This document shows, in pieces, positions 1 to 58,832 of a stretch of 58,832 bases of DNA; position 1 is the stretch's first letter; each line of letters begins with the position of its first letter. The stretch is from Phenylobacterium sp. (GTDB taxonomy: Bacteria; Pseudomonadota; Alphaproteobacteria; Caulobacterales; Caulobacteraceae). The stretch covers positions 1-58,832 of the forward strand of contig JAGOQB010000016.1 in the NCBI GenBank assembly GCA_017991675.1, given 5' to 3'. The notes below the pieces were generated by a model, which searched no databases, was not told the origin of the DNA, and saw nothing but the letters and a program-made list of their open reading frames with translations. The position numbers were made by a program, and so were the translations under genes.

Positions 1-62
1 TTGGGGAAGTGCGGCTGCAGCCGCGCCATCTGCTCGTCCGTAAGCCAATAGAGGTCGCTCAT
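1..62 (-). CDS. IS5-family transposase, N-terminal fragment
   Basis: The minus strand from 62 reads MSDLYWLTDEQMARLQPHFP and then leaves the window. This opening (a 'WLTDEQ.A.L.P.FP' helix-turn-helix start) is typical of IS5-family transposases common in Caulobacterales. An AAGGAG lies about 10 bases upstream of the ATG. Only 20 residues are visible, so the catalytic DDE domain and the element's integrity cannot be judged. It is a different element from the copy at 3753-4611, whose transposase opens with [13 protein letters not shown]. Confidence 0.6.
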   Translation of the reverse strand, partial: MSDLYWLTDEQMARLQPHFP

Positions 63-122
63 ATCCAGTCTCCTTGCAGAGCCTGAATCAGATCGAGCAC
101 ATCACATCAATGGGTCCTGAGC
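1..122 (-). mobile_element. IS5-family insertion sequence, end fragment (continues beyond the left edge)
   Basis: The first about 122 bases look like the 5' end of an IS5-family element read leftwards. They hold an AAGGAG ribosome site, the transposase start, and a terminal stretch ending in GGGTCCTGAGCC just before CTAG at 123-126. The boundary falls exactly where the TonB receptor frame to the right ends, so the element appears to have inserted into that gene. The other end and the target duplication lie outside the window, so the boundary is inferred. Confidence 0.6.
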
Positions 123-1571
123 CTAGTAGTCGCCGGTCGCCTGGTAGCGAACCATGATCCCGCCGACGTTGAAATTGAACGGCCCGTCATAGGCCGACTG
201 CAGCCGCACTTCCTGGCTCCAGCCCTTGGTGTAGGCCGAGGAGATGTCGCTGGTCGTGAAGCGGTTGAAGGGCCTGTTCTGGGCGTCGTTGATCACGCCG
301 CCGGGGAACAGCGCCGCATAGATCGCCGCATAGCCGGGCACCGCGGCGAAGGCGTTCACCGGGTTGGGGCTGGTGTTGAAGCTGTTGCTGGGGACATAGC
401 GGTTGTAGTCCTGGCGCGTGTAGAGGTCGAAGTCCGTGTAGGACGTCAGCCAGGTCAGCCGCAGTTCGTCGGTCAGGTCCCAGTCGATGTTCAGCTGGTA
501 GATGTCGGTCGTCGATTGGTAGATCGGGTCGAAGGTCGACTCGATGTCCCGCACATTGGTCGTCTGCATCTTGCCGGCGTAGGCGTCGCCGGTCTGGAAG
601 CCGCCGAGCGCGCCGAACAGGCCCCCGAGGGTCCCCTGCGAGTTCACCGTCCCCAGCGAACCGGCCGAGTAGAGCGAGGTCGCCGAGCAGCCCTGGCTGA
701 ACAGGCCACGCTGGATCTGGCCGATCAGGCCGCCGGCCGCCGCCGAATAACCGAGCCCGCCGACGTTCGCCGGTCCGACGTCCTTGGTGCAGAACTGCTT
801 GCCGATCCGCGAGCGGTTGTCGTCCTCGTCGAAGTGGTCCCACAGGAAGTAGGCGTGGAAGGTGTCGGTCGGGTTGAACGCCAGGGTCGTGCGCGTGCCG
901 AACAGGTCGCGGTCGTCGGCGTCGTTGCCGGTCACCAGGTTGTCGCCGAAGCCGTCGCGCTTCAGCCACGAGCCGGCGACGCGCAGGGCGAACATGTCGC
1001 CGAGCGGCACGTTGATCATGCCGCGCAGCTTCATGGTGTTGTAGTTGCCGACCTCGCCGCGGATCATCGCCTCGAACTCGTCGATCGGCTTGGCGGTGAT
1101 CATGTTGACCACGCCGCCGGTGGCGTTGCGGCCGTAGAGGGTGCCTTGCGGCCCGCGCAGCACCTCGACCCGCTCGACGTCATAGAACTCGGTCTCGAAC
1201 AGGTTGTTCGAGAGCAGCGGCGCGTTGTTCAGGTGGATGCCGGTGCCGGCGTCGCCCGAGCCGGCGACCAGCTTGGAGCCGATGCCGCGGATCTGGAAGT
1301 TGTAGCCGGTGAAGTTCCCCTTCGAGAAGTTCACGTTCGGAACGGCGATGACCAGGTTCGGACCGCCGTCGATCTTGGCTTTCTCGAGGGTGTCCTGATT
1401 GAACGCCGACACCGCGATCGGCACGTCTTGCAGCGCCTCCTCGCGTTTCTGGGCGGTGACCACCAGTTCCTGAATGACGTTCTGGGACCAGGCCGGGGAC
1501 GCAACTGAACTCAACGCTACAGCGGACGCGCCAACGACCAGCGCGCTCCGCAAATGCAGAGTATTCAACAT
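123..1571 (-). pseudogene. TonB-dependent receptor, C-terminally truncated by an IS element
   Basis: The 482-residue product has a signal peptide (about residues 1-29), the ELVVTAQKREE...LQDVPI opening of one large TonB-receptor group (34-51), and a complete plug domain including VEVLRGPQGTLYGRNATGGVVN. It ends inside the beta-barrel after ...VRYQATGDY. Family members are usually 750-1000 residues and end in an aromatic residue, so roughly half the barrel is missing. The stop TAG lies in the CTAG where the left-edge IS begins: probably target TA plus the first G of the element. A half-barrel should not insert as a working transporter. The substrate is unknown. The lost 3' half may lie beyond the element. 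Confidence 0.8.
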
Positions 1572-1973
1572 TCCAGGTTCCTCCCAAGACGCCCACGGCT
1601 CTCTACAAACCGGCCTGGTGCGTCACCTTTCGCCGCTCGGAGAATTCGTCCTGGGTTGGCGGCCACACCCGCGACAAGGCAAAGGCTCGCGCCCAGTTGT
1701 GGAGTCTGTCAACGTGACGATGTTAAGTTATCGGCGATTACGTCGAAACTAACCAAGCTCTGTTGCTGAAATGCACAAGCCTCGACGTCTTTCAATTAAA
1801 AGTGGTTGAATCGCGCTGTCTTGGATGAATCTTGAGCATTTGCGGTATTCGTTGTGCTGCATGTGCGAAATCGTTGTTTCTGCGAGAGTTTCGGATTCAT
1901 CGGTATGGCGGGGGCGGCGGCGCGGCGATGCGCCGGGCTTCCGATTTGCGCCGTGCGCGCGCATATGGGGCCG
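1572..1973. other. Intergenic region between the TonB receptor and queC
   Basis: About 400 bases between divergent genes must hold the promoters for both. The middle (about 1690-1880) is visibly more AT-rich than the flanks. I see no convincing gene, tRNA or terminator. I looked for a preQ1 riboswitch in front of queC (a G/C hairpin followed by an A-rich tail and a pseudoknot) and did not find one I could support. Confidence 0.5.
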
Positions 1974-2705
1974 ATGAGCCAAGCTTCTCCGCAGTCCCGC
2001 GCCCTGGTCCTGTTCTCGGGCGGCCAGGATTCCAGCGTCTGCCTCGCCTGGGCGCTGGCCCGGCACGACCATGTCGAGACCGTCGGCTTCGACTACGGGC
2101 AGCGGCATGCAGTCGAAATGGAACAGCGTTCTGTGGTTCGCGAGGCGATCTGCGCCCGCTTCCCGCAATGGGCCGGCAAGCTGGGCGAGGATCACGTCCT
2201 CGACCTGACCGGCTTCGGCGCGGTCGGCGACACCGCCATGACTGAGGAGCGGGCCTTCGAGATCACCGAGAAGGGGCTGCCGAACACCTATGTTCCGGGC
2301 CGCAACCTCGTTTTCCTGACCTATGCGGCCGCTCTGGCCGATCGCCGTAAACTGAAATTTCTAGTGGGCGGCATGTGCGAGACCGACTTCTCCGGCTACC
2401 CGGATTGCCGGCGCGAGACGCTCGACGCCCTGGAGCGCGCCCTGAACCTCGGCATGGCCCAGGACTTCGTCGTCGAGACCCCGCTGATGTGGCTGACCAA
2501 GGCGCAGACCTGGGGGCTGGCGCAGCATCTGGGCGGCGAGGACTTGATCGAGATCATCGTCGACGACAGCCACACCTGTTACCGGGGAACCCGTGGCGAA
2601 CTCCACGACTGGGGGCATGGCTGCGGAGATTGCCCGGCCTGCGACCTGCGCGCCAAGGGGTGGAACGAGTGGGTCGCGGCCGGCCGACTGGAATTTGAAG
2701 CATGA
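1974..2705 (+). CDS. queC: 7-cyano-7-deazaguanine synthase QueC
   Basis: QueC converts 7-carboxy-7-deazaguanine plus ammonia and ATP to preQ0, the last step before QueF in queuosine synthesis; it is cytosolic. The 243-residue product carries the N-terminal PP-loop [12 protein letters not shown], the VPGRNLVFL segment, SGYPDCR, and the C-terminal zinc cluster (CY..., then [10 protein letters not shown]). The frame is open upstream to 1854, but homology starts near [17 protein letters not shown], so I chose ATG 1974; ATG 1965 is an alternative. Its stop overlaps the queE start (ATGA at 2702-2705), so the two are translationally coupled. Confidence 0.93.
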
Positions 2706-3334
2706 GCTACGCGGTCAAGGAGATCTTTCTGACCCTCCAGGGCGAGGGCGGCCAGGCTGGCCAACCGGCGGTGTTTTGCCGCTTTGCGGGATGCAACCTG
2801 TGGTCGGGCCGGGAGGAGGATCGCGCCAAGGCGGTCTGCACCTTCTGCGACACCGACTTTGTCGGCATGGACGGCGAGGGCGGGGGCCGCTTCGCCGGCG
2901 CCGAGGATCTGGCCGCGGCGGTCGAGGCGGCCTGGACCGGCGGGCCCGACCACCGGCTGGTGGTCTGCACCGGCGGCGAGCCGCTGCTCCAGGTGGACGG
3001 CCCGCTGATCGCGGCGCTGCACGCCCGCGGTTTCCGCATCGCGTTGGAAACCAACGGCACGCTGCCGGTTCCCGAAGGCGTCGACTGGATCTGCGTCAGC
3101 CCCAAGGCCGACGCCGAGGTCGTGCAGACGAGCGGCCAGGAACTGAAACTGGTCTTCCCCCAGCCGCTGGCCGATCCGGCGCGCTTCGAGCACATGGATT
3201 TCGAGCGGTTCCTGCTGCAGCCGATGGACGGTCCGGCGCGTGTCGAAAACACCGAAGCGGCGATCGCCTATTGCCTTGCGCACCCTCGGTGGCGTTTAAG
3301 CGTCCAAACTCATAAATATCTCGGCATTTCGTGA
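2702..3334 (+). CDS. queE: 7-carboxy-7-deazaguanine synthase QueE (radical SAM)
   Basis: QueE is a radical-SAM enzyme that contracts 6-carboxytetrahydropterin to 7-carboxy-7-deazaguanine. The 210-residue protein has [17 protein letters not shown] near the N-terminus and the family's unusual cluster spacing, C31-x14-C46-x2-C49, in place of CX3CX2C. It also has the TGGEPLLQ and ETNGT segments that bind SAM. It overlaps queC by four bases. Its TGA stop overlaps a GTG in the next frame, although queD more likely starts at 3379. Middle gene of queC-queE-queD. Confidence 0.95.
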
Positions 3335-3378
3335 CACGTGCGCCAAGTGCGGCCGGACGCCTCAAGACCCCCTCCCAG

Positions 3379-3753
3379 ATGACCCAGCCGATTTTCGAGA
3401 TCACCAAGGCCGCGACCTTCGACGCGGCGCACTACTTCGCCGAGGGCCCTGAGCATCGGCCCTACAGAAACCTGCACGGCCACTCGTTCAAGGTGGAAGC
3501 CACGGTGAGCGGCGCGCCGCAGGAGCCGGTGGGTTGGGTCGTCGACCTCGCCGATCTCGATGCCGAGTTGAAGGCGGTCGCCGCCGAGCTCGACCACGGC
3601 CTGCTCAACGAAAAGCCGGGCCTCGAGCGCCCCACCCTCGAGCACATCTGCCTGTACTTCGCCCAGCGCCTGAAGCCGAAATTCCCCGGCCTGTCGCGCA
3701 TCGTCGTCTCGCGCCCGACCATCGGCGAGAGCTGCGCCATGGCGGTGAGCTAG
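3379..3753 (+). CDS. queD: 6-carboxytetrahydropterin synthase QueD
   Basis: QueD (6-pyruvoyltetrahydropterin synthase superfamily) makes 6-carboxytetrahydropterin from 7,8-dihydroneopterin triphosphate, the substrate of QueE. From ATG 3379 the product has 124 residues, the usual family size. The zinc histidines H18, H33 and H35 (AAHYF, LHGHSF) are present, as are ELDHGLLN and the C-terminal GES. The Cys that normally lies a few residues before HGH is absent: here the loop reads EHRPYRNLHGH. A GTG at 3331 overlapping the queE stop would add 16 unconserved residues. The TAG stop lies in the insertion target of the following IS, which leaves the protein unchanged. Confidence 0.9.
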   Translation: MTQPIFEITKAATFDAAHYFAEGPEHRPYRNLHGHSFKVEATVSGAPQEPVGWVVDLADLDAELKAVAAELDHGLLNEKPGLERPTLEHICLYFAQRLKPKFPGLSRIVVSRPTIGESCAMAVS

Positions 3754-3766
3754 GTGGAATCGACAT

Positions 3767-4538
3767 TCACCGCATCCAGATGATGGCGGCGGCGATATGG
3801 ATGAAGGCTAGGTAGTGGATAGCTAGGCGGTCGTAGCGGGTTGCGAAACGTCGGAAGTGTTTGAGCTTGTTGAAGCACCGCTCGATGCAGTTGCGCAGTT
3901 TGTAGATGAGCCGATCGTGCGGGATCGGCGCCTTGCGTGAGCGAGTGGACGGGATCACAGCCTGGGCGCCGATGCGGTCGAGGTGCTGGCGCAAGGTGTT
4001 GGCGTCGTAGGCCCGATCGGCCAGGACGGCGGACGGTCTTTGGCCTTCGAGCAAGGCCGGGACGGCGAGCATGTCGTGGCTCAGACCTGGAGCGATGAGG
4101 AAACGGACGGGTCGGCCCAGGCCGTCGCAGGCCATGTGAACCTTCGTCGTCAGTCCGCCTCGGGAGCGCCCCACGGCCGGATCGAGGCACCCCTTTTTGG
4201 GCCGGAGCCCCGACCGGTCGTCGCCTGCTGGTGCGCTCTGACCAAGATGGAATCGAGCATCAGGTACTGGTTGTCCCGGTCCTTGATCAGATCGTCGAAG
4301 ATCTGCTCCCATACCCCCGCCGCCGCCCAACGGCTGAAGCGCTTGTGCGCCGTCTTCCACTTGCCATAGCGCTCAGGAAGGTCTGACCAGTGCGCCCCTG
4401 ACCGAAGCACCCACAGCACCCCGTTCACGACAGCCGGTTGTCCGATCCCGTGCGGCCAGGATCGCCCACCTTGCCCGGAAGCAGCGGCGAGATCCGCGTC
4501 CACTGCGCGTCCGTCAGCTCGTATCGCTTCACGCCCAT
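3767..4538 (-). pseudogene. IS5-family transposase with programmed frameshift, inactivated by a 1-base deletion
   Basis: Translation from ATG 4538 gives [13 protein letters not shown]... and RTGSDNRLS, then a premature stop. One base appears to be missing near 4428-4431, because the next frame continues with [25 protein letters not shown]. That second stretch runs to about 4196, where an in-frame C CCA AAA heptamer allows a -1 shift into the third stretch. The third stretch carries RSRGGLTTK, ADRAYD and RNCIERCFNKLKHFRR, the DDE-domain signatures, to the stop at 3767. The -1 shift is normal for this IS group; the upstream deletion is not, so this copy should not make full-length transposase. 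Confidence 0.8.
4195..4201 (-). promoter_or_regulatory. Slippery heptamer for -1 frameshifting in the transposase
   Basis: On the minus strand the seven bases read C CCA AAA in the upstream frame, followed by AGGGG. This matches X XXY YYZ exactly, and a -1 slip joins the N-terminal half (ending ...GSGPK) to the DDE half (KKGCLDPAVGRSRGG). Two-ORF members of the IS5 family are known to use such shifts. Confidence 0.7.
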
Positions 4539-4806
4539 GCCATAGGTCCCCGCTCAACAGCGGAGACCTTTGAATCACGCATCAATGGCCGCGTGAATCC
4601 TGAATTGGACCTAGTCACCTTTCGCGTACGGACCCGTTAGGTGAAGACGTGCGGTGCCCTGGGGCGGCCGCGCCTTTTTCCTGCGGGCCCAATGCGGCGC
4701 GTAAAGTCGCGGCTACTGGGCGCATCAACGGTTTGCAAGTCGAGCGTTTTTCAGCTTTGTTCGCCGCCCTGCGCGAGTGGATTCCCTCGCCAAGTGGAGA
4801 CTTACC

Positions 4807-5040
4807 GTGACTTTCGAGGAACTTCGCCAGCTTATGGCGGACGTGTTTGAATGCGATCCGTCCAAAATCACTCTGGACGCGACGCCGGACACTTTGGAGG
4901 CGTGGGATTCGCTGCGTCTTCTCGATCTCATTCTTGCGGTCGAGCAGCGGGCCGGCATAGAGATTTCGCCCGATCGCCTGGAAAAAATGATGAGCGTCCC
5001 GGCGATTCTCGAGATCGTCAACGAAGCGCAAGCTGCTTGA
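4807..5040 (+). CDS. Free-standing acyl carrier protein
   Basis: This 77-residue protein is a phosphopantetheine carrier: EAWDSLRLLDLI contains the DSL attachment site with Ser35, followed by the recognition helix and an acidic C-terminal helix (VEQRAGIEI). GTG 4807 is chosen because GTGGAGA lies six bases upstream; the frame is open back to 4777 but without support. It is first in a five-gene operon, 20 bases before the methyltransferase, and is not the fatty-acid acpP, which normally lies in the fab cluster. Its probable job is to carry the group loaded by the FkbH-type enzyme encoded downstream. Confidence 0.85.
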   Translation: MTFEELRQLMADVFECDPSKITLDATPDTLEAWDSLRLLDLILAVEQRAGIEISPDRLEKMMSVPAILEIVNEAQAA

Positions 5041-5060
5041 GCGTCCCAGAGTTTTAGAAA

Positions 5061-5987
5061 ATGACCCCGACTGGCCATGAGCATCTCGATCGCGTTCTCG
5101 GTGACGCCCTGAAATCATGGCCGGAGCATGAGAAGTTTCTGACTGCTAGTCTCGCCGACTACGATGATGCTGATTTGGCTCAGCTGAACGATCTCGCGCG
5201 ACGTGTCTCGTTGCTGATGCGCGATGAAGCGGAAAGCTATTTTTCTAGTTATCGTTGGATGTGCGCGGAAATCAACAAAGAGACCTTTTATTTTAAGAAG
5301 CATGGGCGCTATCGTCTGGCGACTTTTGAAGAGGCCAATAGAGAAGTCTATTCCAACGCGCCCTTCATGAAAAAGTATGTTGAGGGCATTCTTGCGTCTC
5401 AGGTTCTGTGGAGGAACCACAGCGCAGCGTTCCTTTTCTTTCAGCGCGACTTTCTCGCCCGACTGAAGGCCGATTATCGCTACCTTGAAGTTGGCCCCGG
5501 TCACGGTCTGTTCCTCTCGACCGCGGCGGAAGATCCCAGTGCGAAGAGCGTGACGGCATGGGACGTCAGCGAGGAGAGCCTGCGACAAACGCGGGCCGCG
5601 CTCGCCACCATGGGTGTGCGCGATCGCGTTGAGCTTGACCGGCAAGACATCCACGCGCCGACCCGTCGTCCGGAAGATGGCGCACTATTCGACGGCATCG
5701 CGCTCTGCGAGGTGCTTGAGCATTTGGAACACCCTAAGGACGCGCTAGCCTCGCTGCGGGAGTTCTTGGCTCCGGACGGGCTTCTGTACATCAACGTTCC
5801 GCTCAACAGCCCGGCGCCGGACCACATCTTCCTCCTGCGGGACGAGGCGGAAGTCCGGGCGCTGATGCAAAGTGCTGGTCTTGAGGTCATTGAGCTCAAG
5901 CTTGTGCCGATGACGGGGTACGACCTGCCGACGGCTCAGCGGCAAGGGTTGACCGTCACCTGCTTCGTGTTGGCGCGCCGCGCCTGA
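5061..5987 (+). CDS. Class I SAM-dependent methyltransferase
   Basis: The 308-residue product has about 135 N-terminal residues of unknown function, rich in aromatic residues, then a Rossmann methyltransferase domain. Motif I is YLEVGPGHGLFL (glycines 144-149), the acidic second strand is VTAWDVS, and ALCEVLEHLEHP is the conserved post-II segment typical of small-molecule and ubiquinone/biotin-type methyltransferases. There is no signal peptide. In this operon it may methylate the ACP-bound group or the final product, as methyltransferases do in methoxymalonyl-ACP pathways. The 5' half is much poorer in G+C than its surroundings (52 of 120 bases at 5221-5340), a sign of transfer. Confidence 0.8.
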   Translation: MTPTGHEHLDRVLGDALKSWPEHEKFLTASLADYDDADLAQLNDLARRVSLLMRDEAESYFSSYRWMCAEINKETFYFKKHGRYRLATFEEANREVYSNAPFMKKYVEGILASQVLWRNHSAAFLFFQRDFLARLKADYRYLEVGPGHGLFLSTAAEDPSAKSVTAWDVSEESLRQTRAALATMGVRDRVELDRQDIHAPTRRPEDGALFDGIALCEVLEHLEHPKDALASLREFLAPDGLLYINVPLNSPAPDHIFLLRDEAEVRALMQSAGLEVIELKLVPMTGYDLPTAQRQGLTVTCFVLARRA

Positions 5988-5994
5988 GGTCGCG

Positions 5995-6765
5995 GTGACC
6001 ACTTTCAAGATTCGACGGGAGGAGACGAGGGACGGGCAAATCGCGCTCATCGCTCATCACACTGTCTTTGCCTCGAAGCGTCCCGTCGTGGTGATGATCC
6101 ACGGCGCTCTCCGCCACTTCAAGGTGCTGGCGCACTGGCACAGTCTGCTGGTCGAAGAAGCCGACGTCGTGTTCATCGAGTTGCCCGGTCACGGAAGGAG
6201 CACGCCGGTGCATCCGCCCAGCGTTGACTCCTTTGCGGTCAATATTCTCCAGGCGATCCAAAGCGCGCTGAGCGGCCGCGACGTCGTTGTGGTCGGCGAG
6301 TCTCTGGGCGGCCTCGTCGCGCTGGTCATGGCGGGCATGTCGCCGGCCCCGATCCGCGCGGTGCTCGCAGTCGATCCGCCGTTAACGACGGGCAAGTTAT
6401 GGCACGTCGCAGCTTCGTTGCTCAGAGCGATCGACCGTGACCCGGACGATCAGTACCTGCGGAGCTGGGTTAGCGCGATATTCGGTATGTCCCCTCATGG
6501 TCGCGGCGACCGAATCTACTATCCGGTGTTGAGTGGCGTGAGCATCCCGGCCCATATCGTGACGGGGGACTTGCCCTTGCTGCCGCCGCGAGTTGTTCGA
6601 GGCATTCCCTGCGTGCTGGACCGCGTGGATCGGTTCGTTATCGAAAACCTTTACGCGGACCAAATTCGTTTCCATGTGATCCAGGATTGCGGACATCTGC
6701 TGCTGGTTGATCAGACGGGGCCGTGCCTTGAATTGATCAGGCGAATCCAGAGCGGCCGCGCGTAG
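5995..6765 (+). CDS. Alpha/beta hydrolase (thioesterase- or acyltransferase-like)
   Basis: This 256-residue cytosolic alpha/beta-hydrolase-fold protein has the HGALRHF oxyanion loop, LPGHGRS, the nucleophile elbow VVGESLGG (Ser103) and a C-terminal His in DCGHLLLVD (His234). The acid is probably Asp in VTGDLP. It starts at GTG 5995 with GAGGT six bases upstream, seven bases after the methyltransferase stop. Next to an ACP and an FkbH-type enzyme, the likely roles are release of the acyl group from the carrier or its transfer to an acceptor. Neither can be decided from sequence. Confidence 0.8.
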   Translation: MTTFKIRREETRDGQIALIAHHTVFASKRPVVVMIHGALRHFKVLAHWHSLLVEEADVVFIELPGHGRSTPVHPPSVDSFAVNILQAIQSALSGRDVVVVGESLGGLVALVMAGMSPAPIRAVLAVDPPLTTGKLWHVAASLLRAIDRDPDDQYLRSWVSAIFGMSPHGRGDRIYYPVLSGVSIPAHIVTGDLPLLPPRVVRGIPCVLDRVDRFVIENLYADQIRFHVIQDCGHLLLVDQTGPCLELIRRIQSGRA

Positions 6766-6780
6766 GCGCAGTCAGAGAAG

Positions 6781-8691
6781 ATGATGACCAACGACGTTGT
6801 AGCGCCTGCCTCGAACCCCCGAGAGATCATTGAGCGTCTGATCGCGGCGGGGGAGCACGTCGAGGCTCTGGCCGCCGCGCGATCGTACTGGCGCGCTGGG
6901 CCGGAAGCGTCGGTGGCGAGGTTTCTGAAGTCCCGCATCGAGCAGTGCTGGCCACGCGGCGAGTTTCAGACGAATCGCCTGGCCATTCTTCGCTCATTCA
7001 CGCTGGAGCCGGTCATCCCGTTCCTGCAGGTTGAGGCGGCTCTCGGCGGACGCCGTGTCGAGACGTGGATCGGCGAGTACGGCGCGTATGGCCAGGAGAT
7101 CCTGGATCCGACCAGCGGTCTGTACGCGTTCGGACCCGACACTATCATCGTCGCCGTGCAGACGCGCGACGTCTCGCCCGCGCTCTGGAGCGAGTTCTCA
7201 GACCTGTCGGATGGTGACGTCGAGGAGGAAGTCGATGCCGCGGCCGGCACCATGATCCAATTGCTTAGCCGTCTTAGGGCCAGCGTCAACGCCAACATCA
7301 TCGTTCATGGGTTGGAGCGGCCGCTTTTCGCATCGGAAGGCCTGCTGGGCCTGCGGCGTAAGGTCGGGCAGGCCGCTGCGATCGAGGCGGTGAGCCAGCG
7401 TTTGCGCCAGTGGACGGCGTGCGTCCAGAACGCGCATTTTCTCGACTACGACGACCTTCAGGCCCGTCACGGGCGTGAGCGCTTCGTCGACGAGAAGAAG
7501 TGGGCGACGGCGAAGTTGCCGCTCAGTGTTCACGCGCTGGGCTGGCTTGCGGCGGAATGGTGGCGCCATCTCGCCATCCTGTCCTTGCCCCCGGCAAAGG
7601 TGCTGGTCCTGGATCTCGACAATACGCTGTGGGGCGGTGTCGTCGGTGAGGACGGCATCGCGGGCGTCAAGCTGGGCGATGAGTATCCGGGGGGCTTCTA
7701 CAAGCGTTTCCAACGCGCGATCTGTGATGTCGCTCGTAGGGGGGTCCTTCTAGCGATCGCCAGCAAGAACAATCGGGCAGATGCGTTGCAGGTCATCGAC
7801 GAACATCCCGACATGCTGCTTCGCAGCGACCAGTTCGCGGCGATGCGGATCGATTGGCAGCCCAAGGCGGCCAACATCGTTGCGATGGCTGAGGAGCTGA
7901 ACCTCGGAATCGACAGCTTCATCTTCGTCGATGATAATCCCGCGGAGTGCGAGGCGGTGCGGCGCGCGCTGCCACAGGTCGAAGTGATCGAGTTGCCTGC
8001 CGATCCCTCTGTATACGCCAATCTGTTGCGCCAATCGCCGCGGCTCGAGCGCCTGTCGATATCCGCTGAAGACGCGGATCGGGGCCGATACTACGCGGTT
8101 GAACGCCAGCGCCGCCAATCGCTCGAGGTCGCTGAAAGCCTGGACGGCTTTCTGCATTCGCTGAGGATCGAGGTCAATGTGGCGCCGATTGACGCCATGA
8201 GCATCGGCAGGGCTGCGCAGCTGACCCAAAAGACCAACCAGCTCAACATGACCACCCGCCGCTATGGCGAGGTGCAACTGGACGCCCGGCTCAAAGAGCC
8301 TGGGTGGGCCGGCTACACCCTGCGCGCAGCCGACCGCTTCGGAGACAATGGAATTGTGGGTGTCGCGTTGGTTCAGACTCGGAATGGCGTCTGCGAGATC
8401 GATACGTTCTTGATGAGTTGCCGGGTGATCGGTCGCCAGATCGAGACGGCGTTCCTAACTGCGTTGTCCGAGATCGGCCGACAGGAGGGCGCGCGCGAGC
8501 TGCGCGGCTGGTTCATTCCAACGGCGAAGAACGCCCCTGCTGCCGGCATTTATGCCCAAGCCGGACTCGAGGTCTGCGAGACCCGGGACGGGGCGGAATG
8601 CTGGCGGATCGACTTGCTGCGTGCTCCAACCACCCCTGCTTGGATCGCCCTGCGCATGCCGGCGCTGACCGCAGGCGAGGAAGGCCTATGA
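6781..8691 (+). CDS. FkbH-like HAD-family glyceryl-ACP synthase
   Basis: The 636-residue protein has the three-part FkbH layout: an N-terminal domain (about 1-265), a HAD phosphatase IIIC domain starting VLVLDLDNTLWGGVVGEDG (nucleophile Asp278, Asp280) with LLAIASKN and FVDDNPAE, and a GNAT-like C-terminal domain (about 450-630) with TQKTNQLNMTTRR. Known FkbH enzymes take 1,3-bisphosphoglycerate, remove a phosphate and load the glyceryl group on the phosphopantetheine of a discrete ACP, as for methoxymalonyl and tetronate units. An ACP and a methyltransferase lie in the same operon, but no polyketide synthase. The start is ATG 6781 or 6784. The stop overlaps the next start (ATGA). Confidence 0.88.
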   Translation: MMTNDVVAPASNPREIIERLIAAGEHVEALAAARSYWRAGPEASVARFLKSRIEQCWPRGEFQTNRLAILRSFTLEPVIPFLQVEAALGGRRVETWIGEYGAYGQEILDPTSGLYAFGPDTIIVAVQTRDVSPALWSEFSDLSDGDVEEEVDAAAGTMIQLLSRLRASVNANIIVHGLERPLFASEGLLGLRRKVGQAAAIEAVSQRLRQWTACVQNAHFLDYDDLQARHGRERFVDEKKWATAKLPLSVHALGWLAAEWWRHLAILSLPPAKVLVLDLDNTLWGGVVGEDGIAGVKLGDEYPGGFYKRFQRAICDVARRGVLLAIASKNNRADALQVIDEHPDMLLRSDQFAAMRIDWQPKAANIVAMAEELNLGIDSFIFVDDNPAECEAVRRALPQVEVIELPADPSVYANLLRQSPRLERLSISAEDADRGRYYAVERQRRQSLEVAESLDGFLHSLRIEVNVAPIDAMSIGRAAQLTQKTNQLNMTTRRYGEVQLDARLKEPGWAGYTLRAADRFGDNGIVGVALVQTRNGVCEIDTFLMSCRVIGRQIETAFLTALSEIGRQEGARELRGWFIPTAKNAPAAGIYAQAGLEVCETRDGAECWRIDLLRAPTTPAWIALRMPALTAGEEGL

Positions 8692-10274
8692 GCTTCATTT
8701 CCGCATCGGTCCCGCTGGCGAGCTATCGCCGTGGGAACACTGACGAGGCCATCGAGATTGCGGGCAAGGTGCTCGCTCTGGATCCGAACGCAGCCGAGGC
8801 GCATCTGTGTCTGGGGTTGATCGCCTTCCGGAAGGGCGAGGCCGCCGCCGCCATGGACGCCTTTCGAAAGTGCACCGTGTCGCGTTCCGGCGAGTGGGTG
8901 CTGGAGCGCGTACGGGACGACTTCGCGCGCTGGGGCATTCCGGCCATGGGCCGCGATATCGCCATGCGCTTTGGCGGCTTTCTCCGTTCGAATCTCTCGC
9001 CGCTGGGTCCAGTCCTGCCGTCCGATTTGCGCCGCGCCGATCATTCGTACGTGAACGTCGTCGGGACCAGCTACGTCCGAAGCTTTGGAGGCAATCCAGC
9101 CTTCTTTCCGCTGTTCATCGGCATGGGGCCAACCATGCTGCTGCTTACCGAGGAAACCGCCGCGGTATCGCGGCGTAAGTTCCACGAGAACCTCAAACGG
9201 CTCGATCCGGCGCGGGACACCGTGTTGGTACTGAACGGCGACACCTACTATCACGCGACGAATTTGCTGAAGATCCGCACGTCGGATAGTCCCCACGCCA
9301 CGGCGGACGACCTCGCGCTGATGGACAGCGTTGCTCAACGCCATGAACCCATACTGCTGGATGCGCGCAAGCAGATCACCGGCCGCGTGATGCTGCTCGG
9401 GGCCACGCCGTCGTACAGTCCGCTCATGGATCAGCTCTCCGCCCACTTGAATCAGCGCCTGAAGGCGGTCTGCGAGCGGGTCGGCGTCGACTTTCTGGAC
9501 TGGTGGGATCATCTGGCCGATCCCGTGACGCAGCATCTTCATGCCAAGCACAGCGCCAATGCGTACCCGGGAGACGTGCATTTCTCGTTGGCGACCACCG
9601 AACTGTTCATGTCGCTGCTGAAAGACGACGGCGTTTTCGGTCCCGACATTGTCCCGTCCTACGACTTCGATTGGACGCACGTCTTCGAATGCGAGATCGA
9701 CAAGAGCGAGCGCACCCGGATTTGGTGCGAACCCGGCGTCACGCCGAACAACGCCTTCAAGTCCAACAAGATCGCCTCGTCGCACCTCGGCCAGCGGGCC
9801 GCGGATCTGCTCTGCTGCCTGGCGGCCCAGAAGGCCGAACAGACTTTCGCCATGGTGAACGTCCGGGACGGCCATACGCCGATCTCTCTGCCGCCGCAGG
9901 TTCATTCCGGATGTGTGGCGCTGACGGACTCCCTGCCGAACCGGCGTGTCGCTCAGATGGTCCTCGACTTCTACGGTCGGGCCGACGTTCAGCTCCGGCT
10001 GTGCGACGATGAGGCCTTAGCCGACTTGACGGGTGCAGCCTTCACCTACTTGATTCTGATTATTCACCCGGACACCGCCTCAGACGATGAGCATCGCTGC
10101 AACGAAGTGCTGGCGCGGATTGGTCCGTGCCCGAACGTCATTATCATGACGCCGCTGCCCGAGCGGCTCGCCCAGCTCCGGCTGAACGGACGCAGCGTCG
10201 CGACTCAGATCGCGATCTCAAACCGCCACGTTCCCGAAGTGTGGCATCAGTATACAGTCGCGATCGCCCGCTGA
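8688..10274 (+). CDS. TPR plus SGNH-hydrolase-like protein of the FkbH operon
   Basis: This 528-residue protein starts at ATG 8688, overlapping the fkbH-like stop by four bases. Residues about 10-60 form one or two TPR-like helical hairpins (AIEIAGKVLALDPNAAEAHLCLGLIAFRKG). Residues 120-310 resemble an SGNH/GSCFA-type hydrolase: VVGTSYVRSF (Ser128 as nucleophile), LNGDTYYH (Gly/Asn block, 182-188), and GDVHFS (Asp296, His298), one residue shorter than the usual DxxH. The last about 190 residues match nothing I recognise. No signal peptide is visible. SGNH proteins often move or remove O-acyl groups on glycans, so this is a candidate for the final transfer step. The function is inference. Confidence 0.65.
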   Translation: MSFISASVPLASYRRGNTDEAIEIAGKVLALDPNAAEAHLCLGLIAFRKGEAAAAMDAFRKCTVSRSGEWVLERVRDDFARWGIPAMGRDIAMRFGGFLRSNLSPLGPVLPSDLRRADHSYVNVVGTSYVRSFGGNPAFFPLFIGMGPTMLLLTEETAAVSRRKFHENLKRLDPARDTVLVLNGDTYYHATNLLKIRTSDSPHATADDLALMDSVAQRHEPILLDARKQITGRVMLLGATPSYSPLMDQLSAHLNQRLKAVCERVGVDFLDWWDHLADPVTQHLHAKHSANAYPGDVHFSLATTELFMSLLKDDGVFGPDIVPSYDFDWTHVFECEIDKSERTRIWCEPGVTPNNAFKSNKIASSHLGQRAADLLCCLAAQKAEQTFAMVNVRDGHTPISLPPQVHSGCVALTDSLPNRRVAQMVLDFYGRADVQLRLCDDEALADLTGAAFTYLILIIHPDTASDDEHRCNEVLARIGPCPNVIIMTPLPERLAQLRLNGRSVATQIAISNRHVPEVWHQYTVAIAR

Positions 10275-10304
10275 TCGGCGTTCGGGCGAGAGAATGCGGC
10301 GGCG

Positions 10305-10514
10305 TTACTTGCGCTTCTCGTCCTTGTCGCCGTCGGGGATGATCGCGCCGGCGGCCATGCCCACGCCCTTGGCGGTGACACCGACCGCCGCGCCGGTGAC
10401 GCCGACCGCGGTTCCGACCACCGCGCCGGTGGCGGCGACCGCCAGGCAGCCCGACAGGCTCAGGGCCGCGCCCGCCAGCAGCGACAGCTGGGCGAGAAGG
10501 CGAAGGGGGCGCAT
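10305..10514 (-). CDS. Small glycine/alanine-rich lipoprotein
   Basis: The product has 69 residues with a lipoprotein signal ending LSLSGC (Cys23 as the lipidated residue), a Gly/Ala/Val-rich stretch (about 24-60) that looks like a glycine-zipper segment, and a charged tail DGDKDEKRK. Similar short lipoproteins are common next to envelope genes in Caulobacterales; no function can be assigned. It faces the FkbH operon tail to tail. Confidence 0.65.
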   Translation of the reverse strand: MRPLRLLAQLSLLAGAALSLSGCLAVAATGAVVGTAVGVTGAAVGVTAKGVGMAAGAIIPDGDKDEKRK

Positions 10515-10580
10515 TTACGGGATCCTCCGACAGGGTCGGTCCCTGCCTAGCGGGCGAAGATCACCAAATGGTGGCGAACG

Positions 10581-11144
10581 CTAAAGCTCGATGGCGCGGA
10601 TGTTGTGGTGGTCGCCCGAGCGCCGCAGGGGGCCGTCGTACTGCGGATCGTGCCGCCGCCGCCGGTCGGGACCGAAATAGTCGTCGGTGCGGATGAACGG
10701 GCGGGCGTGGTCGACCACCTGGGCCAGCCGCTCGATCACCCCGCGGGCGGTGATCGGTTTGCCCATGAACTCGTTGACCCCGGCGTCGCGCGCCTCCTGC
10801 AGCCGCTTCATCGTCGCATGGCCGGTGATCATGATCACCGGCAGCATCGGGCCGGGGCTGTCCCGGCCGGTCCGCAGCGATCGCACGAACTCGATGCCGT
10901 CCATCGGCTCCATCGCCAGGTCGGTCAGCACGATGTCGACGGCGTGGTTGCGCAGGGCCGCCAGGGCCTCGACCCCGTCGGCGGCCTCGATGGTCTGGGT
11001 GATCCCCAGCGACCGCAGGATCTGCGCGAGCAGCAGCCGCGTGTGCTTGTTGTCGTCGACGATCAGAACCTTGAGTCGATCGAGGCGCACGGTCACCGCG
11101 CTGTCTGTGAGGCCGAGTCTGCACGGTGATTGCACCGCCGACAT
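10581..11144 (-). CDS. Single-domain response regulator with basic C-terminal extension
   Basis: A receiver domain spans about residues 23-143: acidic pair Asp30/Asp31, phosphoacceptor Asp75 (VLTDLAM), MITGHAT and the Lys of FMGKPI. It is followed by about 40 residues (RPFIRTDDYFGPDRRRRH...) with no DNA-binding fold. This C-terminal signature occurs in CpdR/DivK-like single-domain regulators of alphaproteobacteria. No histidine kinase gene is nearby. The product has 187 residues; an internal GTG start before VRLDRLKVL is possible. It probably signals by protein-protein contact. Confidence 0.82.
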   Translation of the reverse strand: MSAVQSPCRLGLTDSAVTVRLDRLKVLIVDDNKHTRLLLAQILRSLGITQTIEAADGVEALAALRNHAVDIVLTDLAMEPMDGIEFVRSLRTGRDSPGPMLPVIMITGHATMKRLQEARDAGVNEFMGKPITARGVIERLAQVVDHARPFIRTDDYFGPDRRRRHDPQYDGPLRRSGDHHNIRAIEL

Positions 11145-11208
11145 CAGGTGATTAGCGGCGAGAAAGCTGCGCGGTCAATGTCAAAACCGCCGGTCTGCGA
11201 GCGTTCGG

Positions 11209-12333
11209 TCAGCGCCGTTCGGAACCGCTCGGAACATAGGCGCCGCCGCCGGTCTGGGCCCGGTGGCGCAGATAGGCGTCGGCCAGCACGCAGGCGGTCA
11301 TCGCCTCGACCACCGGCACGGCGCGCAGGCCCACGCAGGGGTCGTGACGGCCCTTGGTGCGCAGGTCCACCTCCTCGCCGGCCTCGTTCAGGCTGCGGCG
11401 CGGGGTCAGGATCGAGGACGTCGGCTTGAACGCCACCCGCGCCACGACCGGGGCGCCTGACGAGATGCCGCCCAGGATGCCGCCGGCGCTGTTGGACAGG
11501 AACAGCGGCTGGCCGTCATTGCCCATCCGCATCTCGTCGGCGTTCTCCTCGCCGGAGAAGGCGGCGCTGGCGAACCCGGCGCCGATCTCCACGCCCTTGG
11601 AGGCGTTGATCGACATCAGGGCGGCGGCCAGCTCGGCGTCCAGCTTGCCGTAGATCGGCGCGCCCCAGCCGGCCGGCACGCCGACCGCCTCGACCTCGAC
11701 GATCGCCCCGGTGGACGATCCGGCCTTGCGGACCTTCTCCAGGTGATCTTCCCAGACCGGCACGGTCTGCGCGTCCGGACACCAGAAGCCGTTCTCGTGC
11801 CGCTGGTCCCAATCGAAGCGGCTGCGGTCGATGGCGTGCGGGCCGATCTGCACCACGGCGGCGCGGACGGTGACGCCCGCGATGATCTTGCGCGCCACGG
11901 CGCCGGCCGCCACCCGCGCGGCGGTCTCGCGGGCCGAGGCCCGGCCGCCGCCGCGATAGTCGCGCACGCCGTACTTGGCGAAATAGGTGTAGTCGGCATG
12001 GCCCGGCCGGAACTGGGTGGCGATCTCGCCATAGTCGCGGGAGCGTTGGTCGACGTTTTCGATCAGCATCGAGATCGGCGTGCCGGTCGTCACCTGGCCG
12101 TCGGTGCGCTCGTCCTGGAACACCCCCGACAGGATTTTCACCGCGTCCGGCTCCTGGCGCTGGGTGACGAACTTGCCCTGACCGGGACGCCGCTGGTCCA
12201 GCCATACCTGCACCTCCTCGGCGGTCAGGCCGATGCCGGGGGGGCAGCCGTCGACGACGCAGCCCAGCGAGGGTCCGTGGCTCTCGCCCCAGGTGGTCAC
12301 GCGAAACAGATGGCCGAAGGTGTTGTGCGACAT
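11209..12333 (-). CDS. aroC: Chorismate synthase
   Basis: AroC converts 5-enolpyruvylshikimate-3-phosphate to chorismate using reduced FMN, the last common step of aromatic amino-acid synthesis. The 374 residues match the family's usual length. Signatures are [24 protein letters not shown]...QEPD, the flavin/substrate segment [11 protein letters not shown], and [21 protein letters not shown] near the C-terminus. It lies 33 bases downstream of the J-domain gene on the same strand and may be co-transcribed with it. Confidence 0.96.
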
Positions 12334-12366
12334 GGCGGCGTTCTTAAAGCTGGGGCCGCCGTAAGG

Positions 12367-13074
12367 CTAGGCCGCCCAGGCGGCGGCGAACCGGCGGCGC
12401 AGGGCGCGCGCGGCGGTGTCGGTGGTGCGAGTCTGTTCGGTCAGGCGCAGGAACAGATGCCCCTGCGGGTGATCGCCGCGCGCCGGCAGGCCCTGGCCGG
12501 CCAGGCGCACCAGCCCGCGCTCGCCAACCTTCTTGGTGACCCAGACCACCCGTCGTCCCAGCGGGGTATCCACCGCCACCCGGCCGCCCTGGGCCAGGAC
12601 GTGCGGGTGCAGCGGCGTGGTGACCCAGAGGTCGTGGCCGCGGACCATGATCTGCGCATCGCCGCGCACGGCGATCTCGAACATGTCGGCCCCGGCCCGC
12701 AGCAGGTCGCCCGAGCGCAGGCCCGCGGGCAGGGTGATCTTCAGGCTGCGCCCGTCGGCCGTTTCGCGCAGCACGACGCCGCCGTTCAGCGACAGCAGCG
12801 GCGTGATCGGCAGGATCCTGTCGTCCGGGGCGTTTTTCCTGACGGTGGCGGGCGGTTGGATGATGTCGCCTGCAGGGACCGGCTCGCTCAGCAGGCGATA
12901 GGCCTCGACCGCCTGGCGGAAGCGTTCGGCGTCGCCGCCGGGGCGGTCGGGGTGGGCGCTCTTGGCGGCTTCGCGAAAGGCGCGGCGCAGTTCGGCCGCC
13001 GTGGCCCCCGGCGCGACGCCCAGCACGGCGCGCGCCAGCTTCCTGTCCAGCATGGGTGACTTGGGCGCGGCCAT
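12367..13074 (-). CDS. DnaJ-like co-chaperone (J domain plus C-terminal substrate-binding domain)
   Basis: This 235-residue J-domain protein has HPD at 41-43 within [12 protein letters not shown], then directly a DnaJ C-terminal beta domain ([27 protein letters not shown]...). It lacks the Gly/Phe-rich linker and zinc-finger of full DnaJ, so it is CbpA-like but shorter. It should stimulate DnaK ATPase on a restricted client set. It diverges from pdxH with 76 bases between start codons and precedes aroC. Confidence 0.85.
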
Positions 13075-13150
13075 CCGGCGACTGTGGACGGGTCATGGTC
13101 AACGGCGCGTTAAGCATGGCAAGCGCGCGCCGAGGCGCTATATCGACGGC

Positions 13151-13816
13151 ATGAGCGACAAGGCCGCGATCCCTCCCTCGCCCAGCGAGGATGACTATGT
13201 CCGCCAGGTGGCCGCGGCCGAGCCGCCGCCCCTGCTGTCCGCGCAGGACCCGTTCGCGCTGTTCGCCGAATGGATGAAGGAGGCGGCCGCCAAGGAACCC
13301 AACGATCCCAACGGCATGGCGCTGGCCACGGTGGACGAGACCGGCATGCCCGACGTGCGCATGGTGCTGCTCAAGGACGCCGGTCCCGACGGCTTCGTGT
13401 TCTATACCAATCTCGGCAGCGCCAAGGGCCGGCAACTGGCCGCCAATCCCAAGGCCGCCCTGCTGTTCCATTGGAAGTCCCTGCGCCGCCAGGTGCGGGT
13501 GCGCGGCCTGGTCGAGCCGGTGACGGCCGAAGAGGCCGACGCCTACTTCGCCACCCGCGCCCGTCCGGCCCAGATCGGGGCCTGGGCCTCGGAGCAGTCC
13601 CAGACCCTGCCGGACCGCCTGGCCCTGGAAAAGCGCATCGCCGAGACCGGCCTGAAGTTCGGTCTGGGCAAGGTGCCGCGTCCGCCGCACTGGTCGGGCT
13701 TCCGCGTCCGCCCCGAAGCCATCGAGTTCTGGCGCGACCGGCCCTTCCGCCTGCACGAACGCCTGGTCTTCGAGCGCGTGGCGGAGGGCTGGACCACCCA
13801 GCGCCTCTATCCTTGA
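13151..13816 (+). CDS. pdxH: Pyridoxamine 5'-phosphate oxidase
   Basis: PdxH is an FMN enzyme oxidising pyridoxine/pyridoxamine 5'-phosphate to pyridoxal 5'-phosphate. From ATG 13151 the product has 221 residues. [48 protein letters not shown] and the C-terminal [22 protein letters not shown]...W...RLYP are the classical FMN-binding split-barrel and PdxH C-terminal signatures. The frame is open upstream but homology begins here. The stop overlaps a TTG start of the next gene (TTGA). Confidence 0.95.
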
Positions 13817-15315
13817 CCGACGCCGAAGAGGCCGAGGTCGTCGCCTGGCTGGAAGGCGAGGCTGAAACCAAGATCGAGACCGGCTGCGCCTGGGTGTTCC
13901 TGGCCGGCGACACCGCCTTCAAGGTCAAGAAGCGGGTCGACCTCGGCTTCCTCGACTATTCGACCCTCGATCTGCGGCACTGGGCGCTGGAGCGCGAGCT
14001 GCGCTTCAACCGCGCCGCCACCTCGGACATCTACCGCGCCGTGCGGGCCATCACCCGCAAGCCCGGCGGCGGGCTGGAGCTGGACGGGGCCGGGCAGGTC
14101 GTCGAGTACGCGCTCGAGATGCGCCGCTTCGACGAGAGCTTCGTGCTCGCCGCCCGGCCCTGGGCGGTCGACGGGCCGCTGGCCGAGGCCATGGGCCGCG
14201 AGGTCGCGTCCGTCCACGCCAAGGCCGAGCTGCGCCCGCAGGGCGGCGGCGGCAAGGCGCTGAAATACACCATCGACTCCAACGCCAAGCTGCTGCGCGA
14301 GCTGGCCGGCAAGCTCGGCGAGACCCGCGTCGAGGCGCTGGTCGCCGCCACCGACGCTGAGTTCTTCCGTCGCCAGCCGCTGCTCGACGCCCGCCGCGAC
14401 GCCGGCTTCGCGCGCCTGTGCCACGCCGACCTGCACCTGGGGAACATCCTGCTCGAAGACGGTCGGCCGGTGCTGTTCGACTGCATCGAATTCAACGACA
14501 TACTCTCGGACATCGACGTCCAGTACGACCTGGCCTTCCTGTTGATGGACCTCGACTTCCGCCGCCGCCGCGACGCCGCCGTGCGGGTGCTGTCGGCCTA
14601 TGTCGACGAAGGCCGCCGCCATTTCGGCCCCGATCTGCTGTCCGGCCTCGCCGCCCTGCCGCTGATGATGTCGGTTCGGGCCGGGGTGCGCGCCCACGTC
14701 CAGGCCCACAGCGGCGACCTGGAGGGCGCCAGCGCCTATCTTGACGCCGGGCTGCGCCACCTTTCGCCGCCGCCGCCCAAGCTGACCGCCGTCGGCGGGC
14801 TCTCGGGTTCGGGCAAGTCGACCTTCGCGCGGCTGATCGCACCTGGCCTGGGCGCCTCGCCAGGCGCCGTGGTCCTGCGCACCGACGAGATCCGCAAGCG
14901 CCTGCTCGGCGTGGCCCCCGACGCCAGCCTGCCGGCCAGCGTCTATTCGCCGGCCTTCTACGCCGAGGTCTATGACACCCTGTTCGCCGAGGCCCGCGCC
15001 CTGCTGGACGCCGGCCGCGCCGTGGTGGTCGACGCCACGTTCATCCAGCCCGAGCTGCGCGCCCGCGCCGCGAGGCTGGCCGAGGAGGCCGGCGTGCCGT
15101 TCCATGGCGTCTGGCTGCAGGCCGCGCCGGAAGTGCTGGCCCAGCGCATCGAGGGCCGGGAGGGCGACGCCTCCGACGCCACCGTCGCCACCCTGCGCAT
15201 GCAGCTGGACCGCGACGTCGGCCCCATCGACTGGGTCCGCGTCGACGCCTCAGGCCCGGCCCAGGACGCGGCCGAAGCCTGGTCCATCGACCACGGCGGC
15301 GCGCCGCTGGCTTAG
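13813..15315 (+). CDS. Bifunctional APH-like phosphotransferase / P-loop kinase
   Basis: This 500-residue protein is read from TTG 13813, which overlaps the pdxH stop; no closer ATG exists upstream without entering pdxH. The N-terminal half is aminoglycoside-phosphotransferase-like: the catalytic loop is [10 protein letters not shown] (His204, Asp206, Asn210), followed by LFDCIEFND with the metal-binding Asp. The C-terminal half is a P-loop kinase with [10 protein letters not shown] at 328-337 and later [10 protein letters not shown]. The two domains correspond to COG2187 and COG0645, often fused in proteobacteria and of unknown substrate. Coupling to pdxH suggests a small-molecule kinase, but that is only context. 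Confidence 0.82.
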
Positions 15316-15328
15316 GTCGGTCCAAGGA

Positions 15329-15463
15329 TGTCATCCCGGTTTGCGAAGCAAGACCGGGACCCATGAACACCTGATGCGGCAAGCAATCGCGTGGCCTCGC
15401 CTCATTCGGCCCGCTCGGCGCGAATGGGTCCCGGACAAGCGCTTTGCGCTTTCCGGGATGACA
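15329..15463. repeat. Nested-palindrome intergenic repeat (REP/MITE-like)
   Basis: The 135-bp element has perfect 11-bp terminal inverted repeats: TGTCATCCCGG at 15329-15339 and CCGGGATGACA at 15453-15463. Inside are a second pair, CCGGGACCCAT (15354-15364) with ATGGGTCCCGG (15424-15434), and short hairpins within each arm (TCCCGGT...ACCGGGA). The whole can fold as one long cruciform or two separate hairpins. It fills the 162-bp gap between two convergent genes. Elements ending in GTCATCCCGG are frequent in alphaproteobacteria. It may also act as a bidirectional terminator. Confidence 0.8.
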
Positions 15464-15477
15464 CATTGCTTTGGCTG

Positions 15478-16656
15478 CTAAACCGCCTGCCCGGCCACCC
15501 AGCCCGACGACCACGCCCACTGGAAATTATACCCGCCCAGCCAGCCGGTGACGTCGACCACCTCGCCGATGAAGTAGAGCCCGGGCACGGCCTTGGCCTG
15601 CATGGTCTTGGATTCCAGGCCGCCCGTGTCGACGCCGCCCAAGGTCACCTCGGCGGTTCGGTAGCCTTCGGAGCCGACCGGCTTGACCGTCCAGCCGTTC
15701 ACCGCCGTGGCGATGCGGCCGATGGCCTTGTCCGACAGGTCGCCGGCATTGGCTGGGGCGGCGGCCTCTTCCAGGATCAGCTGCGCCAGCCGCCGGGGCA
15801 GGTGCTCGGACAGCACGGTGATCGCCGCCTGCTTGCCGCGGGTCTGGCGGGCGGTCTTCAGGGTCGCGGCGATGTCGACGCCCGGCGCCATGTCGACAGT
15901 GATCGCCTGGCCTTCGCGCCAATAGGACGAGATCTGCAGGATCGACGGGCCCGACAGCCCGCGGTGGGTGAACAGCATCGCCTCAGCGAACCTGGTCTTG
16001 CCGCAGGAGACCACCGCATCGACCGCCACGCCCGCCAGCGGCTTCAGCCGCTCCAGCATTCCGACCTCGAAGGTCAGGGGGACAAGGGCCGGGCGGGTCT
16101 CTACGAGGTTCAGCCCGAACTGCCGGGCGATGTCGTAGCCGAAGCCGGTGGCCCCCATCTTGGGGATCGACTTGCCGCCGCTGGCGATCACCAGCGCCGC
16201 GCAGGCGACCGGCCCGCTGCTGGTCGACAGCGAAAAACCCTCGTCCTCCTGCTCGACCCGCTCGACCGTGGTCTTCAGGCGCAGGGTGACGCCGGCCTGG
16301 CGCATGGCGCCGGTCAGCATGGCGATGATCTCCTTGGCCGAGCCGTCGCAGAACAGCTGGCCGAGGGTCTTTTCGTGATAGGCGATGCCCTCGCGCTCGA
16401 CCCAGGCGATGAAGTCCTTGGCGGTGTAGCGGCGCAGCGCCGAGATCGCGAAGTGCGGGTTGGCCGAGATGAAGTTGGCCGGCGCGGCGTTGATGTTGGT
16501 GAAGTTGCAGCGCCCGCCGCCGGAGATGCGGATCTTCTCGCCCGGCGCATCGGCATGGTCGATCACCAGCACCTTGCGGCCGCGCTTGCCGGCTTCGATG
16601 GCGCACATCATGCCCGCCGCCCCGGCGCCGATCACCACGACGTCGAACTGATCCAC
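15478..16656 (-). CDS. BaiN/HI0933-family flavoprotein
   Basis: This FAD-binding protein has the N-terminal dinucleotide fold FDVVVIGAGAAGMMCAIEAGKRG, the family motif EKIRISGGGRCNFTN, the middle ASGGKSIPKMGATGFGYDIA, and the C-terminal GLYFIGEVVDVTGWLGGYNFQWAWSSG. Members of this NAD(P)/FAD oxidoreductase family are mostly uncharacterised; some reduce bile-acid double bonds or other alkenes. GTG 16656 is chosen because homologues start at this point (V/M-x-QFDVVVIG), giving 392 residues. ATGs at 16713 and 16734 would add 19-26 unconserved residues. Confidence 0.88.
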   Translation of the reverse strand: MDQFDVVVIGAGAAGMMCAIEAGKRGRKVLVIDHADAPGEKIRISGGGRCNFTNINAAPANFISANPHFAISALRRYTAKDFIAWVEREGIAYHEKTLGQLFCDGSAKEIIAMLTGAMRQAGVTLRLKTTVERVEQEDEGFSLSTSSGPVACAALVIASGGKSIPKMGATGFGYDIARQFGLNLVETRPALVPLTFEVGMLERLKPLAGVAVDAVVSCGKTRFAEAMLFTHRGLSGPSILQISSYWREGQAITVDMAPGVDIAATLKTARQTRGKQAAITVLSEHLPRRLAQLILEEAAAPANAGDLSDKAIGRIATAVNGWTVKPVGSEGYRTAEVTLGGVDTGGLESKTMQAKAVPGLYFIGEVVDVTGWLGGYNFQWAWSSGWVAGQAV

Positions 16657-16853
16657 TCGGCCCTCGCGCCTGGAAGAAGGAAGTCGGCCCTTCGATAGGA
16701 GCGGGCGGGCCATGTCAACGGCGCAAGCCAGCATGCCGCAGGATCAAACCTTCACAAGTCCCCTGTTCACCGAGCCGCGTTGCGTTAAGGACTTGGTGAA
16801 TCTAGCTTGCGCCAGCCCCAGAGAGGGCGGTGTCGTCGGGAGGGAGTAAGAGT

Positions 16854-18694
<1,841 letters not shown>

Positions 18695-18707
<13 letters not shown>

Positions 18708-19105
18708 CCGCGACCGAGCCGGCTCCCGCGCCAGCTCGGCCTTCGGTCCAGCAGCGTGAGCCGGCCGTCTCGCACGGCTTCGCCGATATCTATCTGTCGG
18801 GAGCGACGCTGATCGCCCTGGCCCCGGCCTTCCTGGTCGCGGTCGGGGTGGTCGGGCCGCGTCTCGGCCTGATGAGCGAGGGGGTCGGCTTCGGCCTCCT
18901 CGCCCTGCAATGGGCGCCCCATGTGGCCCTGGCCAGCGTCGCGGCCGGGGCGTTCGGCGTGATCGTCGCCGTGCTCGCCGGGTTCTCGCGGTTCTGGCTG
19001 CGGGCGCTGCTGGTGCTGGCCATCACCACGACCACCCTGTTCGCCTATGTCTGGGACCGCGAAGTGCGCCAACCCGCCGCCGCCGAGCAGGTCGCCGCGC
19101 GCTGA
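18695..19105 (+). CDS. Membrane domain, probably the C-terminal part of the acyl-CoA synthetase by frameshift
   Basis: The frame gives about 136 residues after the slip site: a linker (AELTATEPAPAPARPSVQ...), then three hydrophobic stretches beginning at FADIYLSGATLIALAP, LLALQWAPHVALASV and FWLRALLVLAITTTT, and a short charged tail. No credible independent start exists: the first in-frame ATG lies inside the second half of the hydrophobic region, and the only upstream GTG (18584) would make an Arg/Gly-rich peptide in the shadow of the synthetase linker. I therefore read it as a fused tail of the synthetase. I do not recognise the family; it loosely recalls the N-terminal membrane part of DUF1499 proteins. 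Confidence 0.5.
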
Positions 19106-19151
19106 CGACCAGGTCGGCCTGACCGATGCTGCGGCGCCGGCTGCGCTCCGG

Positions 19152-20051
19152 CTAGCTCGCCAGCCGGTACTCGCTGTCCAGTCCCGGGGCGCGGTCGTCG
19201 GAGACCACCACCCCGCGGCGGGTCAGGTCGATCATGTGGCCCAGCACCGACCGCGCCGCCGCCGGCCACAGCCGCTTGTCGACCTCCGCGTAAAGCACCG
19301 GCACCATGTCCTTGATCTTGCCGTGGCCTTCGCCGACCGCCTTGACCACCTGGGCCTCGCGGGCGCGGCGGTGGGCGATATAGGCGTCGATGAACGGCTC
19401 GACCTTCAGCACCGGCGGGCCATGCGTCGGCCACAGGATGTCGAACTTGCGCGCCTTCACCAGCTCCAGGCTTTCCATATAGGCGGTCATGTCGCCGTCC
19501 GGCGGCGAGACCACCGTCGTCGACCAGCCCATGATGTGGTCGCCGGAGAACAGGGCGTTCTCCTCCTTCAGCGCAAAGCAGATGTGGTTGGAGGTGTGGC
19601 CCGGCGTGGCGATCGCCTCCAGGGTCCAGCCGGGGCCGGTGAACACCGCCCCGCCGCCGCAGATGTCGATGTCCGGCTTGAACGACAGGTCGTGCCCGGC
19701 CTCGGTGATCACCGTCGAATCGCCGGCCTTCGCGCCGACCGCGCAGCCGTAGATCTTCGCGCCGGTCTTCTCCTGCAGCGGGCCGGCGAGCGGCGAGTGG
19801 TCGGAGTGATGGTGCGTCACCAGGATGTGGGTGACGGTCTCCCCCTCCAGGGCGGCCATCAGCGCGTCCAGGTGCTCGGGCATGTCGGGACCGGGGTCGA
19901 TCACCGCCACCTCGCCCTTGCCGATGATGTAGGTGCCGGTGCCCAGATAGGTGAACGGACCGGGATTGTTGGCCACCACCCGGCGGATCAGCGGCGAGAC
20001 CTGATCGCAGGCGCCGTACTCGAACTGAATCTCACGAACATAAGGGATCAT
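19152..20051 (-). CDS. Metallo-beta-lactamase-fold hydrolase
   Basis: The 299-residue product has TYIIGKGEVAVIDPGPD near the N-terminus, the metal motif H80-x-H82-x-D84-H85 (THHHSDHS), a third ligand in ATPGHTSNH, Asp in FSGDHIMGWSTT and His in PTHGPP. This pattern is the LACTB2/glyoxalase-II-like branch, which includes nucleases and thioester hydrolases. The C-terminal winged-helix-like segment (RSVLGHMIDLTRRGVVV) supports the LACTB2-like group. No signal peptide. It faces the acyl-CoA synthetase unit tail to tail; a link to CoA esters is possible but unproved. Confidence 0.85.
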   Translation of the reverse strand: MIPYVREIQFEYGACDQVSPLIRRVVANNPGPFTYLGTGTYIIGKGEVAVIDPGPDMPEHLDALMAALEGETVTHILVTHHHSDHSPLAGPLQEKTGAKIYGCAVGAKAGDSTVITEAGHDLSFKPDIDICGGGAVFTGPGWTLEAIATPGHTSNHICFALKEENALFSGDHIMGWSTTVVSPPDGDMTAYMESLELVKARKFDILWPTHGPPVLKVEPFIDAYIAHRRAREAQVVKAVGEGHGKIKDMVPVLYAEVDKRLWPAAARSVLGHMIDLTRRGVVVSDDRAPGLDSEYRLAS

Positions 20052-20116
20052 CGAAAAATCCTTGGGCGGCGCCCGACTTGCTGTTTCGGCCTCGAACCTG
20101 AGATGCGAGGTCGGTC

Positions 20117-20278
20117 ATGGCGACGGACACGGCGAATTATGTATCAAAACGGCTTCAGAGGGTGGCCTTCGCGCTGCTCTGTCTCGTCGCGCTCCAGCTG
20201 CTGCTGGCCGTCGCGAGTTGCGAGCCTGAGCAGGTAGCCATGGGCGCCACGCGGGTGCAACTCGATCAGCAACCATAG
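20117..20278 (+). CDS. Small predicted lipoprotein, 53 residues
   Basis: A short frame begins at ATG 20117 with GCGAGG seven bases upstream. It encodes a basic N-region (SKRLQRV), a long hydrophobic core (AFALLCLVALQLLLAVAS) and Cys35 in the lipobox-like AVASC, then CEPEQVAMGATRVQLDQQP. This looks like a small lipoprotein or a single-span peptide. It lies between the divergent MBL gene and a LuxR gene. I know no family for it. Confidence 0.45.
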   Translation: MATDTANYVSKRLQRVAFALLCLVALQLLLAVASCEPEQVAMGATRVQLDQQP

Positions 20279-20371
20279 GCGCTCGAACGCTGGGCGAGGC
20301 GTTCGCCTACCGGTGATATTCCCAAGGCCCGCGGGGGTATCTAAAGTCGCGCCGCGCGGACGGTCGCGTCG

Positions 20372-21589
20372 ATGGGGGACGCAGTGTCGTCATTCTACGC
20401 AAGCGAGGCTGCGACGGGGGCGGGGGAGGCGCTGGCCGATCTGCTCGACGCCATCTATGCGGCCGCCACCGACCTGTCGCGCTGGGAGGAGGTCGCGGCC
20501 CGCACCACCCGCTGGTTCGGCGGCCCCTGCAGCATCTATCTGCGCCCTGACGCGGCCCCCGATGCGACGCGGCTGCTGGCCAGCGCCCTCGATCCCGATT
20601 TCCGTCGCAGCCACGACGACTACTACGCCCGGAAGAACATCTGGATCATCCGCGACCGCGGCGGTGAGTCGGCGATCCGCAACGGCGACGACGTGGTCGA
20701 GGGCGAGGATCTGGAGCGCTCGGAGTACTTCGGAGACTGGCTGGAGCCGCAGGGGCTGCGCCACGGCGTGACCTGCGGGGTGCGGGCGACGCGCCGGGGT
20801 AATCTGAACTACGCGGTCCTGCGCGGCGGCCGGCGCGGTCCGTTCGGCGCGGGCGATCATGCAATGCTCGGGCGCCTGCTGCCACATGTGCAGCGGGCGT
20901 TTGCGATCGGCGAGCGTCTGGAGATGTCAGAGCTTGGCGCGGGCGCGACGACGGCCAGCGTCGAGCGCCTGGGGGTCGGCGTGGGCGTCGTCGACGCCGA
21001 GGCCAGGATGCTGTTCCAGAACGCGGCCCTGGAGCGCCTGCTCGCCCAGGGCGCGGGCTTGGTCATGACCGCCGGGCGCTTGCGGGCGGCCCGGCCGGGG
21101 GACACCGAGCCGCTTCGCGCAGCGATCGCCAGGGCGACGGGCGGCGGACGCCAGCTATCGGGCCGCGACGGGTCGGTTCTGGCCCTGCAGCGCGCCGAAC
21201 GCGCGCCGCTTTCGGTGTCAGTATCGCCGCTGTCCATGGCCGATCGCATGGCCCTGTCCTTCGGGTTCGGCGCCGGGCCGCTGGCGTTGGTGACGGTCAG
21301 CGATCCCGAGCAGCGGCTGGCCGTCGATCTGCAGGGCCTGCAGGCGCTCTACGGCCTGACGGCGGCCGAGGCGCGGCTGGTGGCGGCCCTGTGTGCGGGG
21401 CGGACCTTGGCTGAATTCGCGGGCGCCGGCGGCGTCAGCCTGACCACGGCGCGCACCCATCTGGTGGCGGCGTTCGCCAAGACCGGCGAAAACCGTCAGG
21501 CCGATCTGATCCGGCGGGTGCTCGGCGACTTCGCCCTGGTCGCCGCCCAGCCGCCGTCAGACGGCGATGCTTCGCAGCGAGACGTCTGA
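20372..21589 (+). CDS. LuxR-family transcriptional regulator (A)
   Basis: This 405-residue cytosolic regulator has an N-terminal sensory region (about 15-180), a second PAS-like segment (VERLGVGVGVVDAEARMLFQNAALERLL, about 205-235) and a C-terminal LuxR-type helix-turn-helix (about 325-390: YGLTAAEARLVAALCAGRTLAEFA...SLTTARTHLVAAFAKTG...RQADLIRRV). The recognition region deviates from the classic TVxxHxxxI. The gene start has no strong ribosome site. It converges on a second regulator of the same layout, with overlapping 3' ends (21557-21589). Confidence 0.8.
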   Translation: MGDAVSSFYASEAATGAGEALADLLDAIYAAATDLSRWEEVAARTTRWFGGPCSIYLRPDAAPDATRLLASALDPDFRRSHDDYYARKNIWIIRDRGGESAIRNGDDVVEGEDLERSEYFGDWLEPQGLRHGVTCGVRATRRGNLNYAVLRGGRRGPFGAGDHAMLGRLLPHVQRAFAIGERLEMSELGAGATTASVERLGVGVGVVDAEARMLFQNAALERLLAQGAGLVMTAGRLRAARPGDTEPLRAAIARATGGGRQLSGRDGSVLALQRAERAPLSVSVSPLSMADRMALSFGFGAGPLALVTVSDPEQRLAVDLQGLQALYGLTAAEARLVAALCAGRTLAEFAGAGGVSLTTARTHLVAAFAKTGENRQADLIRRVLGDFALVAAQPPSDGDASQRDV

Positions 21590-22645
21590 CATCACGCGGC
21601 GGATCAGGTCGGCCTGCCGTTGCTCGCCCAGCTTCTGGAACAGGTTGCCCAGGTGGGTCTTGGCGGTGGTGATGCTGACCGAGTTCCGCGCGGCGTAGGC
21701 CGAGACGCGCTCGCCGCCCACCAGCGCCGCCAGCAGCCGCGCCTCGGCCGGGGTCAGGCCGAAGGCGCGCGCCAGCCGATCCTCGTCGACCCGGTCGGGC
21801 ACGGTCGAGAACAGCAGCAGCACGCAGGGCCCCGTGGCGGCGCTGAGCTCAGGCCCGCCCGGATAGACCACCAGTGAGCGGCCGCCCGCTCCGCCCAGCG
21901 ACACCGTCTCGGGAACGCCCAGGCCCGCGACCCGCGAGATGGCCTGGACCAGCGCCCGGTCGTCGGCGCCTCCTGGCGCCCGCAGCCGGCCGTGCACGAC
22001 CGCCAGTTCCCGGTCCTGCAGCATGCGGTCGGCGACGGCGTTGGCGAACCGCAGCCGGGCCTGGCTGTCGGTGATCATCACCCCGACGCTGGCCTGCTCC
22101 AGCGCCTGGACCGAGGCCCGCCGTTCCAGCTCCAGGGCCTCGAAGCGGTGCTGGATCGTGAAGGCGCGGGACAGGTGGGGCGTTAGAAGGCCAAGCAGGT
22201 CGAGGTCAGAGGCTTCGAACCCTCCGCTGCGCCGTGAACGGGAGACGCTGAGCACGACGAACTCGTCGGCGGACCGATAGGGCGAGGCATAGAGGATCTC
22301 GTCGCATCCAATCGGCCGCAGATAGTCGTTGAGGTACTCCGACCAGCCGGGCGGACTGGCTTCGCGCAGGTTGGCTCCAAGGACCACTTCGGCCGGCTGC
22401 GCCTGGGCGAGGCGCTTGGGGCCGTGGTCCAGCCGCCAGTAGTGCTCGAGATAGTCCGACGCGATAGCCGGATCGAGGGTCGAGGCGTAGATCCCCAGTG
22501 GCCGGTCGCCGTGGCGGCACAGCGCGACCGGGCCGCCGAACGCGCGCTCCAGACTGACCGCCAGCGCCTGCCAGCCGCCCGGCGACAGGGCCGCGTCATA
22601 GGCCTGCGCCGCAAGGGCGGCGACCGTCTCGTCACCGCCGCGCAT
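21557..22645 (-). CDS. LuxR-family transcriptional regulator (B), same architecture as A
   Basis: From ATG 22645, which has TTGGAG seven bases upstream, the protein has 362 residues; the frame is open further upstream but with no support. Its layout parallels the converging neighbour: sensory domain, PAS-like ALEQASVGVMITDSQARLRFANAVADRML, then FGLTPAEARLLAALVGGERVSAYA...SITTAKTHLGNLFQKLGEQRQADLIRRV. The helix-turn-helix here is closer to consensus. The ends of the two proteins (RQADLIRRV) are nearly identical, suggesting an old duplication followed by inversion. Targets are unknown; the adjacent tetR-SDR operon is one possibility. Confidence 0.82.
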   Translation of the reverse strand: MRGGDETVAALAAQAYDAALSPGGWQALAVSLERAFGGPVALCRHGDRPLGIYASTLDPAIASDYLEHYWRLDHGPKRLAQAQPAEVVLGANLREASPPGWSEYLNDYLRPIGCDEILYASPYRSADEFVVLSVSRSRRSGGFEASDLDLLGLLTPHLSRAFTIQHRFEALELERRASVQALEQASVGVMITDSQARLRFANAVADRMLQDRELAVVHGRLRAPGGADDRALVQAISRVAGLGVPETVSLGGAGGRSLVVYPGGPELSAATGPCVLLLFSTVPDRVDEDRLARAFGLTPAEARLLAALVGGERVSAYAARNSVSITTAKTHLGNLFQKLGEQRQADLIRRVMSDVSLRSIAV

Positions 22646-22817
22646 GGGCGGCTCCAAGCAGGTCTGCGCGCGCGCCGCTCGCCCCGGGCGGGGCGCCGGC
22701 GAAATGGGCGACTGAACGTACCAACACGTCACGATCTCGGACTTCGCTAGGGCGCAGACCATTGCTCAGGCGAAGATCGTCCCGCCTCATACAAACGTAC
22801 GAGGCGGGGGGCCGCCG

Positions 22818-23567
22818 CTATCCCCGGCGCATCAGGCGCTCGCCGACGCCTGGGGCCACCCGCATGAGGATCGGCAGCAGCTTGGCGCGGTCGACATAGA
22901 CCTCGTCGCGGTCGCGCTTGATGGCGGCGATCACCTCGCTGGCGGCCTGGGCTGGGCTGATCTTTCCGGTCCCGCGGCCGGCGGTCATGTCCGTGTCGAC
23001 CAGCGCCATCACCGCCTCCATCACCCGCACGCTGGGGGCGCCGTCCTCGCATTGGTAGCGCAAGGCCTTGGTGAAGGTCCGCACCGCCGACTTGGTCGCG
23101 CAATAGACCGGCGAGGAGGTCTTCGGGGCGAGCGCGAGGCCGCTGGTGACGTTGACGATCATCGCCGAGGGCTGGCGCCGCAGGTGCGGCAGCAGGCCGG
23201 TGGAGATCGCGACCACCGCCTCGAAGTTCAGCGCGATCTCTCCCTGCAGCGCGGGGCGGAGGGCCGCGGGGTCCTCGGCCAGGAAGTCGGTCAGCGTCTG
23301 CACGCCCGCATTGTTGACCACGACCGAGAGCGTCGGGTGGCGGCCTGGCAGGTCGCGGATGAACGCGTCGGTGGCCTCCGGGTCGGAGAGGTCCAGCGCC
23401 CAGCAGCTGACCTGGCTTGGCGCGGCGAATTGCAGCCGCGCCAGGCTGGAGCGGTCGCGTCCCACCGCCACCACATGCGCGCCTTCGGCGACGAACTGCC
23501 GGGTGAGTTCAAGCCCGATGCCCCGGGCGCCGCCGGTGACCAGGACCGTCCTGCCGTTAAGTTGCAT
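22818..23567 (-). CDS. Short-chain dehydrogenase/reductase (DltE-like)
   Basis: This 249-residue SDR has VLVTGGARGIG for NAD(P) binding, VVNNAGVQ, the catalytic Ser in VNVTSG and YCATK for Tyr/Lys. ATG 23567 lies inside the end of tetR (11-base overlap) with GGTGGAG upstream, so it is translationally coupled. The insertion EDPAALRPALQGEIALNFEAVV and the late VRVMEAVMALVDTDMT are typical of DltE/YdfG-type oxidoreductases. The substrate is unknown; co-transcription with a TetR repressor suggests the repressor's ligand is its substrate or a relative. Confidence 0.88.
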   Translation of the reverse strand: MQLNGRTVLVTGGARGIGLELTRQFVAEGAHVVAVGRDRSSLARLQFAAPSQVSCWALDLSDPEATDAFIRDLPGRHPTLSVVVNNAGVQTLTDFLAEDPAALRPALQGEIALNFEAVVAISTGLLPHLRRQPSAMIVNVTSGLALAPKTSSPVYCATKSAVRTFTKALRYQCEDGAPSVRVMEAVMALVDTDMTAGRGTGKISPAQAASEVIAAIKRDRDEVYVDRAKLLPILMRVAPGVGERLMRRG

Positions 23568-24174
23568 GCTGCTCCACCTTGGCGGCCGGGCCGAGCAGCA
23601 GGTCGACCAGGGCCTGCGCCGAACGCGGGTCGGGCCGGACCTGCCGCACCAGAAGTTGGAAGAAGGGCGCGCCGAGCAGCAGGTCGAGCAACAGGACGAC
23701 GTCGGCGTCGGGCGCGACCAGGCCCTGGCGACGGGCCTCCTCGACGAGCGGGCGCAGCGCCCCATGTTCGCGGGCTCCGGCCAGGATCAGGGCGGTGGCC
23801 GTGGACAGCTCCGGCTCGTGCGCGGCGTGCGAGATGACGGCGCGGATCGCGCCGCCGAGCGGCCCATCGGACAGCGCCCGCATCTTCGCGGCCAGCGCCT
23901 CGGCCAGGTCCGCGCGCACGTCGCCGGTCAGCACCGGGGCCTCGTGGGCCTCGCGCAGGCCCTGCTGGATGGCCTCGGCGACCAGGGCGACCTTGCTCGG
24001 CCAGCGGCGGTAGACCGTGGCCTTGCTGGCGCGCGCGGCGGCGGCGACGTCGGCGGTGCTGGTCCCGTCATAGCCCTGCGCCGCCAGCAGCCGCAGCGTC
24101 GCGCCGAGGATCGCCGCCGTGGCGTCCTCGTCGCGCGGTCGTCCGGGGCCGGTGGGCGCTATATCGGTACTCAT
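23557..24174 (-). CDS. TetR/AcrR-family repressor of the tetR-SDR operon
   Basis: This 205-residue repressor has an N-terminal helix-turn-helix with YDGTSTADVAAAARASKATVYRRWPSKVALVAEAI (about 35-70) and a C-terminal ligand domain of the TetR_C_11 type (AVISHAAHEPELS...GALRPLVEEARRQG). It precedes and overlaps the SDR gene. Two matching palindromes (24163-24217) cover its start codon and the upstream promoter region, so strong autorepression is expected. Confidence 0.88.
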   Translation of the reverse strand: MSTDIAPTGPGRPRDEDATAAILGATLRLLAAQGYDGTSTADVAAAARASKATVYRRWPSKVALVAEAIQQGLREAHEAPVLTGDVRADLAEALAAKMRALSDGPLGGAIRAVISHAAHEPELSTATALILAGAREHGALRPLVEEARRQGLVAPDADVVLLLDLLLGAPFFQLLVRQVRPDPRSAQALVDLLLGPAAKVEQHAT

Positions 24175-24217
24175 GGGTACCGATTGGGACTCAATAATTG
24201 GGTACCGTCAAGTACCC
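24163..24217. promoter_or_regulatory. Two TetR operators with half-site GGTAC-N6-GTACC
   Basis: Site 1 is ATCGGTAC at 24163-24170 and GTACCGAT at 24177-24184, a perfect 8-bp inverted repeat with six bases between. Its spacer contains the tetR ATG (24172-24174). Site 2 is GGGTAC at 24200-24205 and GTACCC at 24212-24217, again with six bases between. Centres are 35 bp apart. The identical core in two copies directly at the tetR start makes these the probable binding sites of the encoded repressor. Confidence 0.7.
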
Positions 24218-24230
24218 GTAACGCTGGGGG

Positions 24231-24641
24231 CTAGCGCGGGAAGGCGCCTGAGAGGTCGTAGCCGGCCTGGGCGCCCAGCTCGACGAGCTCGTCGGCCGAG
24301 CGTTCGTCGGCCTGGAACTGGCCCAGCGACCAGGTGACGATCGAGCGGGTGCCCGAGCGGCAGAAGGCCAGCACCGGACCGTCGGCGGCCTCGATGGCGC
24401 GGTGATTGGCTTCGACCTGGTCGGGGGTCGGTCCGCCGCGCACCGGGATGTGGACATAGGCCAGGCCGGCCGCCTTGGCCGCCGCCTCGATCTCGGCGCT
24501 GCTCGGCTGGCTCGGGTCCTCGCCGTCCGGGCGGTTGTTGATCACCAGCTTGAATCCCTGCGCCGCGGCCTGCGCCAGGTCGGCGGTGGAAATCTGCGGG
24601 GCGACCGAGAGCTGGTCGGTGACGCGTCGGAAGTCAGTCAT
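24231..24641 (-). CDS. DUF442 / TIGR01244 dual-specificity-phosphatase-like protein
   Basis: This 136-residue protein has the Cys-based phosphatase loop FCRSGTRS (C-x5-R) and the family opening RRVTDQLSVAPQISTADLAQAAAQGFKLVINNRPDGED. Elsewhere the domain occurs fused to a metallo-hydrolase in Blh/CstB-like proteins linked to sulfide handling; here it is alone. ATG 24641 is preferred to the TTG at 24647. The two operators lie between its stop and tetR, so it is probably a separate transcription unit. Confidence 0.82.
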   Translation of the reverse strand: MTDFRRVTDQLSVAPQISTADLAQAAAQGFKLVINNRPDGEDPSQPSSAEIEAAAKAAGLAYVHIPVRGGPTPDQVEANHRAIEAADGPVLAFCRSGTRSIVTWSLGQFQADERSADELVELGAQAGYDLSGAFPR

Positions 24642-24745
24642 CTGCAATACCGCTAGAAGGGGAGGGGCGATCGTTTGACATCATCGGGGCCCGGTGAAAG
24701 TTTCGCAACGCTTGGCCGACGATCGGCCGCCGCCTCGAGCCCCTG

Positions 24746-25669
24746 ATGTTCCGCTTCATCGGCCGCCGCCTGCTGGTGGCCATCCCGACCCTGTTCCTGG
24801 TGGTGACCGTCGCGTTCTTCATGATGCGCGCCGCCCCCGGCAGCCCGTTCGACATGGACCGCAAGCTCTCGCCCGAGATCGAGCGGAACGTGATGGCCAA
24901 GTACGGGATGGATAAGCCGCTGCACGAGCAGTACTTCAACTATCTCCGCGACGTGACCCGCGGCGATTTCGGCCCGTCGCTGAAGTACAAGGACAAGAGC
25001 GTCCTCCAGATCCTCCAGGAGAACTACAAGGTCAGCCTGACGCTCGGGCTGTCGGCGATCATCCTGGCCAGCGTGGTCGGCGTGACCCTGGGGGTGCTGG
25101 CGGCGCTGCGGCAGAACCGGATGGTCGACTACGGGGTGATGGCGGTGGCGATCGTCGGGGTCTGCATCCCGACATTCGTCACCGCGCCGCTGCTCGTGCT
25201 GATATTCGGATCGAAACTGCAGCTTTTGCCTTCTGGGGGCTGGAATGGCGGGGCGCTCGCAAACCTGATTTTGCCGGTAGCGGTGCTCGCCCTGCCGCAG
25301 ATCGCCATCATCTCGCGCCTGACGCGGGCCGGCATGATCGAGGTGCTGCGCTCGAACTATATCCGCACCGCCCGCGCTAAAGGCCTGCCGGAACACAGGA
25401 TTGTCGCCAAGCACGCCCTGCGCGCGGCGATCCTGCCGCTGGTCAGCTATCTTGGCCCGGCCTGCGCGGGGCTGCTGACCGGCAGCTTGGTGGTGGAAAA
25501 GATCTTTAACCTGCCGGGACTGGGCAAGTTCTTCGTCATTTCCGCGCTTCAGCGCGACTACACCGTGGTGATGGGGATGGTGATCTTCTACGCCGCCCTG
25601 ATCCTCGTCCTGAACCTGATCGCCGACCTGCTCTATGCGGCGCTCGACCCCCGCGTGAGGCTGTCGTGA
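24746..25669 (+). CDS. Oligopeptide ABC transporter permease, OppB type
   Basis: This 307-residue inner-membrane permease of the DppB/OppB group has an N-terminal RFIGRRLLVAIPTLFLVVTVAFFMMRAAPGSPFD, six predicted spans, and the EAA loop RLTRAGMIEVLRSNYIRTARAKGLPEHRIVAKHALRAA (the ATPase contact). The C-terminus ..ALDPRVRLS is typical. GTGA couples it to oppC. It should work with the OppA-type lipoprotein at 27127; no ATPase genes are in this window. Confidence 0.93.
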   Translation: MFRFIGRRLLVAIPTLFLVVTVAFFMMRAAPGSPFDMDRKLSPEIERNVMAKYGMDKPLHEQYFNYLRDVTRGDFGPSLKYKDKSVLQILQENYKVSLTLGLSAIILASVVGVTLGVLAALRQNRMVDYGVMAVAIVGVCIPTFVTAPLLVLIFGSKLQLLPSGGWNGGALANLILPVAVLALPQIAIISRLTRAGMIEVLRSNYIRTARAKGLPEHRIVAKHALRAAILPLVSYLGPACAGLLTGSLVVEKIFNLPGLGKFFVISALQRDYTVVMGMVIFYAALILVLNLIADLLYAALDPRVRLS

Positions 25670-26565
25670 TCCTGGCTCCCGGTTCGCGCGCCGGCGCGCA
25701 AGTGATGGAAAAGGCTGTGAAAGGCCGCAGCCTGTGGGACGACGCGCTCCGCCGCCTGCTGCGCAACGGGGCGGCGGTCAGCGGCATGGTGGTGCTGGCG
25801 ATCCTGGTGCTGGTCGCCATCGTCGGGCCGCACCTGGTCCCGTTCAGCTACGACCAGATCAACAAAGACGACGTCTGGGCTCCGCCGATGACCGCCGGTC
25901 ACCTGCTGGGGGCGGACTCCCTGGGCCGCGACCTGCTGGCCCGGTTGCTTATGGGGCTTAGGGTTTCGCTGGCCATCGGGCTGGTGGCGACCCTGGTGTC
26001 GCTGGTCATCGGCATCGCCTGGGGCGCGGTCGCCGGCTATGTCGGCGGGGCGCTCGACGAGATCATGATGCGCGTCGTCGACGTGCTCTACTCGCTGCCG
26101 TTCATCTTCTTCGTGATTCTGCTGATGGTGACCTTCGGGTCGAACATCATCCTGATCTTCATCGCCATCGGCGCGGTTGAGTGGCTGACCATGAGCCGCA
26201 TCGTCCGCGGCCAGACGCTCGGCTTGAAGCACAAGGAGTTCGTGGAGGCCGCGCGGGCCGCGGGGCTGAGCCAGGGCGGGGTCATCGCGCGCCACATCAT
26301 CCCCAACCTGCTGGGGCCGGTGGTGGTCTATGTGACCTTGACGATACCTGCCGTTATCCTGGCTGAGAGCTTCCTCAGCTTCCTGGGCCTCGGCGTCCAG
26401 CCGCCGATGGCCTCGCTCGGGACCCTGATCGCGGGCGGGGCGCAGGACATGGAGCTCGCCCCCTGGCTGCTGATCTTCCCCGCCCTGACCATGGTCGTTA
26501 CGCTGATGAGCTTCAACTTCATCGGCGACGGCCTTCGGGACGCGATCGACCCGAAGGACCGCTAA
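25666..26565 (+). CDS. Oligopeptide ABC transporter permease, OppC type
   Basis: This 299-residue partner permease starts at GTG 25666, overlapping the oppB-like stop. It has a charged cytoplasmic N-terminus (KAVKGRSLWDDALRRLLRNG), the OppC-type LLGADSLGRDLLARLLMGLRVSLAIG, an EAA loop (RIVRGQTLGLKHKEFVEAARAAG) and the ending NFIGDGLRDAIDPKDR. Together with the upstream gene it forms the membrane channel. The ATPase pair normally following (oppD/oppF) is missing; the next gene is on the opposite strand. Confidence 0.93.
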   Translation: MILAPGSRAGAQVMEKAVKGRSLWDDALRRLLRNGAAVSGMVVLAILVLVAIVGPHLVPFSYDQINKDDVWAPPMTAGHLLGADSLGRDLLARLLMGLRVSLAIGLVATLVSLVIGIAWGAVAGYVGGALDEIMMRVVDVLYSLPFIFFVILLMVTFGSNIILIFIAIGAVEWLTMSRIVRGQTLGLKHKEFVEAARAAGLSQGGVIARHIIPNLLGPVVVYVTLTIPAVILAESFLSFLGLGVQPPMASLGTLIAGGAQDMELAPWLLIFPALTMVVTLMSFNFIGDGLRDAIDPKDR

Positions 26566-26571
26566 GCCGTC

Positions 26572-27117
26572 CTACCGCAACCGCTTGGCGCGCGCGCCCG
26601 ATTGGCCGTCGAGGCTGAGGAAGTAGCCCCCGACCGCGCCCTTGCGCACCTCGACCTTGGCGCCCTTCTTCGGCTGCCGGGGGAGGTCGGCGGCGTCGTA
26701 GTACTGCCAGATCGCCCCGCCGGTCAGTTCGAACACCCACTTGCCGTCGCCGCCGCGATAGGCGCGCTCGAGGGTGTCCTCGATGCGATTGGCCTCCTCT
26801 GGGCTCGCCTCGGCCTTGTTGAACATGTCCAGGGTCGGCAGGCTGAGGCCGAAGGCCTGCTTGCGGGCGGCCTTGGCCTGCTCGCGGTCGACGACGACGA
26901 TGTCGCCCTTCTGCTCGGCGGTGTCGATGGCGCCGGCGGCGGCGTCATAGCAGGCCAGTCGCTCGGTCGGATCGGTCTTGGTCTTGCAGTCCAGCAGCGA
27001 CTGGAGGACGGCGGCGCGGCCCTCCGGCTTGGCCTGGGCGGCGGCCTGGCCGGCCGCGGCGCAGGCCGCCAGCAGGGCGAGGGCGGTCAGCTTTGAGCGC
27101 GTGGGAAAGTGTGTCAT
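26572..27117 (-). CDS. Exported protein with C...ACYD motif, unknown function
   Basis: This 181-residue product has a signal peptide (LTALALLAACAAAGQAAAQA) and the motif LLDCKTKTDPTERLACYDAA (about 42-61), which recurs in many exported proteobacterial proteins and suggests a disulfide. A later stretch (WVFELTGGAIWQYYDAADL...KKGAKVEVRKGAVGGYFLSLDG) looks like a small beta domain. It is inserted between the opp permeases and the opp binding protein on the opposite strand, with nine bases between its start and that of the binding protein. Confidence 0.75.
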   Translation of the reverse strand: MTHFPTRSKLTALALLAACAAAGQAAAQAKPEGRAAVLQSLLDCKTKTDPTERLACYDAAAGAIDTAEQKGDIVVVDREQAKAARKQAFGLSLPTLDMFNKAEASPEEANRIEDTLERAYRGGDGKWVFELTGGAIWQYYDAADLPRQPKKGAKVEVRKGAVGGYFLSLDGQSGARAKRLR

Positions 27118-27126
27118 CCGTGACCC

Positions 27127-28803
27127 ATGGTTTCGACGTTCCGCATTGATAGGGCGCTCCGGGCGCTCGGCAATACGCTGATGCTTGGCCTGGCGGCGTT
27201 TTCGCTCCCCGCCTGCGCCCCCAAGGGCCCCTCGCGTCCGCCGTGTCCGGCGGGCCAGGTCTGCATCCAGGCCGGCAACGTCTCCGAACCCGTGACGCTT
27301 GATCCGCACAAGTCGACCGGCACCTGGGAAGACCGGATCATCGCCAACCTGCTGATCGGGCTGACCGACTCCGATCCCGAGGGCAAGGCGGTCCCCGGCA
27401 TGGCCGAGCGCTGGGAGACCAGCCCCGACGGCCTGGTCTGGACCTTCTATCTGCGCGACGCGAACTGGTCTGACGGCGTGCCGGTGACGGCGGACGACTT
27501 CGTCTTCTCCCTGCGGCGCATCCTGCTGCCGGAGACGGCGTCGGAGTACGCCTCGGTCCTCTATCTGATCAAGAACGCCCAGGCGGTGAACGAGGGCAAG
27601 GCCCCCAAGGAGGCGCTCGGCGTGCGCGCCCTTTCGCCGAAGGTGCTCGAAATCACCCTGAACCACCCGGCCCCGTACCTGCCCGAGCTCGCCAAGCATC
27701 ACACCATGTCGCCCGTGCCCAAGCACTTGCTTGAGAAGGTCGGCGAAAAGTGGGTGCAGCCGGGCAATTACCTCTCGAACGGGCCCTACATCGTCACCGA
27801 CTGGAAGCTCGGCGACTATGTGCGGCTGGTGAAGAACCCGCGCTTCTATGAGGCGTCCAAAGTCTGCGTCGACCAGATCTACCTCTATCCGACCCCGGAT
27901 GCGGCGATGGCCGAGCGACGGGTCGCCCGCGGCGAACTGGATATGAACGCTGACATCCAGTCGAACCGCATCGCCTTCCTGCGCGAGACGATGCCCGGCT
28001 ATGTGCGCACCCACACCTTCCTGGGCGTCACCTATCTGGCGTTCAACGCGAACGTCCCCGCGTTCAAGGACAAGCGCGTGCGCCAGGCCCTGGCGATGTC
28101 GATCGACCGCGACTTCATCACCGAGAAGCTGCTGCGCGGCGGCCAGAAGGCGGCCTACACCTTTGTCCCGCCGGGCGTGGCCGAATACACGCCTGCGCAG
28201 CCGCCGGCCTGGGCCGCCTGGTCGTTGGAGAAGCGCCAGGCCGAGGCCCGTCGCCTGTTGGCGCAGGCCGGCTATGGCCCTAAGAACCCGTTGCGTTTCG
28301 AAATCAAGCACCGCAACACGCCCGATCCGATGCTGTTCATGCCGGCCATCCAGGCCGACTGGAAGGAGATCGGGGTCGATGCGCGGCTGGTCCAGAACGA
28401 AGCGCAGATCGCCTATGCGGCCTTCCGCTCGCGCGATTTCGACGTCGCCGACGCCGCCTGGATCGCCGACTATAACGACGCGATGAGCTTCCTTTACCTG
28501 CAGCAGTCGGCGACCGGGCCGCAAAACTATGGCGATTATCGCAATCCGGCCTATGACGCGCTGCTGGCCAAGGCCGACGCCGAGGTCGACGCCAAGATCC
28601 GCGCCGGCTACCTCGCCCAAGCCGAGGCGCTGATGCTGAATGACGCTCCGGTCGCGCCTATCTACTTCTACGTGAACAAGAATCTCGTCGCGCCGAAGGT
28701 CACCGGCTTCGTCGACAACCTCGTCGATCAGCATCGCGCGCGTTACTGGTGTGTCGCCAAAGGCACGCCCGTCACAGCGAATTCCGTTACGTCAAAAGGG
28801 TGA
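27127..28803 (+). CDS. Peptide-binding lipoprotein, OppA type
   Basis: This 558-residue SBP_bac_5 protein has a lipoprotein signal ending SLPAC (Cys30). Family features are VTLDPHKSTGTWEDRIIANLLIGL, the SDGVPVTADDFVFSLRRIL loop, SNGPYIV, and DKRVRQALAMSIDRDFI. It should deliver peptides to the OppBC-like permeases across the intervening gene. Start ATG 27127 has no evident ribosome site but provides the basic n-region the signal needs; ATG 27181 would not. It ends 217 bases before the next receptor gene. Confidence 0.92.
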   Translation: MVSTFRIDRALRALGNTLMLGLAAFSLPACAPKGPSRPPCPAGQVCIQAGNVSEPVTLDPHKSTGTWEDRIIANLLIGLTDSDPEGKAVPGMAERWETSPDGLVWTFYLRDANWSDGVPVTADDFVFSLRRILLPETASEYASVLYLIKNAQAVNEGKAPKEALGVRALSPKVLEITLNHPAPYLPELAKHHTMSPVPKHLLEKVGEKWVQPGNYLSNGPYIVTDWKLGDYVRLVKNPRFYEASKVCVDQIYLYPTPDAAMAERRVARGELDMNADIQSNRIAFLRETMPGYVRTHTFLGVTYLAFNANVPAFKDKRVRQALAMSIDRDFITEKLLRGGQKAAYTFVPPGVAEYTPAQPPAWAAWSLEKRQAEARRLLAQAGYGPKNPLRFEIKHRNTPDPMLFMPAIQADWKEIGVDARLVQNEAQIAYAAFRSRDFDVADAAWIADYNDAMSFLYLQQSATGPQNYGDYRNPAYDALLAKADAEVDAKIRAGYLAQAEALMLNDAPVAPIYFYVNKNLVAPKVTGFVDNLVDQHRARYWCVAKGTPVTANSVTSKG

Positions 28804-29020
28804 AATCGTGCGCGCCAGCACTGTCGGGGCACAATCTGTGACCAGAATGCGACAGGTTGGCGTCCACAACATTGCGGTCGCGTAAACTGCGTTGACCCTC
28901 CCGCTGTAAGCCCCGTAACTCCAAGGTAACCGGGTTCGTATTCGAGCCTGGGACCGAACCTTTTGTGGGGAGCGGGAATCGCCACCGTCTCGGTGGGCGG
29001 ACCGCTGGAGGAACTAGACC

Positions 29021-32000
29021 TTGAAAATGACTACGCAACGTGGACGCCTGTTGGCGTCGTCGATGATTTGCGGAATCGTCGCTCTCGGCGCCGGCCAAGC
29101 GGTCGCCCAAGACTCGGAAGTGTCCGAAATCGTCGTCACCGGCTCGCGTATTCCGCAGCCCAACCTGACCAGCGTCAGCCCGGTCCAAGTGGTCGGCTCG
29201 CAGGAAGTCACCCTCGGCGGCCGCCCGGTCACCGCTGACTTCCTGAACCAGCTGCCGCAAATCTCGCAAAACGCCGCGACCGGCCTGTCGTCGACCTCGA
29301 ACCCGCTGTCGGGTCCGGGCGGCGTGGCCACCATCGACCTGCGCGGCCTGGGCCAAACCCGCACCCTGGTGCTGGTCGACGGCCGACGCCTCGGCATCGG
29401 CGACCCGAACACCGGCAACCCGAACCCCTCGCCGGACATCAACCAGATCCCGAGCCAGCTGATCGAGCGCGTCGACGTTCTGACCGGCGGCGCCTCGGCG
29501 ACCTACGGTTCGGACGCCATCGCCGGCGTCGTGAACTTCGTGATGAAGCGCGACTTCGAAGGCCTGCAGATCGACGGCAACTGGGGCGTCTATCAGCACA
29601 GCCAGCACAATGAGTTCGTTCAAGGTCTGCTGGGCCCGCGTCAGGTCGCCAAGCCGAAGGATGACGTCTGGGACGGCGCCTCGCGCGACCTGAGCATCGT
29701 CTACGGCGCCAACACCGAAGACGGCCGCGGCAACGTCACCGCCTTCTTCACCTATCACGACCAAGAGCCGGTCACCCAAGGCAAGCGCGACTACTCGGCC
29801 TGTCAGGTCGTGACCAACGGCGCTGGCATCGCGAACTGCGCCGGTTCGCCGAACTCGAACCAATGGCTGCTCGCCGACGGCTCGCCCCTCGTCGGGCTGT
29901 TCGATCCGGATGGCGACCCGGCGACCCAAGCGGCCGTTGTCGGCAACCAGTTCGTTACGTGGAGCGACAGCGCGCGCACGACGCCGCCGCCGTTCTTCAA
30001 CTCGAACGAATACTCGTACCTGATGCAGCAAAGCACCCGCTACACCGCGGGCTTCTTCGCCAAGTACGACATCAACGATAACTTCAAGCTGTACTCCGAC
30101 TTCTCGTTCATGAACGATCGCACGAACGTGCAGATCGCTCCGACCGGCCTGTTCCAAGGCAGCGGCCCGTCGGCGACGAGCGGCTTCCTCGTCAACTGTA
30201 ACAACCCGCTGATGAGCGACCAGCAGCGTGGGGTTATCGGTTGTAGCGCCGACGACATCCTCAACGGCGCCAGCAAGGATATGTACATCGGCCGCCGGAA
30301 CGTCGAAGGCGGCGGTCGTAACGGCTTCTACGAGCACCAGAACTACCGCGTCGTCCTGGGTTCGCGCGGCGAGATCGCTGGTCCCTGGACCTACGACCTG
30401 TACGGTTCGTACTACTACACCAGCCTGTACCAAGCCTCGCAGAACTACCTCTCGATCTCCAAGATCCAGAAGGCCCTGCAGGTTGAGCAGACGGCGAGCG
30501 GCCCGGCCTGTATCGACCAGTCGGACGGCTGCGTGCCGTTCAACATCTTCCAAGACGGCGGCGTGACCTCCGAGGCCCTGGCTTACCTGGACATCACCGG
30601 CACCTCGCGCGGCGCGGTCAGCCAACGTGTCGTCGAAGGCACCGTCACCGGCGACCTGGGCGAGTACGGCGTGAAGTCGCCGTGGGCCAACGACAGCGTG
30701 GCGGTCAACTTCGGCTTCCAGACCCGCCGTGAGCACCTGGAATACTCGCCTGACGTCGCTCAACTGAGCGGCGACCTGTCGGGCGCCGGCGGCGCTTCGG
30801 TGGAAATCAACGAGAGCATCTCGGTCACGGAAGGCTTCGGCGAAGCCCGCATCCCGCTGATCCAGGACATGGCCTGGGCCAAGGACGTCGTCCTGGACGT
30901 CGGCTACCGCTACTCGGACTACTCGACCGGCATCACCGCTGACACCTACAAGGTGGCCCTGCAGTGGGCGCCGACCGACGATGTCCGCTTCCGCGCGTCG
31001 TACAACCAAGCGATCCGTGCGCCGAACCTGCTCGAGCTCTACACCCCGCAGTCGGTGACCAACACCAGCCAGGTGGCGGTCGACCCCTGCGCCCAAGGCG
31101 CTCCGGCCCCGGCGAGCCTCGCGGCCTGTCTGAACACCGGCATCACCGCGGCGCAGTACCTGAACATCCCGCAGTGCCCGTCGGGCCAGTGCTCGGTGCT
31201 CACCGGCGGTAACCCGGACCTGAAGTCGGAAGAGGCCAAGACCTTCTCGGTCGGCTTCACCCTGACCCCGACCTTCCTGACCGGCCTGACCGCCAGCCTC
31301 GACTACTTCACCATCGACCTCGAAGGCACCATCGGGAACATCCCGCTCGGCGTCATCATGCAGCGCTGCCTGCAAACCGGCGACGAAGCGTTCTGCTCGC
31401 AGATCGTTCGTAACCCGGTCAACGGCGCTCTGTTCGGCGATGACGTCGCCGCCGGCGGCTACATCAACGGCGCCAACGTCAACATCGGTGCGGGCACCAC
31501 CTCGGGCGTCGACGTCCAGGTCAACTACAACCTGCCGATCGAAATGATCGGTCTGGAAGAGTACGGCCGCGTCTCGGTGGCCCTGAACGGCGCCTACCTG
31601 ATCGAGACCACCACGATCCCGCTGCCGGGCGATCCGGAATACGACTGCGCCGGCCTGTTCGGCCCGCAGTGCCAGACCGTGAACCCGAAGTGGCGTCACC
31701 AGCTGCGCGTGAACTGGACCACTCCGTGGGACATGACGTTCTCGGCCGCCTGGCGCTACATCGGCGAAGTGAAGCTGGAAACCGACACCCAAGAGCCGAC
31801 CATCGGTACGGGCGCGACCAACCCGTTCAACCACACCCTGCCGGCTCGCAGCTACCTCGACCTGTCGGGCGTGTGGAACATCAACGACACCTTCACGGTG
31901 CGCGCTGGTGTGAACAACATCCTCGACCAAGACCCGCCGCTGGTGAGCTCGCGCATCGCCGGCACCGGTCTGCCGAACACCTACCCGACCTACGATCTGC

Positions 32001-32041
32001 TGGGTCGCAAGCTGTTCATCGGCTTCACGGCCAACTTCTAA
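29021..32041 (+). CDS. TonB-dependent receptor, intact
   Basis: This 1006-residue outer-membrane receptor has a signal peptide ending AVAQ, then EIVVTGSRIPQPNLTS, a plug with LNQLPQIS, TIDLRGLGQTRTLVLVDGRR and GGASATYGSDAIAGVVNFVMK, and a large barrel ending FIGFTANF with the terminal Phe required for assembly. TTG 29021 is preferred because GGAGG lies nine bases upstream; ATG 29027 would be 15 bases away. The substrate is unknown; this large IPQPN-type class often imports oligosaccharides or peptides, and the neighbouring peptide-binding protein hints at peptides. A strong terminator follows. Confidence 0.93.
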   Translation: MKMTTQRGRLLASSMICGIVALGAGQAVAQDSEVSEIVVTGSRIPQPNLTSVSPVQVVGSQEVTLGGRPVTADFLNQLPQISQNAATGLSSTSNPLSGPGGVATIDLRGLGQTRTLVLVDGRRLGIGDPNTGNPNPSPDINQIPSQLIERVDVLTGGASATYGSDAIAGVVNFVMKRDFEGLQIDGNWGVYQHSQHNEFVQGLLGPRQVAKPKDDVWDGASRDLSIVYGANTEDGRGNVTAFFTYHDQEPVTQGKRDYSACQVVTNGAGIANCAGSPNSNQWLLADGSPLVGLFDPDGDPATQAAVVGNQFVTWSDSARTTPPPFFNSNEYSYLMQQSTRYTAGFFAKYDINDNFKLYSDFSFMNDRTNVQIAPTGLFQGSGPSATSGFLVNCNNPLMSDQQRGVIGCSADDILNGASKDMYIGRRNVEGGGRNGFYEHQNYRVVLGSRGEIAGPWTYDLYGSYYYTSLYQASQNYLSISKIQKALQVEQTASGPACIDQSDGCVPFNIFQDGGVTSEALAYLDITGTSRGAVSQRVVEGTVTGDLGEYGVKSPWANDSVAVNFGFQTRREHLEYSPDVAQLSGDLSGAGGASVEINESISVTEGFGEARIPLIQDMAWAKDVVLDVGYRYSDYSTGITADTYKVALQWAPTDDVRFRASYNQAIRAPNLLELYTPQSVTNTSQVAVDPCAQGAPAPASLAACLNTGITAAQYLNIPQCPSGQCSVLTGGNPDLKSEEAKTFSVGFTLTPTFLTGLTASLDYFTIDLEGTIGNIPLGVIMQRCLQTGDEAFCSQIVRNPVNGALFGDDVAAGGYINGANVNIGAGTTSGVDVQVNYNLPIEMIGLEEYGRVSVALNGAYLIETTTIPLPGDPEYDCAGLFGPQCQTVNPKWRHQLRVNWTTPWDMTFSAAWRYIGEVKLETDTQEPTIGTGATNPFNHTLPARSYLDLSGVWNINDTFTVRAGVNNILDQDPPLVSSRIAGTGLPNTYPTYDLLGRKLFIGFTANF

Positions 32042-32067
32042 GACGCGTTCCCGCAAGGGGAGGCGAA

Positions 32068-32097
32068 GGGCGGCGGAGCAATCCGCCGCCCTTTTTC
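32068..32097 (+). terminator. Rho-independent terminator of the TonB receptor gene
   Basis: A perfect 10-bp stem, GGGCGGCGGA (32068-32077) with TCCGCCGCCC (32082-32091), has a GCAA tetraloop and is followed by TTTTTCTTT. It starts 26 bases after the receptor stop. Confidence 0.92.
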
Positions 32098-32222
32098 TTT
32101 GCCTGCCTGTCGCAGCGGCGACGCGGTTGGGCGCAGCGGCCCTGGACAGCGGGGCGGCCGGCCCACACCTTCCGTGCCAAGATCGATGTCCGCCGCCGGG
32201 CCGGACAGGCGGGAGGATCGAG

Positions 32223-33263
32223 GTGCAGGCTTACGACAGGCGGATGGTCGGGCTTGGCCTGCTGGCGCTGGCCGGCTGTGCGGCGCCCTCAGGCCCGCCG
32301 GTGATGATCAATATGGCCGGCGCCGCGGCGCCGCCCCCGACGCAGGCCGGAGACGACGGCGCGGCGCTGGAAACCGACGCCGACATGTCCGGTCGGGTGA
32401 CCGCGCCGGTGCGGATCAACGGGCAGGGGCCCTTCGACTTCGTCGTCGACACCGGGGCCAACCGCACCGTCATCACCCAGGAGCTGGCCGCGAGACTGGG
32501 CTTGCCCGACGCCGGGCCGGCCGACGTGCATGGCGTCGCCGGGGTCGAGCCGTCGAACACCGTCACCATCGACCTGCTGGAAGTCGACGCCGTCGCCACC
32601 CGGGCCATTCGCGCGCCGACCCTCAGCCGGATGCGCCTCGGCGCCGACGGCCTGCTGGGCGTCGACGTGCTGCGCGGCCGGCGTGTGACTATCGATTTCC
32701 TGAACAGCGCGTTCCGGATCACGCCCTCGCGCGGACCAGGCGCGCCCGCGAGCCGTGTCGGCGTGAGCGCGGCGGCGGCGAGCCGCCTGCCGAGCGACGA
32801 CGCGGTCTCGTCACGCCAGGTCGTGGTGCCGGCCCGCTACCGGTTCGGTCAGCTGATCATCATCGGGGCGGACGTGGCCGGACGCCCGGTGACCGCGTTC
32901 CTCGATTCCGGCTCGCAGAGCACGGTGGGCAACGAGGCGCTGCATAAGCTGGTCATCGGGACTGCGGAACTGCGCGCGCCGCGCTACGTGGTGCCGGTGC
33001 TGAGCGCGACGGGGCAGACGGCCCAGGGCGAGCTGGCGGTGCTGCCGCTGCTGCGGATCGGCGGATTGGACATCATGCGGCTGACCACGGTGTTCGCCGA
33101 CCTGCACGTCTTCGACATCTGGGACCTGAAGGCCAAGCCCAGCCTGCTGATCGGCGCGGACGCCATGCGCCAGTTCGACGCCATCACCCTCGACTATGGG
33201 CGCCGGCAGGTGATCTTCACCCTGCCGGCGGGCTCCCCGCGGCGGCGGCGGCCGACGAGCTGA
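32223..33263 (+). CDS. Two-lobed retropepsin-like aspartyl protease lipoprotein
   Basis: This 346-residue protein starts at GTG 32223 with GGGAGGA upstream. Its short lipoprotein signal ends LALAGC (Cys19). It contains two aspartyl-protease motifs in one chain: FVVDTGANRTVIT (Asp76) and TAFLDSGSQSTVGN (Asp228), each with a later hydrophobic-Gly flap partner (LLGVDVL, LLIGADAM). One chain could thus supply both active-site aspartates, unlike the usual one-motif bacterial homologues that dimerise. Expected site: periplasmic face of a membrane. Substrate unknown. Confidence 0.82.
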   Translation: MQAYDRRMVGLGLLALAGCAAPSGPPVMINMAGAAAPPPTQAGDDGAALETDADMSGRVTAPVRINGQGPFDFVVDTGANRTVITQELAARLGLPDAGPADVHGVAGVEPSNTVTIDLLEVDAVATRAIRAPTLSRMRLGADGLLGVDVLRGRRVTIDFLNSAFRITPSRGPGAPASRVGVSAAAASRLPSDDAVSSRQVVVPARYRFGQLIIIGADVAGRPVTAFLDSGSQSTVGNEALHKLVIGTAELRAPRYVVPVLSATGQTAQGELAVLPLLRIGGLDIMRLTTVFADLHVFDIWDLKAKPSLLIGADAMRQFDAITLDYGRRQVIFTLPAGSPRRRRPTS

Positions 33264-33267
33264 CCGC

Positions 33268-35043
33268 CTACTTCACCGGCGTGGGCGACAGGACCATCGC
33301 GCCGGAGCTGCGCATCCGCTCCTGGGCCATTTGGTCGAGCAGTCCCTTGGCGCGTGGATCGCCGAAGATCCACGCCGCCGCCGCCAGGGTGCGGGCCGAG
33401 TTCGCCGACACGCCCAGTGCGCCTTCCAGGGCCTCGAAGGGGGAGACCTGGGTGGTCATGCGCTTGAGGCGCACGTCGCCTTGCAGCCCGGCCAGGGTCT
33501 TGGCCTTGTCGACCGCCTGATAGAAGCCGCCGACCTCGTCGACCAGGCCGATCTCGCGGGCCTGGGCGCCGGTCCAGACGCGGCCCTTGGCGATCTCGCG
33601 CACGCGCTCGGGCGGCAGCTTTCGGCCCTCGGCCACGCGGTCGATGAAGTTCCCGTAGATGCGGTCCATCCAGCCGGAGAAGGCCGCGCGTTGAGCCTGG
33701 TTCATTTCGCCGCCCATGCCGAAGGCGCCGGCGTACTCGCCGCCGACTCCGACCTGACGCACGTCGACCCCGAAGCGCTCCAGGGCCGGGCCCAGCGCGA
33801 ACTTGCCGCCGAACACGCCGATCGAGCCGGTTAGGGTGGTCGGGTGGGCCACGATCGCGGAGGCCTCGCTCGACACCCAGTAGCCGCCCGAGGCCGCGTA
33901 GGTGCCCATCGACACGACCACCGGCTTCTTGGCGGCCTTGGCGGCCCGCACCGCGGCGAGGATCTGCTCGGACGCGGTGTCCGAGCCGCCAGGGGAGGAG
34001 ACACGGAAGACGATGGCCTTCACGTCCTTGTCCTCGATGGCGTCGTAGAGTGCATCGGCGACGTCGTCGGAATACATGGCCGAGGACGAGGAGAACGGAT
34101 TGGCCGTGCCGTCGTGGCCGGTCACGATCGCCCCTTCGCCTTCGACGATCGCGATGGCCGGGCCGGGCCGCGGCACGCGCTCGCGGCTGGAACGCATGTA
34201 CTTTTCGAACTTGACCAGCTCAGAGCCCTTGCCGGCCTTGGCCAGGACGGCGGTCTCGGCGTCCTTCACCTGGCCGACCTTGTCGATCAGCTTCAGCTTC
34301 AGCGCGTCCTCGGCGATGTAGGGACCGGCCTCGAGGCTGGTGCGCAGCACCTGCGGCGTCTGCTTGCGGTCGCTGGCGGCGTTGACCAGGGTCGAGCCGT
34401 AGACCGATCCCATCCAGGACAGCTGGGCCTCGCGGTGGGGGGCGGTGTAGTCGCTGTAGAGGTACGGGTTGACCGCGTTCTTGAACTCGTAGCGCTGCTC
34501 GTAGTCCGCCTTGACGCCGTACTTGTCGAAGAAGCGCTTGAAGAAAACGTCCTCGGTCGCCAGGCCGGTGGCCTGCAGCGAGGCGCCGGGCTGCATCCAG
34601 AACTCGTCGGCGGCCGCGCCCAGCATGTAGGTCGAGGTGATGACGCCGGACGGATAGAGCCCCTGGCTGTGGGCGATCACCGGCTTGCCCGAGGCCCGGA
34701 ACTTCTTCAGCGCCAGGCGGATCTCGTCGGCCGCCGCCGGGGGCATGCCGCCCTCGGGCAGGCGCACCAGCACCGCCTTGACCTTGCCGTCCTTGCCGGC
34801 GCGGTCGAGGGTCTCGATCACTGACATGACCGACATCGAGCGGCGGCCGATCGAGGCGAACGGATTGACCGGATCCTGGTCGGTCAGCGGATCGCGCAGG
34901 TCCAGCGTCAGCACCGTGTGGGCCGGGGTCGGCGTCGGCTTGGCGGCGCCCGCGGCCATGACGATCAGCAGGAACGGAACGCCGATCAGAAACAGCACCA
35001 GGCCCGCAAAGACGCCGGCCATGGTGAGGAGGAATTGCTTCAT
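33268..35043 (-). CDS. sppA: Signal peptide peptidase SppA, long (67K) type
   Basis: SppA digests leftover signal peptides in the inner membrane. From ATG 35043 the protein has 591 residues: an N-terminal anchor ([32 protein letters not shown]) and two S49 domains. The catalytic Lys is Lys188 in [10 protein letters not shown], equivalent to Lys209 of the E. coli enzyme, and the nucleophile is Ser385 in [26 protein letters not shown] and [11 protein letters not shown] complete the C-terminal active site. It is convergent with the aspartyl protease gene, four bases apart, so two proteolytic genes meet tail to tail. Confidence 0.94.
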
Positions 35044-35281
35044 AGGGGGTCGCCAAGCAGGGGAGGAGAGCGCCGCATAGGCTACATGCGTGCGCGTTGC
35101 GTTCAAATGAAGACGTTGTCAGGACTTGGCGGACGGACGGGCGGCGCCGCAAGGTAACGGGCAAATTATCCCCCTGAACGGCGATATGAATCGCATTCTT
35201 GCCGCTCGGCGCCTAGCTGTACGCGTTCGGGGAACGGGCCGGGCCCGCCCGCGACAGTCAGTGACGAGTATCGGGGTGCAG

Positions 35282-37066
35282 ATGAGCGTGGTTCGGAACG
35301 GTTGGCGTGCGGTCGGCCTGGCCGCCGCAGGCGGGATCCTGGCGTTCGCCGGCGCGGCCCAGGCGCAGGGACGGCCGGTGGCGATCATCGGCGCGACGGT
35401 GTTCGACGCGACCGGCGCGGCGCCGCATCTGGCCAATGTGGTGATCCAGGACGGTCGCATCGCCGAGGTCGGCCCCGGGGTGAAGGCGCCGCGCGGCGCG
35501 GTGGTGATCGACGCCAAGGGCAAGGCGCTGCTGCCGGGCTTCTTCGACGTGCACACGCATTGGACCCCGGCCGGTGACCCGCGGATCTCGCCGCAGATCG
35601 CCAACGCCTATATCGCCGCGGGCGTGACCACGGTGAACGACTTCCACCAGCAGCCGGAGTCGTTCGAGCCGCGCCGCCGCTGGATCGCCTCGATGGCCTC
35701 GCCGCACGTGAATTTCGTCGCGCGCATGAGCACGCCGGGCGGGCACGGCGCCGACTGGGCCGACCGCGCGACCACCAAGTGGGTGAATTCGCCCCAGGGC
35801 GCGCGCATGGAGGTGAAGGCGCTGGTTCCCTACAAGCCGGACTTCATCAAGGCGTTCGCCGACGGCTGGCGCTATGGCGCGTCGGCCGACAACACCAGCA
35901 TGGACGAGGGCACGTTGAGCGCCCTGGTCGACGAGGCGCACCGCAACAATCTGAAGGTGCTCACGCATACGGTCACGGTCGACCGCGGCGCGATCGCCGG
36001 GCGCGCCAAGGTCGATGTCATCGCCCACAGCCTGCAGGACCGCGAGGTCGACGAGGCGACCATCGCGGCGATCAAGGCTGGCGGCACGGCCTATGCGCCG
36101 ACGCTCGCGGTCTATGATCCGGCCAAGGCCGGGCCCGTCCAGAGCGCCGAGGCCCGCCGCCGCAGCGAGCAGAAGTTCGGCTACGCCCTGCACAACGTGA
36201 AGGCCCTGCACGACGCCGGCGTCACCATCGCGCTCGGCACCGACGCCGGCATGACCGGCACGCCGCACGGCGTCTCGACGCTCAAGGAGTTGGAACTGCT
36301 GGTCCGGGCCGGGCTGACCCCGTCGCAGGCGCTGATCGCCGGCACCGCCAACAGCGCCAAGGTGCTGGGCGAACTGGACGACCGCGGCACCATCGAGAAG
36401 GGCAAGCGGGCCGACATCGTGCTGATCTCCGGCCGGCCCTGGAGCAATATCGCCGACGTCTACAAGACCGACCGCGTGTTCGTGGACGGCGTGCAGGTGC
36501 ACGGCCCGGGGACCAAGCTGCCGGCCGCCAACGGCCAGGCGTCGATGCCGGCGATCAAGGCCAAGGGCCCGCTGGTCGACGATTTCGAGAGCGCCCGCTC
36601 CAACTACGACACCCTGCGGATGGACGACATGGACGGCGGCATCGACCGCACCGTCCAGGTGGCGCAGGTGATCAACCGCAGCGCGACCGATCACGCGCTC
36701 AGCATCGCCGCGCGGATGTCGGCCAAGGACGAGGCCAACGCCGGGGTGATCATTCCGCTCAGCCGCGGCTCGGTCGAGCCGGTCGACGTGCGCGCCTTCA
36801 AGGGCGTGCGCTTCGAGCTGCGCGGCGACGGCAGGGCCTACGATCTCGGCGTCAACACCCAGAACGGCCGCTGGATCTCCGAGGTGGCGTCAGCTTCCGA
36901 GTGGCGGACCGTCGAGGTCCCGTTCAGCGCGCTTAAGCGGACGAGCGGGCGGGGCGCCGGAACCGGTCCCTGGACCGGCGGCGACGTTCTGGAGATCACC
37001 ATCGACGCCGGTCGTCCGGCCGGCGAGAAGATGTGGCTCGAGATCGACAACGTCAGTTTCTACTGA
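35282..37066 (+). CDS. Secreted amidohydrolase fused to a CIA30-like domain
   Basis: The 594-residue protein has a signal peptide ending AGAAQAQ, a metal-dependent amidohydrolase domain (about 30-410) with FFDVHTHW, the later histidines LTHTV and VIAHSL, and ALGTDAGM, ending GTIEKGKRADIVLISGRPW. From about residue 440 a second domain reads LVDDFESARSN...GVRFELRGDGRAYDLGV...WRTVEVPFSALKR, which matches the CIA30/carbohydrate-binding jelly-roll pattern. Such fusions are exported in Caulobacterales and sphingomonads; the substrate is unknown, perhaps a cyclic peptide or imide. A TonB receptor gene follows in the same direction and may import the product. Confidence 0.85.
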   Translation: MSVVRNGWRAVGLAAAGGILAFAGAAQAQGRPVAIIGATVFDATGAAPHLANVVIQDGRIAEVGPGVKAPRGAVVIDAKGKALLPGFFDVHTHWTPAGDPRISPQIANAYIAAGVTTVNDFHQQPESFEPRRRWIASMASPHVNFVARMSTPGGHGADWADRATTKWVNSPQGARMEVKALVPYKPDFIKAFADGWRYGASADNTSMDEGTLSALVDEAHRNNLKVLTHTVTVDRGAIAGRAKVDVIAHSLQDREVDEATIAAIKAGGTAYAPTLAVYDPAKAGPVQSAEARRRSEQKFGYALHNVKALHDAGVTIALGTDAGMTGTPHGVSTLKELELLVRAGLTPSQALIAGTANSAKVLGELDDRGTIEKGKRADIVLISGRPWSNIADVYKTDRVFVDGVQVHGPGTKLPAANGQASMPAIKAKGPLVDDFESARSNYDTLRMDDMDGGIDRTVQVAQVINRSATDHALSIAARMSAKDEANAGVIIPLSRGSVEPVDVRAFKGVRFELRGDGRAYDLGVNTQNGRWISEVASASEWRTVEVPFSALKRTSGRGAGTGPWTGGDVLEITIDAGRPAGEKMWLEIDNVSFY

Positions 37067-37360
37067 GGATCTGAAGCTCCATCGCGTCTGACGATCGCGC
37101 GCGCGTCGGCCTAGCCGCCGCGCGCGTTTGCATGCGCGGCGCGGCGATCTGTTCAAGTCACCATTCAGTCGTGGTGAATGGCCGCCGTGGTTTGCGTCAG
37201 GCTGGTGGCTGCAATGTCACAGACGCTGTTATTTCTCGTGCGGTCAAAGCGAGAAGGATGACGTAGCGGCAATGTTCATGTGTTTGTCACGCCGACGTCG
37301 ATTTTGCGACTCTGGCTGCAAATCGACATAGTGCTCTTATGGGTTGAGGGGATAATCTCA

Positions 37361-40300
37361 ATGAATTCTCGCATGTCTTGGCGCCACGCCATGCTCGCGA
37401 CCTCGGCGCTCTGCGCCCTTTCGATCGCCGGCGCGGCCAACGCCCAGACGGATGGCGATCTGGTCGAAGAAATCGTCGTCGTCGGATCGCAGATCGAAGG
37501 CGCGAAGGTCACGGCGGCTCTCCCCGTCACCGTGGTCGATCAGGCCCAACTCGACAACGTCGCCGCGACCTCGGGCGACGACCTGTTCCGCTCGATCCCG
37601 CAGATGGGCGACGTCAGCTTCAACTCGAGCTTCCTGCCGAACTCCAGCAACAGCGCGCGCGGCGACGTCGGTTCGGTGAACCTGCGCAACCTCGGGGTCG
37701 GCAACACCCTGGTCCTTCTGAACGGCCGCCGCGTCGTGGCGCACCCCACCAGCCGGGCCGACGAGAACCAGGTGCCGGTGCTGACCTACAACACCAACGC
37801 CATCCCGGTCAGCGGCATCAAGCGCCTGGAAGTCCTGCGGGACGGCGCCGCGGCGCTGTACGGATCGGACGCCGTGGCCGGCGTCATCAACACCGTGCTG
37901 ATGGACGATTTCGAAGGCCTGACCGTCGAAGCCCAGTATGGATCGGCCGAAGGCACCAGCCTGCGTGAAGGCGAATTCTCCCTCCAGGCTGGCAAGAATT
38001 TCCACGACGGCCGCGGCAACGTCACCCTGTTCGCCAACTACACGAACCGTTCGGCGCTGAAGGCGTGGGACCAGGACTTCACGTCCACGGTCGATCGCAC
38101 CCAGCTGTTCGCCGGCACCGACTACGCCGGCAATGCGACCCTCGACGACCGCATCACCACGACCCCGTGGGCCAGCCTGACCGCGGTCGGCGGCACGATC
38201 CGTCAGAACGGCGTCGCCCTGACCACCGCCAACGGCGCCTTCCATATCCAACCGTCGACCAACGGCGCCTGCGCGACGGCTCTGCCGAACGGCATCTGCC
38301 TGGCGACCGGCGCGACGACGATCTCGGGCGCCGACCGCAACCTGCGCTTTGACACGTCGGGCACCTTCAACCCGTCGGTCATGCCCGAGCTGGAGCGGGT
38401 CAACCTGTTCCTGACCGGCAAGTACGACCTGACCGACGATCTCCGGGCGTTTGGCGAGGTGGGCTACTACACGGCCACCACGCACGCGATCCAGACCTCG
38501 ACCACCAATCTCAGCGGCCTGCCGATCGCGATCGCGGCTTCGAACTACTACAACCCCTTCGGCCAGGCGGTCTTCGCGAACGGCCAGGTCAACCCGAATC
38601 GCCTGCCGGGCCTGAGCATTTCGGCGGCCGGCGCGCCCGTGATCATGAACGCCTATAACTTCGTCGACGTCGGTCCCAACCGCGTCGACGTCGAGAACAG
38701 CCAGTGGCGGTTCCTTGGCGGCCTGAAGGGCGAGAAGTTCGGCTTCAAGTGGGAAGGCGCGCTGCTCTATTCGAAGGCCGAGGTCGAGGACACCTCCGAC
38801 GGCATCAGCGCCACTCTGCTCCAGCGGCAACTCGCCCTGTCGACCCCCGACGCCTACAACCCGTTCAACGGCGCCAGCCTGGACAACCCCAGCATCGGCG
38901 ACAATCGCCCGAGCCCGCAGGCGGCGATCGACGCGATCCGCGTCAAGACCGTTCGCAAGAACGTCAGCACCTTGTCGATGGCCGACTTCAAGGTCTCGAA
39001 GGTTGATCTGTTCTCGGTCCCGGCTGGCGATGTCGGCTTCGCCGCCGGCGTCGAGTATCGCCGCGAGACCCAGAAGGACGACCGCGACGCCCGCCTCGAC
39101 GGCACGATCAAGTTCACCAACTCGGCGACGGGCTTGACCTATGAAAACGACCTGATCGGTTCCAGCGCCTCGCCGGACACCAAGGGCGCCCGAAACGTCA
39201 CCTCGGCCTATGTCGAATTCGCCATTCCGGTCGTCTCGCCGGATATGGAGATCCCGTTCGTCTACAACTTCGAAGCTCAAATCGCCGGCCGCTACGAGAG
39301 CTTCAGCGACGTCGGCGACGTGGCCAAGCCGAAGGTGGCCCTGGCCTGGGACGTCTATGACGGCCTGCGCTTCCGCGGCTCATGGGCGCAAGGGTTCAAG
39401 GCGCCGAACCTGGAGCAGGTGAACGCCACGCTCGTCACCCGGTCCAACAGCCGTCGCGATTGGTACCGCTGCGAAGCAGAGCGTCGCGCCGGCCGCATCG
39501 CCAGCCTCCAGGCGTGCTCGACCGCATCGACCCTGGAGCGCCGTTCTGGCAACGCCGACCTGAAGCCGGAAGAGTCGGAGACCTGGGGCGTCGGCGTGGT
39601 CTATGAGCCGAGCTTCATTCCCGCCGACTACGGCCGCTTCACCGTCACGGTCGACTACTGGCGCGTGAAGCAGGACGGCATCGTCGGCCTGTTCGGCGGC
39701 GGCAGCGCCGTTACCGCGGACTACTATGCGCGTCTGAACGGCTCGTCGTACGCCAACGTGGTGCGTGCAGCGCCGACCGCCGACGACATCGCGGCTTACC
39801 AAGGCACGGGCTTGGCCCCGGTCGGCCAGATTCTCTACATCGCCGACCAGTACCAGAACCTGTTGCCGCAAGAGGCGCGCGGCCTCGATATCGGCGTGAT
39901 GTGGAGCCTGCGCGGCACGCAGTACGGCGACTTCAGCGTCAACTTCAACGCCGCGCACCTGATGAAGTTCTACCGCTCGCCGTCGCCGGGCGTCGCCGAA
40001 CTGGTCGCAGCGCAAGCCGCTGGCCAGATCGACCCGTCCATCTTCATCGGCGGCGGCGGCGACCTGATCCGTCAGAACGGCCGTCCCGAATGGAAGTGGT
40101 CGGCCTCGGCCACCTGGTCCTACGACCAATGGACCGTCGGCGCGTTCACCCAGTACATCGGCGACGTTGAAGATACTCAGTTGCTCGACGCCGAAGGGGA
40201 CGCCTGGGTGATCGACTCCCAGCTGACGGCGAACCTGTACGGCCAGTACGAGTTCACCGAAGGCCTGGCGGCCAACACCCGCCTGCGCGTCGGGGTCCGC

Positions 40301-40405
40301 AATCTGACCGACGAGAAGCCGCCGCTGTCTTCGGACGGCTATCTGGGCGAACTCTACCAACCCTACAGCCGCTACTGGTACGTGAGCGTCCGCAAGTCCT
40401 TCTAA
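37361..40405 (+). CDS. TonB-dependent receptor, intact
   Basis: This 1014-residue receptor is read from ATG 37361 with GAGGGG nine bases upstream; the frame is open to 37280 without support. The signal peptide ends AANAQ. The plug begins VEEIVVVGSQIEGAKVTAALPVTVVD, with LFRSIPQMGD, VNLRNLGVGNTLVLLNGRRV and RDGAAALYGSDAVAGVIN; the barrel ends YVSVRKSF with terminal Phe. It has a cysteine pair in the loops around 39469-39516. The 294-base leader contains CATTCA/TGAATG dyad sequences that may be regulatory. Substrate unknown. Confidence 0.93.
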   Translation: MNSRMSWRHAMLATSALCALSIAGAANAQTDGDLVEEIVVVGSQIEGAKVTAALPVTVVDQAQLDNVAATSGDDLFRSIPQMGDVSFNSSFLPNSSNSARGDVGSVNLRNLGVGNTLVLLNGRRVVAHPTSRADENQVPVLTYNTNAIPVSGIKRLEVLRDGAAALYGSDAVAGVINTVLMDDFEGLTVEAQYGSAEGTSLREGEFSLQAGKNFHDGRGNVTLFANYTNRSALKAWDQDFTSTVDRTQLFAGTDYAGNATLDDRITTTPWASLTAVGGTIRQNGVALTTANGAFHIQPSTNGACATALPNGICLATGATTISGADRNLRFDTSGTFNPSVMPELERVNLFLTGKYDLTDDLRAFGEVGYYTATTHAIQTSTTNLSGLPIAIAASNYYNPFGQAVFANGQVNPNRLPGLSISAAGAPVIMNAYNFVDVGPNRVDVENSQWRFLGGLKGEKFGFKWEGALLYSKAEVEDTSDGISATLLQRQLALSTPDAYNPFNGASLDNPSIGDNRPSPQAAIDAIRVKTVRKNVSTLSMADFKVSKVDLFSVPAGDVGFAAGVEYRRETQKDDRDARLDGTIKFTNSATGLTYENDLIGSSASPDTKGARNVTSAYVEFAIPVVSPDMEIPFVYNFEAQIAGRYESFSDVGDVAKPKVALAWDVYDGLRFRGSWAQGFKAPNLEQVNATLVTRSNSRRDWYRCEAERRAGRIASLQACSTASTLERRSGNADLKPEESETWGVGVVYEPSFIPADYGRFTVTVDYWRVKQDGIVGLFGGGSAVTADYYARLNGSSYANVVRAAPTADDIAAYQGTGLAPVGQILYIADQYQNLLPQEARGLDIGVMWSLRGTQYGDFSVNFNAAHLMKFYRSPSPGVAELVAAQAAGQIDPSIFIGGGGDLIRQNGRPEWKWSASATWSYDQWTVGAFTQYIGDVEDTQLLDAEGDAWVIDSQLTANLYGQYEFTEGLAANTRLRVGVRNLTDEKPPLSSDGYLGELYQPYSRYWYVSVRKSF

Positions 40406-40433
40406 GGCTGACGGAAACTCGGGAGACCAAGCG

Positions 40434-40465
40434 CCGGCCGGTTCCGCAAGGGACCGGCCGGTTTG
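40434..40465 (+). terminator. Terminator after the TonB receptor
   Basis: CCGGCCGGTTCC (40434-40445) pairs with GGGACCGGCCGG (40450-40461) around a GCAA loop with one G-T pair, followed by a weak T-run (TTTGCATTT). It lies 28 bases after the receptor stop. Confidence 0.8.
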
Positions 40466-40608
40466 CATTTGGGTCGGACGCGGCGGCGCGGCGCGCGCCG
40501 CCGATCATCGCCGCGCCGCCGCGTGCGCGGGCGTCACAACGCGCCGACGCCGCGTGGGCCGAAGGCTAGGGATAACAACGACGAGACAATTGGTTTTGGA
40601 GGCGGGCC

Positions 40609-40830
40609 GTGAAGCTGTGGGGCCAGATATCGATCGAGCTCAATGTCGGCGACTATGTCGAGGCGGCCGAGCACCAGCGCCGCCTGGAGGCGATCCTGAC
40701 GCAGGTGAGGGCGGTCTATCCGGACGCGACGCTGGCGATGCGCGAGCGGCGAGAGCGGCGGCCGACGCCGGCGGTGCGGCCGCTGCCGGCCGAACTGGCG
40801 GCGCGGGGGACGGCCCGTGCAGGCGGCTGA
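40609..40830 (+). CDS. Small conserved-looking protein ahead of a MarR regulator
   Basis: Read from GTG 40609 (GGAGGCGGGCC upstream), the 73-residue product has a structured N-terminal part (MKLWGQISIELNVGDYVEAAEHQRR...) with alternating beta and helix character, then a basic tail (RERRERRPTPAVRP). It overlaps the MarR-type gene by 14 bases, so the two are translationally coupled. I do not know its function; it may be a partner of the regulator. Confidence 0.6.
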   Translation: MKLWGQISIELNVGDYVEAAEHQRRLEAILTQVRAVYPDATLAMRERRERRPTPAVRPLPAELAARGTARAGG

Positions 40831-41173
40831 GGCGGCGCGGCCGCGGAGCGTGCTCGTCGAGGCCCTGGCGCTGTTCCGGGGGCTCAACCCGACGATCACC
40901 GTCAACGAGATCGCGACGTTCCTGCACGCCTGCGACCAGGAAGGCCTGACCATCCAGGAGTTGGCCGATCTGGCGCGCATGACCGAGCCGACGGCCTCGC
41001 GCAGCATCCGCTCATTCGGGCCACCGGGGTCGGAGTGGGCGAGGGCGCCGGCTTGCGGCCTGGTCGAAGCGTTCCTCAACCCCAAGGACGGTCGTAGCCG
41101 GGTCCTGCACCTGACGCCGGCTGGCCGCGCCGTGCGTGACCGGCTCGATGCGATCATCGCCGCGGCGTCCTGA
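40817..41173 (+). CDS. MarR-like winged-helix regulator
   Basis: The 118-residue protein starts at GTG 40817 inside the previous gene. It has a MarR-type fold: helix NEIATFLHACDQEGLTIQELADLARMTEPTASRSIRSF (winged-helix DNA reader) and the wing DGRSRVLHLTPAGRAVRDRLDAII. It is shorter than classical MarR proteins (about 140-150), lacking the first dimerisation helix. The target is unknown; the coupled upstream protein could substitute for part of the dimer interface. Confidence 0.75.
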   Translation: MQAAEAARPRSVLVEALALFRGLNPTITVNEIATFLHACDQEGLTIQELADLARMTEPTASRSIRSFGPPGSEWARAPACGLVEAFLNPKDGRSRVLHLTPAGRAVRDRLDAIIAAAS

Positions 41174-41300
41174 GGCTGGCGTCTGGTTTCATCGGTGAAA
41201 TCGCGCTTTGACGCGCGAGCGTCGCCGTTTGTCGCGAACGTCATGACCCATCCGGCCTCCCGCGCCATTCGATGGCCGTGCACGGCTGGGGGACGCGGCG

Positions 41301-41768
41301 ATGGAGTTGGAGCTCGACCGGTTGGACCTGCGGATCCTGTCGGCATTGCAGGTGTCGAACCAGACCAGCGCGCACGAACTGGCTCACCAGGTGCCGCTGT
41401 CGCCCTCGGCCATACAGCGGCGGATCCGCAGCTATCGACGCAACGGCGTGATCGCGGCGGACGTCTCGGTGCTCGACCCGCGGCTGGCGGGGGACCACAT
41501 CTCGGTGATGGTGATGATCCAACTGGCCCAGCAGGGGCCGGCGCGGGTCGCGGACGTCCGGGCCAGGCTGAGCCGCTCGCCGCATGTGCAGGTGGTGATG
41601 GAGCTGGCCGGCGCCTACGACCTGATGTGCATTACGGTCTTCGAGTCCATGGAGACGTTCAACGCCTTCGTCGACGCGGAGATCGCCGAGCATCCGTCGG
41701 TCGGACGGTTCGAGACGGTGTTCGTACGGCGGCGCGTGAAGTTCGGCGCGACGATCCCTCTGACCTAG
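41301..41768 (+). CDS. Lrp/AsnC-family regulator
   Basis: This 155-residue protein has LDRLDLRILSALQVSNQTSAHELAHQVPLSPSAIQRRIRSYRRNGVI as the N-terminal helix-turn-helix and a C-terminal RAM ligand domain (VVMELAGAYDLMCITVFESMETFNAFVD...). ATG 41301 has GGGGGA eight bases upstream. Its TAG stop shares a CTAG with the stop of the converging tetR gene. Likely senses an amino acid; target unknown. Confidence 0.88.
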   Translation: MELELDRLDLRILSALQVSNQTSAHELAHQVPLSPSAIQRRIRSYRRNGVIAADVSVLDPRLAGDHISVMVMIQLAQQGPARVADVRARLSRSPHVQVVMELAGAYDLMCITVFESMETFNAFVDAEIAEHPSVGRFETVFVRRRVKFGATIPLT

Positions 41769-42337
41769 GGCTCGATGGCGGCCTGAATGACCTTGGCGAG
41801 GCGCTGACGCAGGGCGGCCTGGCCTTCCGCGTCGAGGTCGTGGTCGTCGGTGATGGCGCGGGAGATCGCCACGCCCATGATGAGGTCGCCGGCCAGACGC
41901 GCGCGGACGTCGGCTTCCGGCCCGCCCAGATAGGCCGCGAAGGGGTCGTGGAACCAGGCGCGCATCGAGCGCCGCAACGGCTCGGCCGCCGCGGGCGAAG
42001 AGGCCGAGCGCAGCATGATCAGCAGGTGGTCGAGGCCGTCATGGCGATCGGGATCGTCCATCAGGCGGTCGGCGACTCGCTCGCCGAACTGGCTGAGCTC
42101 GCCCTGGAAGAGTTCCGTAGCGTCAGGCCCGCAGTTGAGAACCTCGACGAAGAGCTCCTCCTTCGAGCCGAAATAGCGAGAAACCAGCGCCGCATCGACA
42201 CGGGCTTCGGCGGCGATCTCACGAAGGCTCGCGCCGTCATAACCCCCTTTGGCGAAAAGGTTTTTCGCCGCATCGAGGATCGCTTGTCTCGTCGCCGCCG
42301 CGTTGCGCGCGCGCACCGGCGCCACATTCTCGGCCAT
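41765..42337 (-). CDS. TetR-family repressor of the RND efflux operon
   Basis: The 190-residue repressor has the helix-turn-helix ATRQAILDAAKNLFAKGGYDGASLREIAAEARVDAALVSRYFGSKEELF (about 15-60) and a C-terminal domain of the TetR_C_17-like group (RSMRAWFHDPFAAYLGG). It diverges from the efflux operon, the classic AcrR/TtgR layout. ATG 42337 is preferred; ATG 42364 would add nine residues and lie inside operator 1. Confidence 0.85.
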   Translation of the reverse strand: MAENVAPVRARNAAATRQAILDAAKNLFAKGGYDGASLREIAAEARVDAALVSRYFGSKEELFVEVLNCGPDATELFQGELSQFGERVADRLMDDPDRHDGLDHLLIMLRSASSPAAAEPLRRSMRAWFHDPFAAYLGGPEADVRARLAGDLIMGVAISRAITDDHDLDAEGQAALRQRLAKVIQAAIEP

Positions 42338-42359
42338 TTTCGCCGTTCGCTCCCTTGTT

Positions 42360-42416
42360 GTCATCGGCTGTTGACATATGTAGGCCCTGTCGATGTAAAA
42401 GTCATCAACCGTTGAC
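42360..42416 (+). promoter_or_regulatory. Promoter and paired operators of the RND efflux operon
   Basis: Two related 16-bp sites, GTCATCGGCTGTTGAC (42360-42375) and GTCATCAACCGTTGAC (42401-42416), share GTCA...TGAC ends and match at 13 of 16 bases. Their centres are 41 bp apart, about four helical turns. Between them lies a good sigma-70-type promoter: TTGACA at 42371-42376, 17 bases, then TGTAAA at 42394-42399. The -35 is inside operator 1 and the start point would fall in operator 2, an ideal arrangement for repression. Confidence 0.65.
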
Positions 42417-42446
42417 TTGGGCGCTCCCCCGCCCGTGGGATAAATC

Positions 42447-43595
42447 ATGCGAAAGTTTCTCGCGCCGTTCGTCGCAACGGCCGCCGCTGCATTGGTTCTG
42501 GCCGGATGCGGCAAGCCTGAAGGCCCCCCGCAGATGCCGGCGCCGGAAGTTTCCGTCGCCACGCCGCTGCGGCAATCGGTCGTCGATTGGGACGATTTCA
42601 CCGGCCGCTTCGAAGCGCCCGAGCGCGTCGATGTGCGCGCCCGCACCAGCGGTTACCTGCAGGCCACGCATTTCCGCGAAGGCCAGTTCGTCAAGAAGGG
42701 CCAGCTGCTGTTCACGCTGGACCCGCGTCCGGCCGAAGCCCAGCTCGCCGCCGCTCGCGCCCAGGCCAAGCTGGCCGCGGCCGACCTCGCCCGCGCCGAG
42801 ACCCTGCTGAAAGTCCAGGCCATCAGCCGCGAGGAGTACGACAACAAGCGCGCCGCCAGCGAAGTCGCCCAGGCGACGGTTCAGGCCCGCGCGCTTGATC
42901 TGGAGTTCACCCGCGTCACGGCCCCGACCTCGGGGGTCGTCTCGGATCGCCGCGTCGATCCGGGCAATGTGATTTCCGGCGGCGGGGCCGGCGCTGACGT
43001 GCTGACCACCATCGTCTCCACCACGCCGATCCACTTCCTGTTCGATGCTTCCGAGGCGCAACTGCTCAAGGACCAGCGCGCGACCGGCAAGGGCGGCAAG
43101 GTGCAGATCCGCCTGCAGGACGAGTCCGACTATCGTTGGACCGGCCAGATCGACTTCACCGACAACAGCATCGACGGCGCGTCCGGGGCGATCCGCATGC
43201 GCGCCGTGGTCCCGAACCCGAACGGCTTCCTGAAGCCCGGGATGTTCGGCAAGGCCAAGGTCGAGGGCGGCCAGGCCTATGACGCGCTGCTGGTGCCGGA
43301 AGCCGCCATCGTCGCCGACGGCGCCCGCAAGGCGGTCAATGTCGTCGCGGCCGACGGTTCGGTGACCCTGAAGCCGGTCGAGCTTGGCCCGACCACCCAG
43401 GGCCTGCGGGTCATCCGCAGCGGCGTGAAGCCGGACGACAAGGTCATCGTGAACGGCGGCGTGCGTCTGATGGGGCCGGGCATGAAGGTCAAGGCGAAGG
43501 TCGTGACCATCGAACCCAAGAAGGCCGCCGCGCAGGCTGCGTCCACCGTCACCATTCCCGTGGCCTCGAGCGCCACCCCGGCCGGCGCCCGCTAA
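42447..43595 (+). CDS. RND efflux periplasmic adaptor lipoprotein
   Basis: The 382-residue membrane-fusion protein of the AcrA/MexA type has a lipobox LVLAGC (Cys21), a lipoyl half-motif (VRARTSGYLQATHFREGQFVKKGQLLFTLD), a helical hairpin (about 90-150) and the second lipoyl half with LEFTRVTAPTSGVVSDRRVDPGNVI. The C-terminal beta barrel carries LPEAAIVADG-like elements. First gene of a three-gene pump operon, 24 bases before the transporter gene. Confidence 0.93.
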   Translation: MRKFLAPFVATAAAALVLAGCGKPEGPPQMPAPEVSVATPLRQSVVDWDDFTGRFEAPERVDVRARTSGYLQATHFREGQFVKKGQLLFTLDPRPAEAQLAAARAQAKLAAADLARAETLLKVQAISREEYDNKRAASEVAQATVQARALDLEFTRVTAPTSGVVSDRRVDPGNVISGGGAGADVLTTIVSTTPIHFLFDASEAQLLKDQRATGKGGKVQIRLQDESDYRWTGQIDFTDNSIDGASGAIRMRAVVPNPNGFLKPGMFGKAKVEGGQAYDALLVPEAAIVADGARKAVNVVAADGSVTLKPVELGPTTQGLRVIRSGVKPDDKVIVNGGVRLMGPGMKVKAKVVTIEPKKAAAQAASTVTIPVASSATPAGAR

Positions 43596-43619
43596 GGGCC
43601 CGACCCAGGAACGGAATCC

Positions 43620-46600
43620 ATGCGTTTCTCGCACTTCTTCATCGACCGCCCGATCTTCGCGGGCGTGCTGTCGGTGTTCATCGCCCTGATCGGGGCGTTC
43701 GCGCTGCCGCTGCTGCCGCTGTCGCAGTATCCGGACATCGCGCCGCCGACCATCGCGGTCACCGCCACCTATCCTGGCGCCTCGGCCGAAACCCTCGCCG
43801 AGACCGTCGCTGCGCCTATTGAGCAAGAGATCAACGGCGTCGAGGGCATGCTCTACATGACCTCGTCGTCGACCGCCGACGGCATGGCGACGATCTCAGT
43901 GACGTTCGAACCCGGCACCGATCTCGACGCCGCACAGGTGCTTGTCCAGAACCGCGTCGCGCTCGCCACGCCGCGCCTGCCCGAGCAGGTGCGCCAGGTG
44001 GGCGTCACCGTGAACAAGCAGCTCTCAGGCTTCCTGCTGCTGGTCGCCCTAACCTCGGACGATCCAAACGCCGACCTCGACCACATCGGCAACTTCGCGA
44101 ACTCCACGGTCCGCGACCGCATGCTGCGCATCAAGGGCGTCGGCGGCGTGCAGGTGTTCGGCGGCGGCTTCTATTCGATGCGGGTCTGGATCGACCCGGG
44201 CAAGGCCTCGGCGCGCAACCTGACCTCGGACGAGATCGTGGCGGCGCTGCGGGCCCAGAACGTCCAGGCCGCGGGCGGCGCCCTCGGCCAAGCCCCGAAC
44301 GACACCGGCGCGGCCTTCCAGCTGCCGGTGCAGGTCCAGGGCCGACTGGCCGATCCCGAAGAGTTCGCCAACATCGTCATCCGCACGGACGCCGACGGCC
44401 GCGTGACCCGCGTGCGCGACATCGGCCGCGTCGAGCTGGGCGCCCAGGACTACGGGATGCGCGGCTACTTCGACGGCAAGCGCGGCATCGGCCTGGCGAT
44501 CATCCAGCAGCCGGGCGCCAACGCCCTGTCGACCGCCGCCGAAGTCATGAAGGCGGTCGAGGAACTGAAGCCGTCCATGCCGCAAGGCGTGAGCTATTCG
44601 ATCCCCTACAACCCGACCGAATTCGTCGAAGCGTCCGTCGCTTCGGTGCAGAGCACCCTGTTCGAAGCGGTGATCCTCGTGGTCGTCGTGATCATGGTGT
44701 TCCTGCAGACCTGGCGCGCGGCGATCATCCCAATCCTGGCGATCCCTGTGGCGCTGGTCGGCACCTTCGCGGTGCAACTCGCGCTCGGCTACTCGCTGAA
44801 CTCGCTGTCGCTGTTCGCCCTCGTGCTCGCGGTCGGGATCGTCGTCGACGACGCCATCGTCGTGGTCGAGGCGGTGGAGCGCAACATACGCCGGGGCATG
44901 ACGCCAAGGGAGGCGGCCTACAGGACGATGGACGAAGTGTCCGGCGCCCTGATCGCCATCGGCCTGGTGCTGCTGGCCGTGTTCGTGCCGACCGCCTTCA
45001 TGCCGGGCATCCCGGGGATGTTCTTCCGCCAGTTCGCGGTGACCATCTCGGCCGCCTCGGTGATCTCGCTGATCACCTCGCTGACCCTGTCGCCGGCCCT
45101 GGCCGCCATCCTGCTCAAGCCGCACGTCGAGCACTCGCTCGACACCGGTCCGCGCTGGCTGCGTCCGATCAAGATGGCCGGTCACAAGTTCAACAGCGGC
45201 TTCGACTGGCTGAGCGACAAGTACGGCGCCCTGACCGCGCGTCTGGTGCGCGCCAGCATGATCGTGCTGGTGGTCTATGCCGGCCTGATCCTGATGACCG
45301 GCTGGCGTCTGACCGCCACCCCGACCGGCTTCATTCCGCAGCAGGACCAGGGCTTCCTGATCGGCGTCGTCCAACTTCCGCCGGGCGCCTCGCTCGAGCG
45401 CACCGACGCGGTGGTCCGCCAGGCCAGCGCCATCGTCCAGGACACCCCCGGCGTCCAGGGCGTGTCGGCCTTCGCCGGTCTGGACGGGGCCAGCTTCTCG
45501 GCCATGTCCAACGGCGGCGTGTTCTTCGTGAAGCTCGACGACTGGTCCAAGCGCGGCAAGGAGCTGAGCGCCGACGTCATGGCCGGCCAGGTCATGGGTC
45601 GCCTGTCGGGCATCCAGGAAGCCAACATCTTCTTCCTGGCGCCTCCGCCCGTCGAGGGCATGGGCAACGCCGGCGGCTTCAAGATGATGGTCCAGGACCG
45701 CTCGGGCGCCGGCTACGCTGCGCTGGAGCAGGCCGCCAACGGCCTGGTCGGCGCCGCCGCGCAGAGCCCGGAGAGCACGGTCGGGGTCTTCTCGCAGTTC
45801 AACACCGGCTCGCCCCGGGTGACCGCCGAGATCGACCGCGACAAGGCCCTGCTGATGGGCGTGCAGCCTGGCGCCGTCTACGACGCCATGAGCACCTATC
45901 TCGGCTCGACCTACGTCAACGACTTCAACCTGCTCGGCCGCACCTTCCGGGTGACCGCTCAGGCGGAGTCCGACGCGCGGGACGATCCGTCCGACATCGC
46001 CGGCATCAAGGTCCGTTCGGCGTCGGGCGGCATGGTGCCGCTGGGCTCGCTGGCCACGGTGAAGGACGAGACCGGCCCGGTCCGCGTGGTGCGCTACAAC
46101 CTCTTCCCGGCCGCCGAAGTGCAGGGCGGGGCGCCTCCGGGCGTAGCCTCGGGTGATGCGCTCAAGGCGATGGAGGAGCACGCGGCCAAGGTGCTGCCGG
46201 CCGGCTTCAGCTACGAGTGGACGGAACTGGCCTACCAGGAGAAGGCGGCCGGCAACTCCGGCGTCCTGATCTTCGCCCTGGCGGTGGTGTTCGTGTTCCT
46301 GGTGCTGGCCGCCCAGTACGAGGCCTTCACCCTGCCGCTGGCGGTCATCCTGATCGTGCCGATGTGTATCCTCGCGGCCATCCTGGGCGTGAACCTGCGG
46401 GGCCAGGACAACAACATCCTGACCCAGATCGGCCTGATCGTGCTGGTCGCCCTGGCGGCCAAGAACGCGATCCTCATCGTCGAATTCGCCAAGCAGGCGG
46501 AAGAAGACGAGGGGGCCGACCGGTTCGAAGCGGCCATCAAGGCGGCCCGGACCCGTCTGCGGCCGATCCTAATGACCTCCTTCGCCTTCATCCTGGGCGT

Positions 46601-46844
46601 GCTGCCGCTGGCGATCGCCACGGGACCGGGGGCGGAGATGCGTCAGGCGCTGGGCACGGCGGTGTTCTTCGGGATGCTGGGCGTGACCGTCTTCGGCCTG
46701 ATCTTCACGCCGGTCTTCTACGTGCTCTGCCGCTGGATCGCCGCGCGCCTTCCGAAGGCCAAGGGCAAGGAAGAGAAGATCTATCCGACCACCGGGGGCG
46801 GCACGCCGCACCACCCGCTCGAGTATGAAGGAGGCGCGAAGTGA
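43620..46844 (+). CDS. RND efflux transporter, HAE1/AcrB family
   Basis: This 1074-residue inner-membrane drug/proton antiporter opens with FFIDRPIFAGVLSVFIALIGAFAL and TIAVTATYPGASAE, and has the proton-relay pair in VGIVVDDAIVVVEAVERN. The mid-loop GFIPQQDQGFLIGVVQLPPGAS, the C-terminal NAILIVEFAKQ and RLRPILMTSFAFILGVLPLAIATGPGAEMRQALG complete the AcrB pattern with 12 predicted spans and two periplasmic loops. GTGA couples it to the outer-membrane factor gene. Substrates are probably broad hydrophobic compounds. Confidence 0.95.
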   Translation: MRFSHFFIDRPIFAGVLSVFIALIGAFALPLLPLSQYPDIAPPTIAVTATYPGASAETLAETVAAPIEQEINGVEGMLYMTSSSTADGMATISVTFEPGTDLDAAQVLVQNRVALATPRLPEQVRQVGVTVNKQLSGFLLLVALTSDDPNADLDHIGNFANSTVRDRMLRIKGVGGVQVFGGGFYSMRVWIDPGKASARNLTSDEIVAALRAQNVQAAGGALGQAPNDTGAAFQLPVQVQGRLADPEEFANIVIRTDADGRVTRVRDIGRVELGAQDYGMRGYFDGKRGIGLAIIQQPGANALSTAAEVMKAVEELKPSMPQGVSYSIPYNPTEFVEASVASVQSTLFEAVILVVVVIMVFLQTWRAAIIPILAIPVALVGTFAVQLALGYSLNSLSLFALVLAVGIVVDDAIVVVEAVERNIRRGMTPREAAYRTMDEVSGALIAIGLVLLAVFVPTAFMPGIPGMFFRQFAVTISAASVISLITSLTLSPALAAILLKPHVEHSLDTGPRWLRPIKMAGHKFNSGFDWLSDKYGALTARLVRASMIVLVVYAGLILMTGWRLTATPTGFIPQQDQGFLIGVVQLPPGASLERTDAVVRQASAIVQDTPGVQGVSAFAGLDGASFSAMSNGGVFFVKLDDWSKRGKELSADVMAGQVMGRLSGIQEANIFFLAPPPVEGMGNAGGFKMMVQDRSGAGYAALEQAANGLVGAAAQSPESTVGVFSQFNTGSPRVTAEIDRDKALLMGVQPGAVYDAMSTYLGSTYVNDFNLLGRTFRVTAQAESDARDDPSDIAGIKVRSASGGMVPLGSLATVKDETGPVRVVRYNLFPAAEVQGGAPPGVASGDALKAMEEHAAKVLPAGFSYEWTELAYQEKAAGNSGVLIFALAVVFVFLVLAAQYEAFTLPLAVILIVPMCILAAILGVNLRGQDNNILTQIGLIVLVALAAKNAILIVEFAKQAEEDEGADRFEAAIKAARTRLRPILMTSFAFILGVLPLAIATGPGAEMRQALGTAVFFGMLGVTVFGLIFTPVFYVLCRWIAARLPKAKGKEEKIYPTTGGGTPHHPLEYEGGAK

Positions 46845-48244
46845 TCCGCCTTAAGCTGATCCCTGCGCTGCTGGGCGCCACGGCGCTGACCGCCTGCGCC
46901 GCCGGACCGAACTACCAGGTCCCGGCGCCGGTCGTCTCCGGGCAGGGAGCCTTCGTGTCGGCCGAGCCGACGGTCGCGGTCGCCGAGGCTCCGCCCGGCG
47001 ACTGGTGGCGGCTGTTCCAGGACCCGGCCCTCGATGGTCTGGTCCAGGAGGCCCTGGTCGCCAACAAGGACGTGGCCGTCGCCGCGGCGAACCTGTCGCG
47101 GGTGCGGGCGGTGCTGAGCGAGACCCGTTCGGGCCTGCTGCCTTCGACCACGATCTCGGCGTCGGGCCAGCGGGTCCGCGGCCAGGACGTGGTCACAGGC
47201 CAGTTCGACGACGGCGACCAGTACCGGGCCGGCTTCGACATGTCCTACGAGGTCGATCTGTTCGGCCGGGTGCGCCGCAGCCTGGAGGCCAATCGCGCCG
47301 ACGTGGGCGCCGCGCAGGCGGCGCTGGACGTGGTGCGGGTCTCGGTGGCCGCCGAGACCGCCCGCGCCTATGCCGACATCTGCGCCGCCAACGCCCAGAT
47401 CGCGGTGACCAGGCGGACCATCGAGCTGCAGCAGAACACCTACGACCTGACGGTGCGCCAGCTCGAGGCCGGCCGTGGGACCGCAGCCGACACCTCGGCG
47501 GCGGCGACCCAGCTGGAGACCTCGAAGGCGGCCTTGCCGTCGCTCGACGCCCAGCGGTCGGCGGCGCTGTTCCGGCTCGCCCTGCTGACCGGCAAGACGC
47601 CGGCCGAGGCGCCGCAGGCGGTGCTGAGCTGCCAGGCGACGCCGCAGGTGGCTCAGGCGATCCCGGTCGGCGACGGGGCGGGCATGCTCGCCCGGCGTCC
47701 GGACGTGCGCCAGGCCGAGCGCGACCTGGCGGCGGCGACCGCGCGGATCGGGGTGGCGACGGCTTCGCTCTATCCGACGGTGACCATCGGCGGCGGCATC
47801 GCCACCACGGGCGCGCGGACGGGCGATCTCGGCGACGACTACACCTTCAATGTCGGACCGCTGATCAACTGGAGCTTCCCGAACATCCTGGCCGCCCGCG
47901 CCCGGGTGAAGCAGGCCGGGGCCGGGGCGGAAGCGGCGCTGGCCACCTTCGAGAAGGTCAACCTGACCGCCTTGCAGGAGACCGAGACGGCGCTGACCCA
48001 GTACGCCCGGGAGCTTGATCGCCGCGCCGCGCTCAAGCGCGCGCGCGACGAAGGCGCCAAGGCCGCGCGGCTCGCTCGGCTGCGCAACGAAGCCGGCGCC
48101 GACAGCCTGCTGGCCGTCTTGGTGGCCGAGCGGCAGCTGGCCTCGCTGGAGGCGCAGCTGGCCCAGTCCGACGCCCAAGTGACCACCAACCAGATCGCCC
48201 TGTTCAAGGCGCTGGGCGGCGGCTGGGAATCCGCCGGCGACTAA
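46841..48244 (+). CDS. RND efflux outer-membrane factor (NodT/OprM type)
   Basis: This 467-residue TolC-family lipoprotein starts at GTG 46841, overlapping the transporter stop. The lipobox is TALTAC, followed by AGPNYQVPAP, the standard NodT-type opening, then PGDWWRLFQDPALDGLVQEAL. Two internal repeats of long amphipathic helices (including GMLARRPDVRQAERDLAAATARIGVATASLYPTVTIGG) form the trimeric tunnel. Completes a full tripartite pump operon. Confidence 0.94.
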   Translation: MIRLKLIPALLGATALTACAAGPNYQVPAPVVSGQGAFVSAEPTVAVAEAPPGDWWRLFQDPALDGLVQEALVANKDVAVAAANLSRVRAVLSETRSGLLPSTTISASGQRVRGQDVVTGQFDDGDQYRAGFDMSYEVDLFGRVRRSLEANRADVGAAQAALDVVRVSVAAETARAYADICAANAQIAVTRRTIELQQNTYDLTVRQLEAGRGTAADTSAAATQLETSKAALPSLDAQRSAALFRLALLTGKTPAEAPQAVLSCQATPQVAQAIPVGDGAGMLARRPDVRQAERDLAAATARIGVATASLYPTVTIGGGIATTGARTGDLGDDYTFNVGPLINWSFPNILAARARVKQAGAGAEAALATFEKVNLTALQETETALTQYARELDRRAALKRARDEGAKAARLARLRNEAGADSLLAVLVAERQLASLEAQLAQSDAQVTTNQIALFKALGGGWESAGD

Positions 48245-48250
48245 CTGGCG

Positions 48251-48278
48251 CAGGGCGGGGGCGCAGGCCCTCGCCCTG
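48251..48278 (+). terminator. Strong hairpin after the efflux operon
   Basis: CAGGGCGGGGGC (48251-48262) pairs with GCCCTCGCCCTG (48267-48278) around a GCAG loop with one G-T pair. No T-run follows, so it may stabilise the mRNA 3' end or act with Rho rather than terminate alone. Confidence 0.5.
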
Positions 48279-48398
48279 TCACGCGCCGCGGTTTGGCTCG
48301 TAGCTGCGGAAGAAAATCTCCATTGAGACGATAAATCCTACTGACATTGTAGGAGTGTAGCGGCAACCGTACTGGGGCGCCGCCGCTCTCATTGGAGA

Positions 48399-49640
48399 AT
48401 GACCATGATCGCGAGCGCAGATTTGGCGCGTCGAATCCTGCTGACCGCGGGAGCAATGCTGGGGCTCATGTCGGCGCCGGCATGGGCCGCTGACGCCGCG
48501 GCCGTGCACGGTCGGGCCCTTGTCCTCGACAGTCACGTCGACGTGCTGCTGCCGGGGACCAACGCGCGCTACTACGCGCCCGACGGCAGGTCCTTCACCG
48601 AGCTCGACAAGCTCAAGGCCGGCGGCGTCGACGCCCTGGTCTACGCGGTCGCCGTGTCGACCGGGCCCGACACGCCCGAGGGCCATGCCGCCGCCCGCGC
48701 CGAGGCGGACGCCAAGCTGGCGGCCATCCGCAAGCTGGCCGCCGATCATCCCGCCGATGTCGCCATCGCCTACTCGGCCGGCGAGGTGCGCAAGATCGTC
48801 GGCCAGGGCAAGATCGCGGTGCTGATCGGCTTCCAGAACGCCTATTCGCTGAGGCCGGACGTCGCCGAGTTCAATCGCCTGCAGGCGGGCGGGGTTCGGG
48901 TCGCGGCGCTGAACCACGCCGGCAACAACGCTTTCGCCGACTCCTCGCGGCCCCAGCAGGGGGCGGGCGAGCAGCACGGCGGCCTCTCGCCGCTGGGCAG
49001 GGCGGCGGTCGGCCGCCTCAACGATCTGGGCGTCCTGATCGACGTGTCGCAGCTGACGCCCAAGGGCGTGTTCCAGACGCTGGAGCTGACCCGCGCGCCG
49101 GTCGTGGCCACGCACTCAGCGGCCCGCAGCCTGGCCGACAACAGCCGCAACCTGTCCGACGCCGAGCTCGACGCGATCAAGGCCAATGGCGGCGTCGTGC
49201 AGGTGGTCCCGTTCAACGCCTACCTGCTGCCGGCGCCCGCCGACTATGCGCCACGGCTGAAGGCGCTGCGGGCGCAATACGGGCTCGCCCCCGACAGGCC
49301 CGGCTACCAAGGGGCCGACGACCTGCCGGCCGAGCGGCGCCAGGCCTTCTTCGTCGCCTATCGGGCTCTGTCGCCACAGGCCACGCTGAAGACCTATGTC
49401 GATCACATCGACTACATCGCCAAGCGCATCGGCGCCGATCATGTTGGCGTCGGCACCGACTTCAACCACGGCTCGGGCGTTCCCGGGTTCGGGGACGAGG
49501 CCGAGGCGGGCAATGTCACGCGCGAGCTGCTGGCCCGCGGCTACAGCGAGCAGGAGGTCGATGCGATCTGGGGTGGGAACTTCCTGCGTGTCCTGGCCGC
49601 CGCCGAAGCCCGGGCGCAAGGCCGCGCGAAAGCCGACTAG
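48399..49640 (+). CDS. Exported membrane dipeptidase (peptidase family M19)
   Basis: This 413-residue zinc dipeptidase has a signal peptide ending APAWAAD. Metal and active-site signatures are LVLDSHVDVLL (the HxD pair), AALNHAGNNAF, LIDVSQLT, VVATHSAARSLADNSRNLSD and the late VGVGTDFNHGSGVPGF. It should cleave dipeptides, including D-residue containing ones, in the periplasm. It is a single gene with a 154-bp leader containing an AT-rich stretch (48310-48360) that probably holds the promoter. Confidence 0.92.
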   Translation: MTMIASADLARRILLTAGAMLGLMSAPAWAADAAAVHGRALVLDSHVDVLLPGTNARYYAPDGRSFTELDKLKAGGVDALVYAVAVSTGPDTPEGHAAARAEADAKLAAIRKLAADHPADVAIAYSAGEVRKIVGQGKIAVLIGFQNAYSLRPDVAEFNRLQAGGVRVAALNHAGNNAFADSSRPQQGAGEQHGGLSPLGRAAVGRLNDLGVLIDVSQLTPKGVFQTLELTRAPVVATHSAARSLADNSRNLSDAELDAIKANGGVVQVVPFNAYLLPAPADYAPRLKALRAQYGLAPDRPGYQGADDLPAERRQAFFVAYRALSPQATLKTYVDHIDYIAKRIGADHVGVGTDFNHGSGVPGFGDEAEAGNVTRELLARGYSEQEVDAIWGGNFLRVLAAAEARAQGRAKAD

Positions 49641-49760
49641 GGGCGGGGCGGGGAGCGGCCTGCATCAGCAGACAAGCGGACGCGAACTAAGGGATTCGCC
49701 GGGTATAGGTGCTCAGCAGATTAGGCGACCATTCGTTCTCAACCATAGAGGACGTGCGAA

Positions 49761-50087
49761 ATGGTCCGACTGAAGAATCCCTGGGCGAGCGTACGCTTCG
49801 TCTCGATCCTGGCGGTGGGCGGGTTGGCTTTGAGCGGCTGCGCCACAACCAAATATGTTGATGAGCAGATCGCCTCGGTGAACGGGCGCGTCGACGCTGT
49901 CGACGCCAAGGCGACCGATGCGATTCAGCGCGCCGACGCGGCCAACAGCACGGCCCAGGCCGCGGCCAACGACGCGCGGACCGCCAACCAGCGGCTCGAC
50001 CAACTGACGGCTCGGGTGGACCGGAACGAGCAGATGGCCATGCAGGCGGCTCAAACCGTCCGCGCGGGAAAGATGCCGAGAAACTGA
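49761..50087 (+). CDS. Alanine-zipper (Lpp-like) lipoprotein
   Basis: The 108-residue product has a lipoprotein signal ending LALSGC (Cys27) and then a single long helix with Ala/Val at heptad positions (DAVDAKATDAIQRADAANSTAQAAANDARTAN..., split here only in part), the alanine-zipper pattern of Lpp. It ends ...GKMPRN and so lacks the C-terminal Lys that E. coli Lpp uses for attachment to peptidoglycan. It sits 84 bases before a gene for an L,D-transpeptidase-like protein, the enzyme class that attaches such lipoproteins. Confidence 0.82.
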   Translation: MVRLKNPWASVRFVSILAVGGLALSGCATTKYVDEQIASVNGRVDAVDAKATDAIQRADAANSTAQAAANDARTANQRLDQLTARVDRNEQMAMQAAQTVRAGKMPRN

Positions 50088-50171
50088 TCGTCCCAATTTC
50101 GACGATCTGCGCCGTCATACGTTCGTTCTTTGCGCCGGCTGTTACGGCGTTGGGTTGGTGGGACGAATCTC

Positions 50172-50942
50172 ATGCGCGATGCTTTGAAAGCGGTGTTGGC
50201 GGCTTGGGCGCTAGGCGTGCTGTCGGTCGGGGTCTCTGCAGCCTCGACCGCAGCCGCCGCTACGCCTGCACATGAGGCCAAGTCCGAGCAGACCCCGGCC
50301 TCGGCGGAAGTCGTGCGCTTGGCCGACTGGGTGATCGCCTCGAACGACTACGACGGGCTGCCGTTCATGATTATCGACAAGGTCTCGGCCGAGGTGTTCG
50401 TATTCGGTGGCGACGGGCGTCTGCGCGGCGCTGCGCCGGCCTTGCTGGGCCTCGCCCGCGGCGATGATTCGGCCCCCGGCATCGGCGAGAAGGAACTCTC
50501 GAAGATCCCCCCGGAGGAGCGCACGACGCCTGCGGGGCGATTCGTCGCCAGTTTCGGCGAATCGCCGACCGACAACGACATCCTCTGGGTGGACTACGAA
50601 ACCGCGGTGTCGCTGCACCAGGTGGTGACCAACAATCCCAAGGAGCGCCGCCTGCAGCGGTTGCAGTCGCCGGGCGTGGACGACAACCGGATCACCTTCG
50701 GCTGCATCAACGTGCCGGTGGAATTCTATCAGAAGACCGTGCTGCCGACCTTCACCGGCACCAAGGGCGTCGCCTACGTGCTGCCCGAGACCCGGCCGTT
50801 GGAGCAGGTTTTCATGGACTATCGGCCGCAGGAGGGCGCGCGCTCGGAACTCGCCGCCAGCAGCGCCACGGGCGTCGATACCGCCGACACGGTCGGGGAC
50901 GGTCCAACGGACGTCTTCCCGTATTCAAAAGCCAAGCATTGA
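50172..50942 (+). CDS. L,D-transpeptidase-like (YkuD-related) exported protein
   Basis: From ATG 50172 the product has 256 residues with a signal peptide ending ASTAAAA. The central region (about 55-210) has YkuD-like features: MIIDKVSAEVFVFGGDGRL (the usual VDK...L.V opening), TPAGRF for the substrate loop, and ITFGCINVPVEFY with Cys178. The usual HGC[IV]R is replaced by FGCIN, so the His before the Gly-Cys and the Arg after it are missing. Either a divergent transpeptidase or a non-classical one. Follows the Lpp-like gene on the same strand. Confidence 0.72.
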   Translation: MRDALKAVLAAWALGVLSVGVSAASTAAAATPAHEAKSEQTPASAEVVRLADWVIASNDYDGLPFMIIDKVSAEVFVFGGDGRLRGAAPALLGLARGDDSAPGIGEKELSKIPPEERTTPAGRFVASFGESPTDNDILWVDYETAVSLHQVVTNNPKERRLQRLQSPGVDDNRITFGCINVPVEFYQKTVLPTFTGTKGVAYVLPETRPLEQVFMDYRPQEGARSELAASSATGVDTADTVGDGPTDVFPYSKAKH

Positions 50943-51023
50943 GGCTGAAGAAGCGCTGAGCGCTTCTGGCGCGGCGTCCCATCGCCGTGCCTCGGATCCG
51001 CCCTCGGGAAAGGCGGGAAAAGA

Positions 51024-51100
51024 TGGTCGGAGTGGCAGGATTCGAACCTGCGACCCCCGCGTCCCGAACGCGGTGCTCTACCAGACTGAGCCACACTCCG
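51024..51100 (-). tRNA. tRNA-Pro (anticodon CGG)
   Basis: On the minus strand CGGAGTG pairs with CACTCCG as acceptor stem, followed by a D arm (GCTCAGTCTGGTAGAGC), anticodon stem CCGCG/CGCGG around loop TTCGGGA (anticodon CGG), and the T arm with GGTTCGAATCC. The terminal CCA is encoded. Total 77 bases. Confidence 0.95.
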
Positions 51101-51244
51101 ACTTGGGAGGGCGCCTTATAGAGGCGATCTTTCGAGACCGCAAGCGGGTCAGAAAGACCTTTTTTGGGGCGTTGCATCCGGCGAACTGTTGGGCTATCTC
51201 CACGCCCTCGCCGCGGGGGACACGTCCCTCCGAGCCGTTCCTGC

Positions 51245-51318
51245 TGGGGAATGGTGTAATGGTAACACTGCGGTTTTTGGTACCGTCATTCTAGGTTCGA
51301 GTCCTAGTTCCCCAGCCA
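51245..51318 (+). tRNA. tRNA-Gln (anticodon TTG)
   Basis: TGGGGAA pairs with TTCCCCA as acceptor stem; the D arm has GGTGTAATGGTAACACT, the anticodon loop is TTTTGGT (anticodon TTG) on stem GCGGT/ACCGT, and the T arm has CTAGGTTCGAGTCCTAG. Ends GCCA, so the CCA is encoded. Total 74 bases. Confidence 0.93.
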
Positions 51319-51325
51319 ACTCCCC

Positions 51326-52246
51326 CTAAAGTTCAGCGACCGCTTCGGCGACCGCACGCCGGATCCAGGCGTGGGCCGGGCGTTTGTCGTGGCGGCTGTG
51401 CCAGTACATGCGCACCTCCGGCGCGGGGCTGGGCACCGGCAGTTGGAAGAGCTCCAGGCCCGCCTCCTCGGCCACGGCCCGCGCGTACTGGACGGGCAGG
51501 GCGGCGATCAGGTCGCTGCGCCCCACGGCCAGCGCCACGCTCTGGAAATGCGGCAGCCCGAGCACGACCTCGCGGCGGGCGCCGATGGCGGCCAGGGCCT
51601 CGTCGACGTCGCCGGACATTTCGCCGGTGATGGTGCGGATCGCCTGCGGCAGGGCGCAAAACCGGTCGAGCGGAATCGGCGAACCCGGCGCGAGGTCGAG
51701 CAGCGCCGCGTGACCCTTGGCTGCGACCACAACGAAGGGTGAGACGAACAGCGCCTGGCTCGACACCCAGTCGGGCAGTTGCAGCGGGCGTTCCAGCGCC
51801 AGGTCGACGGCGTCGTCCTGCAGCAGGCGGTCGACGTCGCCGCGCGCTGAATCAAGGAACCGCAGCCGCACGCCGGGCGCCTCGGCGCGCAGCCGTGCGG
51901 CCAGGCCGGGGATCACCAGCGTCGAAAAGAAGTCCGCGCCCATCAGGGTGAAGCTGGTCTGGGCGCTCGCCGGGTCGAACCGCTGCTCCCCGAACAGGCC
52001 CCGCTCGAGGCGGGCTAGGGCGTTACGGACGAAGGGCGCGAGGGTCTCGGCCCGCGGGGTCGGCGTCATCTCGGTCCCGCGGCGGACGAACAGCTGGTCG
52101 TCCAGGGCCGCGCGCAGGCGCGCCAGGGCCGCGCTGACGGCCGGCTGGCTGAGGCCGACGCGCTCGCCCGCGCGGGTGACGCTGCGCTCGCGCATCAGCG
52201 CGTCGAAGACGCGGAGCAGGTTGAGGTCGAAGGTCTGAAAATTCAT
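51326..52246 (-). CDS. LysR-family regulator
   Basis: From ATG 52246 the protein has 306 residues; ATG 52264 would add six. The N-terminal helix-turn-helix is FDLNLLRVFDALMRERSVTRAGERVGLSQPAVSAALARLRAALDDQLFVRRG, followed by a periplasmic-binding-protein-like effector domain. It diverges from the cupin gene, the classic LysR arrangement, and an inverted repeat lies between them. It ends eight bases from tRNA-Gln. Confidence 0.9.
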   Translation of the reverse strand: MNFQTFDLNLLRVFDALMRERSVTRAGERVGLSQPAVSAALARLRAALDDQLFVRRGTEMTPTPRAETLAPFVRNALARLERGLFGEQRFDPASAQTSFTLMGADFFSTLVIPGLAARLRAEAPGVRLRFLDSARGDVDRLLQDDAVDLALERPLQLPDWVSSQALFVSPFVVVAAKGHAALLDLAPGSPIPLDRFCALPQAIRTITGEMSGDVDEALAAIGARREVVLGLPHFQSVALAVGRSDLIAALPVQYARAVAEEAGLELFQLPVPSPAPEVRMYWHSRHDKRPAHAWIRRAVAEAVAEL

Positions 52247-52257
52247 GCGCGTGATAG

Positions 52258-52288
52258 CGCTCATAACATCGTTCGATTTCCTTGAGCG
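52258..52288. promoter_or_regulatory. Inverted repeat between lysR and cupin genes
   Basis: CGCTCA (52258-52263) and TGAGCG (52283-52288) form a perfect 6-bp inverted repeat separated by 19 bases, just upstream of the lysR start. It contains an AT-rich centre. LysR proteins usually bind a T-N11-A dyad near their own start, so this is a plausible but weak candidate operator. Confidence 0.35.
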
Positions 52289-52338
52289 TGATCCTGCCCC
52301 TACTGGAGCGGCCTCTGCAAATCGAAGGAGGTCGCGCC

Positions 52339-52803
52339 GTGACCGACGATCAAGCGCTTTGGTTCCTCAACACCCGCATCGCCATCCGCCGCGCCTCGAG
52401 CGAGGCGGCTGACGGTCTCTGCATCCAGGAGCACTGGATGCCTCACGGCGACTCCCCGCCGATGCACGTGCATGAGCGCGAGGACGAGATCTTCCATCTG
52501 CTCGAAGGGGTGGTCCGGTTCCGTGTCGGCGAGGAGGAACGCATCGTCCATGCCGGCGAGACGGTGGTCGGCCCCAAGGGCGTGCCGCACGGCTTCGTCG
52601 TCGAATCGCCGGCCGGCGCCCGCTGCCTGGTGATGACCCGCGGCGGCGACTTCGAGGGCTTCGTGCGCGAAATGGGACGGCCGGCCGCGACGTCCGGGCT
52701 GCCGGCGCCGGTCGAGCCGACGCCGTCGATGCAGGCGGCCTTGGGGCAGGCCGCGGCCGCCCACCGCATCGTCCTGGTCGGACCGCCCCTGACGGTGTTC
52801 TAG
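52339..52803 (+). CDS. Cupin-domain protein
   Basis: GTG 52339 is chosen because a near-perfect AAGGAGGT lies six bases upstream; the frame is open further 5'. The 154-residue product is a single cupin: motif 1 PPMHVHEREDEIFHLLEGVVRF (His, His, Glu metal ligands) and motif 2 VVGPKGVPHGFVVES (His). Small metal-binding cupins of this type bind or isomerise small molecules. The LysR gene divergently encoded upstream is its probable regulator. Its TAG stop shares a CTAG with the converging GNAT gene. Confidence 0.85.
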   Translation: MTDDQALWFLNTRIAIRRASSEAADGLCIQEHWMPHGDSPPMHVHEREDEIFHLLEGVVRFRVGEEERIVHAGETVVGPKGVPHGFVVESPAGARCLVMTRGGDFEGFVREMGRPAATSGLPAPVEPTPSMQAALGQAAAAHRIVLVGPPLTVF

Positions 52804-53345
52804 GCCCCGCCCAGGACCATGCCGGCGGCGTCGGGCGGGCTGGCGTCGCCGCCGTTCAGGGCCTTGCGCATCCAGACGATGTCGACCCAGCGCCCCTTCT
52901 TCCAGCCGAAGCCCTTGCCGACGCCGGCGTGCTCGAACCCAAGCGAGCGGTGCAGGCCGATCGAGCCGGCGTTCTCGGAGTCGCCGATCACCGCGACCAC
53001 CTGGCGGATGCCGAACGCCTCGCAGGCGTCGATCACCCCGCCCAGCACCGCCTTGCCGACCCCGCGGCCGAGCGCGTCGGGCGCGATGTAGACGCTGTCC
53101 TCGACCGTGTAACGATAGGCGGCGCGCGGCCGGAACGGGCCGGCGTAGGCGAAGCCGAGCACGCGGCCGGCGTCCTCGGCGACCAGATAGGGCAGGCCGC
53201 GCTCGACGATGGCCTGACGGCGGGCGGCCATGTCCTGGACGCTCGGCGGGACCTCCTCGAAGGTCCCGAAGCCGTTGAGCACGTGATGGCCGTAGATCTC
53301 GGCCAGCGCGGTGGCGTCCTCCGTCGTCGAAGCCCTGACGATCAC
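52800..53345 (-). CDS. GNAT N-acetyltransferase (phosphinothricin acetyltransferase-like)
   Basis: Read from GTG 53345, which overlaps the oligopeptidase B stop (GTGA), the product has 181 residues. Signatures are VRASTTEDATALAEIYGHHVLNGFGTFEEVPPS, the acetyl-CoA loop DALGRGVGKAVLGGVIDACE and SIGLHRSLGFEHAGVGKGFGWKKGRWVDIVWM. This is the PAT/MddA group, which acetylates phosphinothricin or methionine sulfone/sulfoximine. Translational coupling to a peptidase gene is an accident of packing unless the two share peptides as substrates. Confidence 0.85.
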   Translation of the reverse strand: MIVRASTTEDATALAEIYGHHVLNGFGTFEEVPPSVQDMAARRQAIVERGLPYLVAEDAGRVLGFAYAGPFRPRAAYRYTVEDSVYIAPDALGRGVGKAVLGGVIDACEAFGIRQVVAVIGDSENAGSIGLHRSLGFEHAGVGKGFGWKKGRWVDIVWMRKALNGGDASPPDAAGMVLGGA

Positions 53346-55426
53346 TGTTCCCAACCCCGTTCCTGCGCCCAGATCGCGAAGGCGTAGTCGAGCGCGATCT
53401 CCTTGAGGAAGTCGAAACGGCCCGAGGCCCCGCCGTGACCGGCCTCCATGTTGATCTTGAGCAGGATGGGCGCATCGCCGGTCGTGTTGTCGCGCAGCTT
53501 GGCGACCCACTTCTGCGGCTCCCAATAGGTCACCCGCGGATCGCTGAGCCCGCCGGTCGCCAGGATCGGCGGATAGGGCTTGGCCGCGACCTGATCATAG
53601 GGGCTGTAGCCGGCGATCCGGTCATAGGCCTCGGCGTCCTCCAGCGGATTGCCCCATTCGGGCCACTCGGGCGGGGTGAGCGGCAGGGTGGTGTCGCTCA
53701 TGGTGTTGAGCACGTCGACGAACGGCACCGCGGCGATGATGCCGCTCCACAGGTCGGGACGCATGTTGACCACCGCGCCCATCAGCATGCCGCCGGCCGA
53801 GCCGCCATAGGCGACCATCCGGCCCGCCTGGCCATAGCCGTTGGCCGACAGGTGCTCGGCGCAGGCGATGAAGTCGGTGAAGGTGTTGGTCTTCTTCTCT
53901 TTGCGGCCGTCGAGGAACCAGCCCCAGCCCTTGTCGGAGCCGCCGCGGATGTGCGCCACCGCCCAGATCCAGCCGCGGTCCACGAGGCTGAGGTTGCGGA
54001 TCGAGAAGCTCGGCTCCATCGCATGACCGTAGGAGCCGTAGCCGTAGAGCAGCAGCGGCGCCGAACCGTCGAGCGGCGTGTCCTTCAGCATCAGCACCGT
54101 GACCGGCACCTGGGCGCCGTCCGGGGCCGTGGCGTAGAGGCGGCGCGCGACATAGCGGGCCGGGTCGTGGCCGGAGGGAATCTCCTGGGTCTTGCGCAGG
54201 GTCCGTTCGCGGCTGGCCATGTCGTAGTCGAGCCACTGCCGCGGCGTGGTCGGCGACTGGTAGACGAAACGGGTCAGGGCGGTGTCGTACTCCAGCCCGC
54301 CTTCCAGCGAGAGCGCATAGGCTTCCTCGTCGAAGGCGATCTCGTGGCTGGCGCCGTCGCGGGGCATGATAACGATGCGGTCGTTGGCGTTCACCCGCTC
54401 CAGCCGCGCCAGGAAGCCGGCGAAGGCGGCGAAGCCGGTGATGAAGCGGCCGGGCTCATGGGCGACGAAATCGGTCCAGGTCGAACGGGCTGGGACCGCG
54501 GCGGCCGACTGGGCGAGCTTGAAGTCCACCGCGCCGTCGGCGTTGGTGCGGATCACCCAGCGGTCGGTCCAGCGGTCGAGTTCGTACTTCACCCCTTCCT
54601 GGCGGGGTTCGGCGACCACAGGGGCGGCGGTCGGGTCGGCGGCCGGGATCAGCCAAAGCTCGGTGGTCTCCTGGTTGCCGACATGGATCAGGATGTGGCT
54701 GCGGTCGGAGGCGACGCCCACGCCCAGGAACATGCCCTCGTCGGCTTCCTCATAGACCAGGACGTCCTCGCCGCCCCGGGCCGGGCGACGGAAGATCTTG
54801 GAGGGGCGGGCGTTCTCATCGCGCCAGATCCAGAACAGCCACTGGCTGTCGGGCGAGAAGGCGAAGGAGCCATAGGCGCTGTCGATCGCGTGATCGAGGG
54901 TCTGGCCGCTCTCCAGGTCCTTGACCCGGATCGTATAGTACTCCGAACCTTGCTCGTCGGCGGCCCAGGCGTAGAGCTTGTGGTCGGGGCTGTGGCTGGC
55001 CGCGCCGACCTGGAAGAAGGCCTTGCCCTTGGCCAGGGCGTCCTCGTCCAGCAGCACCTGTTCGCCCGAGGTCTGGCCGCGCCGCCGGCGGCCGTGGACC
55101 GGGTGCTCGGCGCCGATCTCGTAGCGGGCGTAGTATTCCCAAGGACCGTCGGGGGCGGGGACGCTGGAATCGTCCTCCTTGATGCGACCCTTCATCTCGG
55201 CGAACAGCTGGGCCTGCAGCGCCTCGGTCTTTTCGAGCAGCGCCTTGGTGTAGGCGTTCTCGGCCTCCAGGTGCTCGCGGATGTCGGCCCGCAGGACCTT
55301 GGGGTCGCGCAGCACCTCGCGCCAGTTGTCGTCCTTCATCCAGGCGTAGTCGTCGGTGCGCGTACGCCCGAGCTGTTCGATGACCTTTGGGCGGCGGGCG
55401 GCGGCGGGGGGCTTGGGAGCGCTCAT
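53342..55426 (-). CDS. ptrB: Oligopeptidase B (prolyl oligopeptidase family S9A)
   Basis: The 694-residue cytosolic serine peptidase cuts short peptides after Arg/Lys. An N-terminal helix region (RTRTDDYAWMKDDNWREVLRDP) leads into a seven-bladed propeller (about 80-420), then the alpha/beta-hydrolase domain with LLYGYGSYG, the nucleophile in MVAYGGSAGGMLMG, ATGGLSDPRV (Asp) and NMEAGHGGASGR (His). The length fits the family. It is the first gene of a two-gene minus-strand unit. Confidence 0.94.
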   Translation of the reverse strand: MSAPKPPAAARRPKVIEQLGRTRTDDYAWMKDDNWREVLRDPKVLRADIREHLEAENAYTKALLEKTEALQAQLFAEMKGRIKEDDSSVPAPDGPWEYYARYEIGAEHPVHGRRRRGQTSGEQVLLDEDALAKGKAFFQVGAASHSPDHKLYAWAADEQGSEYYTIRVKDLESGQTLDHAIDSAYGSFAFSPDSQWLFWIWRDENARPSKIFRRPARGGEDVLVYEEADEGMFLGVGVASDRSHILIHVGNQETTELWLIPAADPTAAPVVAEPRQEGVKYELDRWTDRWVIRTNADGAVDFKLAQSAAAVPARSTWTDFVAHEPGRFITGFAAFAGFLARLERVNANDRIVIMPRDGASHEIAFDEEAYALSLEGGLEYDTALTRFVYQSPTTPRQWLDYDMASRERTLRKTQEIPSGHDPARYVARRLYATAPDGAQVPVTVLMLKDTPLDGSAPLLLYGYGSYGHAMEPSFSIRNLSLVDRGWIWAVAHIRGGSDKGWGWFLDGRKEKKTNTFTDFIACAEHLSANGYGQAGRMVAYGGSAGGMLMGAVVNMRPDLWSGIIAAVPFVDVLNTMSDTTLPLTPPEWPEWGNPLEDAEAYDRIAGYSPYDQVAAKPYPPILATGGLSDPRVTYWEPQKWVAKLRDNTTGDAPILLKINMEAGHGGASGRFDFLKEIALDYAFAIWAQERGWEQ

Positions 55427-55692
55427 GGCCAGCTACATGCGCCGCCCTGGGCCACGCCTCAAGGGCTGGAGCAGAACTGCGCGGGCGACGGCTGGCGCCT
55501 TGGAAGGTGAAGGGCGGCTCAACTCTCCGTGCGAGTCTTGCGCGCGGCCGCGATCCTGCCGCTAAATGGCGCGCACAGAGGCGCCGCGCGGCAATCGGGC
55601 GCGGTCGAGCGGCCTTTCCGCTAACGGCGTTCTTAACTAAGTAACGCTCATCGGGGAGCGTACGAGTTCTTTAGTTTCTAGGGGCGAATGCC
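55427..55692. other. Intergenic region between divergent ptrB and the trypsin-like gene
   Basis: About 266 bases hold promoters for both genes. An AT-richer stretch around 55630-55680 (TTCTTAACTAAG, TTCTTTAGTTTC) is the likely promoter of the downstream gene. I see no gene or RNA in it. Confidence 0.45.
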
Positions 55693-56517
55693 TTGGATCT
55701 TGCAGTTGAGCTGATACACGCGACCGTCCAGTTGGAGCAGCCGTTGGGCGATGGAACGCGCACGGTCGGCACCGGGTTCCTTATCGCCGAGACCGGGCCG
55801 GACGGCGCGCCGCGCACGGTGCTGGTGACCGCCAACCACGTCCTGGCCAAGATGCCGGGGGCCGAGGCGCGGATCGGTTATCGCATCTCCAATCCGGACG
55901 GCAGCTGGAGCTATTCGCCCCAGACGCTGAAGATCCGCGACGCCAACGGCGCCCAGCTGTGGACCAAGCATCCCTCGCGGGACGTGGCGGCGATCTCGAT
56001 CAGCGCCCCGGAGGCGTTCGCCAAGTCGGCCATTCCCCTGCAATGGCTGGCCGGCGACGACACCTTCCAGTCCAACCACATCGGCGCCGGCGACGAGATG
56101 ATGGCGCTGGGCTTTCCGCGCGGCCTGGCGGCGAACCAGGCGGGTTTCCCGATTCTGCGCTCGGGGCGGGTCGCCTCGTTCCCGGTGGCGCCGGCCCAGG
56201 TGTTCCCGACCTTCCTGCTCGATTTCACCGTTTTTCCGGGCAATTCGGGAGGGCCGGTGTTCATATCGCAAGCCGCCCATCGGCGGGTCGGCGCGGCCGA
56301 CGCCGGTCAGGACGTGCAGTTCATCGCCGGCTTGCTGACCCAGCAGGTCGAGCTGAACAACGAGCGGCTTGAGATCGGCATTGTCACCCACGCCAAGTTC
56401 ATCCGCGAGACCATCACGCTGATAGACGACCCGCACGCGCCGATCACCCTCGCCCGGGTCGAGCCAATGACCGGCGCCCGCGCGGCCTCGGCGGAAGAAG
56501 CGGTCTCGCCGCAATAA
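55693..56517 (+). CDS. Trypsin-like serine protease without signal peptide
   Basis: TTG 55693 has AGGGGC about eight bases upstream and gives 274 residues. The trypsin-fold triad is complete: His49 (VTANHVL), Asp97 (SRDVAAI) and Ser185 (VFPGNSGGPVF). Unlike DegP/HtrA proteins it has neither signal peptide nor PDZ domain, so it should be cytoplasmic, which is unusual. A possible in-frame signal cannot be found upstream. The last about 60 residues (ITLARVEPMTGARAASAEE) look flexible. Substrate unknown. Confidence 0.82.
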   Translation: MDLAVELIHATVQLEQPLGDGTRTVGTGFLIAETGPDGAPRTVLVTANHVLAKMPGAEARIGYRISNPDGSWSYSPQTLKIRDANGAQLWTKHPSRDVAAISISAPEAFAKSAIPLQWLAGDDTFQSNHIGAGDEMMALGFPRGLAANQAGFPILRSGRVASFPVAPAQVFPTFLLDFTVFPGNSGGPVFISQAAHRRVGAADAGQDVQFIAGLLTQQVELNNERLEIGIVTHAKFIRETITLIDDPHAPITLARVEPMTGARAASAEEAVSPQ

Positions 56518-56549
56518 AAAACGCCGCCCGTCGTGGAGACGGGCGGCGT
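56515..56549 (-). terminator. Rho-independent terminator of the MaoC gene
   Basis: ACGCCGCCCGTC (56521-56532) pairs perfectly with GACGGGCGGCGT (56538-56549) around a five-base loop. On the minus strand it is followed by TTTTTTA, a proper terminator for the hydratase gene 20 bases away. On the plus strand it lacks a T-run. Confidence 0.9.
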
Positions 56550-56570
56550 CTTCATGTCGATCGCGGCGTG

Positions 56571-57020
56571 TTAGGCGCCGTAGACCACCGAGATGGTCTC
56601 GGCGATGCAGGCGGGCTTGGTTTCGCCTTCGATCTCGATCGTGCACTCGTTCTTCAGCTGCATGCCGCCGGCCTTGGCCTCGGCGCCGATCAGCTTTTGG
56701 CGCATGCGCACGCGCTTGCCGACGCGCACCATGTTGATGAAGCGGACCTTGTCCGAGCCGTAGTTGATGCCGCGGGTCACGCCCTTGATCGGCAGCATGC
56801 CGGCGCCCAGGAACGGGATCAGCGACAGGGTCAGGTAGCCGTGGGCGATCGGACCGCCGATTTCCTTGGTCGCGCGCTCGACGTCGACATGGATCCACTG
56901 ATGGTCGCCGGTGGCTTCGGCGAATTGATTGACCCGCTCCTGGGTGATTTCCAGCCAATCGGACACGCCGACTTCCTGGCCCACCAGGCCAGCGAGATCC
57001 TTGAACTCCACCGGGTTCAT
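56571..57020 (-). CDS. MaoC-type (R)-specific enoyl-CoA hydratase
   Basis: The 149-residue hotdog-fold protein has FAEATGDHQWIHVDVERA (the catalytic Asp/His hydratase-2 motif) followed by GGPIAHGYLTLSLIPFLGAGMLPIKGVTRGINYGSDKVRF, the NodN/MaoC family signature. It would hydrate enoyl-CoA to (R)-3-hydroxyacyl-CoA, in fatty-acid oxidation or polyhydroxyalkanoate supply. It stands alone between a terminator and the proS gene. Confidence 0.9.
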   Translation of the reverse strand: MNPVEFKDLAGLVGQEVGVSDWLEITQERVNQFAEATGDHQWIHVDVERATKEIGGPIAHGYLTLSLIPFLGAGMLPIKGVTRGINYGSDKVRFINMVRVGKRVRMRQKLIGAEAKAGGMQLKNECTIEIEGETKPACIAETISVVYGA

Positions 57021-57123
57021 CGTTTGCTCCCAAATCGAATTGAAACAGATGTTCGAGGGATAGCATCTGAATGGGCGCGAGCAACGCCTTTACGCCGCCG
57101 CCAGGGACATTAAAGAGCGCCCT

Positions 57124-58683
57124 ATGCAACGAGCTCTCAGCGTCAGCCGGATGACCGGCAACAAGTCGACCTTCCCCGACTGGTACCAGGCGATCGTCCG
57201 CGAGGCGGACATGGCCGAGGTCAGCCCCGTGCGCGGCTCCATGATCATCAAGCCGTGGGGCTATGGCGTCTGGGAGCGGATCCAGCAGACCATGGACCGG
57301 CGCATCAAGGAGATGGGCGTCGACAACGCCTACTTCCCGCTGTTCATCCCGCTCGGCTTCTTCGCCAAGGAGGCCGAGCACGTCGACGGCTTCGCCAAGG
57401 AAATGGCGGTGGTGACCCACCACCGGCTGAAGAACATCGACGGCAAGCTGGCGCCCGATCCCGACGCCAAGCTGGAAGAGCCGCTGATCGTCCGCCCGAC
57501 GTCGGAGACCATCATCGGCGACGCCTTCTCGCGCTGGGTGAAGAGCTACCGGGACCTGCCGCTGAAGATCAACCAGTGGGCCAACGTGGTTCGTTGGGAG
57601 ATGCGCACGCGCCTGTTCCTGCGCACCTCCGAATTCCTCTGGCAGGAGGGGCACACCGCCCACGCCACGCGTGAGGACGCGCTGGCCTCGACGCTGGTGG
57701 CGCTGGAGATGTATCGGGAGTTCTCCGAGAACGTCCTGGCCATGCCCGTGGTCGCCGGCGAGAAGCCTGAGAACGAGCGCTTCCCGGGCGCCGACAGCAC
57801 CTTCTCGATCGAAGCGATGATGCAGGACGGCAAGGCCCTGCAGGCCGGCACCTCGCACTATCTGGGCACCAGCTTCTCGCGGGCCCAGAATATCCGCTAC
57901 CAGAGCGACAGCGGCGAGATGGAGTTCTGCCACACCTCCAGCTGGGGCACCTCGACCCGCCTGATCGGCGGCGTGATCATGACCCACGGCGACGACGACG
58001 GCCTGCGTCTGCCGCCGGCCATCGCGCCGCGCCAGATCGTCATCGTGCCGATGCTGCGCGGCAAGGACGAGGACGCCCAGGTCCTGGCCTATGCCGAGGC
58101 GCTGGTGAAGGACCTGGGCGCCCAGTTCGCGCTCGGCGAACCGATCCGCGCCCTCTTGGACACCAAGGACCAGAAGTCGAGCGACAAGCGCTGGAACTGG
58201 GTGCGCCGCGGGGCCCCGGTGATCGTCGAGCTTGGTCCGCGCGATGCGGCCGGCGGGCAGGTCAGCTTCATGCGCCGCGACCGGCTGCGCGACGGCGACA
58301 AGGTGAAGTCCCAGGCGCTGGCCCGCGACGAATTCGTCGCCCAGGCGCCGGCGCTGCTGGCCGAAATCCAGCAGACGCTGTTCGACGAGGCCAAGGCCCG
58401 CCTGGACGCCAATATCCGCAGCGACCTGACCAGCTTCGAGCAGGTGGCCGAGTATTTCGGCCAGCTGTCGGACGAGGACGAAGAAACCTCGGCCTTCAAG
58501 GGCTGGGTGCGCGCGCCCTGGAGCCGGCCGACCGGCGCAGAGCTCGACAAGGTGGTGGAACGCCTCAAGGCCCTGAAACTGACCCTGCGCAACGCGCCCA
58601 GCCAGCAGCCGGCGAGCATCGGTCCCTGCGTCTTCACCGGCCAGCCGGGCGTTGAGGAAATCCTGATCGGGCGGTCGTACTAG
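57124..58683 (+). CDS. proS: Prolyl-tRNA synthetase, archaeal/eukaryotic type
   Basis: This 519-residue class II synthetase has FPDWYQAIVREADMAEVSPVRGSMIIKPWGYGVWERIQ (motif 1 region), RPTSETIIGDAFSRWVKSYRDLPLKINQWANVVRWEMRTRLFLRTSEFLWQEGHTAH (motif 2) and SSWGTSTRLIGGVIMTHGDDDGLRLPPAIAPRQIVIVPM (motif 3). It lacks the bacterial insertion editing domain and has the C-terminal extension of the eukaryote/archaeal group. ATG 57124 may be preceded by the true start; ATG 57151 (MTGNKST) is an alternative. A tRNA-Pro gene lies 6 kb upstream. Confidence 0.93.
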   Translation: MQRALSVSRMTGNKSTFPDWYQAIVREADMAEVSPVRGSMIIKPWGYGVWERIQQTMDRRIKEMGVDNAYFPLFIPLGFFAKEAEHVDGFAKEMAVVTHHRLKNIDGKLAPDPDAKLEEPLIVRPTSETIIGDAFSRWVKSYRDLPLKINQWANVVRWEMRTRLFLRTSEFLWQEGHTAHATREDALASTLVALEMYREFSENVLAMPVVAGEKPENERFPGADSTFSIEAMMQDGKALQAGTSHYLGTSFSRAQNIRYQSDSGEMEFCHTSSWGTSTRLIGGVIMTHGDDDGLRLPPAIAPRQIVIVPMLRGKDEDAQVLAYAEALVKDLGAQFALGEPIRALLDTKDQKSSDKRWNWVRRGAPVIVELGPRDAAGGQVSFMRRDRLRDGDKVKSQALARDEFVAQAPALLAEIQQTLFDEAKARLDANIRSDLTSFEQVAEYFGQLSDEDEETSAFKGWVRAPWSRPTGAELDKVVERLKALKLTLRNAPSQQPASIGPCVFTGQPGVEEILIGRSY

Positions 58684-58832
58684 GAAACAGATCCTCCCCC
58701 TTTTCGGGCCTGTTGCGTAACAAGCCGATGAGGCCGCGAGGTACGTTGGTCACGGCCGTGACGGTTGGATAGAGCCGGCTGGTGAGGGTTTTGGGGGCTG
58801 ATCGCCAGGCGATGACCGGTTTTGGACGGAAT
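58684..58832. other. Unassigned sequence at the right edge
   Basis: The last 149 bases after proS contain a short C-rich stretch near the stop and no frame I can assign. They could be the start of another gene or of an IS that lies beyond the window. Confidence 0.3.

Follow-up and report, generated by a model that had tools for sequence, protein, structure and literature searches.

The window analysed here, a 58,832-nucleotide contig stretch from Phenylobacterium sp., contains a compact operon that combines a free acyl carrier protein (ACP) with an FkbH-type enzyme, a SAM methyltransferase (MT), an alpha/beta hydrolase (ABH) and a three-domain protein with TPR and SGNH parts (TPR-SGNH). The genes of this cassette are co-inherited and their order is conserved. 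We hold it about evenly probable that the cassette is a self-contained route in which a glycerate-derived acyl group is built on the ACP, methylated and transferred within the cytosol to an acceptor that is most likely a surface sugar.

The operon and its proteins

All five genes lie on the forward strand, and all five frames are intact and retain catalytic-type residues. The ACP gene (4807-5040; GTG start, 77 residues) is followed by the MT gene (5061-5987; 308 residues), the ABH gene (5995-6765; GTG start, 256 residues), the FkbH gene (6781-8691; 636 residues) and the TPR-SGNH gene (8688-10274; 528 residues). The open reading frame calls give spacings of 20, 7 and 15 bases between the first four genes and a 4-base overlap between the last two, exactly as in the preliminary description of a tight five-gene operon, the gene labels of which are backed by Pfam and NCBIfam. 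A promoter and terminator scan gave a number of sites not above that in shuffled sequences. The neighbours are queE/queD-type genes and an insertion sequence (IS) by Pfam and, judged by eye from the open reading frames, a small lipoprotein-like gene, a response-regulator-like gene and an aroC-like gene.

The ACP matches the PP-binding family (PF00550; 29 bits, cut-off 20.8) and has a DSL motif with Ser35 at 4909-4911; the residues W33-D34-S35-L36 are invariant in seven aligned ACPs, the two closest of which are 81 and 78% identical to the window protein. The FkbH protein scores 306.9 bits against TIGR01686 (cut-off 146.65) and aligns with PDB entry 3slr over residues 73-419 (E = 9.5e-42). Its HAD motif DLDNT (residues 278-282, about 7612-7626) and Cys547 in the C-terminal part (8419-8421) are invariant in seven aligned sequences. 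A conserved C-terminal Cys is a feature of the FkbH family.

The MT is a class I enzyme with the SAM-motif-like sequence LEVGPGHGLFL (about 5484-5516) and exceeds the cut-offs of Methyltransf_23, Methyltransf_12 and Methyltransf_11. All 11 matches to its family in 199 genomes lie within 0-10.4 kb of an FkbH gene, nine of them within 1.4 kb; three of the 11 are in cassettes of the TPR-SGNH kind. This tie is compatible with methylation of the FkbH product, and the substrate of the MT might also differ from glyceryl-ACP. The ABH matches Abhydrolase_6 (PF12697; 59 bits), and an alignment of six sequences has an invariant S103 in GESxGG, an invariant H234 and three candidate acids (D192, D209 and D212). 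The aligned relatives are 36-46% identical to the window protein. Relatives without any cassette gene nearby occur in two genomes of the genus (G223 and G231, in stretches of 18 and 6.2 kb), which counts against a strict tie of the ABH to the set.

The fifth protein was assigned an SGNH-like domain in the preliminary description, an assignment that scores low at the sequence level (GDSL_2, 18.9 bits, cut-off 32.9). It is backed by the fold search, and eight of eight homologues match GDSL_2 with E values up to 0.1. The structure model has a pLDDT of 77.8, with low confidence around Ser128. The domain (9009-9692) was folded alone because a fold search with the whole protein was filled by methyltransferases, and its best matches, mostly esterases, include sialate O-acetylesterase and the peptidoglycan O-acetyltransferase PatB. 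S128 (9069-9071), near the N-terminal strand, and H298 (9579-9581), near the C-terminus of the domain, are invariant in eight aligned sequences, and D296 (9573-9575) is also invariant. The D296-x-H298 arrangement is not the canonical DxxH of block V of SGNH/GDSL proteins, and at the candidate position of block III, canonically marked by Asn, there is D185 and no invariant Asn among the eight sequences. The activity of the domain is therefore uncertain, and its sequence does not tell a transfer from a hydrolysis reaction.

Structure prediction also gave a separate C-terminal domain that was absent from the preliminary description, a class I methyltransferase-like fold of about 200 residues (9675-10274). 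The glycine-rich motif I is typical of class I SAM methyltransferases; this domain is without the usual GxGxG and has NVR followed by D/E at that place, with no GxG, in seven aligned sequences. Kinship by sequence with the MT of the operon was rejected (hhalign probability 0.3%), and a sequence comparison with the PDB gave chance-level matches only, with beta-amylases first. The protein has no evident signal sequence when inspected by eye. Transfer would accordingly take place in the cytosol and not at the surface.

Distribution and genomic context of the cassette

The genes for the ACP, FkbH and TPR-SGNH occur together in 8/101 genomes of the genus, in line with conservation of the set; the MT is present at six of the eight loci, and the ABH in or beside the cassette at six. 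TPR-SGNH homologues that extend past the TPR part were found in the same number of genomes (8/101), each beside FkbH, although one ends at a contig edge and one lies in two frames. In one draft genome (L089) FkbH and TPR-SGNH form a single open frame of 995 codons. A MaoC-SDR gene is present at three of the eight loci; a search of the window's own genome for this partner gave short dehydrogenase-type matches only. In a tree, the cassette FkbHs form one group (100/100) separate from the MBOAT-linked FkbHs. The nearest row outside this group is a Maritalea FkbH (L101) that adjoins pseB, a NeuB-type synthase and a DUF4910 gene, the family to which Campylobacter jejuni Cj1295 presumably belongs. 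This setting speaks for the glycan acceptor proposed below, with the caveat that the kinship depends on a long branch; a Methylosinus FkbH that serves a polyketide synthase (PKS) cluster speaks against the proposal.

The own genome (3.03 Mb) is 70.68% complete. The type I PKS marker PF16197 gave no match over its cut-off there and a single match of 22.2 bits below it, in keeping with the preliminary description's claim that no PKS accompanies the operon, although a missed PKS is possible at this completeness; a PKS partner elsewhere in the genome was rejected as a candidate on this result. An MBOAT partner was also rejected: none was detected in the own genome, and MBOAT genes are present at 0/8 cassette loci in the fetched stretches versus 9/17 other Caulobacteraceae FkbH loci. 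At the eight cassettes some other transferase, probably soluble, must therefore act. An anti-phage role and a phage origin were discarded as well. PADLOC gave a single match, between the MT and the SAM part of mads_2, and the PHROGs matches were generic ones to an ACP, a methyltransferase and an esterase.

The segment 5221-5340, previously noted for a GC content of 43%, measures 43.3% and ranks seventh from the bottom among 5,872 windows of 120 bases; windows near 1691-1781 are equally low. The operon genes have GC3 values of 0.65-0.79; among the other called genes of more than 150 residues the median is 0.907. Directly upstream, and outside the proposed mechanism, lies an IS4/5-type transposase in two overlapping frames on the reverse strand (3767-4578; DDE_Tnp_1 and DUF4096), with one other match in the own genome (74% identical). 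A search around it for inverted repeats of 12 bases or more found none. The low GC3, the adjoining IS and the patchy distribution make the previously suggested recent transfer of this mobile-looking cassette plausible; they do not date it.

The claim that a glycerate-derived group is passed to a surface glycan or lipid is partly supported, as glycan-type genes accompany some loci and not others. On contig C10 of the own genome part of the cassette is present a second time in degraded form, with genes for a methyltransferase, a GHMP kinase, a group 1 glycosyltransferase and a WbsX/family 2 glycosyltransferase 6-13 kb away. At a second locus (L085) a family 2 glycosyltransferase and an ABC-2 permease lie within 3-5 kb of cassette genes. 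In a kin locus (L046), FkbH, ACP and MT genes accompany those for NeuB, a UDP-GlcNAc 2-epimerase, an aminotransferase and Capsule_synth, and this nonulosonic-acid/capsule cluster holds the same MT and MaoC-SDR families. These three cases support a glycan acceptor. Besides L085, the remaining seven cassette loci that are intact or nearly so had no recognised glycan-assembly gene among the neighbours examined (some by Pfam, the rest by eye), and no fixed kind of glycan gene adjoins the cassettes.

Proposed route and alternative readings

The formation of glyceryl-ACP is given as the task of FkbH in published pathways in the available part of PMC7489565. In the route that we propose, FkbH would take glycerate from 1,3-bisphosphoglycerate, remove the phosphate through its HAD domain and load D-glyceryl onto the dedicated ACP, and the FkbH-linked MT would O-methylate the bound glyceryl. 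For suomilide/varlaxin, the portion of PMC10143770 at hand credits an FkbH and a methyltransferase 'probably' with methylated glycerate. TPR-SGNH would then act with FkbH, as the joint reading frame in L089 suggests, and take the group off the ACP and attach it to a cytosolic acceptor at a hydroxyl or amine. The likeliest acceptor would be a surface sugar, of the nonulosonic type or another, that has yet to be exported. The ABH may edit or release the ACP-bound group or help in its transfer. We infer each of these reactions, and likewise where the methyl group sits, in which direction the SGNH domain works and what the acceptor is. Against this route, two of the eight cassettes are without the MT and two without the ABH.

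A more specific proposal, which we regard as possible and hold tentatively, is that the TPR-SGNH-methyltransferase-like protein is a soluble, ACP-dependent acyltransferase of a new class. It would form a loading-and-transfer pair with FkbH, at times as a single polypeptide, pass O-methylglyceryl to a cytosolic sugar or protein in place of the MBOAT/AlgX route and use a methyltransferase-like domain repurposed for binding of the acceptor or carrier, and the set would spread as a portable decoration cassette.

The cassette could instead make and release a small diffusible molecule, such as an ester or amide of methylated glycerate; the ABH and SGNH proteins would release or condense it, and no glycan would be involved. 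The variable neighbours, the seven of eight loci with no recognised glycan gene, the two hydrolase-fold proteins, the MaoC-SDR gene at three loci and the work of FkbH/ACP pairs in natural-product pathways are all consistent with such a product. We nevertheless consider it unlikely, as the conserved members seen in the set include no condensing enzyme, adenylation domain or exporter, the nonulosonic/capsule cluster carries these MT and MaoC-SDR families too, and two of the cassette copies have glycan genes nearby. Less likely again is that TPR-SGNH and the ABH are erasers (a deacylase or thioesterase) and that the cassette serves to adjust or protect the carrier pool and not to decorate an acceptor. 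The esterases among the SGNH fold matches and the conserved triad-like set of the ABH would suit this role, but the fused FkbH-SGNH frame and the strict co-inheritance with the loader are better suited to use of the product than to its destruction.

It is also doubtful, and more so than either of these readings, that the TPR part binds a protein such as flagellin and that this protein, or the sugar it already carries, is acylated directly by the SGNH domain. The TPR part of Caulobacter crescentus FlmG binds flagellin, according to the accessible part of PMC7591256, and the TPR-SGNH protein looks cytosolic by eye. Flagellin genes are present in 98/101 genomes of the genus, in line with such a target but too widespread to inform, and flagellin was rejected as a co-occurrence marker on that count. 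Moreover, Pfam detects TPR at residues 11-63 only (TPR_16; 32.7 bits, at its cut-off), and apart from the C10 copy the TPR part has two weak matches only in the own genome, to an adenylate-cyclase-like open reading frame and to another, unrelated one, in a comparison that covered this genome. Finally, a decaying remnant with no present function in this strain is very improbable: the badly broken C10 copy, the broken ABH and SGNH in L088, the low GC3 and the adjoining IS would fit decay, but the five window frames are intact with their catalytic-type residues kept, and four of the five proteins are 51-81% identical to those of the two closest relatives (36-46% for ABH relatives).

Comparison with known systems

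FkbH is best known as a polyketide helper, yet glycan-type genes accompany several of the FkbH loci examined in Alphaproteobacteria. Of the cases examined, the cassette is the most compact one that is self-contained: its 5.5 kb encode a carrier, a loader, a methylase and a candidate for a soluble transferase. A search of chiefly open papers returned no title or abstract start on this cassette among the matches listed. If the proposed route is correct, the cassette would offer an easily reconstituted system for how ACP-bound glycerate reaches a sugar, and a new protein architecture among acyl-decoration routes.

The methoxymalonyl-ACP pathway of FK520-type polyketides comprises FkbH, an ACP, two dehydrogenases and an O-methyltransferase. 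The cassette likewise unites FkbH with a free ACP and a SAM methyltransferase in a single operon; it differs in that no dehydrogenase to oxidize glyceryl-ACP was found in the operon (by open reading frames, Pfam and NCBIfam) and no PKS was recognised, and in the addition of TPR-SGNH and the ABH. The 'glycerate-utilisation operon' of tetronates (FkbH, ACP, FabH-like enzyme, acyltransferase and dehydratase) shares the FkbH/ACP pair that would, in the cassette too, give a glyceryl-ACP pool, whereas the cassette has no FabH-like (KAS III) protein among its five genes, no recognised PKS and other downstream enzymes. The suomilide/varlaxin (aeruginosin) loading module of O-methyltransferase, FkbH and carrier resembles it in the probable product, O-methylglyceryl on a carrier, but is an NRPS module, while the cassette proteins are free-standing and include an SGNH partner that is soluble.

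A precedent for the proposed product is the Campylobacter jejuni flagellin locus, with Cj1295 and the fkbH-domain gene cj1302: a di-O-methylglyceroyl pseudaminic acid exists on the flagellin, and the acyl-to-sugar step is left as a hypothesis, in the available part of PMC3068675. Like the cassette, this locus, where an O-methylated glyceroyl sugar is made, has an FkbH-domain gene. There, unlike in the cassette, nonulosonic-acid and flagellin genes are adjacent; that part of the paper names no TPR-SGNH protein and does not establish a role of cj1302 in the modification. The alphaproteobacterial ACP/FkbH/MBOAT sets (for example L040, L042, L044, L046, L100 and L103) share FkbH, the ACP and sometimes the same MT family. 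Their FkbHs form a group separate from that of the cassette, and they use a membrane MBOAT (with an AlgX-like SGNH by Pfam in L042 and L044) where the cassette would use its soluble TPR-SGNH-methyltransferase-like protein.

The operon and its counterparts in other genomes

The cassette at 4807-10274 on the forward strand of the window encodes a free ACP, a methyltransferase (MT), an alpha/beta hydrolase (ABH), an FkbH-type enzyme and a last protein, TPR-SGNH, with TPR, SGNH and methyltransferase-like domains. The operon reported in the preliminary description is real: its five reading frames recur at the same coordinates in the open-reading-frame listing, with gaps of 20, 7 and 15 bases followed by a 4-base overlap, and its gene labels agree with both Pfam and NCBIfam. 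The window corresponds to contig C19 in a genome of 3.03 Mb (70.68% complete). On the 5' side lie queE/queD-like genes and, split over two frames, an IS4/5-type transposase (Pfam) that has one further match in the same genome (74% identical). The 3' side, as judged by eye, carries a gene for a small lipoprotein, then a response-regulator gene and aroC. Elsewhere in the window (42447-48244, by eye) lies a three-gene RND-type efflux set of adaptor, pump and outer-membrane factor.

Eight loci carrying the cassette were compared, and the co-occurrence suggested as a check on the operon was found: ACP, FkbH and TPR-SGNH are adjacent in all eight, and MT and ABH are each present in six. MT is found in the window, L035, L036, L085, L086 and L087, and ABH in the window, L035, L085, L087 (twice), L088 and L089, lying within the operon in three loci and nearby on the opposite strand in three. 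The absence of ABH from L086 is uncertain because this locus starts at a contig end. The TPR-SGNH gene is split over two frames in L088 and truncated by the contig end in L089. In the latter, FkbH and TPR-SGNH form a single open frame of 995 codons (6846-9830, up to the contig end), which could be either a natural fusion or the result of a stop missed in the draft assembly. A MaoC-SDR fusion gene is convergent with the cassette in L035, L085 and L087; in L087 two ABH relatives stand in tandem ahead of it (4116-5690).

Linkage was also assessed from the accessory genes. Of 199 genomes of the family, 11 carry a relative of MT (E up to 1e-20), which in three of them belongs to a cassette of this kind; with at most 11 first-look candidates scored in each genome, an FkbH match lies within 10.4 kb of the MT relative in all 11 and within 1.4 kb in nine. 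Relatives of ABH (E up to 1e-30) occur in eight of 101 genus genomes, six of which are cassette carriers (Fisher p = 6e-7, kinship ignored); in the other two, G223 and G231, no cassette gene was found within the stretch fetched.

A second, degraded copy of ACP, FkbH and TPR-SGNH is present on contig C10 of the same genome (L034, about 120-3356 on the minus strand and 9267-16000). It comprises a piece of the ACP gene, FkbH and TPR-SGNH, with many frame breaks and pieces that are 39-63% identical; MT and ABH matches were sought in this copy and none was found.

The dip in base composition described earlier is reproduced, with 43.3% GC at 5221-5340 (rank 7 from the bottom among 5,872 windows of the same size). 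The five cassette genes have GC3 values of 0.65-0.79, whereas the other called genes of more than 150 residues have a median of 0.907. Low GC3 does not characterize the cassette as such, because cassettes elsewhere range from 0.43 (L086 ACP) to 0.90 (L036 ACP and L087 SGNH). Recent transfer had been suggested; the composition could reflect either acquisition or relaxed decay.

Distribution of TPR-SGNH and the FkbH lineages

A profile of TPR-SGNH matched in ten of 101 genus genomes, two of these matches being to the TPR part only, which leaves eight carriers (G000, the genome of the window, with G088, G190, G214, G218, G249, G257 and G260). An order-wide draw of 398 genomes, which contained only some of these eight, gave 14 matches, of which only G000 and G088 extended beyond the TPR part. 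Five loci were retrieved from the named genome collection; four match across the whole protein (G190, G218, G088 and G257; three Phenylobacterium and one Caulobacteraceae, the nearest cassette relatives in that collection) and the fifth, from Acidobacteria, is confined to the TPR part. Phenylobacterium sp. Root700 is one of the carriers in this collection. No genus other than this one has yielded TPR-SGNH in the genomes searched, and within the genus its distribution is patchy.

The eight FkbHs of the cassettes group together (100/100) in a tree built from 32 FkbH proteins. The 12 FkbHs linked to an MBOAT protein lie on the opposite side of the tree, for which a midpoint root was used for drawing only. 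MBOAT is present at nine of 17 other Caulobacteraceae FkbH loci (all nine confirmed by Pfam), these being the best-scoring others in the family search rather than a random sample, and at three of seven plasmid loci; it was found at none of the eight cassette loci within the stretches fetched, the stretches compared being of unequal length (7.7-20 kb). The nearest sequence outside the cassette group (99/95) is a Maritalea FkbH on a long branch. This is encoded on a plasmid (L101, 8257-14778) with pseB, a NeuB-type synthase, DUF4910 and a MaoC-SDR-like gene whose product contains a GWDS stretch. The locus resembles an alphaproteobacterial version of the di-O-methylglyceroyl toolkit of Campylobacter.

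Genomic surroundings

The preliminary description had proposed a surface glycan or lipid as the destination of the product, and the neighbours of the cassette elsewhere bear this out in part. Glycan genes lie near L085 (a family 2 glycosyltransferase and an ABC-2 permease) and near the C10 copy, where a methyltransferase, a GHMP kinase, a group 1 glycosyltransferase and a WbsX/family 2 glycosyltransferase (Pfam) are found at about 6-13 kb, together with an ABC-2 permease just under the cut-off (24.1 bits). No glycan gene was recognized in L035, L036, L087, L089 or the window among the neighbours examined, partly with Pfam and otherwise by eye; in L089, the two proteins encoded directly 5' of the cassette match no Pfam family. 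L088 has an Acyl_transf_3 neighbour, and a few kilobases 5' of the L086 cassette (7532-11677) are a TPR-sulfotransferase, a second sulfotransferase and two Asp/Asn beta-hydroxylase-type proteins.

Among FkbH loci of other kinds, the kin locus L046 combines FkbH, ACP, MT, MBOAT and MaoC-SDR with NeuB, UDP-GlcNAc 2-epimerase, DegT aminotransferase, Polysacc_synt_2 and Capsule_synth proteins, and the gene order in Niveispirillum is FkbH-ACP-WcbI-MaoC/SDR. On a Paroceanicella plasmid (L097, 8483-18048), ACP, FkbH and MT (41% identical) precede the genes for MprF and for a lysyl-phosphatidylglycerol hydrolase of the AcvB/VirJ type, a hint that the set may be connected with lipids there. The Methylosinus FkbH serves a PKS cluster. 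In L052, FkbH and ACP occur together with AMP-binding, KAS III and TPR-GT41 proteins, and the related L053 has a large autotransporter, typed in that locus, at the corresponding place; a role in autotransporter glycosylation is possible for both.

Predicted chemistry and known systems

The chemistry guessed for the operon in the preliminary description was sensible. FkbH very probably loads glyceryl onto the cassette ACP, and MT is predicted, with somewhat less assurance, to act on the loaded glyceryl-ACP. TPR-SGNH might equally well carry out transfer as hydrolysis, and we would give a sugar an even chance of being the acceptor, a figure raised slightly by the glycan-type neighbours of L085 and of the C10 copy.

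In published work, methylated glycerate in suomilide and varlaxin is ascribed to the probable action of FkbH and a methyltransferase (PMC10143770); the flagellin of C. jejuni carries a Cj1295-dependent 2,3-di-O-methylglyceroyl pseudaminic acid (PMC3068675), and cj1302 of the same organism is an fkbH-domain gene (PMC7099621). The TPR part of FlmG binds flagellin (PMC7591256). General background is given in PMC3958885, PMC4104973 and PMC4875605. The new part of the cassette, for which we found no description, is the transferase candidate; taken as a whole, the cassette varies a decoration chemistry already known for FkbH and ACP.
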